Assembly (NCBI GenBank): GCA_021234155.1
Contig: JAJEKV010000020.1
Coordinates: 18,591,018 to 18,655,017 of the forward strand
Direction of reading: 5' to 3'
Length of the DNA: 64,000 nucleotides
Source of the DNA: Isoetes taiwanensis
Taxonomy: Eukaryota; Streptophyta; Lycopodiopsida; Isoetales; Isoetaceae
In this document: piece after piece, positions 1 through 64,000 of the stretch
Numbering within the stretch: position 1 is the first letter of the stretch
How the letters are laid out: each line of letters starts with the position of its first letter
Position numbers and translations under genes: made by a program
Notes under the pieces: model-generated
Databases searched by the model: none
What the model was told of the DNA's origin: nothing
What the model saw: the letters and a program-made list of their open reading frames with translations, nothing else

Positions 1-2097
1 AATATAATAAATTGCCCTCCTTCTTATATGAACGGAATGCTTCACGTTCTCTATCGGTGACGGGCTTCCCTACCCAAACTTTCCCAAATATTACGTAATT
101 GGGGATCTGTGGCCAAGGTCTGTTTCTATCCGCTTCCCAAACTCGCCGGTGAGTGTGGAAATGGCATTACAATGGGTGCGGGTTATGAAGGGATGACGTG
201 ACAAAGCATCCGCAAAACACATTGTGCTTTCCCGGCTTGTATACAATCCGAAGTCATATTCCTCGAGGAATTCCATCCATCTTCACGACCGGAGATTCAG
301 ATTGGTGGGTGGATAGATAGCGGAGACTCTCGATGATCCGTATCCAAATTGAAATCTTCTACCAAGAAGGTAGTGTCTCCAAATCTGGGAAAGCACGCAT
401 AACCGCTAGCAACTCGATCATGGGTAGGATATCGTTGCTCTGCATCGTTCATCTTCTTTGAATCGTAAGCAACAACTCTCCCCTCCTGCATTAAGACACC
501 ACCGTAGCTATCTTACTCGACGGTGGCTACCGATTTATCCTTTTAGGATCGGGCAAGGTAAGGAAGATGTGCAGATGTTAAAGCATCCTTGAGTTTCGAA
601 AGCCGACTTGGACTTTTGTTTTCCAATGTTCCATCCAATCCTTTACTTTCTCATGCCTTGTGAGATTAGTAAGAGGTGCGGCAATTGTTGCAAAATCCTT
701 AACAAATTTCCGATAATATCCGCGAGTCCCAAGAAACTCCAGGACCTCTCGAAACATTATTTGGAATGGGCCAATCCTTTATCGCTTCTATCTTAGCTGG
801 GTCAGTAGCAATTCCTTCTCTGACTGAGATAATATGCCCCAAATAGTCTACCCTCTGAGTGGCTTAACTTGCATTTAGAGAACTTGGCAAAGAGTGATGA
901 TGGCGCCTTAGCTTTTGCAAAGCTAATCAAGATGTTGTTCATGTTGCTGCAAGGTTTTACTATAGATGAGAATGTCATCAAAGAAAATGACAACAAAGTC
1001 ATCCAAGTATTGGCGAAGATGTCATTCATCAACCGCGATAAACGTTGGTGGGCGTTGGTCAATCCAAAAGGCATGATGTTGAATTCGTAATGCCCATATC
1101 CGTACGAAAAGCGGACTTATGGATGTCCTCTTCTTTAATCCTTATCCGATGGTACGGGGAGCTAAATCAATCTTTGAGAAATATTTTGCTCCTTGTAACT
1201 GGTCCATAAGATCATCTGCCCTAGGCAAAGCATAGCGATTCTTGATGGTATGCTTATTGAGTTGCCTATAATCAATACACATCCTTAAGGAGCCATCTTT
1301 CTTCTTGACAAAAGAATAGGAGCACCAAATGGTGAAACATCTTGGGCGAATAAACCCTACATTGGTAACTCTTGTAGTTGTTTCTTAAGCTCTCGCTAAC
1401 TCAGGAGGACTCATTCGGTACGGGGCTTTGCTGGTAGGCTTAGTACCCGGTTCAAGAGTTATCTCACATTCCACCCCTCTAAAAGGAGGAAGCTTGTGGA
1501 TCTCATCTGGAAAAAGATCGCTAAATTCTCGAAGAAGGGTAGCAATGTCCAGATGGTAAAGCGCCGACATTTTTGTCGCTTGTTTGGAGTCCGGACTCAA
1601 TGGAAGCAAGTTTAATGAGGCAAAGAAGTTCATTCTCGCGCATAGCTTTTCCTAGCTGCTTTTTCTTCGACATTGATTGCATGACGGAGTGTAATGAATC
1701 ACCTTTTTATCGTCACCGTGCTCCATTAGCGGCGTTGAAGGTGACCTCCGCTTCTCGCGCGGTCTATGTGGGCCCCGGCGACGCTAAAAACTCCATTCCC
1801 ACAATAAGATCATATTTGCCAATGTCCATTAACTTCGGCACCCAAGGCAACCGGGTGCTTTTGGCAACTGCATTTTAAAGGTTAATCTGGCGACCATGAG
1901 TGTGTGTCCGATCTTACCGCTAGCTAATGTGACCGGGCTTAGGTGGGATTTCAATGTTTCGGTGCAAGTACATCTGGTCATTCTAGGAGAAGCAAAATTA
2001 TGTGTACTACCCGTGTCCATCAAAATTATGAAGGGCTTTCTTGTCTACTTGGCCTATTGTAGAAATAATGAAGGTGACTTTCAGCGTTACTTTGTTT
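1..2097 (-). pseudogene. pol: pol (protease, RT, RNase H) of family A element, partial
   Basis: Order on the minus strand: aspartic protease with active-site DTG (MDTGSTHNFAS near 2020), the RT N-terminal region ([20 protein letters not shown], 1500-1430), RT core (MPFGLTNA near 1070; FFDD catalytic motif near 975-964, in a different frame), and RNase H ([15 protein letters not shown] near 490; DTDH near 345; ADALSRHP near 205). Compared with the plus-strand copy at 25099-27054 it has many short deletions and frameshifts. The integrase would lie left of position 1. Confidence 0.9.
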
Positions 2098-3401
2098 CTA
2101 TAGCGGCAAGAATATGAGACGCGCCATGAATGTACTTTCGGAGCCTCGTCTTCCCGCAGCAAGATTGGACTCCAAATCTTCCCAATCCAGGTCGGCCATG
2201 GCGGTTGAGCAAATCTGCGTGGCGTGCGGGCAGTGCATGAAGTGTCCAGGCCTCATGCACCTGTAGCATGCCTTATCCCGGCGGAGCTGTTCTCTGGCCT
2301 CTTTAGGAATGGACTGTAAGAGGCCCCGAATTTCCTTACCAGCATTGTTCTGCTTATCCGGCGTGCTAAAAGCAACTTTCTTCTCCTGGCGTCCATAAGA
2401 ATTGTGCTGAGAGGGCCCCGGACTTGGCGAACGGGGTTTGTAAGGTGTGGACGGCCGTGGCTGCGAGTAAGGAGCAGGTCGCGGATACTGGCTCCTTGGC
2501 GTGTCTTCCTCAAGGCTTAATGCCTTAGCTTCCGCCTCTGCTACTGACTTTGGGTCGATAGCCTTGACCATTCGTTTAATAGATGGGGCCAACCCTTCAA
2601 TGTAGCCCTCTACTGCTCTTTTCTCATTCATTCCTGGCACATACAACCTCAAACGCATGAATTCGTCAGTGTAGGCCTGCACGGACATGCCCTTCTGTTC
2701 CAACCTGTAGAAGGTCTGAATCTGTTGGCATTTGTGCGCGCGAGGCACGTAATGCGATTTAAAAGCCTTAGCAAACTTCCTGAACTTGCATCTGCTCCTA
2801 TCCAGGTGTTTAGCTCTGGCGTAACCCTTCCACCAAATCTGAGGCTCCGGTAAGGTTCGTGGTGGCGACCTTCCCTGTATCTTTCTCCGTCATTCCATAG
2901 GACTTCCGAATTCCTTCATTTTCGTCCAACCAAGATTCCGCATTCAAGCCTCCTCCGGATTTCCCATCAAACCGAGCCAACTTAGGTTCTTCCATATACT
3001 AGTGATAGTTTGTATCAACAGGTTTTTCGGTATTCCTTATCCTTACGCCTTGAATGGTCCTTTGTCGATGGCGAGGAACCCAAGAACCCGAAGTGGTTGA
3101 ATGTGAGGAAGCGGCGCTATCCTTAGAGGAACCGTTGCTGACGCTTAGCATGAGTCCTTCTCTGCATGCAGTGCGGGGCTAGCTCGGGAGGAGATGGTCA
3201 TTTGTGTGTGGACTCAATGGTCGCGGAGGTAATTCCGGTCCGTCCTCCGAAAGTATGTGGCGGTGGATTGGTATGCAACACATAAGCCTGTAACTCGCCG
3301 AGTTGCCTTTTCATTAACATCAATTCCTGTTCAGGGGTGAGCCTACTGGCGTTGGAGGGTGTTTGCCAAGCGGTACGCATAACCGGGCCTATAGGAATCA
3401 T
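2098..3401 (-). pseudogene. gag: gag of family A element
   Basis: The gag polyprotein packages element RNA into virus-like particles. The likely N-terminus is near 3401 (MIPIGPVMRT..., with a helical LTPEQELMLMKRQL). A broken middle carries EEPKLARFDGKSGG and AESWLDENEGI, typical of plant gypsy capsids. A 216-codon frame (2748-2098) contains RLEQKGMSVQAYTDEFMRL, the usual retrotransposon gag motif. It then has a Pro/Ser/Arg-rich linker and a zinc knuckle CYRCMRPGHFMHC, spaced C-x2-C-x4-H-x3-C, one residue short of the normal CCHC box. At least two frameshifts lie between 3200 and 2750. Confidence 0.85.
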
Positions 3402-3633
3402 TCATGAATATATAAGCAGATTTACATTAATGTACAATCCCTTTTTAATTTAATCGAAACAAAGTATATACAAACAGAAGACAATATTTGTATTTCATTC
3501 AAGTTGATTATAACAACGGGTTGATTGATACATGGATTGAGACAAAAGTAGGTATGATACAATGGGAACTTTTAAAGTTTTGCTTACACACAGCATAACC
3601 ACAACAATGAAAACACAACGGAAGAGACCAAGC

Positions 3634-3870
3634 CTAGGGGTTGGCGAAGGGGTACAGGATCGCGTAGCGGGTACTCTCCCGTACAGCTCGGACGAGTTTA
3701 TAGCGTGCCCAGGCTTGGACAATGATTGCTTGGTACTCCCATGTTGGGCTGATAATCAGAAGGTTAAAGAGCCTTCGCATCGCATAAAAGAGTTGCCAAA
3801 GATGGTGGTTGGCGTCCTCGAAGGCTTCGTGCACGGTCATATTCCAAGTGGTCCCAGTGCGACCGCGGGG
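3634..3870 (-). CDS. ORF-C, small unknown frame between ORF-B and gag
   Basis: About 78 open codons on the minus strand with protein-like composition, aromatic- and leucine-rich (segments NMTVHEAFEDANHHLWQLFY and WARYKLVRAVRESTRYAILY). The frame stays open upstream of the ATG at 3840. No family is recognised. It may be a remnant of the 3' part of the extra coding block of this element. The DNA between it and gag (3402-3633) and between it and ORF-B (3871-4371) shows only A/T-rich tracts and a TATATA run near 4340. Confidence 0.3.
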   Translation of the reverse strand, partial: PRGRTGTTWNMTVHEAFEDANHHLWQLFYAMRRLFNLLIISPTWEYQAIIVQAWARYKLVRAVRESTRYAILYPFANP

Positions 3871-4371
3871 GTCATTTTCAGATCCTCGAAAAGCTCGATC
3901 CCCCGAGGATGTTAACTATCTCCAGCCCTTTTTGTCGTGGTAGAGTTCCCCGGTGGCGGTGGTTCGGTTCCATAGCCTTCCTCCCACTCGGATATTCACC
4001 ATATCTCGCCGTCAGTAGTCCTGGTCTGGCGGCCCGGGATCGTCCCTCCTAACCATATCGGTGATTCTCTCCTCATATTCCCAAATGTTTTCCTCTGCAA
4101 CATAGTTGGAATAAATAGAGAACATTTTGTAATTCCATTATATTCTAAAGTTTTAATACTTTTGAAGAGGATGTCATAAAGAAAAAAAAACACACAATTC
4201 AATAATACTCCTCAAGAGAACTTTGTATTTAATAAGTAAATAAGGTACACCATTTGTCAATATGGTCCATTCAATTGCCAACCGAAAATCCCAGAACACA
4301 CATATATAGATATATAAGAAAAAAAACTAGCAAAACATATATATATATACATTTTTCATAGCAAAATTATA

Positions 4372-5811
4372 CTAGGAACTAGGCCCTGCCTCCTGATCCT
4401 TAGCCCTAGGAGGTGGTGGAGGCGGTCGGTGTCGCAGCAGAGTAACCCCAGGGTCCACTGTGGCAGCCGCAACGGATGCAACCTCTGGTGGATAGGCAAC
4501 GGCCAATGGGGCTGCCGTGAGGAGCTTCATACCCATCCAAGGCGCAATGTCCTGACCCAAGGCCGTTAGGGCAAGATCCCGTCGTACGAGTACATACGTA
4601 AACGTACGATAGGGAAGCTTCTTGTGGCCGGCCAGTGTAGAGAGTGCACGGAGGCCCCACCATGAAGCTTCAGCCTCTGGCGCTAGATCTCGGGCTATGA
4701 AGAGGACTTGTCCGTATTTGAAGGCCGACAAAAAGAAACGGGTAAGATGGTTACCCAGCACTTTCCCTTGCGAAGTCTCAGATGCTGCCACTTCTTTATC
4801 CAGGTCCATGGGGACTTCTTCCTCCTTGAGCTCTTGTTGCTCCTCCTTCTTGTGCACAAGGTTATGGTATAAGTCTTCACCCTCATCATCTGAGTCGGAG
4901 GGAACCTCCACCATATTAATGTTTGGGACGTGAGGTCCCATAGCCGTGAAGGCATCTGGTGCAGGTTGCGAAGCTGGTTCCTGCATCACGAAGTCACGAA
5001 GACGTAGTAGAGTCTCCGCCGGCTCTAGAGTCTCCTGACGGAACTGAAGGAGCTGGTGCACCTCCGGAGGAAGCTCGGTAGAAGTGAAGTCGATGAAATC
5101 ATCCATACAATACTCCGCAAGCTCGTAGAGTACATGGTCTTTGCGCTTGCGTCGAAATCCGGCCACCACGTGATACGTCCAGATAATATCATCCAAGAGA
5201 AGGTATTCCTGCCCCTGGTGATAAATAACTGGAAGGCCGTCTAACCCTGACAAGCCTATAGATGGGTCGCGGCGGTGGTAACTCCTCCGCTAGCTCTTTC
5301 CAGCGGGCAAAAGTAAGCCCATTCCGATATGCTTCGTCATCCCCTCCTCGGAGGATTCGGCAACTTGCCCTTCTCTCCCGGCAAGGTTTCATCCTCAACG
5401 TATTGGTCCATGAGGATGGCTAGATTTAAAGTAGCTTCCAGAGATCGCTGCCCCCGATCTTTGGACCAGCGGTAGATGTTTACCCCATCGGAGTTTCCCC
5501 TTGAGGGACATCATAAGCATGTGTGTCCCCGCCTAGCATCTGCCGAACTATCTCCCCGCTCAAATACGGTGGGGAGGATCCCTAGAGGAATACACACAGA
5601 GGAAGTATTTCCTCCATGTAAAGTCAAGGAAGCCGTGAGTCCGGAGATGCCGCTGCATGTTAACAAGGAGATCTATCGTTGGCATAGCAAAGGCTGCAAT
5701 GGGTCGAAGGGAACTGTGGATCCCATTTCTCTCCATCAAGGTACCGGGCGAAGCAACAAGGTCGGCGGCGAAATGGCGCTAGAAGGGAGGGAGAGGAAAA
5801 GAAGCGTTTAA
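4372..5811 (-). pseudogene. ORF-B, unknown protein; intact 293-codon C-terminal part at 4372-5253
   Basis: From 5253 to 4372 the frame is open for 293 codons. Upstream, coding-like sequence continues in other frames to about 5811 (blocks such as GDDEAYRNGLTFARWKELAE and TIDLLVNMQRHLRTHGFLDF), so the original protein was longer and is frameshifted near 5260 and several times further up. The intact part has an N-terminal helical region, an acidic centre (SDSDDEGEDLYHNL; KEEEVPMDLDKE), a second globular region and a proline-run tail (HRPPPPPPRAK). I recognise no known family. It lies between the histone-like frame and gag and is separated from the former by about 100 bp of A/T-rich DNA. It may be a second additional ORF of this retrotransposon. 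Confidence 0.5.
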
Positions 5812-5982
5812 AATAACTTACGGTCCCTTTTAAGCCCTCTTATTAAAGACGTCGGCATTTTTAATTTTAAAAAAAAAACATTAAAAAAAACATTAAACTT
5901 TTAATTCAAAATAAAAGCCTTTTTATTAATTATCACAAAAAATATGTACAAATGCGGATCCCTTAAAATAGGCTAAGGTTGC

Positions 5983-6300
5983 TCCCCGTATCCTACAGGC
6001 GAGGGCTAAATCCTTAGGCATTATGGTGACCCTCTTTGCGTGGATAGCGCAAAGGTTGGCATCACCAAAAAGTGCTACCAAGTAGGCCGGTGACCTCTTG
6101 GGCGCCAAAATTACAAAGGTGCGGAAGCGGAGATCGGTCTTAAATTGCTTGTGCGATCTCCGTACCCCTCCCTGAAAAAGCGACTTCGATCGGAAGGTCC
6201 GTGGACTTGAAATTTCGCGGATCTCCGCAATGCCCGCGATGCCGGCCGAAACGATGAGGCTTCGGCGCGGGCCCGAGGCCCGACGATGTTGGCACTGCGT
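5983..6300 (-). pseudogene. Histone H3-like sequence inside the retrotransposon, frame-broken
   Basis: The minus strand encodes recognisable histone H3 from the end of the tail (PTSSG...KPHR at about 6300-6251) through the histone fold to RIRG at 5983. The clearest blocks are FKTDLRF, AYLV, and [16 protein letters not shown] followed by LA-CRIRG, corresponding to alpha-1 through alpha-3 of H3. The stretch from KPHR to RIRG is about 280 nt, against 288 nt in a normal H3, so it is nearly full length. The reading frame changes several times between KPHR, EIRE, STDL, FQ, EIAQ and FKTD, so it cannot be translated now. Canonical features ([14 protein letters not shown], no loop-1 insertion) favour replicative H3 over CENH3. 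It sits between the PBS and gag of the family A element, with no intron visible. Confidence 0.85.
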
Positions 6301-6301
6301 C

Positions 6302-6619
6302 TTAGCCCGACAGAACCGGGGAGTTATCCACTCTCTCTGGCGCCTCCGGTCCGGAACTGGTCTTCTTCCCAAAAGCCCCGCCGGTCTTTAACTTATCCTT
6401 GTATTGACTGTAGGCCTTATGGGCAACTCCTTCCTTCGAGCTTAACGGTCGGATCGTGGGTTTTGGGTTCGAGCCACTCCCGGATGCACCTCCTCCCCTG
6501 TTGGTCCCGCTTGATCTTGTCGGGTCCCGCTCATCTTGCTCCAACTTCTCGCGCTCTTCCCGAGCTCTCCTTAGGTCTTCTTGGATCGAGCAAAGCTGGG
6601 CGCTGCGACGGCGTATCAT
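6302..6619 (-). pseudogene. Charged coil plus Lys/Gly/Ser-rich linker leading into H3-like frame
   Basis: A 105-codon frame. It starts with a probable coiled coil (segment SIQEDLRRAREEREKLEQDE), then a low-complexity Gly/Ser stretch and a basic tail with KTGGAFGKK. The basic part precedes, in a shifted frame, a PTSSG...KPHR motif that starts the histone-like region. It may be the decayed N-terminal part of the same product as the H3-like segment; histone H3 tails are likewise Lys/Thr/Gly-rich. The connection is inferred from order and spacing, not from an open frame. Confidence 0.4.
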
Positions 6620-6680
6620 TCGGGGCGATGGTACCTTTGTGGCCGCGGACCCATATCTATCCGAATAGTGGTCGGATAGT

Positions 6681-7262
6681 CTATGCTAATGTCGGGGATC
6701 TCTCCCCGGACAAAGCTGTTGGAACCCTCATGCCCGGTGGTATGGGGAACCTCAATGGCTCACGCCATCGATGGACGGCAAAGCCGCTCGAGGTATCTGC
6801 CATACTCCCTACCCCGGCCGCGGTGTCAGCCCGCTCAATCTCCCGGTGGTCGTCCTCCCTGGCAAAACCCCTAATACGGTCGGCCTCCGTCCTGACATCT
6901 TCCTCCTCCGTATGGCCTTCCTGTTCGGGAGGATAAAATTTGATGAGCATCATCACCATATCAGGTTGCTCAACAAGGGTATATGGGAGCTGGCGTAGGT
7001 TCAGCCGGATGAGGAATGGCTCTGAGAAGTGATAGACAGGATATGGAATCCTATCGTTGTTCTCAAACCTATTGACCAGCTCATCCAACAAGATGTCGAT
7101 GAGGGCTGGGTCAGTAGCCATGTGCTTAGCAATCATGGCGTAGATCTCCACGATGCTCATGGTGGTTGGATCTGGAGCGCTCTTGGTGATGGCCATAGGG
7201 AATAGTGAGGCGCTGGCAGCGAAGAGGATGGCAAAGGGGGCGCTAGGATGCACAAGGCACAA
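6681..7262 (-). CDS. ORF-A, unknown protein between primer site and gag
   Basis: An open frame of 193 codons; the natural start may be the internal ATG near residue 35 (MSIVEIYAMIAKHM). The first 100 residues look globular and helical, rich in I, L and D, followed by an acidic/arginine-rich segment (EEEDVRTEADRIRGFARED) and a Gly/Pro-rich tail. I recognise no domain. It is the first frame after the primer-binding site of the family A element and is followed, with frame breaks, by the coiled-coil and histone H3-like frames, so the three may once have been one reading frame. It could be a captured host segment or a family-specific additional ORF. No similarity to gag is visible. Confidence 0.45.
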   Translation of the reverse strand: MCLVHPSAPFAILFAASASLFPMAITKSAPDPTTMSIVEIYAMIAKHMATDPALIDILLDELVNRFENNDRIPYPVYHFSEPFLIRLNLRQLPYTLVEQPDMVMMLIKFYPPEQEGHTEEEDVRTEADRIRGFAREDDHREIERADTAAGVGSMADTSSGFAVHRWREPLRFPIPPGMRVPTALSGERSPTLA

Positions 7263-7918
7263 GGGCGCAGGATCAAGGTCCTGTCCGGGTGCGATGGCGG
7301 AGGGCGGCTCGGTTGGAGGCGAAGAAGCAAAAGCAAATGACGTAAAAATGGTTTGCTAAATGGCCAATTAACTTTTAAAATTTCAAAATTTTTCTTATTA
7401 ACTTCAAAATTTTATTATTAAAAAAAAAATTATCGGGGGAAATACGGCGCCACATACGATTCGAAGCCGATGGCATTATCACGGGTTTTACGCTTTCGGT
7501 GGGTGTCATCGAAATGCAAGCGCCGAAGTTGACTGGCGGGCCGCGTTGACTCGAAATCGATTGCGGGTCCCGACAAAGATTTCGGGCGCTTCTAACTTGA
7601 TCGCAGCGACAAAAAGCAAGCGGCGCTCGAATTCGTTTTGGGCTGCCCTTGACTATTTTTCGCTGGAGTTGATTTGTTTTAGGGTAATTCTGTCGCCCAA
7701 TCCAATGGAGCCATCATCTTTGTCATTTGGGTTACCCATCGCACCTCGCTAGGCCTCAATCCTGGCCCCTCCACTTCAAAGCTACAATTTCTTAACTTAA
7801 CCTAACACCAAACCAAACAACAAAGAGAACTAACGACACATTGACTTAGCCTCCTCCTAACTACCGTGCTACGAGTTAGTGTTTGGCCAGTGCTATGATT
7901 TCGAACAACCGAAATCAC

Positions 7919-7931
7919 GGCTCTGATACCA
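7919..7931 (-). other. Primer-binding site, initiator tRNA-Met
   Basis: One base after the LTR end, the minus strand reads TGGTATCAGAGCC. This is the complement of the 3' end of plant initiator tRNA-Met including CCA, the standard primer of many plant LTR retrotransposons. It fixes the orientation and the LTR boundary. Confidence 0.92.
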
Positions 7932-7932
7932 C

Positions 7933-9541
7933 TGTGACGCTCCCAGAATATATACGACCCTCGGACGTATACATACGGGGACTTTCCCCTCCCATGGCAA
8001 TCATCTCACCATGAGCAGGGCCCTCCGTCTATTTCGGGCCATCTATGAAATGAGGCCCGAAGAAGGACACGAAGGGGTCATTCGGCCCACGCCTTCAATG
8101 GGACTCCTACGTCGCGGAAGCATGAATACAAGGGTTAGCACACGCGAATAATATACATAAATAACCACCCACGAAGGGTGGCGATCCATCAATATACCAA
8201 CGGCATAGAATATGCATCTAATCCTAAGAAAACACCCAAACCCCGGGTTCTACCCCGCTCGGGACTCCCGTGGGGATCAACTCACTACCGAGCCTCAAGA
8301 GATCAGCGCATCGAAGTCTTGGCATGGCGTTGGCGGCATAGAACATTGGCTAGGGTTGTCCACTCCATCCGCCCCTCACTGTGCACACTTTGCGGATGGG
8401 TCAATTCATGCTATGGCTTTGCTATAGCCCGGGAGACATAAACTTCGGGGCATCACCCTCCGAGCCTACTCGAGGTTCATGGCCTTTGGTCCGATGAGGC
8501 AGCCCGTGGGGAAGCGTCCCCTTCGAGAATCCGCGGTGGTTCCATGGGTGAGCTAGAGAATACGTGCGCATCGGCCCCCCGCCAGGTACCCAACTTACTC
8601 ACCCTAAATCTACTCAAAGTGCAAGGTGCTCCATACGGATCACACCTTCCCACCCGAGGGTGTGTCGGACCCATACCCGCCCCCTCGTGACCCGGCTGCT
8701 CCGGGCCCTAGCCCAGGGAGTCTCGGGGAGCCTTGTATGCTCATGCAAGACCCCACCCCTCATGTCCCACTTGTGTTCCTTGTGCAGTGCTAAGCCCGAC
8801 CATAGCATCTAAGACCGGTGGGTTCTTGTCGCAGGCCGCAATTAATGGAACTATCTGGATGCTATCTAGGAGCATACTACAATACACGGTTGAGGCCTCT
8901 ACCCCCGTAATCCCCGTTTGAGTCAAATTAAACAAAGAGCTAACAATCCATCCTTTCGTAGTAAGAAACAGAATTGAATATAAAGAGAACTTGTTTGTAC
9001 AATCAAGGGTTAGTTTCTATGATTGATTCACAAAGAGAACAGAGAGAGACGGACACAACCAAGTGTTAACTAGAATTCACATAGCCACCTACCTGAATTC
9101 TGGCTGGACTCGTTTCCATGGGGCGCCTCCATCTTCTGGGAGTTGAGAATTCAGCTGGTACTTCACAGGAACGATTGTTAGGGTGATCTTCTGCAAGTGT
9201 CTGATGGCGCCCAGCTACTGGCCTTCCTTGGTCGATCTTCGGGAGTCAATCCCAGGGATAGGGGTCAAGTTGGCATCCAAACTTGGCAATCCCCATGCTC
9301 CCCACTCGATTGGGGCAGGTGGCGCCTTCCCAAATGGTAATTAGCCTAATTTCCTAGGTTATAGGTTATTATTGTTAATGTGTTAAATTAGCATAGCTAA
9401 TTTAATCCTTTTTTTTTAAGGTAACCCCCTAGGTTGCAATTAAGTTCCCATGCCCCCATGGTAGTGTACCTTTAGGGAGTGACGTGCTTGTATTTGTACG
9501 TGTCCCGTATAGTAGGCCGTATAAATACGTGGAACGTCACA
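7933..9541 (-). repeat. 5' LTR of the minus-strand family A element
   Basis: This 1,609-bp LTR begins TGTGACGTTCC (minus strand, from 9541) and ends with CGTCACA (at 7933), the expected TG...CA termini with a 7-bp inverted repeat TGTGACG/CGTCACA. Its ends and internal blocks, for example the CTAGGGGGTT segment and the CCATGGGAGGGGAAAGTCCCC segment, match the plus-strand LTR that ends at 37520. Short frames inside it (for example at 8.2-8.8 kb) are shadows, not genes. Confidence 0.9.
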
Positions 9542-10155
9542 AATGTCTTCACTTGGTTCTTCAACATAGCATCTTCTTTTTCTGCAATATGAATAAGATT
9601 TGATGGCACCTTGCCATGTTGCCATAGCAGGGCAACACTGCAGTTGAAGCGTTATTTGAAGACTTTGGATTTCCTTTTCTTTCACGCTGACGCAGTTTGC
9701 TGGAGTCAATTGCCCATGATCTTTTGGTATTGTAAAGATTGTCAATTCTTGACATGTAACTACGATTATATTTGAATACATATATTTTTCTTTGATATAC
9801 ATTATTTATCTCTTTATGAATGTGTACCCTGTTAAAGCTAAATATCATTGTAAAGAAATCATCCAGATAAAATGCAAATAGCCTTGCATAATGCCAAAAT
9901 TATGAAAAAAATGAGAAGAATGCTATTGAAAATGTGCTAAAGTCTAAATGGATAGCAGGACCACTTATGACAGATGAATAAAGATGGAGAAAGGATGCAC
10001 CTGTCATGGAAACACACAAATAAGTTAATCTTGACCTTTGCAACTCTGCCATGATGGTGAAGCTGAATTTGCAGAGTGCACATTTAGGAAAATAAAATGA
10101 GGAACACATGGCTAAATGGAGGGCAGGACCACAATGAGACAGATGAATGAGGATG
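9542..10155. other. Non-coding flank with a 55-bp imperfect repeat
   Basis: No gene is seen. A segment of about 55 bp (GCAGGACCAC...GACAGATGAAT...GATGGA) occurs at 9942-9996 and again, imperfectly, at 10112-10168. The sequence is otherwise AT-rich. Short minus-strand frames here have no protein character. Confidence 0.5.
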
Positions 10156-10260
10156 GAAGAAGGAAGGAAGGAAGGAAGGTACTTTTATCGTCCACGGAGA
10201 CCAATCGGTCTATGGGACCCAATACAAAAACGCAGCAAGCGGAAGGGTGCTCCTGCAAAT
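10156..10260 (-). mobile_element. LINE 3' end with (TTCC)n tail, minus strand
   Basis: On the minus strand the sequence GGGTCCCATAGACCGATTGG, followed by TCTCCGTGGACG, closely matches the LINE 3' end at 20250-20280. Here it is followed by a TTCC microsatellite instead of TATTC. It is a severely 5'-truncated insertion. The upstream extent of homology is uncertain. Confidence 0.65.
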
Positions 10261-10396
10261 GACACTTGGCAATTCATTAGTGAAAATCCTTGTCTTGGAG
10301 TTATTTGATAGTTCATCCTTCATCCTGGCTGACTGCGAACATAAACTCAATGAAAACATTAGTTCTAAACTCAAGACAAAGTGAAATTTAACCTAT

Positions 10397-11305
10397 CTAA
10401 TTGGTTGCTGCTTTAATGGTGACTCTATAAGCCCATAGACCATCCACCAGTTTGACATGCCAATCCTTTTGATTATCATCCACTGTTTTCTGCAAAATGC
10501 TTTTCAAAACTTTATTAGTAGCTTCTGCTTGACCATTACCTTGGGGATAGTAGGAGGAGCTCTTGGTATGTTTGACCTTAAGAATAGTCAACAAATTAGT
10601 AATAACTTCATTCACAAAGGGAGTACCTCTATCAGAATGCAATTGTAGAGGAATGCCAAACCGTGCACAAATATATTCATGTAAAAACTTTGTTGTTGTA
10701 ATAGCATTAGCCTGTCTTAAAGGAATTGCTTCTGCCCACTTGGTAAAATAATCTGTAGCTACAATAATGTGCTGATGTTGTCCTGCAGAAGGGGGGTTAA
10801 TAGGGCCAACATAATCCAGTCCCCATATTTGGAAGGGTCCTGGAGAAATGATAGGATTTAATGCAGCTGGGAGGAGGATCCTTTTGCCAAATATTTGACA
10901 CTTATGGCAAGATTTTATAGCAGTATAACAATCTTTAAATATTGTAGGCCAATAATAACCTGACCTGAGAATTTTCTTGGCAGTAGTATCTCCAACAAAA
11001 TGGCCTCCACATATTCCTTCATGCATTTCTCCGATGATCAGAGCGGATTCTTCTTCATTGACACACCTCAGTAATAGTCCATCCCTGTTGACTTTACATA
11101 AAACATCATGAATCATTTTAAATTGCCTACATTTTTCTTTAAATCTCCTTTGCTGGTTCGAAGTCAGTCCTGAGGGCATCTCCTTGAATTGTAGAAAATT
11201 TTTTATAGGTAGCTGCCAATCCTGTTGATTCTGCTTTTCATCTTCTTCCTGTAAATAAGCTAAGGCATCCACAAAGTCAACAACCTCTACTGCATCCTCA
11301 TGATC
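10397..11305 (-). pseudogene. Integrase fragment of gypsy family B, minus strand
   Basis: One open frame carries an integrase that inserts element cDNA into chromosomes. The zinc domain HHCC is visible (MHEGICGGHFVGDTTAKKI, then SCHKCQIFGK). The catalytic core follows with D (GLDYVGP), D (HSDRGTPF) and E (GNGQAEATNKV), spaced as usual. The frame ends at AATN near 10397 without the C-terminal domain. The end of RNase H lies upstream, joined near 11305 to unrelated sequence. Residues of the active site are intact, but the element is truncated on both sides, with no LTR found. The same family is present in plus orientation at 14.6-16.7 kb. Confidence 0.88.
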
Positions 11306-11316
11306 AAGGAAAATGT

Positions 11317-11455
11317 AAGGCAAGGGGACAATGATGAGATTGCAAAAACTCAGACCATCTCTTGAAAGGCTTAATGAAGGCTGCAATGTCCTTAAGAATG
11401 GGATTAAACTAGATCCTTATCTACCCGAGTCTATAGAAGCAAATTTTCTATTAGA
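11317..11455 (+). repeat. Copy 1 of a duplicated 139-bp exon segment
   Basis: This segment (CAAGGGGACAATGATGAGAT ... ATTTTCTATTAGAC) is repeated at 11619-11757 with a few substitutions. Copy 1 directly abuts the integrase fragment, and a short AGACATCAAATGCTTGA repeat follows at 11454 and 11476. Copy 2 lies inside the open frame of the next feature. Confidence 0.8.
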
Positions 11456-11461
11456 CATCAA

Positions 11462-12300
11462 ATGCTTGAAATTGTAGACATCAAATGCTTGATGCAAGGA
11501 ATGACAAAGGAAGCAGCTGCAGGTGTGCAACAGGTGGTAGATATGAAGGAAGCCGAGGTAGTTAAAGTTGTGGCATCATTAGTTGTTGTAGAGGAAGATC
11601 TTGATGCTATTGAGAAGATGAGGCAAGGGGACAATGATGAGATTGCAAAACTCAAACCATGTTTTGAAAGGCTTATTGAAGGCTGTAATGTCCTCGAGAA
11701 TGAGATTAAACTAGATCCTTATCTACCCGAGTCTATAGAAGCAAATTTTCTATTAGACTCACCTGAATGTGTATGTCCCTATTGTAGAAGATTCTTGGAA
11801 TATGATGGGAAGCCACTGCACTTTGTTACTACAAAGCATAACCATCTTTACCATATTCTATGTTTGGCCTGATTATTAAGGTATGAGCAATAGTAAATTT
11901 TGACTTAACAATAGTTATATTTTGATCATTAAGCTCTTTAAATTGATATGTATAATTTCTTGTTTTCAGTTATAGGGATAAGTGTTGTAGTCCATATTGT
12001 GACCAGATCACATTTGCCACTTGGATTGCTGTATTTGGTGTGAAGAAAGTTGTGCATTCATATGGTATGTATAAGTGATTAAGCAATCAACTTCTTAATG
12101 TCATTTAATGTTGATGGTTTTGTTGGTTGTCATTTTAGATGTCCATATGAACCCCGTATATCAAATACAAGTAGAGATAAGGGATATCTATTCTCACAGA
12201 TAGAAGAGCAAAAGATCCAAGTGGAGAATGCAGCGCAACTGAAATTGAGAAAGAAGATCACATTGGACAATCCGAAAGTGAGAAACAAGGTAATGTAAAA
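11462..12300 (+). pseudogene. Unidentified Cys/His-rich exon fragment with intron-like downstream pieces
   Basis: A 136-codon frame (11462-11872) has an N-terminal helical, heptad-like region (VVASLVVVEEDLDAIEKM) and a C-terminal metal-binding pattern: CVCPYCRRFLEYDGKPLHF, then KHNHLYHILC. A further Cys cluster, DKCCSPYCDQITF, appears at about 11970-12015 after an intron-like gap (GTATGAG...TTTTCAG). The stop TGA just before the potential donor breaks the join. More exon-like pieces lie at 12140-12300 and 12350-12480. The pattern resembles a RING-type or treble-clef zinc site, but I cannot name the family. It is probably a host gene fragment captured or stranded among transposons. Confidence 0.4.
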
Positions 12301-12469
12301 GTTAATAGTTTGTATTAGAATAACTTATGTTTTTTTTCATTCTTCTTGTATATTGCTGCATGCGGGCTTCAAATTGCAGTCAAATCTACATGAAGGGTCG
12401 AGTGTAGCATATGATGATGCCTCCAAATTTACGTCAAGTGCAGTAGATGAACATAAGCATACAATTAGT

Positions 12470-13107
12470 GTTGAAGGTGTTCCTGGCAAAACCTTCAACC
12501 TCAATGGTTTAGAACCTCCAGGCTGCTTACGGCAACCACTCTGAATGAAAAAGATCCAAGAAAAATGCTCAAACAATTATCTAACTTAGCTTTCCCTAAA
12601 GGGTGAAAAGTCTGTCTCACAAAAAAGCTTGCCAAATGCAAACTAAAAAGGATTTGATCATAATTCTTGCATCCATGCTGCTCAGGACCTATGTGTATCT
12701 CAGAACAAAAGTCAGAGAAGATCTAATAAGGATAGATGGATCAAAGAGACATTCCTGACCAAGTCAATTTTTGGTCAATATCCCTGGCAGAGAGCTAGAT
12801 TTTTGAACTCGATGCTGGATCTTCTTTTTTGTGATCTGATGCTTTTGCCCATTCCTAAAATATCTGCACCCAATGGTCCTTTATGGTCTTTGCAAATGGA
12901 GATATAATTTTTTGGGTTTTTTTATTTTTGATAGGCTGACTGTGATAGAGTATGAGCAGAGGCGAAAATATATTTTTTGCTAGAAAGAATGAATGCAAAT
13001 CTTGTCCTTTATGCAATATCCATACATGACATGATCTCCTAGTGACTCTAAGAAACTTTGTTCACTGTTATAGAGCTGAATGTGGATTTGTGCTTCAATA
13101 ACTCTAA
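12470..13107 (+). repeat. Left arm of a long inverted repeat
   Basis: About 640 bp whose reverse complement occurs at 20927-21603. Matching landmarks include GGTGTTCCTGGCAAAACCTT, CAATTATCTAACTTAGCTTT, CATTCCTAAAATATCTGCAC and GAATGTGGATTTGTGCTTCA. The arm stops exactly where the AATAG microsatellite begins (13108). It could be two opposite copies of one dispersed repeat or solo LTR. No protein is evident. Confidence 0.8.
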
Positions 13108-13680
13108 ATAGAATAGAATATAATAGAATAGAATAGAATAGAATAGAATAGAATAGAATAGAATAAAATTATTGTCCCTTGTGCCCTAAGGCCCCTGGAC
13201 TGACGTAGCATGGGCGAGCTCCCAAAAGGGCGCTACTAGCACATCACGCTGGTATATTGTAGCCTTTTCTGAAGGCTTTTCTTGATTTCTATTAGTACCA
13301 GCACCCCGCTTATATTTGGCTTCGTGGCCATGCGAGAATGCTTCGCTATCAACAGCTTTGAGCTGTACACATTGTGGATTCCACTGTCCCACCTTTAATA
13401 GTGGGTCAGATTATGAACCCTCAATTCTTGGTGCACCAGAACTCGAATGTGGAGATAGAACACCAGCCGGCGGGTTGTACCCGCTTTATTCTGGTGGTCG
13501 GTCAGAGGCCCCTCACTGTCCCGACACTTAGCTCCTTTCCTTTTTCTATAATTATTGTGCATAGTCTTAGTGCCCAATAGTGGTGCCCAGCGGCAATAAA
13601 GTCGCATTGACCTGGACTACATTAGTGATTAGGATTAAAAAACCCTGCCCCGAAGGGTTTTCGGGGAAAAACCTTAATAG
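13108..13680 (-). mobile_element. LINE-like 3' end with (CTATT)n tail, minus strand
   Basis: On the minus strand, a CCCCGAAAACCC-TTCGGGG hairpin (about 13670-13640), shared with the LINE 3' region at 20163-20210, is followed by about 450 bp and ends in an ATTCT/CTATT microsatellite (13108-13165). Two adjacent minus-strand frames (13607-13395, 13392-13186) show mild coding character (GTTRRLVFYLHIRVLVHQEL) but no recognised domain. Best read as a 5'-truncated non-LTR element or a SINE that borrowed the LINE tail. Confidence 0.5.
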
Positions 13681-14590
13681 TAATGGGCTCACTAATGCCC
13701 AATATTATTATCAGATCCTTTTTCCATCATTTTGGATTTTGGATTTCCGCTGCCATATCCTTTGTCCATCGTGTGGATTTTGGATTCCCTGCTGCCATTC
13801 ATCCTTTTTCCATCATTCTGGATTTTGGATTTTTCCGTTGCTACTCATCCTTTTTCCGCTGCCACCCATCCTTCTATATACCACAAGTGTATATTTCTAT
13901 CTTGTTGTGCAATATTCTGTCCCCTCCATTGTGCTACCAAATATCTCTGAAAATTGGTGAAGAGCTTTTGTAATCAAGCTATTTTTGCATTTTTCAAATG
14001 CTGGACCAAAGTTTTCACGGCCAATTTTGCCACCTGAATTCGGACTAGCTTTTTATCGCTATCTCCATAGCCTGCTGCCTCTCAAACATCCATGCCTATA
14101 GCCTGCTGCCACTGCCATCGCCTGCCCTGTTAATGGATTTACTGCCAATTAAAAGTAATAACTGCCAAAAATAGCTTTTTGCAATCACGCTACTTTGCAT
14201 TTTTCAAATGCTGGACCAAAGTTTTTACGGCCAGTTTTGCCACCTGGATTCGGAATACAGGTAGCTCGGCAATATTCTGGCCCCTCCATCTTTTGTAATC
14301 AAGCTATCCTTTCTTTTGAAGGACACGCATGTTGTATTTCAAGATTCTCTATCAGACTATTCCACTCTCTGTATCACTGGTACTTATATATTTGCAGGCC
14401 ATCAGATCTTCGCGCATCAGATGTTTTAACAAACCATGCGATGCCAGGTCTCAGATTGTGGTGTTGACAGAATAAAGGTATGAAACCTTTGGTGCAGAAA
14501 CTCAGAAGAATTAATGCATCCTTATTAGGACTGATTAAAGAAGAGTTATATAAAATGAAGAATGCACGTGTGATTGCAGAAATTATGAAC
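13681..14590 (+). repeat. Minisatellite and duplicated non-coding segments
   Basis: 13715-13885 contains repeats of a unit around TTTTGGATTTTGGATT plus CCGCTGCCA. A block of about 80 bp (CTTTTGTAATCAAGCTATTT...TTTTGCCACCTGAATTCGGA) at 13968-14045 recurs with changes at 14176-14262. The frames here repeat the same motifs and are not genes. Confidence 0.65.
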
Positions 14591-14599
14591 CCTGAATGG

Positions 14600-16680
14600 C
14601 TATCTTGCATTGTCTCTGTAGAGAAAAAATAAAACCATCAGGATCTGTATTGACTATAGAGATTTAAACAAAGCCACCATTAAAGATTGCTATCCATTAC
14701 CATTTATAGAGGAGGTTTTACATGCTGTTGCAGGTAAAGATATATATTCTTTCTTAGATGGTTTCTCAAGTTTCAACCAAATAAGCATAAAGGAGGAAGA
14801 TCAGCCAAAGACCTCATTCATCACACCATGGGGAACATTTGCCATGAAGAGGATGCCCTTTGGATTAACGAATGCATCTGCAACATTCCAAAGAGATATG
14901 GACACAATTTTCAAAGTCATGCCTGCCAATGCTTTTCGTGTCTTCTTGGATGATCTTTGCTTAGGAACCTCCCTCAAAAGTCATTTTGATGTTCTAACTA
15001 AGTTGTCAGCTTGAATCCAAAAAAATGCGTTTTCTTGTCTTCAAGAGGAGAATTGCTTGGACATGTGGTGTCTACAAAAGGCATACATGTTGCTGAGGCC
15101 AAGGTTGAGGCTTTCAAAAGTTGGCACCTCCCAAGACACTCAAACAGGTAAAAAGTTTCATGGGAATGACCAGTTTCTTTAAGAGTGTATGTCCCCCACT
15201 TCTCACATACTATGAATCCAATTTCTAACCTCACAAAGGTTGGAAAATTTTCCAAAAATGAGAGCAAGCACATTTGATTGATTGGAATGAAGAGTGCCAG
15301 GAGTCTTTTGACAAAATCATCAATGCCATCTGTAATTCCATCCTGCTAAAACCTCCTGATTTAGAAAAGCACTTCAAAGCTTATACCAGTATCACTAAAA
15401 GGGCAATTGGTCTTGCTTTCTACAAGAGGATCATGTAATTGCTTTTGCAAGCAAAATGTGGTCAGACACTAAGCTAAGATATCCTAGACTCGAAAAAAGT
15501 GCAGCAGCTCTCATGTTTCTAATAGAGAGGCAGGGACATTTGCTACAAAACAACCAAGTTCAGGTCTTTATGAGGCAAAATCCCTTGTCACTCCTCTTTG
15601 CTAAAAAGCAACCCAAGGCAAAATTATGCAGGTGGGCCTGTAAAGTTCAAACCTATGATATTACAGTCAAAGTGGTCAATCTGGTGGAAAATCCCAGTGC
15701 ATATTTGCCTTATGTTCTGTTTGAACACGAGGATCAAGATGGTTTGTGTAATGATGATCTTGTTACTAACTTGGTTGCTTTTGGTGCACGAGACTTAGAC
15801 TGGCAGTGTGAGATCAGAAGTTACCTTGAAAACAATGAAGTGCCAAAGAATTTGAACAGCAGTCAAGAAAGGAGATTTAAAGATAAATGCAAAAAATTGA
15901 GAGAAGCAAATGCTTATGCTATTGCAAGATTTCTCCATGAAAATATTTGTGTCAGGTTTGGAATTCCTTTTAAGATTATCTCTGATAGAGGGAGTCAGTT
16001 TATCAATCAAACAATTACACTCTTGCTAACCACTTTGAAGGTCAAACACACTAAGAGCTCGTCCTATTATCCTCAAGGCAACGGTCAAGCAGAGTCAACC
16101 AACAAAGTTCTCAAATCAATTCTGAAAAAGACTATCAGCATATCAAAGAAAGATTGGCACCTAAAACTCCATGATGCACTTTGGGCCTATAGAACCACAA
16201 TCAAAGCATCCACAAGGCACACGCCTTTTAGTTTGGTTTATGGCATAGAGTCAGTAGTGCCTGTTGAATTAGAACTTCCTTCACTTAGATTGGCATACCA
16301 AATAAATCTAGAAATGGATGAGGCTCTAAAAGAAAGATGTGTGAGATTGATGCAGCTTGAAGAACACAAGTATGAGGCAGAGAATGCTGTTATGATGAAA
16401 AAGGCCAAAGACATTGCCGCTTTCAAAGCAGCTCACAAACTCCAAGGTACTCTGAAAATAGGTGAGTTAGTCTTGAAATGGAATAAAGCAAGGGAAGAAA
16501 TAGCATCCAAATTTGAAAATCTCTGGGAGGGGCCTTTTGAGGTCATTGGCACAACATGAAAATATTCTTACTAGTTGAGGATAGTTGATTCTTACTAGTT
16601 GAGGGATGTGTCTGATGGTAGAGAATCGCTAAATCCTATCAACATTCTGCATTTGAAAAAGGTATTGGCAACAACATGTT
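14600..16680 (+). pseudogene. pol: pol of gypsy family B, plus strand, internally deleted
   Basis: RT begins near 14630 (IRICIDYRDLNKATIKD), with [32 protein letters not shown] and a VFLDDL catalytic motif near 14940. Frameshifts follow around 15000-15450. A 367-codon frame (15456-16559) has the end of RNase H (LRYPRLEKSAAALMF; AKLCRWACKVQTYDI), then jumps at KDKCKKLR to EANAYAIARFLHENICVRFG. Compared with the 10397-11305 copy, about 130 residues containing the integrase zinc domain and first catalytic Asp are missing; the second Asp (SDRGSQF) and Glu (NGQAESTNK) remain. The C-terminal GPFEVIGT, then NPINILHLKKV near 16640, mark the end of integrase. Dead copy; LTRs were not identified. Confidence 0.88.
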
Positions 16681-18703
16681 GCCCTGAGCTTGTTCAGTTA
16701 AGAAGCGCTTAGAATTTGTAGGTAGGTTTAGTTTGATTTGTTTGGATATTACATCAAAAAAGTAAGAAGGAAAAATGAGATGAAACGGAGAAAAAAGAGG
16801 AATAAAGAAAAAGACAAAAAACAATGTAGTAGTTTCAGGTGTTAAGTTTTGGTTTTTAGATTTTAAGCTTTGGAAATGATGAATCTTTTTAGTTCATCCT
16901 AGTGTTGCAAGAGCAAAAGTCTGTGCAGGTTCTAATCGAGTTGAGATTCAAATCAAGTGCTAACATTGTCCAGACTATGGATTCCATGCAGGAGCATCTG
17001 GTTTTACAGTCATCCATCTCATCTTTCATTCATACACATCATCATCCATAGTTGCTGCCATTCCCTCCACAACAGCAACTTATTTGAGCTAACAGATGTT
17101 ATCTCCATGTGCAGGTGCATCCTAATACATGCATTCCACACTCATCTGCTCAAGAGTTGGCCTAGCTCCACATTAAACAATCCACACTTCCACAAAATTC
17201 ACAAAGCTGCTGTCATATGTCCATCCAACAGTTCAAAATTTGCTAATGAGTCCATTTGTCATGCAGGTTCATCTGAAAACCACCTCCATCTTCATATTCA
17301 TACCATACAGAACACTATCACTACCATTTTTTCCTTCAAGACCATTACAGGTTCATTAAATTGCCAAACACATCCTGACATTGGCAATAAGCTGGAGTCC
17401 CATTCTGATTATCAAGCAGCAAAAAAAGGGGCTAGGAGACCAGCATATTCTTTTAGTTTGGCATAATGATGCCATGCTATGGCAGCATGGAAGAGCAAGG
17501 CATGTTTCTGACACTAATTCTCACACTTTGGTCTGAATTTAGAGGAACAAGAAGAATTCATACTTGCACACTTTGAAGACTTGAAGAGCAAGGTGAGAAC
17601 ATTTGATTAAGGTCACACAAGCAAGGCAAAAAGGAAAATCAAGCAAAGTTTGAAGGATTGAAGACCCCTTGAAGATTTCTTGGTATGTGATGGTATCATT
17701 TGAGTTCTTGGCATAATTGTACCCTTTGACTCCCATCATATATCCTCCTTATCCTTAACCATGCTTAAATGCTCATGAGATCTCTAATTCCACACCCACA
17801 TCTCATTTCCAAGTCAAATTTGGCCTTGAAGATTTTTTCTGTCAAAACTACCCCTTCATATGTCATTCACATTCCACTCACTCACCACATCATCTCCATA
17901 TCATTCAAAGCACAAGACTTCACTTGACTTGGTCATACATGTGGTCAAAGGTCAACATCATCTCCCAATAAGTCAAAAAAGGAGAGAGAATGCAAAAGTT
18001 CCTAAGTGAAATACCCAAAGTCAAGATTTGCCTAGAAAATGCAAATATCATGCATTTATGCCTAAATTGACCCATGACATCACCTTTGGGACATGTCACC
18101 CTCTCTTGCCATGTCATATCATGCACGTGTCACTACATTAAGACTCTAATTTTCACAAAAATCCTTCAAATTACATGTTTGAATCTATGAAAGTGACACA
18201 TTAGCATGCCACATCATCATCAACACCTCCACATTATCATCCACATGTCATACACATCATATCCACCTCACTCAAAGTTTTGACTAGAAAAAATATTCTA
18301 AGCCAAGTTGTTTGACATGTCACCACCCTTGTTTGCCATGTCACCCTTGCTTTCATGCTCACATGCCACATCATCCTTATTACATGCCATTTGGGAGCCA
18401 AAATTTGAAAAGTGTCCATTTGCAAGGAAGATTCCAGCACCTTCTAGAGCATATTAAAAGATTTCCCTTGGAAAAAAAGAAAATAAAAAAACTCATTCAT
18501 TATGGCCTTTAAATTTGGTTCCTTGGGAATCATGCCTTAGCCCATATGTTGCAAAAATGTTTCCTATCTACCTCCCCCCTCCCCAAAGCCTATTTTTTTC
18601 CAAGCCAATCTCCCCATGCCACGTGGAACATCCGGACGTGTGGGGCAGTGGAGGTACCAAAGCCCACGTGCACATTAAACGTTAAATATTAATAATAAGA
18701 ATT
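16681..18703. other. Gene-free stretch, pyrimidine/ACAT-rich
   Basis: No convincing coding frame. 16990-17350 is rich in CATCCA/CATTCATAC words, and 17860-18450 is rich in CATGTCA, CCACATCAT and ATGTCACC words, suggesting degenerate short tandem repeats or the decayed 3' non-coding end of the gypsy element. The 169-codon frame at 16957-17466 has repeat-like composition (H, S, I, C rich) and no domain. Confidence 0.5.
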
Positions 18704-20315
18704 TTGTTATTCCTTATATACCTTAGCCTCCCGAGTGCTTCTGGCCTGTGGGAGGCATGCTCAGGCCGTATCACATCAGCAGCACAACCGGTAATCAGTA
18801 GCATTGGAGTGCGTCAGGGTTGCCCCCTCTCCCCCACACTCTTTGGCCTATACATTGATCAGTTGGAAGATTGGCTCTTTGAGCATGGAGGTGCGGGCGC
18901 ACATCTCATGCATCACACAATCCGGCAACTCATATATGCTGACGATGTCAACCTCATGGCCTACACTCCAGAGGACATGCAGCGTCACCTGGACTTTTTG
19001 CCAATTCACTGGCATGCGAGTGAACTTGGCCAAAACTAGGGTGCTGCTAGTTGCATCGTCCCGTCAGCCAAGGCTTCCCACCTTCACTTACCAGGGGCAA
19101 GAGGTAGAGGTGGCTCCAACCTACAAGTACTTGGGGATTGAGTTCTCAACTACCACCCATTGGGATGCGGCTATCAGGTTGCGGGTCACGGCGGGTTGGA
19201 AAGCACTATATGCCATGCGAGAACAACGACCACAAGGCGAGTTATGCGCTGGGGCCACCGATCCACATTTGTTTCGGGCCTTGGTTGAGCGGTCCTGTTG
19301 TATGGGGTAGAAGTGTGGGGTCGGTCATCTCCCTCAACACATGGAATGACCTCGGCAGGTGCAGAAGGCCTTCTTGGCACGGGCCCAGGGGTGAAGTCCA
19401 CGATTTCGCACCAGATCCTACTCCGAGAGGCGGGCTTTCTACCCCTTCAACGGGCTGCATTGGAACGCCATATCGTTTACTTCCAAAAGGTGGTCGCTAT
19501 GGCTGATACACGCTTGCCCCATCTTGCTTTGACCACGTGATGGGTCCCCCTGAAATCCTGGCTGGAAAGACAAGCAAGCTCGGTGGTTCTCACCGGGCGT
19601 CGCAAAGCAAACAGATGCGCCCGTGTCGGGACAAAGAAAGATCGCGAGGCACTTTAAACGTACCTAGATGCTACTTTCCTTCATCGCAAGCTCACGGGAT
19701 GCAGAGGCTCGACGCGACGTTAAGCGGGCACACTATCGCCACAAGTCAATCCTAGGCTCACAAGAGGCCCGCACCCGATACTTGTACACCCAAATGCCCA
19801 TGAAGGAGCCTTGAGACTTATAGCTTCCATTCGCGCGGTGCACATCGCCTCGCATTGAAACAGGCGTTGGGCTCGGGAAGCACGAGAGCAAAGGCTTTGC
19901 CGGTGTTGCCACCGAGGGCGATTGAGGATGAATGTCATACCCTCCCGGATCTGCGGCATTTGCCCATATCAGAGAGAGAGGTATGTTCGACTACTAGTGC
20001 CCGGCCGGCCGTTGCATCGGTTATTGACTCTGGCGTCGATTGGGTTTGTTGGGGTCATACCTCCGAGGGAGGTTATGGATGCCGCTGGACGCGTTTGTGT
20101 CCTACGGGACGGTCTTGAACTGTCCTATGCAATTGTACAGTGTGCCAGCATGCTTATTACTGCTAAGGTTTTTCCCTCGAAAACCCTTCGGGGCGGGGGT
20201 TTTTTAATCCTGTCAGTAATATGCTTGCTGCTCTCTTTTTGTTTGGGTCCCATAGGCCAATTGGTCTCCGTGGACGCTAAAAACCTATTCTATTCTATTC
20301 TATTCTTCAAGAATT
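18704..20315 (+). mobile_element. 5'-truncated LINE with RT fragment and (TATTC)n tail
   Basis: The frame at 18704-19039 encodes a non-LTR reverse transcriptase: IGVRQGCPLSPTLFGLYIDQ followed by LIYADDVNLMAYTPEDMQRH, the palm motifs with the YADD catalytic pair. A frameshift near 18990 moves the sequence to another frame (GMRVNLAKT; YKYLGIEF), and another near 19298 leads to the thumb-like part (LLREAGFLPLQRAALERHIV). A Cys-rich C-terminal piece lies near 19880-19970. The 3' region has a CCCTCGAAAACCCTTCGGGG hairpin, then GGTCTCCGTGGACG and a TATTC microsatellite (20285-20312). The endonuclease and start of RT are absent, as in typical 5' truncation. No clear target duplication was found. Confidence 0.85.
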
Positions 20316-20926
20316 GCCAAGAACCCTAAAAATCAAAAATGCCAAGACCCGTCTAATTTATTTGAAACAACCATGCGATCATGATCCTAAGCTACCGAAT
20401 AACCTTGTGGAATGCCAAGAATATGTCAGAGAAGCAAAAGGACAGAGAATTGAACTGAGTTAGCCAAGAACGCAACAGAACAGGGGAATTTTAAAAGGGG
20501 GTTTTGTGCTCAGAGAAAATTCGAGGGCTTTGAGGTGAAGAAGCGATTGTTTACCTTGAAGGAGGACCGGCTTGCATGATTGGAGCTTGATTTTGCCTTC
20601 CATACTTGATTTTCAGCTTGAATTATTGACAAATTCATGCGAATTCCTTGACTGTATACCTATTTGATCCCGTGTCCAAGACTCAGAGCTTGGGATTATT
20701 GTTATTTGCCTATGTGTACTTGATTCAAATGAAAATCCGAACCTTGTTATTGAATTCTGAGTGTTCTATATCAATCTGGTGACAAGATTACTATGCTTGC
20801 ATTATCCCCTTCTTGCATTTCATTCCGAAGGTTATAGTATCATGAACTTAGCATTCAGGCATCTACAACATAAGTGTTTTCTAGCCCTAGAGATTGTCTA
20901 AGCTATCAGCACAAAAGCTGAGCTCA
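20316..20926. other. Non-coding flank, nothing recognised
   Basis: AT-rich sequence between the LINE tail and the right inverted-repeat arm. I see no coding frame, repeat or RNA gene. Confidence 0.5.
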
Positions 20927-21603
20927 TATTTAGAGTTACTGAAGCACAAATCCACATTCAGCTCAATAGCAGTGAACAAAGTTTCTTAGAGTCATTAGGA
21001 GATCATGTCACAAATCCACATTCAGCTCAATAGCAGTGAACAAAGTTTCTTAGAGTCATTAGGAGATCATGTCATGCATGGATACTGCATAAAAGGCAAG
21101 ATTTGCATTCATTCTCTCTAACAAAAAATATGTTTTCGCCTCTGCTTATACTTTATCACAGTCAGCCTATCAAAAATCAAAAAACCCAAAAAAATAGATC
21201 ATCAAGGACCATTGAGTGCGGATATTTTAGGAATAGGCAAAAACATCAGATCACAAAAAAGAACACCCAGCATCGAGTTCAAAAATCTAGCTCTCTGCCA
21301 GGGATATTGACTTGGTCAGGAGTGTCCTTTTGATTCATCTGTCCTTATCAGATCTTCTCTGACTTTTGCCCTAAGATACACATAGGTCCTGAGCAGCCAT
21401 GGCTGCAAGAATTATGATCAAAGCCTATTTGGTTTGCATTTGGCAAGATTGTTTGTGAGACAGACTTTTCACCCTTCAGGGAAAGCTAAGTTAGATAATT
21501 GTTTGAGCATTTTTTCTTGGATCTTCACTCAGAGTGGTTGCCTCAAGCAACCTGAAGGTTCTAAACCATTGAGGTTGAAGGTTTTGCCAGGAACACCTTC
21601 AAC
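20927..21603 (-). repeat. Right arm of the long inverted repeat, with internal 65-bp tandem duplication
   Basis: Reverse complement of 12470-13107. It is longer because a segment of about 65 bp (CACAAATCCACATTCAGCTC ... GGAGATCATGTCA) is present twice in tandem between about 20945 and 21075; the left arm has it once. Confidence 0.8.
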
Positions 21604-22555
21604 AGAGGGCAACATTGTTGGTTTAATCCAGCCCTGATGGGGCTGCTCTTGAACAATTCAGACATCTGGAGAAATTTGTTGTCTCCTAGACCAGCAGGTA
21701 GGCGCACGGATTCTGGGAAGATAGATTCCATTTCATTTTATTGGCTACAGTGAACACCAGGTAGATCTCTCTATGCTAGTCAATGAATTGATACATCATA
21801 TTCTTACAATCACAAGTGGCTGCAGGAGTCATTGGAGTTTGTTCATCGTTGTGACCGAGATGCAAGTTTGTAGTGCCTTTGGTCAGGTCACGCCCGTAAT
21901 TCTGCATTTTGATAGCTCTGTTGGTATGGTGTTTTCTCACTTCACAGTGTAAGTACCATCATTAATGATTTATCGTGCACTTAGTTATGTAATTCTCATT
22001 CTTTACTGCTGCTGGAATCCCCTTGTAGATCATTGTCCACAGCAGTCCAATGGCTCAAATTGTGGTGTGTGGATTTTGTGCTGAGGAGGGCTTCATCAAA
22101 TGCTATTCAGGTATCCCTTTACATGCTCATAGCCTTTTCATGCTTGATTTCTGCAGGCTTTGTCAAGTAACATATTTTTATAGGTTGATAGAAGCTGGAT
22201 TCCTGAGCTCGAGCTGCTACAGTGCAGAAGATCATTTGGGACCCTCCTGGCTAAGTTTTACGAGCTGATTATTTCAGGAAAGAAGAGTCTGCCATTGCCA
22301 GAGGCATCTCTTATAGAAGGGAGGGGGGGGGGGTGCAAACTAGAGCAGAATCTAAGAAGAGGGGTGTGGAAGACTTGTGACAGCCTATTTTGACCCTTTG
22401 TCATGATGTTTCAATGCTATGCAAACCAAGTTTTCTATCTATGTATATTGCGAGATAAATAATAATGTCCTTTTTGTATACTCAACATGCAAATTTGTAT
22501 TGTAGATGTATGTGTTTTTCCCTTGTAGCACAGATGGCAAAGACTGGTAATTTGG
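21604..22555. other. Gene-free stretch with a 12-bp G run
   Basis: No convincing gene. Intron-like CAG/GTA boundaries occur near 21960-22110, but no continuous protein emerges. A G-homopolymer of about a dozen bases lies at 22320-22332. Confidence 0.45.
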
Positions 22556-23130
22556 AATGGCATGGGAGGTGGTGTGGCAAGATAGTGGCAGCCATGTGGT
22601 CAGGTTGGGTGGCGAAATAGGTGGCAGGTGGCAATACATGTGGCGGTGCATGTGGCGCAGAGGTGGCGGCAAAGAGGTGGTAGGTGGCAGCATAGTGGCA
22701 AAGATAGTGGCAGCCATGTTCTTTGCGATTGGCGAGAATAGGTGGCAGGTAGCATTACATGTGGCGATTGCATGGCGTTAGAGGTGGCAAAGCAAGAGGT
22801 GGCGGCGAATAGTGGCAAAAAACACAATTGGCAACCATGTGGCAGCAAGTGGCAGCATAGATGGCAGCCACTTGGCAGCATAGGTGGTAGAATAGGTGGC
22901 AGCCATGTGGCTGTTAGATAGCAGAATATATGGCAGCCACTTGGCAGCATAAGGTGGCAGAAAGGTGGCAACATAGGTGGCAGAATAGGTGGCAGAATAG
23001 ATAGCAGCATGGGTGGCAGATTAGGTGGCAGCATAGGTGGCAGAATAGGTGGCAGCCATGTGGCAAAATAGGTGGTAGCATAGGTGGATGAATAGGTGGC
23101 AGCCATGTGGCTATTATGTGGCACTCCCTG
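22556..23130 (+). repeat. GGTGGCAG-type minisatellite
   Basis: Dozens of imperfect copies of a 10-15 bp unit built on GGTGGCAGAATA, GGTGGCAGCAT and CCATGTGGCAG. The long Pro/Leu/His-rich frames on the minus strand are translations of this repeat, not genes. Confidence 0.9.
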
Positions 23131-23935
23131 CACATGTGGTACACATGGTGGCCCTTTTCACTTTGATACCCTTAAACGTGGCACATGTGGCACCCACTTG
23201 GCACACTTGGCACACGTGGCACACTTCCACACACTTTTTGACATGTTATATCCACTAGACCTAGGTGGCACCCACTTGGCACGCGTGGCATGTGTGGTGG
23301 CCCTCCTGGCACACGTGGCACTTTGATACCCCTAAACCATTCAAAAATATGTTTCGTGCCCCGACGTGTTATAGCCCTAGACAAGTGACATGTTATAGTT
23401 CCTGGTGACATGTTATAGCCAGTCCCTGACATGTTATAGCCACTACCTGACATGTTATAGCCACACCCTGACATGTTATAGCCCTGTATGTTCCCTGACA
23501 TGTTATAGCCTTGGACCTTGACATGTTATAGCCACTAGACCTAGGTGGCACCCACTTGACCTTGACATGTTATAGCCACTAGGCACACGTGGCACCCACT
23601 TGGCACACATGGCACCGTGGCACTTTGATACCCTTAAACCATTCAAAACAAGTGACATGTTATAGCCCCTGGTGACATGTTATAGCCATGTTATAGCCAC
23701 TAGGCACAAGTGGCACCCACTTGGCACACGTGCCACACGTGGTACTTTGATACCCTTACACCATTCAAAATATGCCTCTTGCCCCGACATATTATAGCCC
23801 TAGACAAGTGACATGTTATAGCCCCTGGTGACATGTTATAGCCAGTCCCTGACATGTTATAGCCCTGTCTATTCCCTGTATTATACACTGGACCTTGACA
23901 TGTTATGGCCACTAGACCTAGGTGGCACCCACTTG
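23131..23935 (+). repeat. TGACATGTTATAGCC / GGCACACGTGGCAC higher-order repeat
   Basis: Two short units alternate: TGACATGTTATAGCC (more than ten copies, 23360-23900) and CACCCACTTGGCACACGTGG. They are organised into longer blocks ending in ACTTTGATACCC followed by TTAAACCATTCAAAA, seen near 23160, 23315, 23610 and 23740. The order of units is similar in successive blocks, giving a higher-order structure. Confidence 0.85.
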
Positions 23936-23938
23936 GCG

Positions 23939-24013
23939 TGGAATATTTTGATCTAGGTGCATTTGGTAATATTTTGATCTAGGTGCATTTGGAATATTTT
24001 GATCTAGGTGCAA
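23939..24013 (+). repeat. Three-copy 23-bp tandem repeat
   Basis: AATATTTTGATCTAGGTGCA is present three times in tandem with short spacers. It forms the right end of the minisatellite region. 24014-24241 is ordinary flank of the gypsy insertion, ending with target site GAGGA. Confidence 0.85.
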
Positions 24014-24241
24014 TGGTCCCGAAGCTTGGTTGATATTTAAGGAGGCCTTGCTCCACTTATTGCTCATTCCTTGCCCTCCTTGGTCTTGCTCTTGTTCTTG
24101 ATCATGGTCCACACTCCGACGGATAATTATTTGTCTGGATGCCATAAAGGAGATGTTGAGACCCTGCTCCTTCTGGAATAGGAATTTGGTTAAACCCTAC
24201 TTCAAGAAACTGTACACCGTTAACAAAACTTTGCAGGAGGA

Positions 24242-25098
24242 TGTGACGTTCCAAGTATTTATACGGTATACGTATAAATATACTGATACGTCACCCCGTA
24301 AAGGTACGCCACCATGGGGTATCGTAACCTAGGGGGTTGACCTAAAAGGGATTAATTTAGCTATGCTAAATTAATTATTAAGGATAATAACCTATAATTA
24401 AGGAATTAATGTCTAATTAGTTAAATTAAGTTAATTGATTACTTGGGAAGGTGCCACGTGGCCAAACTCGATTGGCTAGCATGGGAATGCTAACTTGGGC
24501 CATCAAGGTGGATCACTACCCCCATTTGACCCCAAAATCGAGCCAGGAGGAGGAGCAGTTGAGCGCCCAAGTACCTGGAACTGTTGTTGAACACCCCAGT
24601 TGTTGCTGAACACCAGATTACTGAGAGATGGAGGCGCCTCATGACAATGGCTCAAGTCGAAACTCGGGTTAGTAGATAATCTAGTTGATATCTTTAAGGC
24701 TAGCGCTTCAGTTAAGTTATTTGAGTCTTCTCTGGTTGTTCTTACTTAGGATTAACCCTTCTTTGATATTTAGGATTTACATTTCAATTATGGATTATGG
24801 TTATTATGGATGGATGAATCTATGAAAGTATCTCTGTTAGTCTTCCGTAAAGCAGGGATTAGAGGGGGGTAGAGACATCTGTGCTTCATGCTTTAGTATG
24901 CTCCTAGTAGCTCCCTTAATTCCCAATTAATGCGGCCTGTGCACAAGAGACCACCGGGTCATGGATGCTATGGGATTGCTTAGCACCAGAGAAGGGACGC
25001 AGTGGTGAAGTGCGTGTGGGGTCTTGCACGAACATACAAGGCTCCTGGGACTCCTACAGTGGGCTAGGCCTGATAGCCGGTCACGTAGAGGGCCGGGT
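24242..25098 (+). repeat. 5' LTR, truncated at 857 bp
   Basis: It matches the 3' LTR from its first base to GGGCCGGGT at 25098, where it jumps into protease-coding sequence. The equivalent position in the 3' LTR is 36786, giving 857 bp in both when the Helitron is removed. About 734 bp of LTR are lost. Confidence 0.92.
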
Positions 25099-27054
25099 CG
25101 CATTAACCTTAAAATGCAGCTGCCAGGTGCACCAGTTGCATTGGGTGCCGAGTTAATGGATATTGGCAAATATGATCTGATTGTTGGTATGGAATTCTTG
25201 GCATCTGCAAAAGCCAATATCGACTGCGAAAAGCGGGAGGTTACCTTCAACGCAGCTAATGGAGCCCGCGTAACTATTAAAGGTGATCCTTTAAACCCCA
25301 TTATGCAGTCTATGTCCATCAGGCAGTTAAATAAGGCCATACACAAGGATAAGCTTCTTTGCGTCATCAGACTTGCCTCCATTGAGTCAGATGCCAAACA
25401 GAAGCAAGTAGTTGATGCCTTGCCAGAGGGCATTGCTGATCTTCTCAGGGAATTTAGCGATCTCTTTCCCGACGAGATCCAGAAACTTCCTCCGTTCAGG
25501 GGGGTGGAATGTGAGATAGCTTTGGAACCAGGTACTAAGCCTACCAGTAAGGCCCCGTACCGTATGAGTCCCCCTGAATTGGCAGAGCTTAAAAAGCAAC
25601 TTCAGGAGTTATTAAACCTAGGTTTCATTCGACCTAGTGTTTCGCCTTTTGGCGCTCCTATCCTATTTGTTAAGAAGAAGGATGGCTCCCTGAGGATGTG
25701 TATTGATTATCGGCAACTCAACAAGCATACGATCAAGAATCGCTATGCTTTGCCTAGAGCAGATGATCTTATGGACCAGTTACAAGGGGCCAAGTACTTC
25801 TCAAAGATTGATTTACGCTTTGGGTATCACCAAATAAGAATTAAGGAGGAGGACATCCATAAGTCTGCTTTTCGCACTAGATATGGGCATTATGAGTTTA
25901 CCGTTATGCCTTTTGGATTAACTAATGCCCCCGCAACTTTTATGCGGTTAATGAATGATGTCTTCCGACAATATTTGGATGATTTTGTTGTTATTTTCTT
26001 TGACGACATTCTCATCTATAGTAAGACCCTGGAGGACCATGAGAAACATCTTCGGTTGGCCCTACAAAAGCTAAGACACCACCAACTCTTTGCCAAGTTC
26101 TCTAAGTGCAAGTTTGCCACTCCGAAGGTGGATTATTTAGGCCATGTCATTTTAGCAGAGGGCATTGCTACAGATCCGGCAAAGATAGAGGCAGTGAAGG
26201 ATTGGCCCATCCCGGGTAATGTTTCAGAGGTCCGAAGTTTCTTAGGGTTGGCAGGGTATTATCGGAAGTTTGTTAAGGATTTTGCAAAGATTGCAGCACC
26301 TCTTACTGATCTTACAAAGCATGAGAAAGTGAAGGATTGGATTGAGCATTGGAAAGCAAAAGTCCAGGGAGGTTTCCAGAAGCTCAAGGATGCGTTAACA
26401 TCCGCACTAGTCCTCACATTGCCGGACCCGGAAAAGGGTAAACTAGTAGCAACAGATGCCAGTAAGATTGCTACCGGTGGAGTCCTAATGCAGGAGGGGA
26501 GGGTTATTGCCTATGATTCAAAGAAAATGAATGAGACTGGACAGCGATACCCTACCCATAATCAGGAGTTGTTAGCTGTTGTCCGTGCTCTGCGTATATG
26601 GAGACACTACCTTCTTGGTAGAAGATTCCAGCTAGATACGGATCATCAGAGTCTCCGTTATCTAACAACCCAACCGAATCTCAACCTCCGTCAGAGGAGA
26701 TGGATGGAGTTTCTCGAGGAGTATGATTTTGAGATTATGTATAAGCCTGGGAAACACAATGTGGTTGCGGATGCGTTGTCACGCCATCCCTTGGTATCCC
26801 GAACCCATTGTAACGCGATCTCCACACTCACCAGTGAGTTCGGAAAACAGATAGAGCAGACCTTGGCCACGGATCCAGAGTTCCGTGAGGTGTGGGATAG
26901 CCTGGCTAAGGAGGCACGCACAGATAAAGAACGTGAAGCTTTCCGTTCGTATAAGAAAGAGGGCAAATTGTTATATCACAAAGACAAGTTGTGTGTACCT
27001 GAGACTTCAGGAGTGCGTAAGCTTATTCTCCATGATACACACAACACCCTATAG
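25099..27054 (+). CDS. pol: pol: protease end, reverse transcriptase, RNase H
   Basis: The open frame (676 codons if counted from 25024 in the LTR; no authentic start remains) begins with the protease C-terminal part (DLIVGMEFL). RT follows: [44 protein letters not shown] and the catalytic FFDD at 25996-26007, where most gypsy RTs have Y-x-D-D. The RT connection carries [17 protein letters not shown]. RNase H has its acidic residues in [15 protein letters not shown] and DTDHQSL. It ends at 27054 where one extra base breaks the frame inside the integrase zinc domain. Catalytic residues look intact. Same family as the minus-strand relic at 1-2097, which also reads FFDD. Confidence 0.93.
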
Positions 27055-28246
27055 CTGGACATGCAGGTTTCATGAAGACCTACTTTAAGATCCGCTCCAG
27101 TTATTTTTGGCCTTCTATGAAAAAGGACATTGCCAGGTATATTAAACAGTGTCAGGTGTGTCAGCAAACCAAGGCTGAGCAATTAAGAAATTCCATGAGA
27201 GTTGCAACCCCTGGATGTGCCCGACGCTATGTGGGAAGTCATAACCATGGATTTCATTGTAGGCCTTCCACGTACTCTCCGTGGATATGATGCATTGATG
27301 GTAGTGGTCGACAAACTGTCGAAAATGGCTCATTTCTTGCCATGTCGTACCACCGATACAGCCTTCGATACCGCTTTGTTGTTTACAAAGGAGATCTTCA
27401 GATTGCATGGAATGCCACGGGTTATTGTATCCGACAGGGATCCAAATTCGTAAGTGCATTCTGGAAGGATTTCTTTGCCACATTCAAACCAAGCTTGCTA
27501 TGAGTACCGCATATCATCCTCAGACGGATGGTCAGACAGAACGTACCAATCGTATTATAGAGGATATGCTACGCAGTTATGTGTGGAGTAAGCAATCACA
27601 ATGGGCTGACTATATCTATTTGGTCGAATTTGCCTATAACAGCATGAAACAGGGGTCTTCCAGGATGTCTCCCTTTATGATAAATTATGGTTATCAGTGT
27701 CTTACTCCAGACACATGGCATAATCCCGTTTCTAAAGTGGAGGTTTCTCAACAACTCCTCTTCAAAATGCAAGCTTTGGTTGAAGAAGTTCGTGATTACC
27801 TACTGACTGCACGCAGTCGTTAGAAGAGTGTTGCAGATAAGCACCGAACCCCACGAGTCTTTCAGGTGGGCGAGTCAGTTTGGCTTAAGATTAAGGTTAA
27901 ACAAGCCAAGCTTAAGATTGGTAACTGCAAGAAGCTGGCACCCAGATGGGTTGGACCGTTCAACATCATTGAACGTGTTGGAGAGCAGGCATATCGTTTG
28001 GATTTGCCACCCCGCTTGAAGATCCACAAGGTCTTTCACGTGAGTCTTCTGAAGCAGCATACCCCGGATCCAGAGGAGATCTTGGATACACCCACCCTTC
28101 TTGAAATGACAGAAGAGCACTATCCGGACTTCATGCGGGAATCACAGGGTCGCACCATCAACGATGCTATCAACCCCGCACCCGGCGGTAAGCTCCAAGG
28201 CTTGATTCGTCGAGAATCATGTAGTAGAGGGGTAGATGCATCGTGA
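27040..28246 (+). pseudogene. Integrase of the family A element, frameshifted
   Basis: The zinc domain spans the frameshift (HDTHN, then GHAGFMKTYF and CQVCQQTKA). The catalytic core has Asp at 27250-27252 (TMDFIVGLP), Asp at 27433-27435 (VSDRDP) and Glu at 27539-27541 (TDGQTERTN), in two different frames. A stop at 27823 separates the C-terminal domain (GPFNIIERVGEQAYRLDL; HKVFHVSLLKQHTP), which stays open to 28246. At least three frame breaks are visible near 27045, 27200 and 27450, plus the stop. After LLKQHTPDPEEILDTP no chromodomain is recognisable, so assignment to chromoviruses is not supported. Confidence 0.9.
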
Positions 28247-28823
28247 TTAATAATAGTTACCGATGATGAGATCACTTTCGTGTTCTCTAGGACGTGGTGT
28301 ATTGTTAATGTCGGCATGACCGCGAATTGCTTGGAAAGCATGTAGTTGATAGGCCACGTTCATCCCGGCTATAATAGGAACATGACCATTCCTTACGCCG
28401 CAATGAATTGCGAACTATACGCATGATAGCTTCCCTTGTAGATAAATTTGTCCTTTTATTCTTATAGGGGGTGGTCCCTTCAACCACAACCTATTTATAT
28501 TATCTATAGATACTAATGTATGGACATGTGCATGCTAGTGAGCAGTACGTGACCTGCCCATGTATAGAGGGTTGCTGATGACCTGACTTCTACAGTTTTA
28601 TTTTGGCTACATGTGTTACCTTTTTGTCACTGTGATGTTTGATATTGGACTATGGTCCCTAAACCTTTTTATGATAAGTATGTGAAATGCACCTTGGTGC
28701 TTAAACTATTTGATAATTCAAGTTCTAATGTTATTACCTTCAGAAATAAGGAATTATCTTCCTTCTTCTATGTATAATTCTCATATTACCACTAACCCTA
28801 ATGCTAAGGACAACATTATTTCT

Positions 28824-28836
28824 AAGGAGGGGAGAA
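28824..28836 (+). other. Polypurine tract
   Basis: AAGGAGGGGAGAA lies directly before the 3' LTR start at 28837, the normal plus-strand priming site. 28247-28823 is non-coding 3' internal DNA with no recognised feature. Confidence 0.85.
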
Positions 28837-28982
28837 TGTGACGTTCCAAGTATTTATACGGTATACGTATAAATATACTGACACGTCACCCCGTAAAGGT
28901 ACGCCACCATGGGGTATTGTAACCTAGGGGGTTGACCTAAAAAGGATTAATTTAGCTATGCTAAATTAATTATTAAGGATAA
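28837..28982 (+). repeat. 3' LTR, first segment (before Helitron)
   Basis: 146 bp matching 24242-24387 and interrupted at AAGGATAA by the Helitron. The remaining LTR resumes at 36076. Confidence 0.93.
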
Positions 28983-31900
28983 TCTTATTGTTTAAATTTG
29001 GTTTTTCAGGCAAGTGGAAAAATTTTTGGATTTTTTTTCCCGGTTCATTTTCTAAGGTTTCAAAGGTTTTAACTGCTGGAAAACGTTTTCGGTATTCCAA
29101 AAATCGGGTGTGGCTTTTCCTATGATTTGGAATTTGCATTCTATTTATTCGCCCAGTTTGGAGCATTCGGTGGTATCCTCGGCATGCAGGCCATGGATAA
29201 TCCAGGGGCAGATATATTGGGTTGTTATATGAATTTGATCTCTTTTGATTTCTGGTAGATATGATGTTCGTGATGATAGCAGATAAGGAGCTTTGCTTTT
29301 TCGAAATGGTCATGCCTGTGAGCTTTGTGAGTTTTCCCTTTCCAGTTCTTTTTTCGCTTCCTATTCCTTTCTCGACCGGATTTGTCCCATATTTTCTACT
29401 CCTAAACTACTTTCATCTGATTTCATGAAGCTTTTTCCTTTGGAGAATAAATTGTGGGGATACTCGCTGGAATGATTTGGTTGAAATAGACCTAGCTCAT
29501 GATTCAGTTGTTCGAGCTAGGGGGGAGGGCCATAGTGGAGCTACGACTATGGAAACGCTTCTTGCAAACACCACTATGTCTTACGAATCAGGTCACAGAT
29601 CGCATATATTGAATTAACTTTTTGTCTAAAATGATTTCGTTGTAGTTTTTTTAGCCTTAAATTTTGTCTTGAATTCCTTTGCGAATGTTTAGATTTGTTC
29701 ACTTATTCACTTCCATGGCTATAAGAACAAGTAAATCATCCTTTGCTTCTACTTCTTGAATGTGTTCACTTATTCACTACCATAGCTACAAGAACCACTA
29801 AATCATGCTTTGCATCTACTTCTTGAATTTCTACAGCTTGCAATCTCATAACTCTATTTCGTGTGTTTTCCATGTCTCTATCATTCTCAGAGTTACAAAA
29901 GTGTAGCAGAGGGCCACTTTCTTATTTAACAGCAGAACATATTGTACTGTGCTTATTAACTTAAGTGTTTCTGAAATGGAATTCGAAAGACAAATTTTTA
30001 CTGTATTATTGTACTGTTGTGCTATGATATCAATGTGCATTGTGATTTGTGAACCAATTCTGCTTTGTGTTTGTGGTTACATACAAAGTACAAATCAAAG
30101 AAAGCTGAATGTAGTCAGAGAATCTCTACTCGCAGGTCTTGCAACACGCAGTTGCATGAGGTACACACTTCAATTAGTTTACATAAGCTTACATAAGACT
30201 TTGTATAATGCATGGCGAGTTAGTGCATGTTAGATATTGTTTGAGTGCGTTTATCACTTGATTAGATGAATTGGCTTTAGATACAGATACAGTCGCCCAA
30301 CTGGACCAGGTATTAAATCTATAGTCAAAGTCAGCAAATATATGTGTTTCCTATGTTCTCTATGTTCCTGTGTGTTTCCTGTGTCTGTCTGCCAGTACTG
30401 CCATTGCAAGATCCCTTAGTTCCTTTGGAGGTGGATAGTTCAATGAGGTAAGTTAAGCTTGCACCCTTTCCAGATGCAGCCAAAGAAACTACTTGCATGG
30501 CTTAGCCATGAGATGTACATTAACGATCGTGGATTTACAGAGCAAGACTTTTATCTTTGCAATTGTCACATTTTTCATTCTTAGATATTTGCAAGGCAGT
30601 AGACAAGTGGCCTCATCCAGGATGTACATTTTTAGGCATTGCAGACCTTAGAATTGCAAAAATATAGCAGAAGGCCCCTTTCCATTCAATAGCAGAAGAC
30701 ACTGTAATGTAACATGGTCTGAGCTATTCCCAATAATGATACGAGTTATTGCCAATATCCTATACTTACTAACTACATGTTATCTGATTGTCTCTAATCA
30801 CATAACAGACTTTTACTATTCTGAAAGTTCAAAGGGTTTATTGCAGCTATAATTTTCGAATCACAAGACCAAAAGCATCTTTGATTTCCCATGACAAGTA
30901 GGCCACTAAGAGGTTCATATATATCAAGCTCTAATGCCACATAGTGCCTTTGAATATCCAGCATCCTAGCCACTGTAGATAGAATAAGCCACTGTTCATG
31001 TTCCCTATTTCTGTGTTATGGTGCATTAGAGTTATATAGTTCAATGAGATCAGATAAGCTTGCATAGGTCTTTGTATGTAGTAGAGGGACAGTTAATAGA
31101 TCTCAGATGTTGCTTGAGGATGCATATTAGTTAAGGTGCATCTACATCAAGAGAAGTACCTTAGATTGGGTATAGTGCCTAAGATATGGATTGCGTTATA
31201 ATCTTTTGATATATTTCTTTGGCGCATGTTCATTGTTTGCATCCAGAGCTTCAGAAATCTTCCTCTCATCAGTTGCATGCTCCAGTTTCAAAGCAAGCTA
31301 TTATTCTCAACAATATGTCCTGTAGTCACATCAAATCACAAGTAGGTTGGAAAATATCAAAAACAGTGGCCATCAACTTCTCAAAACTCAGGTGAATATT
31401 GAGTATATTCATTTCGTTCCTTATATTTATGTCTTTGAAAGTTGGCCAGTATGTACTTATTGGCATCAAGCTTCACATCAACGAATCCCGTGTACTTACT
31501 TTATAGTTTCAATGCCATAAAGTCTCCACACCTGTTTGTTCTGTTGAGCTAAGTTTAGAAAAATGTTCTTTCTGGTCAACCTGGCATTCTTCTGAACCAT
31601 CCAGCCCATTTTACCACAAAGTTTGTATCGTTGATTGCATCTAGGAACCTTCTTCAGGCAACTCAGACTGCTTTGGAGCTTGCTCACCGTCATATAGTAT
31701 TTAACACAATTGTTTATTTCACAAGGATGTAATTTGGACCTGGCCTTGCTTAGAAGAGCGTCCACGGCACCGCAGAGTTTGCATCTCTCATCTCAACTAA
31801 AATCCGCTATGATGACCTCAGTGCCATGCTCAGCAGTGCCCTCCCTCCACTAATCTATAGCCCCTTCTGTTGAATGGTCTAATATATTTGCTCCGTTTGT

Positions 31901-33559
31901 ATATGATTAGACATGATTGCAAATGCATTGCAACACTCGCAAAAGTCTTTGAGATGAGAAAATCATATCAAATTTTCTGACACTTTGACACTTTCTATCT
32001 TTAGTGGACGGACAGAAAAAGAAGATACATGTTCACACATGCAGCTGCCCGACACCAAACTTACTTGCATGAACAATCACTGCTACAGAGGTGACAGTAG
32101 ACTCCATGGCACTCTCCTCACAATTTTCACGGTGAATTAACATTGACATTCTTGCAGTCCTCTAATTCGTAAATGTCGATAGCTATTATTCTCTTAAATC
32201 CACTCATATAAAGAGCAGGTTGAAATTTTAAAAAGACTATCCATCAACTTCTCGCAATTCAGGTGAATATTGAATGTATTCCATTCTGTTTTTTATGTTT
32301 ATGCCTTTGAAATTTATCCAGAGTACTTATAGGCATCAAATTCAACTTCGGTGAATCCCATATACTCAACATACAGTTTCGATGCAATATCTACACTCAA
32401 ATGTATTGGTGAGCTGAGGTAGCTCCTCCTTTTCTCACTGTAACATAATGGTTGTCTCACCAACGCATACACGGTTGGGAGCTGTTGTGCAATCTCTGTG
32501 CAAATAATTCCAATACAAGGGTATACAACGGACTCACACCTGATCAAAGCTAGGGATGTTCTTCAGTGAACTGGAATTGTAAGTTCTTTGTGAGCTTACG
32601 CGCTTTGGGAGGACAATAATATGGACTCAGCCAGCGATTACCTTCAAAAGTCTGCAGGCTCTTCTACAGTACCATATCAGATTCATCATGTAGCTTTCTT
32701 TCTCTTTGCTCCTTAAATTTCATCCTATTCATGATTCAGCTCACAAAATGTAAATATGAAGAGTAAAAAAGAAGAGCATTCTGCATACCCTGATAGAATT
32801 TGTAATAGAAAGTTTCAATTGTGTTGATTTGGAGTAATTGCCTTGATTTGGAGCTACTTCTGTGTCTAAGAAATTCATTCTTGCTACAAAAAGATTAGTA
32901 CAACAGTTCCTCATACTCCTGCCATTGGTTAGCAAGCATCAATTGCATGTCCCATTTGGGTTTTGATGTGGAATGACAACTGTGTATCAATGATCTCCAC
33001 AGGTATTACCAGACCATTGTCTTTCTGAAACTGTAAAAGACCAATAACTGATTGAAATTGTAAGAATTGGATCCTATTATAAACAGGATGACAAAGTTTG
33101 TGATACTTAGGGAAGCGCAAAACAATAGACATTATCGCTGCCATATGTAGCATAATAACAGGGGGTTTCTTTTGTATTTTTGTACTTTTTTTCCTAAGGT
33201 TTTTATATGATTTCATGGATGTATTTGATGAGGCATACTAATTAGTATATCTAGAGTGCGCATACGCTTGAACTAATTTTGATGCCTATATCCAATGATT
33301 TAGACCCACATATCATATATTTCCTTTTTTTTTAAACTGTATTTTCTTATCACTTCCTTTTTTTTTAAACTGTATTTTCTTGCTCGACATGCAAGGCTCG
33401 AGATAACCCATTTTAGGGTTTATGCGTTTAGGGTTATGTTCATGTTTGGTGCGGGGCAGGTAATTCTGTCATGTATAATAACGAAGACATGGGGGCTCTG
33501 TACTCTGCAGCAAGAGATCCAAGTTTTTTTTGTCATCACGGCAACATTGACAGGCTTTG

Positions 33560-33800
33560 GGTGATATAAAAAAGTCTAGGCAGGTCGGATCCTCATGATA
33601 CAGATTGGCTGGATGCTTCGTTTGTTTTTTTTGATGAATTTGGCGATCTGGTGCAGGTTTATATCAGGGATGCGTTGATAACAGAGGCTTTAGGGTATAA
33701 ATATGAAGAGATGCCTACACAATGGCTGACTGCGAGGGCCACTGAATCTGGTGCAACTGCCAGCACCAAATCGAAAGATTTGACAGGAGTATCTATGGTA
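33560..33800 (+). pseudogene. Possible captured exon inside the Helitron
   Basis: One frame is open for about 75 codons with normal protein composition (DTDWLDASFVFFDEFGDLVQ and ALGYKYEEMPTQWLTA). I do not recognise the family. It stands out from the stop-rich surroundings. Helitrons often carry host exons, so this may be one; no start codon or clear splice context is seen at its left end. Confidence 0.35.
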
Positions 33801-36047
33801 CTTTTGATATATTTAGGTTGTAGGAGTCCAAGTCTTGGTTTTGTCTTAAGAACAATGTTCAGTCTCACACACTTTTATAGTTTAAACGGCTGTAATTTGC
33901 ACATTCAAGAAATGCATTCTGCTTGATGTTGTCTATGCAACGTCACAGTCTTAAATAAGATGATGCTGTTTCTATTGCTGTGGGCAGGGTATCTTGCTCA
34001 CATTCTCAACCATATGTTTCATTCACAAGTTGGAAGTTGACAATGGCATCATGGACACCAGCTCATGTATCTGATTGTGCCAAAGCATTTGAGCTCAATA
34101 TCCAGATTTACAATCCAGCTTGGCTGCTGTGCCTGAATCTGCAGTTTCTCTTAGTAAACGACGCCATCATGGCTCTCCAATGCAGGCGCCTTCACCTGGT
34201 CCAATTTTGTAGCCCCCTGCAGAAGCCTCAAGAGCTCCTGCGCCCACAATTCATATCCAGGCAAGTGCTTATAAAACATGAACATTAGCTTGATAGAAAT
34301 TGGCGAGGCGACAATGTTCCAAAACAAAGCATATTGGTCACACATTGATGACACATTGATTTCTAGGCTATTTGAAATTAGTATGAGGAAGCTTTGAGCA
34401 ACCAGATATGATTACGTGGAATATGGTTCTTGAAGCTGCAGAATTATGATTCATAGCTATACCTCAACATTGGCATTGTGGTGTGCGAGTCTAACAGATG
34501 CAGATACCGGACTGGATGTAATGCATCGGCTTCAACATCATTATGTGCTAGTTTAGGTTGTGATATAGCCTGTATATTTGTACAATTATTCCAGGTGAGC
34601 AGAGCTGGTATTTTCTGGAGGCAGGCTCCAGAATCAAGGCAAGTGGAAATGTCCAGCCAAAGGGGGCCTACACCAATTTTGTAGTGTTGTGGCATTGCAA
34701 TTTCTGCTTAATGCTAATTTTTTCCCACGATGTAAGGTTGGGATAGCCGTTTGGCATATTCTTTTATGAAAAGACGAGTTTTTCTGAGTATGATAGTTTT
34801 ATTTGGATGCTATGCTATATTCCACCATTTGCTTTGCATTCGCTATTTAAATTAGAAGAATATGTTAAAAGATGTATAGCCGTTGGCTTGGAATGGAATC
34901 TTTCATTGAGCGACCAAGAGACACGGGAACATATGCCAACTTTCGAGTTATGGTGGAATCACAATAGGGTGGGATGACTATGAATAACGGGGAATTTTTA
35001 GCATCACACTATAGGTTGTCAGATAACTCAATTTCAACATGCATGTTTTAAGATATTTTTTATTTTTAGGTGTGCTCGCAATTCTTGGGGTGTGTGGATA
35101 TTCACTCAAGGGAGCTTGGACTGTGTGTATATATCGATGGTGTGTATATTGTATTGTTATAAATTGCTTGTTTGTTTGTTTGGTTTTGTTTGCGTTTGTT
35201 AGGGCCCGGAGGGCCAAAAAAATTTTTTAGTATAACTACCAACACATAATACCATTAACATTAATTAACGCAAACCATTGCATTCCACACTTAAAAATAA
35301 AATTCCCCCTTAAACCCCCTGTGGTTTGGGTGCATATTCACACGGGGGGTGACTCCGGGCAACGAGAGCTGTTGGATAGGCATATTCAACCCTTATTCCT
35401 TAATCTATACCGTACGTAAAGTTCCTCGTTTGTGGGGTATGCCTGTACAAGTTTTGGTATACTGTATAACACAGTTTGCAAAATACTATAAGATTTGAGA
35501 CAATGTACTATATGGTGTTGATTTTGTACATGTATAACATGAATTTAGGGGGGCTTGCAGTTGAGCAGAAGAGTTTGATACCTATCTAAAATCTCTTTCA
35601 ATCACCATAAATTAATGTCGGACTTGACTCCTTTTTGTTCGAAAAGAAACATGGGAATAATTTGACGCATTCCTTGGAGGTTCATAATATGTTTTACTGA
35701 ATTTTCAAAGTTGAGTTTCTTCTCCATTGTTGTTTTTTCTCAATGGCCCATTCGTATCAAACCATTCATGTCTACTTATAAAACAAGGAAGGCAACTATC
35801 GTTTAGTTACGTGGTGCGGAAACCCTCATCAAACGAGACTGCAATATAACCAATATACAGCTAATGCAATCTTAACTAACCAAGCTCAATCACATCTTAT
35901 GACTCATGTACATTTACCCTATGCCCATATTGCGATGTTGCATTGAATAAACCTAATGATATTTCCATGTGGGAACAACAAACAAATTACATACACACTT
36001 TCTATGTTATTTACACACCATGCTTTGCATAACATGTTGTAGCTAAA

Positions 36048-36064
36048 GCCCGGCAACGCCGGGC
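36048..36064 (+). other. Helitron 3' terminal hairpin
   Basis: 7-bp perfect stem GCCCGGC/GCCGGGC with AAC loop, followed by TTCATTACTAG. The same hairpin, inverted, occurs at 61891-61907, and a variant at 41596-41612. Confidence 0.92.
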
Positions 36065-36075
36065 TTCATTACTAG

Positions 36076-37520
36076 TAACCTATAATTAAGGAATTAATGT
36101 CTAATTAGTTAAATTAAGTTAATTGATTACTTGGGAAGGTGCCACATGGCCAAACTCGATTGGCTAGCATGGGAATGCTAACTTGGGCCATCAAGGTGGA
36201 TCACTACCCCCATTTGACCCTAAAATCGAGCCAGGAGGAGGAGCAGCTGAGCGCCCAAGTACCTGGAACTGTTGCTGAACACCCCAGTTGTTGCTGAACA
36301 CCAGATTACTGGGAGATGGAGGCGCCTCATGACAATGGCTCAAGTCGAAACTCGGGTTAGTAGATAATCTAGTTGATATCTTTAAGGCTAGTGCTTCAGT
36401 TAAGTTCTTTGAGTCTTTTCTGGTTGTTCTTACTTAGGATTAACCCTTCTTTGATATTTAGGATTTACATTTCAATTATGGATTATGGTTATTATGGATG
36501 GATGAATCTATGAAAGTATCTCTGTTAGTCTTCCGTAAACCAGGGATTAGAGGGGGGTAGAGACCTCTGTGCTTCATGCTTTAGTATGCTCCTAGTAGCT
36601 CCCTTAATTCCCAATTAATGCGGCCTGTGCACAAGAGACCATCGGGTCATGGATGCTATGGGATTGCTTAGCACCAGAGAAGGGACGCAGTGGTGAAGTG
36701 GGGGTGGGGTCTTGCACGAATATACAAGGCTCCTGGGACTCCTACAGTGGGCTAGGCCTGATAGCCGGTCACGTAGAGGGCCGGGTATGGGTCTGACACT
36801 CCCTGTGACTCATATGGGGCACCCTGCACTTTGAGTAGATTTAGGGTGAGTAAGTCGGGTATGGATGCGGGGGTCGCTGATGCGGCACGTATTCTCTAGC
36901 TCACCCATGGAACCACTGTGATCCTGGAAGGGGACACTTCCCTGACCTGCCTCATCGGACCGGGGCGTCATGAACCCTGGAGTAGGCTCGAAGGGTGATA
37001 CCTTGAGTCTGCGTCTCCGGAAGGCTATAGTGATGCCATAGCATGATTCGACTCATCTGCAAAGTGTGCACAGGAGGGGCGGATGGAGTGGACAACCCTA
37101 GCCAATGTTCTATGCCAGCCAACGCCATGCCAAGATTCGGTCTGCTGATCTCTTGAGACCTAGCCGTCAGTCGATCCTCACTGGAGTCTGAGCCAGGGTA
37201 GAACCATGGGTTTGGGTGTTTTCCCTAGTATTAAGTGCATATTCTTTGTTGTCGTCACTTGGATGGATGTGCCACCCCTCGTGGTGGTATTTTATGACAT
37301 GATTATGCTGTGTGCTAACCTTGTATTCACGCTTCCGCAACATAGGAGCCCCATTGAAGGCGTGGGCCGAATGACCCCTCTGTGACCTTCACTCGAGCAT
37401 CTTTCTATAGATGGCCCGAGTTAGACGGAGGGCCCTGCTCGTGGCGAGTTGGTCGCCATGGGAGGGGAAAGTCCCCGTATGTATATGTCTGAGTGTCGTA
37501 TATGTTCAGGGAGCGTCACA
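36076..37520 (+). repeat. 3' LTR, second segment (after Helitron)
   Basis: Resumes with TAACCTATAATTAAGG. Positions 36076-36786 match the truncated 5' LTR; 36787-37520 matches the minus-strand LTR at 7933-9541 in reverse. Ends GAGCGTCACA, then target duplication GAGGA. Total LTR length without the Helitron is 1,591 bp. Confidence 0.93.
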
Positions 37521-37540
37521 GAGGAAGTTGTTGTCGACAT

Positions 37541-37870
37541 CCTTTCAAGCACGAATGAAGACCAGGGATAGGTTCAATACTTCGTACGTTTTATACGTAA
37601 TACGTATTATTCGTATGATACGGCACAAATTTGCCATATAATATGCAAAAAATACGGCAAAAAACAATTCCGGCGTTGGAAGATTTTCGCGTACGCGAAA
37701 AGAACTAAAGCGCGTACGCGAAAGTTTTTTCACGTATGCGAAACAGTGAAAACAGCATACGCGAAAAAAAAAAATTCGCGTACGCACTTTATACTGTTTC
37801 ATGTACGCGAAAGTTTTTTCACATACGCGAAACAGTGAAAACTGCGTACGCGATTTATCCTTCCTATATA
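37541..37870 (+). repeat. GCGTACGCG palindrome-rich block 1
   Basis: About ten copies of the self-complementary word CGCGTACGCG or variants (GCGTACGCGAAA, CATACGCGAAAC) within 200 bp, separated by AAGTTTTTTC and AGTGAAAAC. A related block in opposite orientation lies at 51900-52290; both are adjoined by a sequence resembling ATGAAGACCAGGGATAG. Probably sub-terminal repeats of a DNA transposon family. Confidence 0.7.
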
Positions 37871-40800
37871 TATGATTACTAGAGAAAAAAAAAAGTTGGA
37901 ATTACTGACTTTTTAGCATCCCTTTTCCGGCACCAATAACCTCAAATTAGAATTATATGTGTTTTTTTTGCACCTCTTGGTTGCCATTGCCCCATTTTCC
38001 GGCTAAAGCCCTTAGTCGGCTACAACACAAAGGTACGGCCGCCTTGCTCCATCTCCCTGCTCACCTAAGCGAACCCCATCTACCTGTATCGCCGGATAGA
38101 AGCTGCTTATCCATGAATTAGTTTATGCAAAACAAATTACCAAACAGTTTTATTTGTTGTGGTGCTCGCAGAAGTTCTGCACCGACTTGCACAGAGCCGG
38201 AGTAACCTGCAAAAAACCTTGGTAAGTTCTGCACCAACTTGCAATTGGGTCCACGCTATTTTTTGTTGTGTCAGCCCGTTGAGGCCTGTGCTTCTTCAAA
38301 CATGAATCTATAAATCAAAATTTTGTATCAGTTTTAGCAGAGAAAATTAAGAGCGTATATGGTAGTATTTATTGCAGGCTGATTGATTCTATTTAAAACG
38401 GCCTGCTTATTAGATGCCGAGGAATGGTTCCGGCAAAATTGTTGCTATAGCACTAAGCTTCTCCCTTTTACTGTAAGGAAAAAATCATCTTGGCCTTTTG
38501 TCGGGCATTTCATCGGATGTAAACTCTATGGCACAAAAGTAACCATTTTTTCCCCTTTTGAGATTTCGATAGCCAAAAGCTTTGTCTTGATGATGATTCA
38601 AGCTTCAGCTTGATAAGTCTGTGAGTTTGAGGTTATTTTGCCTCTACGTTTAAGTGTTCTTTAAACAAATTCCGCTTTAGTACTCAGTCTTCTGAGGTCC
38701 TAAACCAAAAATTTCTTCTGCATAATTGCTCAAAATATGAGAAGTTCGCCTATGTTTGAGTTGGGCCTGTGTAAATCTTCAGGGAAATCAATTTTTCTGG
38801 CTTAGGTCCTTCACAAATCAGCGGCAGAGTCCGGATTTGTATTTCCAGAGTTGAGGGTTAAAGATAGGCACAACCCAACTGCTTTTCCATATTCTACAGC
38901 AAGAAGGGGATTCATGTTGTTTATGGGCTTGAAAACTTCGTTTTACAGGCAAAAGGCATGGGTTTGGATCTGGTTCAGGTTTTCCTTTCACCTTTCAGCT
39001 CGTCATTTGTTGGTGATCCGCCGTGCCAACCAGAGCTTAGAAACGATGGGAATCCCAGTTTTATTCAGTTTCAATTTCTGTAGAAGAGCAAATTTCTACC
39101 TGTTTTGGCCCTGCTATCCAAATTTGCAGCCCCAATTGAAGAGCCGAAGAAAAGGGCAAAAACATATCAAAAATTCTTGGCTCTCCGCGTTGTGGAAGCT
39201 TTCTTGCCATTTGTGGAGAAAATCGTCTCATATTTTATTGAATCCAAAGCTACAACAAATCACAGACGATTTGGAGCCTCTTTTTGCTCCCAGATTCTTT
39301 CGCACAGAATAGTATGCTCAAAATCGACATTTGTTTACAATGAATAGATTGATATGGGTTGGAAATTTCATAGTAAATTGAAGTGCAGGTGATCTTTCCT
39401 CTGTCAATTCAGGCAGAGCCCTATAATTTAAGCCATGAATTAGACAGCGAGCCAATTCCGATGCCTCCAGCCTCCACTCTTTGATGGATTTAGTTGCCAA
39501 CATGGCAACGCCACGTGGCGGATCTCGAGCACCGGTAGTTGGCTCACAAGAAGGCAATTCCGACCCAGCAGGAGCTCGTGTCTGTTTTTAATCTTTGGCT
39601 GCTGCCACGATGGTGGTTGCCCCACTATTGGGGTGCTCACCACTGTTGGGCAAATTCCGGGGTAGAGAAGGTTTGTTCCTGTTGAAATTAAGAATTTCCA
39701 GTTGAGTTGGCGCATTGCAGGAAAAATTCCGGTAGATTTTTATGCATATTTGTATAAGAGTAATATAAATTTCCGATTGGGAACTAAAAATATCCGGCTA
39801 TTTGATGAAAGAGTAGGAAAATTTCCAATTGGGTTTAAAAACTTTGCCCAGCCTTGGTGCTCACCTATTTAACCTCAATGGTTCTTCAACCACTAATTCC
39901 AGTGACATAGTGCATTGCCTTTTAATGGTTTAAAATTCAACATATCTTAATAATACCTTAACATATTCAACCATATGACATAAAATGTGTTATTCATCAT
40001 TAACATTTCCAACTTAAGCATTCATCATTAACATTTCCAACTTAAGCATTCAAGGTGCACCACAAACTTCGGATTAGGGAAATGTGCGACCACATTCAAC
40101 CAGCTTGGGATCCAAGTAGCATGATATGGTGGGACTGCTCCTATGCAATTGGAGACTATTTGCAAACGTCAAAAGTCCTTCTATGATTGGAACTTTCAGC
40201 TTAAAGAAGGGCGTGTGTTAGGGCAGATCAGATAATGGGAGAAGTTTCAGTATCTGACGGACTTCTATATGTCTGGGTCCTGCATTACAAAAACAAAAAC
40301 AGAATCATAATTTCGAGCTTCTATGTACTTTCCAGAGCACTCTATCCATATGATATGAAGGCCCATTGAAGATTTTTTTGTCTATAACTTACACAAGTTT
40401 TTATTCTTCGTTGGCCCTAGACTGATTTTGTAACCTTTGAATTTTTAAAAGGTATTATCTCTGGCCTCATGTTAATTTTGTGGTGGTAATAGGGTATTCT
40501 ACCAAAACATACATGTCACCAATCTTATTGGTTTTTCCTTGCACTTTTCATTTGCATTTATACCATTTGCAGACATCATTGCATAATCGCAAAACTTAAC
40601 GCAAAAACAAACTTAGCTCCTAAATCTGGCCAGCAATTTTCACCACGACTGACTAAATGCTCGTGTCATTGCATTTTAGGAGGTCGAATTTCGTGAAGAC
40701 ACTCTATGATTTGTGAATTCCCAGTTTGGCTTTCAATTATTTACCATAGAAGCCGATAGATTTTCATTTTCTCTGTGAAGCCCATACAAACGGACAATTA

Positions 40801-41584
40801 TTTGCAAGTGCAGCTTTATCTCGCCATGTTTACCCATCATGCTTCAGTTTATTTACTATGTAATGCCCAAGTATCCCCATTCCACACCTTCAATCTCTCA
40901 GTAGCAAACACATGTTCCACAACTGGAGGTCGGTGTGAACAAACTTGCACTAATTAAAACAACACCTTTAGAGACCTTTAGATATAGACTCATACACAAG
41001 TTTATTGAACAATCCACTTTTTTAACTAGTTAATTATTGCAAGAAAAGCAATATATTGTTTTTCCTAAGAAGCCCATAAAATGGCAATCATTATATTGCA
41101 CATTTGCAAAATACAAACATCTGAAGTGATTGATCATCTAGTGAGTGGATATTTGAAGTAGAACCCAACCCCAAGGTAAACATAATTATATAAACTCCTC
41201 AAATGTGTCACCAAAGCATCAATGTTCACAACAGATTCTATTGAAACACTCACGTTCGTGTTGTTACGGCTATTGTCTCACTAAGCCATAGTTCACCATT
41301 ATGTCCATATATGCGTTTACATGATACATACATGGGTGATGGCATAGATGCAGTATATAAGGAAGATTATATGAACCATGAATAAGAGTTCTGGTTTGCA
41401 ATATGTTAACACACCCTAAATAAATGAAAGTTTAGGACCTTAGACATGAATAATGCCATATCCATTCTATAAAAATTGCATGCTTGCAATATTTGAAATA
41501 TTGCTTCACCTTTAATAACTACCAACTGCGAAATGTGCACAAGACGCTGGCTCCGCCAGCGCTAAATTCTTGTATATATATATA
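37871..41584. other. Gene-free stretch
   Basis: No gene is supported. Frames up to 153 codons (38851-39312) lack protein character. A 28-bp unit TTAACATTTCCAACTTAAGC is doubled near 39998-40050. At 41523-41540 a GCTGGC-TCC-GCCAGC hairpin precedes a TATATATA run. Confidence 0.5.
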
Positions 41585-41612
41585 CTAGAAAAAGTGCCCA
41601 GCGTTGCTGGGC
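41585..41612 (-). mobile_element. Helitron 3' end, minus strand; 5' end not found
   Basis: Reverse complement: hairpin GCCCAGC-AAC-GCTGGGC (41612-41596), then ACTTTTTCTAG ending at 41585, followed by host TATATATA. The layout matches the Helitron end at 36075. The element extends rightwards from 41613. Its TC end was not located and may lie beyond the LTR element at 44928-49204, which would then be nested in it. Confidence 0.8.
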
Positions 41613-44600
41613 TTTTCGTTAGGATTAAATTCAAAATTCATAAAGGTATCGTGGGAACGTCTAGTTGGGCATATACAATCGTTTGTTTTAGATTGAAGTT
41701 GAATATTGTCCTTCTAAAGTGTTTTATTTATTGAGCTTAAAGCTTGAACATAAGTTATGAAGCTTTGGAATGGTCATAGCAATTCTCTAGCATTCATCAT
41801 ACAGGTGAGTTTGTGTGCTGACTTCAAGTGTTGTCTTTTAAAGCTTTCTTACCTATTTAGTTCTCTTTGAGTGGACTATCATCATTGTATTTTTGCATAT
41901 TCTCAATTGCGATGAGTGAATGCCGATATATATAGTTTTGTATGGGTGTGATATCTATTAGGAAAATGCCCAGTATTGACGCTTGTAAGGCAATTACAAA
42001 TTTAATAATGCAAAAGAACACAGCTTTTAGCATGATCTTGCAAAAAATCATGCAAAACATATAGAGACATGCTTTTCATTGCAAATATAGAGCATGTTTT
42101 AGGCATTTTATATGGAAGCAAACAATTTCATCTTATTAGATATGATTAAATATTTTGGAAGTTCTTGATGTCACATTTCCTTCTACTAATTTTACTCCCT
42201 TTACCTCAAAGTTTTTAGCTCACACAATGAATCGAGCTTACGTTCACATTTCAAGACTTGGATTTTAGGATGCATTCCAAGGAGCCAAAGAAAATAACAT
42301 CTATTCTAAAAAGATGAGATATAATAATCAGCCGTTTATGGAAGATATCGGAACTATGCACCAACCTAGAAATTTGATGCTTGTTATCTATGAATAATTT
42401 ACTTCCTCCACATAGAATGCTAGAAATTTCCCTTTACTCATGCAACACCCACAATAGCACCTGTATATGAAAAAGAGCATGGCACTACTTATCCACACAA
42501 CTCAAACATTCTTCTTATTGATGCCACATTCTTGTTTGCACGAACAGAATGGGATGTAATAGTTTGGATCTGCAAATGACCATCATACATTACCAATCCT
42601 TCCCATCTCAACGAAGTCAGATTTGTATAAGTCCAACAAGTTCTAAAGTAAACGTGACATGAGGTGTCCATCATACATTGTCAATTCCTTCCATATCAAG
42701 GAAGCCAGATTTCAACACAGTCTAAACTTTATCACTAATTGCATCTCCAGATTTGTGCAGAGTCCAACGTGGATTACAGATTTAGTTCTAGCATAGAAAT
42801 ATGATCTTCATCACTGATTGCATCTCCAGATTTGTACTCCAGATTTGTACGTAGTCCAAAGTCAATTCCTTTATAATTTAATTTAAATTGAATGATTGTG
42901 CTTAGAACCGAACTTTCTTGAACTTCAAAAATATAAAGCAACATAATGCCTTGCTAGTATTGTTTGCAATAATCTCGCATGTTGCAAAATACCCCTTGTG
43001 GCAATTATTCTTCTGCAGCTTTATTATTACAACATGGCATAAAAGCAAAAAAATATTGCAGGTTCTTTTATTGCCAAAGAGCCTGTCATGCATCTTTATA
43101 TCATGGCTCAAAAAAATAGAGTCCAATAAAAATTTAATATGTAACAAACTTTCCTCATCCTCTGCCTTTCTGACTGGCAGGTAAACTTTGAAAACATTTC
43201 CATGTGCTTTAATATACGTCATGAAGATGGAAGACTATAGTGCGCCCATGTCATCTGAATTTCCTCAAGTGCAATGTCTTCAGCTATCCAAAATCCAATA
43301 TACAAGTACTGTATGCTAGTAAATTCTTGAGCAATGGCTCCTGAATTGTCCAAAAAAATGTAATGCGCCTCTGCACCTAGCTTTCTAACTTAGTTGTTGA
43401 GGACATGAGCCTAGGGCTTTTATGCCAGCACGTCTCTGATATCATGACTTTACCAAGATGGCAGCAACCTAATATCATGATTTTACCAAGATTCCGAGCA
43501 GATAACGCATTTGAAACCAATGTGTAAATAGCACCCATGTTTAGTGGAACCCATTGTTATTGAGAAGCAATAGTAGCTGCCAAGTGCTTTTCAACAAGCT
43601 TATCCATCAAAGCACGAATCTGTGACCAGGAGGAGAGGAAGAATACAACTCTTACAGATTAAAACTTACTTTATTTTTGTGTTGCAAAAATCCAAGAAAG
43701 GATCTGATAATGCAATGCAAGCTTGCAGATGTAGGCCACGATGCTAAATTCAACTATCAATGTGATGTCAATGTCAGGAATATTTCAGTCTAAAAAAGGA
43801 AAGACGGTTACTTACTGGCATTACAGAACATTGAAAAACATTTTCATGTGCCTATAATAATAATATACTCTATGGTTGGTAAGATGCCAACGCATTACCA
43901 TAATTTGCATGCAAGATCTAACATCTTACCATCTTATCGAATGCCATAATCCAGTTGTGCTTTGGATTGGATAGATGATGCTGAATTCAACTGCAAGAAG
44001 CATAAAGGATGAAAGGATATTACTACCTTGCAAGTTGATGAACAACTTGCATATATTCATGCCTCATGCACAACGATGCAGGAATTGGTTTAGCTCCATT
44101 TTCTTGTACTGGCATTTTGCCATGGATAAAGCCATCATACAGGCTCTAAAGCCAGGTATGTACTGCAAGTAGCCTCATGATGCCAGGTTGCTACATCAGC
44201 AAGCTAGGCCAATGTTTATGAACAAACTGCTGCAAAATACTATGCAGCAGCACTTGAGATTTACAAGCAACTCAGAATTATTAACTTCTACTTCATTAAC
44301 ACTTACCTTGAGAATGGATGCCAACACTGAGGCTATGCTATCTGTGGGTGAACAGCCCGAAAGACTCAGAATTTCTAAAAGTTGTACATGTTTGGAGACT
44401 TGTAGCCTGAAATATTCAATGGAAAACATCTAATAGAGACTCTGCATCCTGCAAATAAAAATTCTATATGTTGTTACCAAAATGAGCAAGCCAACATGCA
44501 GAATGCAACAGGTGTAGGCTGCAAGAATATTAAGAAAGTAACTATCTTTCTTCATAGTTTAGAACAAAGCAACAAACTCCAAGCTCCAGTTTATATTAGA

Positions 44601-44927
44601 GAGATTTGAAGCTTGTCGAAATACGTTACCTTTACAATAAGAGATTTATTATGAAAAGAAAGAAATAATTTGTTTCTGTGCAAAAGATTCAAGGATGTCT
44701 TGAAATGCTTTAAAAGCATAAAAGTCTCCATCCTGTTAGATGTCCAGCAAGCTAACGAAAATAAAATTTGAACGCTTCAAAAGAGCCATTGAAATAGAAA
44801 TATTATCATGTGGTAATATTACTGACCAGAAGTTGCAAGTTAGCATTCCCAAGACCACTATTTGAAAATGATAGTTCCTGCAATGATTTTGTCAAACCTG
44901 CAAAGGACATTAACTTACAGTACGGCT
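41613..44927. other. Presumed Helitron interior, no gene recognised
   Basis: AT-rich DNA with no Rep or helicase motif. Short imperfect repeats around CCAGATTTGTAC and AGTCCAA occur at 42690-42870. Nothing else is supported. Confidence 0.4.
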
Positions 44928-45374
44928 TGTTAGCCCTTTGGGCTAAACATATGTATGAGTGGCATAGGCCACATGTATTTATCACATTGGACCACTTGAT
45001 CTAGGGCCCAGATTTAGCCCACATATGTGGTAGGTGGCATAGGCCACATGTCTTTGTCATATTGGACCCCACAATCTATGGCCCAGATTTAGCCTAGATC
45101 TGTGGACGGTGAGATGTCAGTTAGGGTTAGGGTTTTGCTCTACTATTTAGAGAGAGCATTTTCTCTCATTGTTTAGGTTTTTGCTCACGTTTTGGAGCAC
45201 CTCCTTTTGGAGCATCAATATGATTCTGTTTTGTTCATTCTTTGCTTTGTTCTTGTTCTTGGAGTTCTTTCCCATCTTCTTTTGTTGATCCATGAGCATT
45301 TGTGGCAGCCTTGTGCCATCCGGCAGTCATGGACTGCTGCTGCAAGGTGATGCCAAGAACCCCAAACATCAACA
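44928..45374 (+). repeat. 5' LTR of the LARD-like element
   Basis: 447 bp. Contains two near-repeats of GTGGCATAGGCCACATGT, itself with a palindromic core TGGCATAGGCCA, and a short TTAGGGTTAGGG run. A plausible transcription start lies around CTACTATTTAGAGAGAGCAT. Confidence 0.94.
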
Positions 45375-45375
45375 C

Positions 45376-45393
45376 TGGCGCCTCATGCCGGGG
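45376..45393 (+). other. Primer-binding site, tRNA-Asp-like
   Basis: TGGCGCCTCATGCCGGGG starts one base after the LTR. It resembles the complement of the plant tRNA-Asp 3' end (TGGCGCCGTTGCCGGGG) with one extra base and a changed centre. Primer identity is therefore probable, not certain. Confidence 0.75.
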
Positions 45394-48300
45394 TCTCTTT
45401 CGCTCACGATCAATTTGTTGTTTTTATTTCAAGCATCTCCAAAAGTTATTATGAAAAAAAAGTGGTTCTACGATAGACACTTCCTCAGATTCTATCTCTG
45501 GTATTTGCCCACTGTAGAAAGGGGCAAAACTGGTTTTTGGCCAGAACAGTTCTTATTTGTCCACATTTACGTGGAAGAAGATTCTATCTCTGGTATTTGC
45601 CCACTGTAGAAAGGGGCAAAACTGGTTTTTGGCCAGAACAGTTCTTATTTGTCCACATTTACGTTCTTCCACGATGAGATTTATCTATCTACTGATACTT
45701 TCTTTTCTGCTAAGCGGCATTACGTTTATTTTTGGGTACCAACATTCTATTTCTTGGGCAAGTAAGACACACTTAGAAGAGGCCCAACGGCTCTTCTAAA
45801 TATTTTCGCAGCATTAATTGTGGGTTTGGGCTCGCTTGCGGCGCGAGTCTATTGAAGCCCCTTTCTTTTTGGTTCCAGACCTGCATCATTGCCAAGGTAT
45901 TTGTTCTTCATCGAGTTATTCTCCGTTTTCTTCTCCCTGTGATATTTTGCACAGGCAAAATCGTTTTTGGCATAATAAATTTTTTTCATGGATATAAAGC
46001 TCGTTTTTCAAAGCCTTAAGCACACAGGCCTGTATTTCAAATCGAGATCAGGGCTATTCTTGCCCTTTCATTGATACATAGGGCTTTTCCTCAGACCAAA
46101 TCCACATCACCGGCGCTTGTATGCCCTTGCTTCGTCAAGCAAGCCACAAGAACAGATGACCAACAAGAAGAGTTCATGTTCCAGTTTTTCAGCGAGTTGC
46201 TAGATCCCAATCAGTCCTCAGGCTAGACTTCTTTATGGCAGCCATCACCAGGCCGGTCATTTAGCCTAGCTTTCAACATGCGCAGAACCGCACACATGCA
46301 CAATTTCCGGTAATCTGAATCCTTTCACAAGAATTTTCACTCATGCCACAGTCATGGAGCTTGCACTGCACAAGACCCCCTGCCTCTACACAAAAAATGG
46401 GACAGCTTGATCCACTGACTGCAACTCTGGTGCAATGGACAAGAAGCGAAACTGCCTCAACAATCGCTCTGTTGCAGCAATCTCTATTCATCTTGAAGAC
46501 CACACCGGTACTGCAAAATCAAGCAAGCATGACCTCTTGTTCTTCATAGGGCCTCAATACAAACCACGCACAAATCAAGTTCTTCAAGGATAATTTTTCT
46601 CGCCACATCCGGCTGAGCCAGCCCCAATCCTGCCGAAATTTCAGGAGCATCTCGCCAAAACACCGCTAAATCAACACATTACGCCTTCGAGGAGCAGGCC
46701 TCCAAATTTGACCCCATATGAGCCCAAAAATCCGAAAGCATCATGCATGCGGGGGCTTATCAACTCGGTTCTTTTCCGGCCAAGACCTTTACCTCAGATT
46801 ATGGCGGCTCTACACCCGTCTATTGGCTTGAGAAATTTTCACTGCCTATGGTCACGCCGTTTTCAAGAACATCGTGCAACCATCTTCCGCTGATACCGCA
46901 GGTGATACACCCTCAAGATTTTCAGTAGCGATCAAATGCCCTCTTTTCTGCAACAACTGATCTTCTGGCAAAACTTGGGCATGAATTCTGTGCATCTACT
47001 CAAGCCTATTGCAGAAACCGACTCCACGGCCCTCCACGGCGTGGACCAATATGGCTTTCACAAAATGGGAAGCATGAAGCCCACCCACGGCTCTGTGACC
47101 CCAAGATTTTCAAGAAACCACCACCTTCCCCTTGTCAAAACAGAGCAAGCACTAGAGTTTTGCCTGCGATCTCTTCAAAGGGTTTGGTCTGCATCAACAC
47201 ACGCCCACGGCCCATCACGGCCTGGCACAAATTCTCTCTTCATGTCTCTATCGTCGCTCTCTTCACATCCTTGTTGCAGAACTTCGCCCACGGCCCATCA
47301 TGGCGTGGCACAATTTGTTGTAGCTCGGTTCAAGTCTCAAGAAGCCCACGGCCCCCACGGCGTGGCACCCTTCCTCCACGGCCTCCTACAGCATGTCCAC
47401 GGCCCCCACGGCGTGGGTCAAGACCACGGCCGCGTGGGTCAAGACCAGAGCCCACGGCCCATCACGGGCGTGGCACCACTTCACTGCGTGGGACGCGTGC
47501 AAAAAAAAAAAAAAAAAAAAAATATATCGATTTAAGGCCATTTATAATGGACAACATTTTTGGTATATTCCACCTCATCTTATTGAAGAAGGTTCTTTTT
47601 CTACCATCTATCACGTCTTTTTATCGGCATAATGTGATATGGCAAATGGCTTGAAGATGCATTTTGCCTTCCGCCCTCTTCCAACATCAACCTTACATGG
47701 CCCAACGGCATGTTAAGGCCATTCTTGAGCTATGCATGCACAAATTGATCACGGCCACTTGGCGTGATTTTCCAATGGTGACTTTTTGCCTCTTTGTCCA
47801 ATTTTTGCGGCATCATGCCTTTGAGGTACAATTTCATCAACCCATGATTCCATACCCATCAATACAACAACATCATGACCCAACAAGCGTGAGTACATCA
47901 CAATTGTCACGCCACCACCACGGCGGTGACTTTGAGCACAACTTTCGATCCTCTTTTCATGCACGAAGTCTTTGGCGCATAATTTTGGCACATTTTGGGG
48001 GACGCCTCATCTTTTGTCACATTCTTGGAGATCTTCTTTGCACCCTTGTACCAACAAACCTCACACAGCCGGCGTGTGTAGGCCTTTTTTCAGCAATCTT
48101 TCCTCAACATTCAAGCTTACCTCATAGACCCAAATGTAGGGCGTTTGAGAGACAATTTTTTCAATCCATTTTGGCCGTCCATAATCCATGGCGGTCGAGC
48201 CTCTTTCAAGTTCAACCATTGGCGTGAAGATGACTTACGGCCTTCCGCCCCTTCAGTTTCAACTCCTTCAAGTTCAACTATCTGCTCAAACTCATTCAAG

Positions 48301-48743
48301 TTCCATAAATGGCGTGAAGATGAATTAGGCCTTCCGCCCCCTCAATCACTTATGTTTCAACTCTTTCAAGTTCCACTCCTTGTTTCAACTTTGGCGTGAA
48401 GATGACTTAGGGTCTTCCGCCCCTTCAACAATTTTTGTTTCTCATTTTTGTTCAACTCCTTACAAGACACTTTGATTGGCGCATGTATTCGGAGCTAAGT
48501 GGCAAGCTCTATGAGAAGTGGTGACAGCCTTCTCAACATTAGATTTGACTTCTATGGAATTAAAGGAGCTCGTGGCAAGCTCAAGAGAAGTGGTGACAGC
48601 CTTCTCAACCTCTCATGATTTCTGTACTTCATCGACATTTGCATTTTTCAAGAAATTTCGGCAACATTATCATTATCTCCCCTCACTTTGAACACTGTTG
48701 TAAATGTTTAAGCTGCTGTTATAAAGGTTCTACATAGTTTGGT

Positions 48744-48757
48744 GTGGTGGGGGGGAG
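48744..48757 (+). other. Polypurine tract of the LARD-like element
   Basis: GTGGTGGGGGGGAG immediately before the 3' LTR, the expected priming position for plus-strand synthesis. Confidence 0.7.
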
Positions 48758-49204
48758 TGTTAGCCCTTTGGGCTAAACATATGTATGAGTGGCATAGGCC
48801 ACATGTATTTATCACATTGGACCACTTGATCTAGGGCCCAGATTTAGCCCACATATGCGGTAGGTGGCATAGGCCACATGTCTTTGTCATATTGGACCCC
48901 ACAATCTATGGCCCAGATTTAGCCTAGATCTGTGGACGGTGAGATGTCAGTTAGGGTTAGGGTTTTGCTCTACTATTTAGAGAGAGCATTTTCTCTCATT
49001 GTTTAGGTTTTTGCTCACGTTTTGGAGCACCTCCTTTTGGAGCATCAATATGATTCTGTTTTGTTCATTCTTTGCTTTGTTCTTGTTCTTGGAGTTCTTT
49101 CCCATCTTCTTTTGTTGATCCATGAGCATTTGTGGCAGCCTTGTGCCATCCGGCAGTCATGGACTGCTGCTGCAAGGTGATGCCAAGAACCCCAAACATC
49201 AACA
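48758..49204 (+). repeat. 3' LTR of the LARD-like element
   Basis: 447 bp, nearly identical to 44928-45374, followed by CGGCT. Confidence 0.94.
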
Positions 49205-49746
49205 CGGCTAAACCCTCAAGAAAAGACCCAGGTAAAGATGTGTACACAATGCATCTGCTAGCACTTGCAAGTCACGCTTCTGTAAGCAAAATCCTAACTC
49301 AATCTTTTCTATCCATCCACCAGCAGAAATTGACCACTAATATAATATCTGGTCAATTTCTAGTAGAAGTTAGAACCACTTATGTCTATCACCGAATCAA
49401 AGTTCCATAGATCTCTTACCTAATTCTGGACGATTTTGTAGTCCATTCCGCGGTCTGTCCATTCAGAAGACATATCTGACCATGGAGCATTCCATTCTAC
49501 ATGCAAATCTGAAACCTAGCCAGGCGGGTGCAAATCCAACTAAGTGCAAATCGACTATTGCAACTGGTCCTAGCCAGGTCGATTTAGATAGCCTTCAAAG
49601 TGCAAGTCCGAAATGAACAGTGCGGTATAAGGATCAAGGATGAAAGCTGCTTGATCGTTCGTGGCAAGAGGAAGAAGATCATCACCGGTATCGTTCTCAA
49701 ATCGATTATTAGCAGGCATAAGCGCAAAAATGTGCCATTTCAAAGA

Positions 49747-49948
49747 CATAATTGGGCGGAAACAATAATCAACGTGGCAATACCTAACTTTAAAAACTAA
49801 TCTAGACCATTAGTTCACATCAAACAAAATCAACCGTCCAAAATGAACATAATTGGGTGGAAACAATAATCAACGTGGCAATACCTAACTTTAAAAACTA
49901 ATCTAGACCATTAATTCACATCAAACAAAATCAACCGTCTAAAATGAA
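49747..49948 (+). repeat. 101-bp tandem duplication
   Basis: CATAATTGGGCGGAAACAAT... (49747-49847) is repeated immediately at 49848-49948 with a few substitutions. The 66-codon frame here is coincidental. 49210-49746 holds nothing recognised. Confidence 0.85.
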
Positions 49949-50226
49949 AGTTGATGACAAACACTCAAAATCCCTTTAGTATAAAGAAAGATATACAAGA
50001 ATATTAATACGTCCTACGGCGCATTGTTCCAGTTTTAGTATGTCCCTATATTCCCTTTAATTCTCCTGGATTCCCTTACATTCTAGAAATTTCTAGAACA
50101 TTTTAGAACTTTCTTGAACATTTTGAAACTTTCAAAATATCCTAGAATATTATAGTCTATTTTATCTTAATTAGAATATTACCCTTAAGTATATTTGAAA
50201 CATAAATTATTCATAGAATTAATGCT

Positions 50227-50287
50227 TGGTCTAGTGGTTAGAGTGGGGGGCTAGGGGGTTGAGGACTAGGGTTCGAATCCCCCCAAT
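50227..50287 (+). repeat. tRNA-like head (SINE-type), copy 1
   Basis: Pol III promoter-like boxes: A box TGGTCTAGTGG (50227-50237) and a perfect B box GGTTCGAATCC (50270-50280), about 32 bp apart as in tRNA genes. The acceptor stem does not pair, so it is not a functional tRNA; a tRNA-derived SINE head is the better reading. Confidence 0.6.
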
Positions 50288-51459
50288 AACATAAAAATTT
50301 TTAAAAGCCTTTCCTTAAGGAACGAGCATTCAATATGAGCCTTAGGATCTTAGACTTGATCAACGATCAAGATCTCACCATATAAAAGCAATATGAGCCG
50401 TAGGATCTATTACATATAATTCCCAAAGCCACGTGAACCGTAGGATGTGTCCCCAAGCCATGTGAGCCGTCGGATCTCGGCCGATCAATCTGGACCGTAG
50501 CACCATGGTGCATATTACATATGTAAACTCCCAGGCCATCTGGGCCGTAGGATATGTCCCAAACCCACGTGAGCCGTCGGATCTCGAACGGACGGTCGGA
50601 TAAGCGCGAAACATAAGAACATATATAGGACAAGAAAATTAATACGTCCTACGGCGCATTGTTCCCGTTTTAGCATGTTCTTATAGTGCAAGGCCCTGTC
50701 GTGCTCTATGTACTATATTTAGCATTCATGAAGATTCCCTTAGATTCTCTTAGAATTTTCAATTTTGATTGAGGTGCTTACCCATGAGCATTTAGAACCT
50801 TCCAAAATAATCTATTTTGGATCTGTGTTCTAAAACACTTTCTATTTTAATACTAAGGCTCTTGCCCTGAGCATCTAGAACATCTTTTTTTCAAGATTTA
50901 TATTGTACACCTCTATTGTGGCTCTTTGCAAAAGCCTAAAAAAACTCTAAGATTTCATCAAGATTTTCTTAGATTCCCTTAGATATTATGAAGATTTCCT
51001 TAGATTCAACTAGATTTTAAGAGATTCCCTTAGACTTGTAAATATTTTCCTAGATTCTCTTATAATTTATGAGATTTCCTTAGATTCCCTTTAATTCTCC
51101 TGGATTCCTTTACATTCTAGAAATTTCTAGAACATTCTAGAACTTTCTGGAACATTCTGGGACTTTCAATACATCCTAGAACTTTCTAAAAGTATTTCCC
51201 TATTCCTTTACATCCCTGAAGATTCCCCTACATTCTAGAACTTATTAGAACAATTATCTTATATTCCAAAACATTTTAGAATTCTGGAACTTTCTAGAAC
51301 ATTCTAGAACTTTCTAGAGTCTTCTAGAACATTCTAGAGCCTTCTAGAACATTCTAGAGCCTTCTAGAACTATCTAGAATGTTATATTCTATTTTATCTT
51401 AATTAGAACACTATGCTTAACTATATTTGAAACATTAATTATTTTAATGAATCAATGCC

Positions 51460-51521
51460 TGGTCTAGTGGTTAGAATGGGGGGCTGGGGGGGTTGATGGT
51501 CAGGGTTCAAATCCCCCAAAT
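51460..51521 (+). repeat. tRNA-like head (SINE-type), copy 2
   Basis: A box TGGTCTAGTGG (51460-51470) and B box GGTTCAAATCC (51504-51514), with one C-to-T (or G-to-A) change relative to copy 1. The flanks match copy 1, so both derive from duplication or insertion of the same repeat. Confidence 0.6.
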
Positions 51522-51899
51522 GACATAAAAATTTTAAAAGACTCTCCTTAAGGACCGAGCATTCAATATGAGCCTTAGGATCTTAGATTCGATCAACGAT
51601 CGAGATCTCACCATATGAAAGCAACATGAGCCGTAGGATCTATTACATATAATTCCCAAAGCCATTTAGACCGTAAGATATGTGCAAAGCCACCTGAGCC
51701 GTAGGATCTCGGACCGACGGTCAGGATCAAGAACAACCTGGACCGTAGGATCGTCTATATAGAATCTGTATATAAACTCCCAAGCCATCTGGGCCGTAGG
51801 ATGTGTCCCCAAGCAACGTGAGCCGTCGGATCTCGAACGGACGGTCGGATAAGCGCGACAAACATAAGAACATATATATGTGATTGATGATTGATATAT

Positions 51900-52290
51900 T
51901 TTTTTTTTCCGCGTACGAATTTGAAATTTGAATTTCGCGTATGCGAAACCTTTTAAACTGCGTACGCGAAACAGTATAAAGCGCGTAGTTACAAATTTGA
52001 AATTTGAAAACCGCGTACACAAAACCTTCTAAACCGCGTACGCGAAATAGTATAAAGCGCGTACGCGGAAAAAAAAAATTTGCGTACGTGGTTTTTACTG
52101 TTTCGCGTACGCGAAAGAACTTTCGCGTAGAAGCTTTCGCGTACGCGAAATTTTATTTTCCCGGCCGGCGACTAAAAAACGTAGAATATGTTTTTTTCAA
52201 AAAAATACATATTTTTTAACTTTATACGTCAGGAATTTAGATTTCGTACGTACAGAACTATCCCTGATGAAGACGCTCTCAAGTTGGATA
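51900..52290 (-). repeat. GCGTACGCG palindrome-rich block 2
   Basis: Multiple CGCGTACGCG, CGTACGCGAAA and TTCGCGTACGC words separated by AGTATAAAG and GAAATTTGAAA. The reverse complement resembles the block at 37541-37870, including an adjacent ATCAGGGATAG-like segment near 52258. It sits just downstream of the 52440-53532 gene. Confidence 0.7.
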
Positions 52291-52439
52291 CAATATTTTG
52301 GTCTGTTCGTCCAAGCGATGTCTCTTACTATATGGGATCTTCAGAGCTTGGATGATCTTGTAGACTAGGAATTTAAGTACACAATACACATAGTGTTATA
52401 GTCCTAGGCACTTGTTACGACATACACATGTATTGTTAT

Positions 52440-53532
52440 TCATCTCAAAATTAGGTCTTGTTCTGTTATAGCGAGGTCCCCTCTTGCTTCTACCAAGTGA
52501 CCTTCTACCAACAAGCCACTCACCCAATCCCTTTTTTTTTTTGAAATCCATGGTGCATGCTGATATCTTGTGCCAACACTGTCATCATGGATCTGACCAT
52601 GGAAAACAACACCTTCCTTGTTGATATGGTTCTTCTTGTAGTATATAATCTGACTCCATTCCGGTTTAATATACAGTTGTCTTATTAAAAAGTGACACAT
52701 ACAACCTCGTTTGTAGGACTCACCACGCCATCTTCTACTTATTCCAGTAACTTGAGCTCTGCTCTTCCTTTTATTCCTTCCTTTACCGCGTTGTTCAACC
52801 CCTCCTACAACTTCAGCATTATCTTCTTCTATAGGCTCAATATGGTCAGGATCATCCACTTGTTGCTCAATACATTGCTGCTCAACCTGTTGTTCCATAG
52901 GTTCTGCAGTATCCCATCCTTTCCCCCATTTGGTTTTCTTCTTTCTGTTCTTGCCTTCGCTTCGTGGCTCAATTGGATGAATGTCCTCGCTGAAATCACT
53001 TGGTCCATAAGTGCACCAGTAGCTACAATTACAAATGGCAAGTTACATTTTAATTTAGTTCCTGCACACCAAACATCTATTTCAAATAAGGCTTACATTG
53101 TATATGTCAAATGACTATTCACATTAGATTGTTTCAAAGAGCCTGGTTTTTGGCATTTGCTAGTGCTCTTGTAGAAATCTGTTGGGCAATGCACATTTCT
53201 CCTCTCCCCTTCAACAAAATCTGGAACATGGGCAGTTGGAATGTAACAAAATTGGGCTGAAACACCACTAACTGAGCCAACCGCTTTCTTTACTCTTTTG
53301 TCTTTGTCTTCTGTCCATTGCAAATTCTTTTGGCTGAAAGGTCCCTCGAGAGGATTTTGTGCCTCAATCCCTTCCAACATCTGCCACAAAATAGAAGGAA
53401 ATAAAGCAGGAGATGATGTACTGTGCCATGTTTTTCCAAAAATAAAGAACTTCATGATACTCTTACCTGCTGCTGGACGGAGTAAATATCATTGGGCTTG
53501 TCGTTAGCAAAGCTGTTTTTGCATACATCCAT
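52440..53532 (-). CDS. Spliced gene, putative Cys/His DNA-binding protein (transposase N-terminal-like)
   Basis: Model: exons 53532-53467, 53380-53097 and 53022-52440, with introns GTAAGA...GGCAG and GTAAGC...TGTAG. All phases agree, giving 933 nt, 310 residues plus stop. The N-terminal half has HVPDFVEGERRNVHCPTDFY and a Cys-rich boundary (YWCTYGPSDF). An acidic/Gln-rich linker (QQVEQQCIEQQVDDPDH) and basic segment (RGKGRNKRKSRAQV) follow. Then comes RGCMCHFLIRQLYIKPEWSQ, with a following NHINKEGVVFHG, a C-x-C...H...H pattern reminiscent of the GCM/WRKY-like zinc domains of plant MULE/FAR1-type transposases. That family link is inference from pattern. No catalytic DDE domain is visible. It may be a transposase remnant or a domesticated DNA-binding protein. 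Start chosen at the first ATG in the open exon. Confidence 0.55.
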
Positions 53533-53621
53533 GGTGGGACAATGACTCAATTGATTTTACATTGTAAACAAGTGACCAAATTTAAAACAAGCTGAAAGAA
53601 CAATGGCTTTAAGGCTGTTGA

Positions 53622-54122
53622 TCAGTGAATGGGTTCAAGAAACGTAAATATATTTACTTCATTTCTATAGAAATGCTCCACTCCAAATCGACCAGCTTTG
53701 GGTTCCTCTTGCATCAATTTCGCTCCAATGAAGGCGCGGGAAGGGCAGGAATTGTCTTGAAATGGCACTCTATTTGAAAAAATAGAATTCCTTCTTTCGT
53801 GGCTTAAACATGCCACACTGACATCTGTACAAGGTAGTTGAACCCCATTCTTGCATGGCATTAGGATCCATGGCATATTCAAAATGGGTGGTCGCGCCCA
53901 TCCCCCGACATCAGGAGTCATCCCCCATCCATCAGGAGTCATCCCCCATCCACGGCTATAACATGTCAAAAAGGCATGGTTAAAACATGTCAGTGTCCGA
54001 CATATACGGGGCTCGGATGTGAATTTGCCAGAAGGTATTAATTGCATGGCTGGGATGATCCCATTGGACGGACGGATGGGATCACTTGAAAAGTACCTGA
54101 CATCGTCAAGTACCCAAAACAA
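53622..54122 (-). pseudogene. Frame-broken exon-like remnant upstream of the 52440-53532 gene
   Basis: A 166-codon frame, but the more protein-like sequence alternates between frames: LYRCQCGMFKPRKKEFYFFK in one and CPSRAFIGAKLMQEEPKAGR in another. The Cys pattern (RCQCG) suggests an upstream part of the same kind of zinc protein. A 20-bp unit ATCAGGAGTCATCCCCCATC is tandemly doubled near 53920-53950. Confidence 0.3.
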
Positions 54123-55630
54123 GGGTACCCAAAACGGCCGTTCCGAGGGGCCTGATGATTCCTCGAGAAGGGCGGGCCTGCAAAGGGATCACCAAGACAA
54201 GGGTAAATATATTTCACCCATTTCGTGTCATTGGAAATTTTTTTATTTCAACCAGAGTTCTTGATTCAATCTGAACCAGTTTTTTTGGTTCAATCCTCGG
54301 TCTTTGCCACACTGATTGCAGCGTAACACTACCCAACAACCCCCCAGGCACTAGTTGTCATGTTATTCCTAAAATGCCCCTGCAACAGAAGAGGGCAAAC
54401 CATCACATTATTGCTAAAATGCATATGCCCCAGAAAGAAACAGGAAAGGCCAAACCGAGTTCTACCAGATTTGGGAACATTGACTTATGCTTGTCTGCTC
54501 AGTATATATAATATATAAAACAGCCAGACCAGTCAATCCTCACAAGGATGGCATGTGCCTTTCACCAGATTTCGTTCTTCCCATCTATGTTCAGAGCTAT
54601 CTGCACCAGCTAAAACTACTAGAGATTGATGGGCGGTTTGCACCCTGACACAGCGATGCAATTTTGATTTTGAATTCAGCAACACAAGGTGCACTTTGCG
54701 CCCGCTGATGAGCGTGGAATCTCTCAGCTGGCTTAGTCAGCCAAAACATCATTCATGTGCTTCCCACAAGGGATGGCAAATTATTTCAAGATCAGAATTA
54801 TGTTCTAGTTATTCTTATCCGATCAAAGACTCGTTAAACGTCATTTCAAATTAAAAAACATGTTTACATGGAGATTTGATGTGCTGGGAAATATGATCAA
54901 ATCTAAAGAACCAAGGCTGGAAAGCTGCAACATTCTGCGCAAGGGGATCAATTTGTAGCCAAAAAGGAACATCCGGAAGAGTGCAGACTTCGGCAATGGC
55001 AAATCTGGTAGATAGCAGAGATGATCCTGGAGTATATAAGCAGCTGAATCTCCTGGCATAAACCATGTGAACCAGGGTAATGTGGTTTTCTCACCGTTGA
55101 ACAAAAATTTCAAGGATGTCATGTGAACCCTACATGAGAATGTGTAGCAATGGTAGATCCTTGAGGTAATCCCCCTTACATGACTAAGATCTAGACCATG
55201 CAATCCGATCATCCAAGGCCTGATTTTTTCTTGTATAACAAAGCAGCTGACGTTTTATAGCAGCATGCCTGCCACAGAACTATTACTGCACACATTAAGA
55301 GACGACAGTACACCATTGTCATTATGAATCTCCATCATATATGCATATATGCCTTCAAAATCTTGTCACGTGGTGGACCATTTGAGTAATGAGAACCCTA
55401 AAACTTCTGGGAGCGCGTATAGTTGACCACCGAGATTATTCTCAGCCATATCCTTCATAGTAGAAACTGATGTGCCTCATCACCTAAAAGCCTGTCAAAA
55501 ACTCTCTGGCATTGTACACATTTATCAAATTGGCAAGGAACTGACGACAATAGCCTCCATGCACCATTACCTAGAAGGTAACCTCAATAATAAATTACAA
55601 ATGAATTCCAAAAAAAAACATCAATTATGT
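54123..55630. other. Intergenic, nothing recognised except 3' flank of the bromodomain gene
   Basis: No supported gene. The minus-strand frame 55212-54841 has no domain or splice support. The stretch to 55631 would include the 3' untranslated region of the next gene; I cannot place its polyadenylation site. Confidence 0.5.
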
Positions 55631-58600
55631 TCAGGAGTGTCCATCCCCCAGGGATTTGTCTATGTCCATATTTTCGTGCAAGTGAGCGTCCAGTCCCTCC
55701 ACCTGGACTTCAGACTCCTTGATTTGATCAACATTATCTCCTTCACAGACTTCAATGCCGACAGAGGGACTATGCCCAGCATCATGAATTGCTGCAAGAA
55801 ATTTAGATGCCCTGGACCCAGTAGAAACACCTTTCTTCATGTGTTTCCGCTTGCCTTTTGGGAAGCTGCTGATGATGAAACGATGAGGAACTGCGTCAGT
55901 CATGCCATAGTCATCACCGACAATGGGGAGCCCAAAAAACTTGCCTCCCCGACCAGATTTTGAACTTGATGCATCTGCAGCCTTCTTAATATTTTGCGGC
56001 AAGTACCTTTGTTCTCTTTCTTTTGTTGCTAAGGTAGCATGGCGATTCACATATGCCTCATCTTCCGTATCCTTTATGTTGACATAGCATTGTGTGGTAA
56101 GGAAACAAAAAAATAGAAAAAACACAAACATGTGCAACACAAGAATAACAATACCTCATCGCTTGAGTCTGGCAAGGCTTGTTCCCTTTTTCCATTGACC
56201 TGGCGCCACTGAGGAGTCTCAATATGTGCATGCTTAATGTGCTCAACGTATTTTACGCCCACATTGACAGGCATAACCATGTTACTTATGTCATAATCTG
56301 CCGATCTCCTCCGCAGCACATTCGATCCCTGAGATCCAATACAATGCCGACTGCGTGTAGCACGCAAGGCCGATTTGACATTCATGTTTGTTGGACCCTG
56401 AATTGACCCCTTTGGGGACAACATGCATGGAGATTTTTGTAACAAAGGCGACCTAAGCTGGTGCCTGAGCTTCCTTGTGCGGGACTGTAAGGACTCTATC
56501 ATCCACATTACCTGTTCAACAGAATCTTCATCTGGGCCAAAAAATGGATCCTGTGAACGATCCAGGTCAAATTCTTCTATACCTTCTCCAGCTTCCACAT
56601 CTGAGAATGCAATAAAATCAACATCACTAAGGAAAACCAGCTTAAATAAAGATGCACAGAACATACAGTTTTGTTCACCAGCGTGATAGGTGTCGACATC
56701 CAAAGGTCCATCTTCATGTTCCGGTTGTTTCTTTTCTGGCAAGGCAGAAAAAGACGTTACAATTAGATGTCCAATCAACTTCTGCTTCATATACAGGCGA
56801 CTTCCAACATTAAGGGTGTGAGAATGCAAATTACCATATCTTGAAAATAGAGAATGTCTTGTCATAGATGCAGTTATCTCTACATCATTATCCACCTTCC
56901 TTTGCCGTCGAAGAAGAGCACGATGATTCTTTTTCCGAGCATCAAAAATTTCTCTTGCTGCTGATCCATACTTTCCCAGATTTGTCTGAACCTTGCCATA
57001 CTGTATATCCGTTAAAATCCTATCATACTTAGCAGCTTGTTGTTGAAGCTCTTTTATTCTAAGCTCTAACCATCTGCAGCGCCATTCAATTCCTCGCCGA
57101 TAATTTTTCCAGTCCAGGTTAAGCGCCTTCTTTGGTCTAATGCAAACAATGATAGCAATGAGTGTATAGTTTCACTTCCCAAGCAAGCAGTAAGCAAAGG
57201 CATTTAATGCAATCCTAGTAGTAAACCAGGCACTTTGATGCTTCTCTTTTTGCATACAATGGCAGAACATGGAACTTTAACACTCAATCACAAGGATTGA
57301 CCTGTACCCAAAAGCATGGCACGACACAACTACACTAATGCATATTGTTTCACATGGGCTATTGTTCACATAGGGACGAAGAACACCAGAAAGGTTGATA
57401 TTACCTTTGAGGAACCAAACTTTCGTCTTCATGACTTGCAGACATGGCTCCATTACCATCTCTCAGATTCGACTGAACTTCCAAGCCCTCCTCTGCTGTT
57501 GCATAACCACTTAATGAACTCCAAGTACAAGTGAAGGAAGAACTTGAGCACTCTGTAGCTTGATTATCAGAGTCTACCCTAAAATCCTCATATGTTGTAT
57601 CAAATTCTTCTAAAACCTCCACCATCGCCTCTGAGTTGGTAGGCCATGAGATATGTGTCCTCTGACCTTGTTTTTCATATTGAGAAAGTAATGATGGTAC
57701 AATAATTCCATTCCCAAGCCCTCCGAAAGACTGATCCACATTGTCTCCAGAAGAAGTGGGAATAGCATTCCTGCCTTCCAAATTGGCGTCATTTTCACTA
57801 GGTAGCAATAGAGGGAATGATAAATTTTCCAATCTTTTCAATAAATTTGAGCTTTTGACCTGTCCTTCGCTGGCCTTCTTCTCGAATAAACTTATATAAT
57901 TTTTGCCTTCATCAAGGAGCGTTTTTGCCGCCTTCCAAATCTTTGAACGCTTCTGATTATATTTCATGGCATTGTAGCAAATGCGCTCAAAGTCATCCTA
58001 CATATTATGTTGGCTTGAGAAACAATTTTACAAAATATGGTAACATGCATCTAAGAATTACTTACCACAAAAAACTGCCACGAGAGATATTGATGTCTCT
58101 GAACTTTTTCCATCATGACAGAAAAGCACATTGGATGTGTAATCACCTTACTGTAGTTGGGAGCAGACGATTCATCCACAGGCTCCATAAAAATTTCATA
58201 TGGATCTAAGCTGCAACAGATTCATAGCACATAGAGAGCATAAGTGCAACTACCTAAAGCAAATCCCCACAATAATAGGTACTCCTTTACATCCCAAATG
58301 TGCTCCTTGAAGGAGCAAAGTGCAGAGAAAACTCGAGAAACAAAACTTTACTATCCATCAGTGACACATGAATGGTATCAAGGAGGACCAATTTCTTAGC
58401 CATTCCTATATTATACAATGAACATGGTAGCCAAAAAACGTCCATAAATGGGACTTCAAATTTACCAAGATCCATTGGTTGCCACTAAAATCAGAACCGG
58501 AGCCCACTTAAGAATGCAAGTACCTAGACGCCGACTCTACACTCTGCTCCCAATTATTTGGTCTCAAAACAATTTTTTCAGACGCATAGCAAAAGATGTC

Positions 58601-60339
58601 ATATTCTCATCGGGTTAATGGACAGTGCATGAACTCCACATTTACCTAAACAAAAAAAAATGGATAACAAACTCTTAACTGCAAAATAAAACATCAGTTT
58701 TACTCTTCGACTTATTAACTTTTCAAATAATGGGCATTTAATTCCATTTGAGATAATTCTTTATATTTTTGTTCCCATTTTACATGTAAGTTGCAACCAT
58801 TTATGTATTATATTTTTAAAGCAGCAGAATGATAGTCAACGGAAAAGACGCATCCATCATAATAAAGAGTTCCTACCTGATTAACTTGTTTAAAACATCG
58901 AGCAAATTGGACTCCTCAAAGGTATCTGGCATAGCAGCAAAAGAATCTTCTTGGTTCCCTTTCTTATTTACTGGCCCTGCAGAGCTACCTGGAGCTGCAC
59001 AACAACCTCCAGCAATGAGACACCACATACTTCTAGCCTCCAACATTGTTGCATTATCTTAAAACACAGTTTCATTCCAACTAGCCGTTGAATGTATACA
59101 AGACAAACTCATCATAATACCAACTGGCTCTAATGCAGACAATGTAACAAGTGCCATAATATTAAGCACAGTACAGTAAACAATACACCAACCAATCAAA
59201 ACACCTGCAAAAACCTAATAAACACTTGGGCCATGTTTGATTAATAAAATCCTGATGCATTGGCTATTTAAAAGTCATTGTAGACCCAACAGAAAAGAAG
59301 ACTTACTACAATTTCCTTGATTTTGTGAAATGGAGTCCAGCTGTGAACCACACTCCTTGCTTTCCAATTGATTATTGCAAACTTCGCGGTCCATGTCTTC
59401 AACAATGAAGCTTGACGCATCATGTTTAAGGTCTACACCTGCAGGCTTATCATGTTTAAGGTCTACACCTGCAGGTTTCTCTAGGTTCCTTAGTTGCGTA
59501 TATGGTTTTAAATGATCAATCAAGTCCTTGTTCTGCAATTTCTGCTGGATATAACCCGTTTTCTCCATGCCACCAAGGCCCAGGGTCTCCTGTAATGCCT
59601 CGTTAGACCCTGAGAATACTTCCAACTGTTTGGATAACACTTGTTTGGCTGAAGATGCAGAATGTAATGGTGCCACGTATGCTTGAGAATTCGACTCTAC
59701 CAAGCTGGCAATTCTTGGGGCTTTTAACACCCCACCGCCATTTGCAACAAGAACAGAACCTACTTCCGGGGAAATCCTAGAATCTGCCAGTATGTCAAAA
59801 TTTTCAACAGATGAATCCTTGTATACATTGCATGGGTTTGTTAGGTCTTTATTATACAATGCCAAATCAACTTGATCAATATCCTTGTAGGTAGAAAATG
59901 ATTTCTTACACCCATCCCTATCACTGTCCTCAGTTCCTGTTTTTAACTCAGATTTCTTTGCTTGCATGTCTGCCTTTTCTCCAGCTCCTTTAGATTGTGA
60001 GTCTTGAATTATCCACTTTCGACTATCTTGAACAGAAGACATTGTTTTAATTAGGAACTGAGAACCCGCGGAGTAATTAACAGCTGTCTTTACAGTCATA
60101 CTGTCAGAGGATGCAGCATGTAGAATCTGAAGCTCACTAGAACATGACTCAAATCCAATCTGGTTGACCCGTTTTTGTTCCTTAGATGTATAGTGTTCTT
60201 TATTTTTGTTGGCCACTTCGTCAGGTACTGCTTGAATGATGCAGGCAGTAACACCTAGCTTGCCTCCACAACTAATTCCGAGCCCATGATCATGTTTTAC
60301 ATTCTCCTGAAATAAACCAGCTGCTGGACTTCCACTCAT
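55631..60339 (-). CDS. Bromodomain plus PEHE-like domain protein, seven coding exons
   Basis: Exons: 60339-59307, 58994-58877, 58210-58066, 57997-57405, 57136-56679, 56600-56155, 56071-55631. Every junction is GT-AG and all phases agree, giving 3,234 nt and 1,077 residues. Residues 1-344 are low-complexity, with a 10-residue tandem repeat (KPAGVDLKHD). A bromodomain spans about 384-455: ZA-loop PVDESSAPNYSKVITHPM and ICYNAMKYN, whose last Asn (about 446) is the acetyl-lysine-binding residue. A helical block lies at about 631-690 (IEWRCRWLELRIKELQQQ). Residues about 880-960 resemble the PEHE domain of MSL1/KANSL1: DISNMVMP, HIETPQWRQV and DEAYVNRH. A nuclear role in reading and supporting histone acetylation (NSL/MSL-like complex) is inferred. 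The frame stays open upstream to 60399, and a 13-codon exon 60734-60696 would join in phase, so the true start may be earlier. The 78-bp intron 56678-56601 is a multiple of three and could be retained. Confidence 0.85.
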
Positions 60340-61190
60340 TCCAAAAACTAAGTTGTGCCTTGCTTTTCTGACGCTTGATTTGAAGGAGGGACGACATGGC
60401 TAATCTAATACTGAAGCACTCAATGACAAACGCTTAAATCGTCCGTGTTCTTCTACAAAATAACTCTCTCCATAAAAAACTTCCATGCATGTTGGTCCTG
60501 TTCCAAGAATATAACTACAGAACATCTTTTCAACCTGTGCGTCTCTCCACCGGAGTATGCTCCTGTGACGGGGCTCGAAGGCTTAACGAAAGATAAAGTG
60601 CTTCATAACTGGTGCGTTGAATCAAGTGATGCAGACCAACGCCAGGGCAATCCCAAAAAACCATTCGATTGCGCAAATGTTAAGCAAGACCTCACCTTAA
60701 TGTAGCTCGTCTTCGTATAAAATTCAATCACCATGCGTCCACGACTTCCGCCGTATCAATAGCATCTTGCATAACAATGTATACCGCCATATTCTTTTCT
60801 CCAGAATCACAGAAACTTTCCGCCTCAAAATATCCTGCATAAGTGATCTTTTCGGCAGCTTACAAATTGTCAAGCCTTCCACATCTTCGGATAACTGATA
60901 AAAAGACCAAAAAGGGACAAAAGTGGGTCACCGGAAAGAGTTTACGAAGAAAGAAAAAAGGGAAAAGGATATAGGCATTGACGCCGCAGGTGGAGCGTAG
61001 CCTAATAGTCCTCGGGTGCGCTCCTACTTCCGTCAGGACTAAAATGTGCGGCTGCTTCGGAAAATAAGCGGATTTAAATACGGCGTGGAATCCGAATGAG
61101 TTATGTCTGTGTATGAGTGGGGAAATGTCAACAACTTTCCTCCTAATTTGCATATATAAGCCGACTTTCACAATCATTTGGGCTTGGATT
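60340..61190 (-). promoter_or_regulatory. 5' region of the bromodomain gene
   Basis: Likely holds the 5' UTR, a possible first intron (donor GTGAGG at 60695, acceptor TTAG before 60399) and the promoter. An out-of-frame ATG at 60397 precedes the annotated start if no upstream exon is used. No TATA box could be assigned with confidence. The 105-codon minus frame 61177-60860 has no protein character. Confidence 0.4.
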
Positions 61191-61199
61191 TCGGGGTTT

Positions 61200-61690
61200 C
61201 AGACTCGTGGAATAGGGGGTATTAGACTTGTGGTTTTGGTGCGCACGATTATTCCACAAGTCGAATACCCTTAATTTTGGGTTGATATTAGGCAAGTCAA
61301 ATACCTCCAAAATGGGAAATCTTATTTGTTGGAACTGTTATCCCAATAAAAAAAAAGAATAGGGGTATTAGACTCGTCTAAACTCACACCTGCATTACAC
61401 AAGTCGAATACCCAGGGGTATTAGGCTCGTCTAAGCTAACGTATGTATGGTAAAAGTCGAATACCCCCTTGGTTATCCCACAAGTCGAATACCCCCCCAC
61501 CCCCTTATAACCCCCGGGGGGGGTAATAGGCTCGTCTAAACTAACTTATGTATTGTGCAAGTCCAATACCCCCTTTGGTTATCCCACAAGTCGAATATCC
61601 CCTTTTTTTTTTCAAGAATTCCAGTATACAAGTATTAGGCTTTTTTAAATCATAGATGTATTGCACAATAAGTCGAATAAGTGTCAAGGT
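61200..61690 (+). repeat. Minisatellite, GTATTAG-CTCGTCTAA / CAAGTCGAATACCCC
   Basis: At least four imperfect units: GGGGTATTAGGCTCGTCTAA, ACTAACTTATGTATTG-type spacer, then CAAGTCGAATACCCC. GGGTATTAG/GACT and AGTC/GAATACCC are partly complementary, so each unit could fold. G/C homopolymer runs occur near 61490-61515. It lies about 0.5 kb upstream of the possible first exon of the bromodomain gene. Confidence 0.8.
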
Positions 61691-61879
61691 TCGGTGTTAC
61701 TACGTAGGATTCATATTCGATTCTAAAGTTTTAGATTTAAATTTAGTAAGCAAATACATTATGAGGCATAGATTATTTTTACTTCTACTTTCGTTAAAGC
61801 ATCAAGATTGCAAATAACTCCCAACGTATTATGCTTCATGTTTTCCAAAGTAACTAATTCTTTTGAATATCTATCTATA

Positions 61880-64000
61880 CTAGTAATGGTGCCCGGCGTT
61901 GCCGGGCTTTAGCAAATATGGATTTTGGTTCTTCGTTTTGTTTAGTGGAGGTTGTTGTTGAAGTTGGGGTTTTTTTAACCTAAGAAGCCTAATACCTTAT
62001 ACAACGGCCATTTTTGATACAAATGTTCATATTTGAATGTTGGAAATGGATGAGTGTAGCTATCCTATTGTTTGCACTTCAAATTGGTCAAGATGGCTAC
62101 TTTATAAAAGCTGTATTTTGAGAATAAGGTGATCTACGCTAATTGTTGGGAAATGGCTATTTCACTAAAATCTAGGTGGAGAAATGTGTAATGCGATAAA
62201 AGTACCATTAGTACGTAATTTGCATGAAAAGTTATTGAAATAATATATTTGCTAGTGGCTTTATCAATATGTATGGGAAATGACTTTGATTTGCTTGCTA
62301 CAATTTGAAAACAGTTGAATTAAATCTATCTTTCTTATTTTTTTCTTTCCCTTGTAATTGATGTAAAATGTTTGTGACACTGTGCAAGTGACTGTAAAAA
62401 AGCCTTAGATTTAAGATGCTTACATAAAAATACTATCTCTCTATCAATCTATACGATGAGAAGAGGTTCACCTGCCAAAAACCCAAACATAAGCAACACC
62501 ATCAAGCACCATATAACTTGTCGTTAAATAGCCAATGGCAACCTTGAATTATATAAGGCTCAATTAAAGTTCAAAAAATAAATGTGAGTGATGATGCAGT
62601 TCAAAATGTTTCGATGTATTAGGCCTACACATTCTTACAGGAAAGCACATGGATAATTTATTGATCTAAGATCTTAATTTACTGCAAATGGCATCATTCA
62701 TATCGAATGGAAACAAATGTAAATCTTTTCTATTATGCAATGTACATGGAAATTATGTAAGTAGATGTCAGAACCTGTCATCTATAATTTGCAGATCAAT
62801 ATTCTACAACTTATATGTATTGTTAAAGCCACTGCCAGAAAGCTCAAGAGATACCCATTTGCACTGTGCATGGTTCCAAAGTTGCAGAGAAAACTGCTGG
62901 TAGAAAATGCAATGGATATGCATCCATACTTTTGAATTGCAAACATAAAGCCTAGCTACTAAAGCTCTAATGCTCCTTGGCGACTACAAAATATTTCCAA
63001 GGCACTATCACTAGGACCAGAATATAGAATATGGCATCCTCATAGTAGATCATGAAACAATGCAAACGTTTCCAATGGAAGCTGCAAGAGCCATTAGTAT
63101 AGTTCCATCCAGTATGTGGGAAACATTTCTAATACACTTGACTACTTACTACCAAGACCAAGAATAATATCTTGTTTGGTTGGTCCAACAATCATTTCGC
63201 TGTCAACAATTCCATCACATAAAGCATCCAACAGGGTTGCTCGCCTTCCAGTAGGCCATAAAGCATCTCATTTGCAAATACTGTTTCAGGACATATATAG
63301 ACCAAGGATCTAAATCACATAATAATCTCCTCTACACTTGCCTATACACATATCATATGGGGGACTGTTGTTTGAAGGTGTGTCTGCAGATCTGCTATAC
63401 TTATAGCCCAACGTCCCTCATTATAAAATCAATCGCATTTAATCCCTCTTTAATCTCCCTGACTGGAGGAGGAGCTGAAAGTGCCTATAGATCGAGTCCC
63501 CTGCTTTCCCACAACCAATACGAAGCTTCCTCATATACACCATGCTGATTCACCAAAGAGGAAGCTTGTTGGCATCTTAAATTCTCCTGCCAATTGAAAA
63601 GGATGTATAATCAATAATCAAGTTGACTATGCAACACGTCCCACAAAGATTTAAAGCTAATGCTCACACAAAGTATTACCATTTAAAGCCGAGAGATTTT
63701 GCACTTCAGCCTTCGCTACTTGAGCATCTGACATATTTATACCATAACTCTTGCCAATTCTTTCTTTTTTAACTCTGAACCACATGACATGAAGTGTCAT
63801 GAAGGAATGTGCAATTTCTGAAGCTAAATTAATAAGTTTTCAAGCTAGGACCTAAAAGAGAACAACTTGCTTTTTCTCTGAAGACAATAAAGCATGTCTT
63901 CTTTGGAAAAAGATAATATTTTAGATGTGCATATCTTCTGAAATATGCAGCTCTTATAACAGTGTTCATTACATCTTAATAAATGGGATCCATCATCTAA
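61880..64000 (-). mobile_element. Helitron 3' end and interior, minus strand, extends to or past window end
   Basis: Reverse complement: GCTAAAGCCCGGCAACGCCG then GGCACCATTACTAG, ending at 61880, followed by host TATAGATAG. Hairpin 61907-61891. It is nearly identical to the end of the Helitron at 36075 (GCTAAAGCCCGGCAACGCCG, GGCTTCATTACTAG), so the two are one family. The TC start was not found before 64000. The interior is AT-rich with no Rep/helicase motif or other gene seen. Confidence 0.8.

Follow-up and report, generated by a model that had tools for sequence, protein, structure and literature searches.

Known elements and viruses with comparable features

Known plant chromoviruses typically start with gag. 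The Isoetes taiwanensis element described here shares with them its TG...CA LTR ends, a tRNA-iMet-type primer site, the series Gag-PR-RT-RH-IN and a chromodomain behind integrase (RT was compared by similarity search), but it differs in having several kb and three extra ORFs before gag, the first of which ends in a histone H3. The nearest precedent is a Ty3/gypsy element of the orchid Phalaenopsis, which encodes an AlkB-type m6A demethylase (PMC9289625; also PMC12786077). That element is similar in that a domain of host type has become fixed in an extra ORF and has persisted over several replication rounds, and dissimilar in its domain, in its plant lineage and in carrying no histone. Additional ORFs of plant LTR retrotransposons are described in one survey as conserved in most copies of a family, their more usual place being between pol and the 3′ LTR (PMC7264820), whereas the extra ORFs of the Isoetes element precede gag.

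Single histones have been reported for viruses, among them a bracovirus H4, a DSLPV1 H3 and a Sylvanvirus H3, with a fold mostly 73–89% identical to that of the host (PMC9145170). The Isoetes case is comparable in that one host-like histone (84–89% identity here) has an altered alpha-2 chaperone site, and some of the viral histones likewise have extra N-terminal sequence. However, their carriers are DNA viruses, whereas here H3 ends a protein of ~450 aa and is carried by an LTR retrotransposon. The word "histone" is absent from the main text of PMC7264820 and of a review of giant transposons, as well as from the main texts of the I. taiwanensis genome paper (PMC8566536) and the I. sinensis paper, while "retrovir" and "retrotranspos" are absent from the main text of the viral-histone review (PMC9145170). 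No retroelement-encoded histone was found among the open-licence papers searched, as judged by titles and the openings of abstracts.

Structure of the element

The window, meaning the whole 64,000-nucleotide stretch of I. taiwanensis DNA that was analysed, was originally predicted to encode H3 on the minus strand inside a Ty3/gypsy element. This was borne out by a tblastn match of host H3 to positions 6243-5983 on the minus strand (81.3 bits, E 1.5e-21), by a Pfam Histone (PF00125) score of 49.2 bits (cut-off 26.4) on the stop-to-stop frame 6387-5926, and by an LTR pair with a target-site duplication around the locus. A chance match to H3 was ruled out by shuffling, as the top score with host H3 in block-shuffled windows (n=20) was 26.9 bits compared with the observed 81.3.

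The carrier was found to be a chromodomain-type Ty3/gypsy element of ~13.1 kb end to end, lying on the minus strand. Comparison of the LTR pair places the 5′ LTR (TGTGACG...CGTCACA) at 7933..9541, and its partner 3′ LTR, 93.6% identical, lies left of the window at C1019:18587417-18589043 (= L029:4400-6026). A 5-bp target-site duplication, AATGT, is present at 9542..9546, with the same letters left of the 3′ LTR in L029. Directly behind the 5′ LTR the sequence TGGTATCAGAGCC can be read at 7919..7931 (minus strand), which we take to be a primer-binding site of the initiator-tRNA-Met (tRNA-iMet) type.

The first ORF (ORF1; 7355 to about 5975) begins with an N-terminal domain without known relatives (6681..7355, minus strand), which is 70% identical to ORF1 of the intact copy L023. 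It is followed by a charged, basic linker (6302..6685, minus strand) and by the H3 core (5983..6262, minus strand), both frame-broken in the window copy. The predicted position of H3 between primer site and gag was therefore correct, but H3 is not a gene of its own, as it forms the last ~100 residues of the longer ORF1. That the H3 is frame-broken, as had been predicted, was also seen: the core begins near 6262 with KPHRFRP..., in a different frame from the rest, so the window copy is broken, and this copy of the element is dead. It has the T107A residue and the sequence "DLAL" in common with L023.

Behind H3 there is an A/T-rich spacer (5771..5970, minus strand; 72% A+T in the window copy), which is common to 20 copies fetched from the genome. 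Two orphan ORFs follow on the same strand. A piece of the first part of ORF2 at 5560..5778 matches L023:5496-5921 by eye, the main part lies at 4372..5289 and was detected in 19 of the 20 fetched copies, and the ORF3 region at 3621..4149 has its counterpart at L023:7028-7552. In L023, where they also lie between ORF1 and gag, neither ORF2 (L023:5496-6671) nor ORF3 (L023:7043-7537) has a Pfam match, and ORF2 has an apparent internal repeat by eye (LPVVQHQG.../LPVIYHQG...).

The gag gene lies at 2098..3401 (minus strand), with Retrotrans_gag / Ty3_capsid in 2889-2098, and decayed pieces of pol (protease, RT, RNase H) occupy 1..2044 (minus strand). Pol runs on left of the window to integrase and a chromodomain (L029:6504-7133), giving the order LTR, ORF1 (N-domain, linker, H3), ORF2, ORF3, gag, protease, RT, RNase H, integrase plus chromodomain. 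In this single element, Pfam chromodomain PF00385 scored 30.9 bits in L029:6504-7133 (cut-off 25.1), and by its sequence the chromodomain resembles the plant group-II type, as defined in PMC3350952. Pfam matches on the frames of a second copy, L021, were gag, protease, RT, RNase H and integrase in that order, the integrase core scoring 30.3 bits, slightly below the cut-off of 32.6. For L023, gag and protease were matched, the LTR pair is 95.4% identical and a 6-bp target-site duplication, GTGACC, was identified by eye.

Recurrence in the genome

When the genome was searched with Pfam Histone, 8705 first-look candidates were obtained; the best 150 were scored, and all of these exceeded the cut-off. 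The first 15 of the 150 match the model from position 2, and the eight retrieved from among them (L001-L008) proved to be ordinary full-length H3. In the remaining 135 the match begins at model positions 4-25; by hand count, 36 have it within an open frame of at least 400 aa. Twenty of these 36 loci were fetched, chosen for a high H3 score and long frames. Every one has an uninterrupted stop-to-stop ORF1 of 428-494 aa: the N-domain, which has no known relatives, is followed by a basic linker and then by H3 as the last ~95 residues. With probes made from the window ORFs, ORF2 was found in 19/20, gag in 16/20 and a long LTR match in 17/20, with their relative order conserved, such that the family has the order LTR-ORF1-ORF2-gag-PR-RT.

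A search with the N-domain gave 2786 first-look candidates; 150 were scored and all 150 match at 62-100% identity. The family thus has at least 150 N-domain places in the genome, and the first-look counts suggest many more. As a sample independent of H3, 11 of the 150 places were picked at intervals down the list, and in 10 of them H3 followed within ~1 kb downstream, on the same strand. The eleventh, L041, keeps a linker motif, after which the sequence diverges. In one of these copies (L040) ~0.5 kb of other sequence interrupts the H3, and a complete open H3 core is present only in L034 and L035, and almost complete in L039, which indicates that most copies chosen by N-domain are decayed.

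Three subfamilies (A, B and C, the last being one copy) carry H3, their N-domains being ~35% identical to each other. The recurrence of H3 in sister copies, raised as a check in the original prediction, was thus observed at the same place in 20/20 copies of the first choice and 10/11 of the second, and the reading of H3 as a gene of the element is supported.

Selection on ORF1

Rates of change differ between the parts of ORF1. Median NG86 dN/dS in subfamily A (66 pairs) was lowest in H3 (0.040; dS usable in 66 pairs), followed by the N-domain (0.089; 49 pairs) and the linker (0.237; 65 pairs). For subfamily B (21 pairs) the medians for H3, N-domain and linker were 0.009, 0.122 and 0.117 (19, 21 and 21 usable pairs). 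Codon models (IQ-TREE, GY+F3X4) gave an omega for H3 of 0.058 in A (12 copies), 0.029 in B (7 copies) and 0.031 for all 20, values that are biased downward as the copies were picked for good H3 and long frames. The corresponding values were 0.168 (A) and 0.163 (B) for the N-domain, and 0.314 (A) and 0.215 (B) for the linker. Comparing regions within one frame suffers less from this bias, though the H3 score was one of the criteria for the choice.

Against omega=1, H3 gave a 2dlnL of 217.8 in A and 129.4 in B (best of five kappa values, same tree). The dN/dS check proposed at the outset therefore yielded values far under 1 for the H3 of the 20 open copies, and strong purifying selection on H3, stronger than on the other parts of ORF1, is shown on these copies. 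Between A and B the N-domain is at the median 36% identical and the H3 core 85%. Compared with host H3, the median pN is 0.10 and the median pS 0.92, with synonymous sites saturated.

Conserved and altered features of the H3 core

The element H3 is 84-89% identical to host H3 in the 20 copies, and all of them agree with the host at 66 of the 95 core sites, with the run N108-M120 and loop 1 invariant. Pfam Histone scored 131-144 bits on three whole ORF1 frames, and in a PDB search the 60 listed of 179 matches were all H3. Eight sites were taken to be H3-H3′ contacts and ten to be DNA contacts. All eight of the former are conserved in 20/20 copies, as are seven of the ten DNA-contact sites. At the other three DNA-contact sites, R63 is found in 19/20, R42 in 13/20 (otherwise K) and K64 in 8/20 (otherwise R). 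Changes cluster at 57-64, 86-89 and 101-107, and also occur at 121 and 124.

The centromeric variant CENH3 has a diverged core and a longer loop 1. A CENH3 derivative was considered and rejected, as loop 1 is without insertion and invariant in 20/20 copies, and the element H3 is thus not CENH3-like. The alpha-2 chaperone site (87-90) reads HAIL in 7 copies, FAIL in 10 and FAVL in 3, compared with SAVL/TAVL in the host. Two viral H3s have TAIL here, and the site is considered likely to be critical for the choice of chaperone, according to PMC9145170.

The linker was also considered as a shortened H3 tail, for which RTK..STGGK is suggestive by eye, but its homology to the tail showed no excess over shuffles in 11/11 copies. 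As the linker is no more tail-like than shuffles, a loss of K9 or K27 is not claimed. Searches with the N-domain gave nothing usable among 5.8 billion proteins or in IMG/VR, only matches of E 0.09 or worse in Pfam and only matches of E 0.27 or worse in PDB. A protein search with the whole of ORF1 was dominated by matches to ordinary H3. The N-domain of the window copy has no Pfam match, and its predicted structure, modelled alone, has a mean pLDDT of 38.8 with no usable fold.

Origin and possible exchange of ORF1

An unrooted DNA tree was built from 27 cores (the 20 copies, L034, L035 and five host cores). Subfamily A, subfamily B and the host each form one group (support 97/99, 100/99 and 100/98, respectively). 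The phylogeny that had been proposed as a check thus separates element from host H3, but, being unrooted, it is by itself no proof of a single capture. One fusion is favoured by the homology of the N-domains in A, B and C and by T107A, common to 20/20 copies; most likely H3 was acquired from the host once, before the three subfamilies diverged.

Over 200 bases after the H3 stop, the spacer has 64-79% A+T and a longest A run of 5-16 in 20/20 copies. It may be what is left of an mRNA end, so that a captured H3 mRNA is a reasonable guess as to where the domain came from. A poly(A) tract flanking H3 had been named as a sign of a one-off insertion; an A/T-rich stretch is indeed there, but, being common to all 20 copies, it does not show such an event.

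Distances of N-domain and H3 are correlated (Mantel r 0.95, 0 of 2000 permutations). In 3 of 120 gag-bearing pairs, L021 (A) against L016, L017 and L024 (B), gags are close (pS 0.28-0.34) and ORF1 differences are saturated (N-domain pS 0.87-0.89); L021 is without detectable ORF2. Such a combination suggests, on sequence distances, that ORF1 was exchanged between gag backbones, with frame-broken gags in the set adding noise.

Possible role of the histone

Retroelements are silenced via marks on H3. An element with its own H3 under strong selection, in a protein that has otherwise diverged, allows a test of whether chromatin supplied by mobile elements serves them to fight silencing or to exploit it. 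We give a probability of roughly 60% to the reading, based on sequence comparison, that the H3 of ORF1 would pair with host H4 and go into or onto chromatin, where it would provide a tether or a barrier. ORF1 would be translated as the first ORF of the element RNA. Its H3 domain would fold with host H4, as H3 needs a partner and the H3-H3′ and DNA-contact residues are largely conserved. Host H3-H4 chaperones would then carry the fusion protein to the nucleus and into or onto chromatin, with N-domain and linker as its cargo. The gain could, speculatively, be a nucleosome-borne tether that holds element complexes on replicating chromatin for integration. Equally speculative, and not separable from the tether, is a barrier by which copies might stay expressed via seeded nucleosomes with a foreign H3 N-terminus. 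A narrower form of the proposal, in which chaperones build ORF1 and host H4 into chromatin so as to mark or shield copies or to steer integration, with the integrase chromodomain alongside, is put forward tentatively. Were ORF1 in chromatin, a retroelement would be both supplying a histone and possibly reading histone marks.

The fusion protein could also act off DNA as a decoy that ties up H3-H4 chaperones or H3-modifying enzymes and so weakens host silencing. The altered chaperone-facing alpha-2 site in 20/20 copies and RKS-like motifs seen by eye in the linker of some copies would fit such a role, but the H3-H3′ sites and most DNA-contact sites are conserved, which a decoy would not need, and we consider it unlikely. 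Packaging, in which ORF1 and host H4 would condense the element's cDNA or RNA within the particle or the pre-integration complex, is more doubtful still. The linker is basic, H3-H4 binds DNA, and Marseilleviridae histones are virion proteins (PMC9145170). However, weak Pfam matches below cut-off (E 0.005-0.04) suggest that Gag has a zinc knuckle itself, and ORF1 is a separate ORF outside Gag.

A one-off capture, for which the original prediction allowed, would mean that a host H3 mRNA was copied by chance into one element and had no function. The broken window copy and the A/T-rich stretch behind H3 would suit it, and capture of host genes by plant LTR elements is known (PMC7264820). It is already refuted by recurrence and selection: H3 is at the same place in 20/20 and 10/11 copies and in three subfamilies, omega is 0.03-0.06, median pS against the host is 0.92 compared with a pN of 0.10, and the A/T-rich stretch is common to all 20 copies. 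A host H3-variant gene beside, or amplified with, unrelated LTR elements might be thought of, given an N-domain without relatives found in other elements or proteins, but it is likewise refuted by the LTR pairs and target duplication, as ORF1 lies between LTR and gag in both the window element and L023, with both LTRs seen in each, and the ORF order is conserved in most of the 20 copies.

With this element, the range of host-like histones of the viral kind widens from DNA viruses to include LTR retrotransposons. Its many natural H3 variants would allow mapping of the histone surfaces that a parasite must keep.

Related and neighbouring sequences

A related element lies on the plus strand of the window at 24242..28983, with LTR sequence joined straight to protease and with pol DNA ~89% identical to that of L021. 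ORF1 with its H3, ORF2, ORF3 and gag are all missing, and a pol frame of 681 aa is open. The loss of ORF1 and gag beside so similar a pol indicates that ORF1 is dispensable in cis, at least there. A further LTR-like stretch of the family is found at 36073-37521 of the window; compared with the LTRs of L021, L023 and the window element, its identity is about 79-88%.

Direct repeats were noted in two of the loci. L022 has one of 2.2 kb (L022:278-2529 and 6078-8312; 95.6% identical) containing LTR and leader, which is possibly a nested or tandem relative, and L024 has one of 0.68 kb (L024:6359-7035 and 9025-9706; 99% identical) upstream of ORF1. At L015:1152-1358, outside the focal element, a second and strongly diverged H3-like C-terminus lies behind an acidic coil (26.9 bits, Pfam cut-off 26.4); it possibly represents another H3-bearing family or an old relic.

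Integrase-like frames at 10397-11416 (minus strand) and 15399-16559 (plus strand) of the window appear by eye to belong to a different Ty3/gypsy lineage, and a 112-bp repeat occurs at 11345 and 11647 beside the first of them. A probable host gene is present at 57997-57401 (minus strand), with a weak bromodomain match of 17.5 bits (below the cut-off of 21.7). The L023 element ends 2-3 kb away from a Frigida-like host gene (L030:6268-7419, minus strand; Pfam 190.8 bits).
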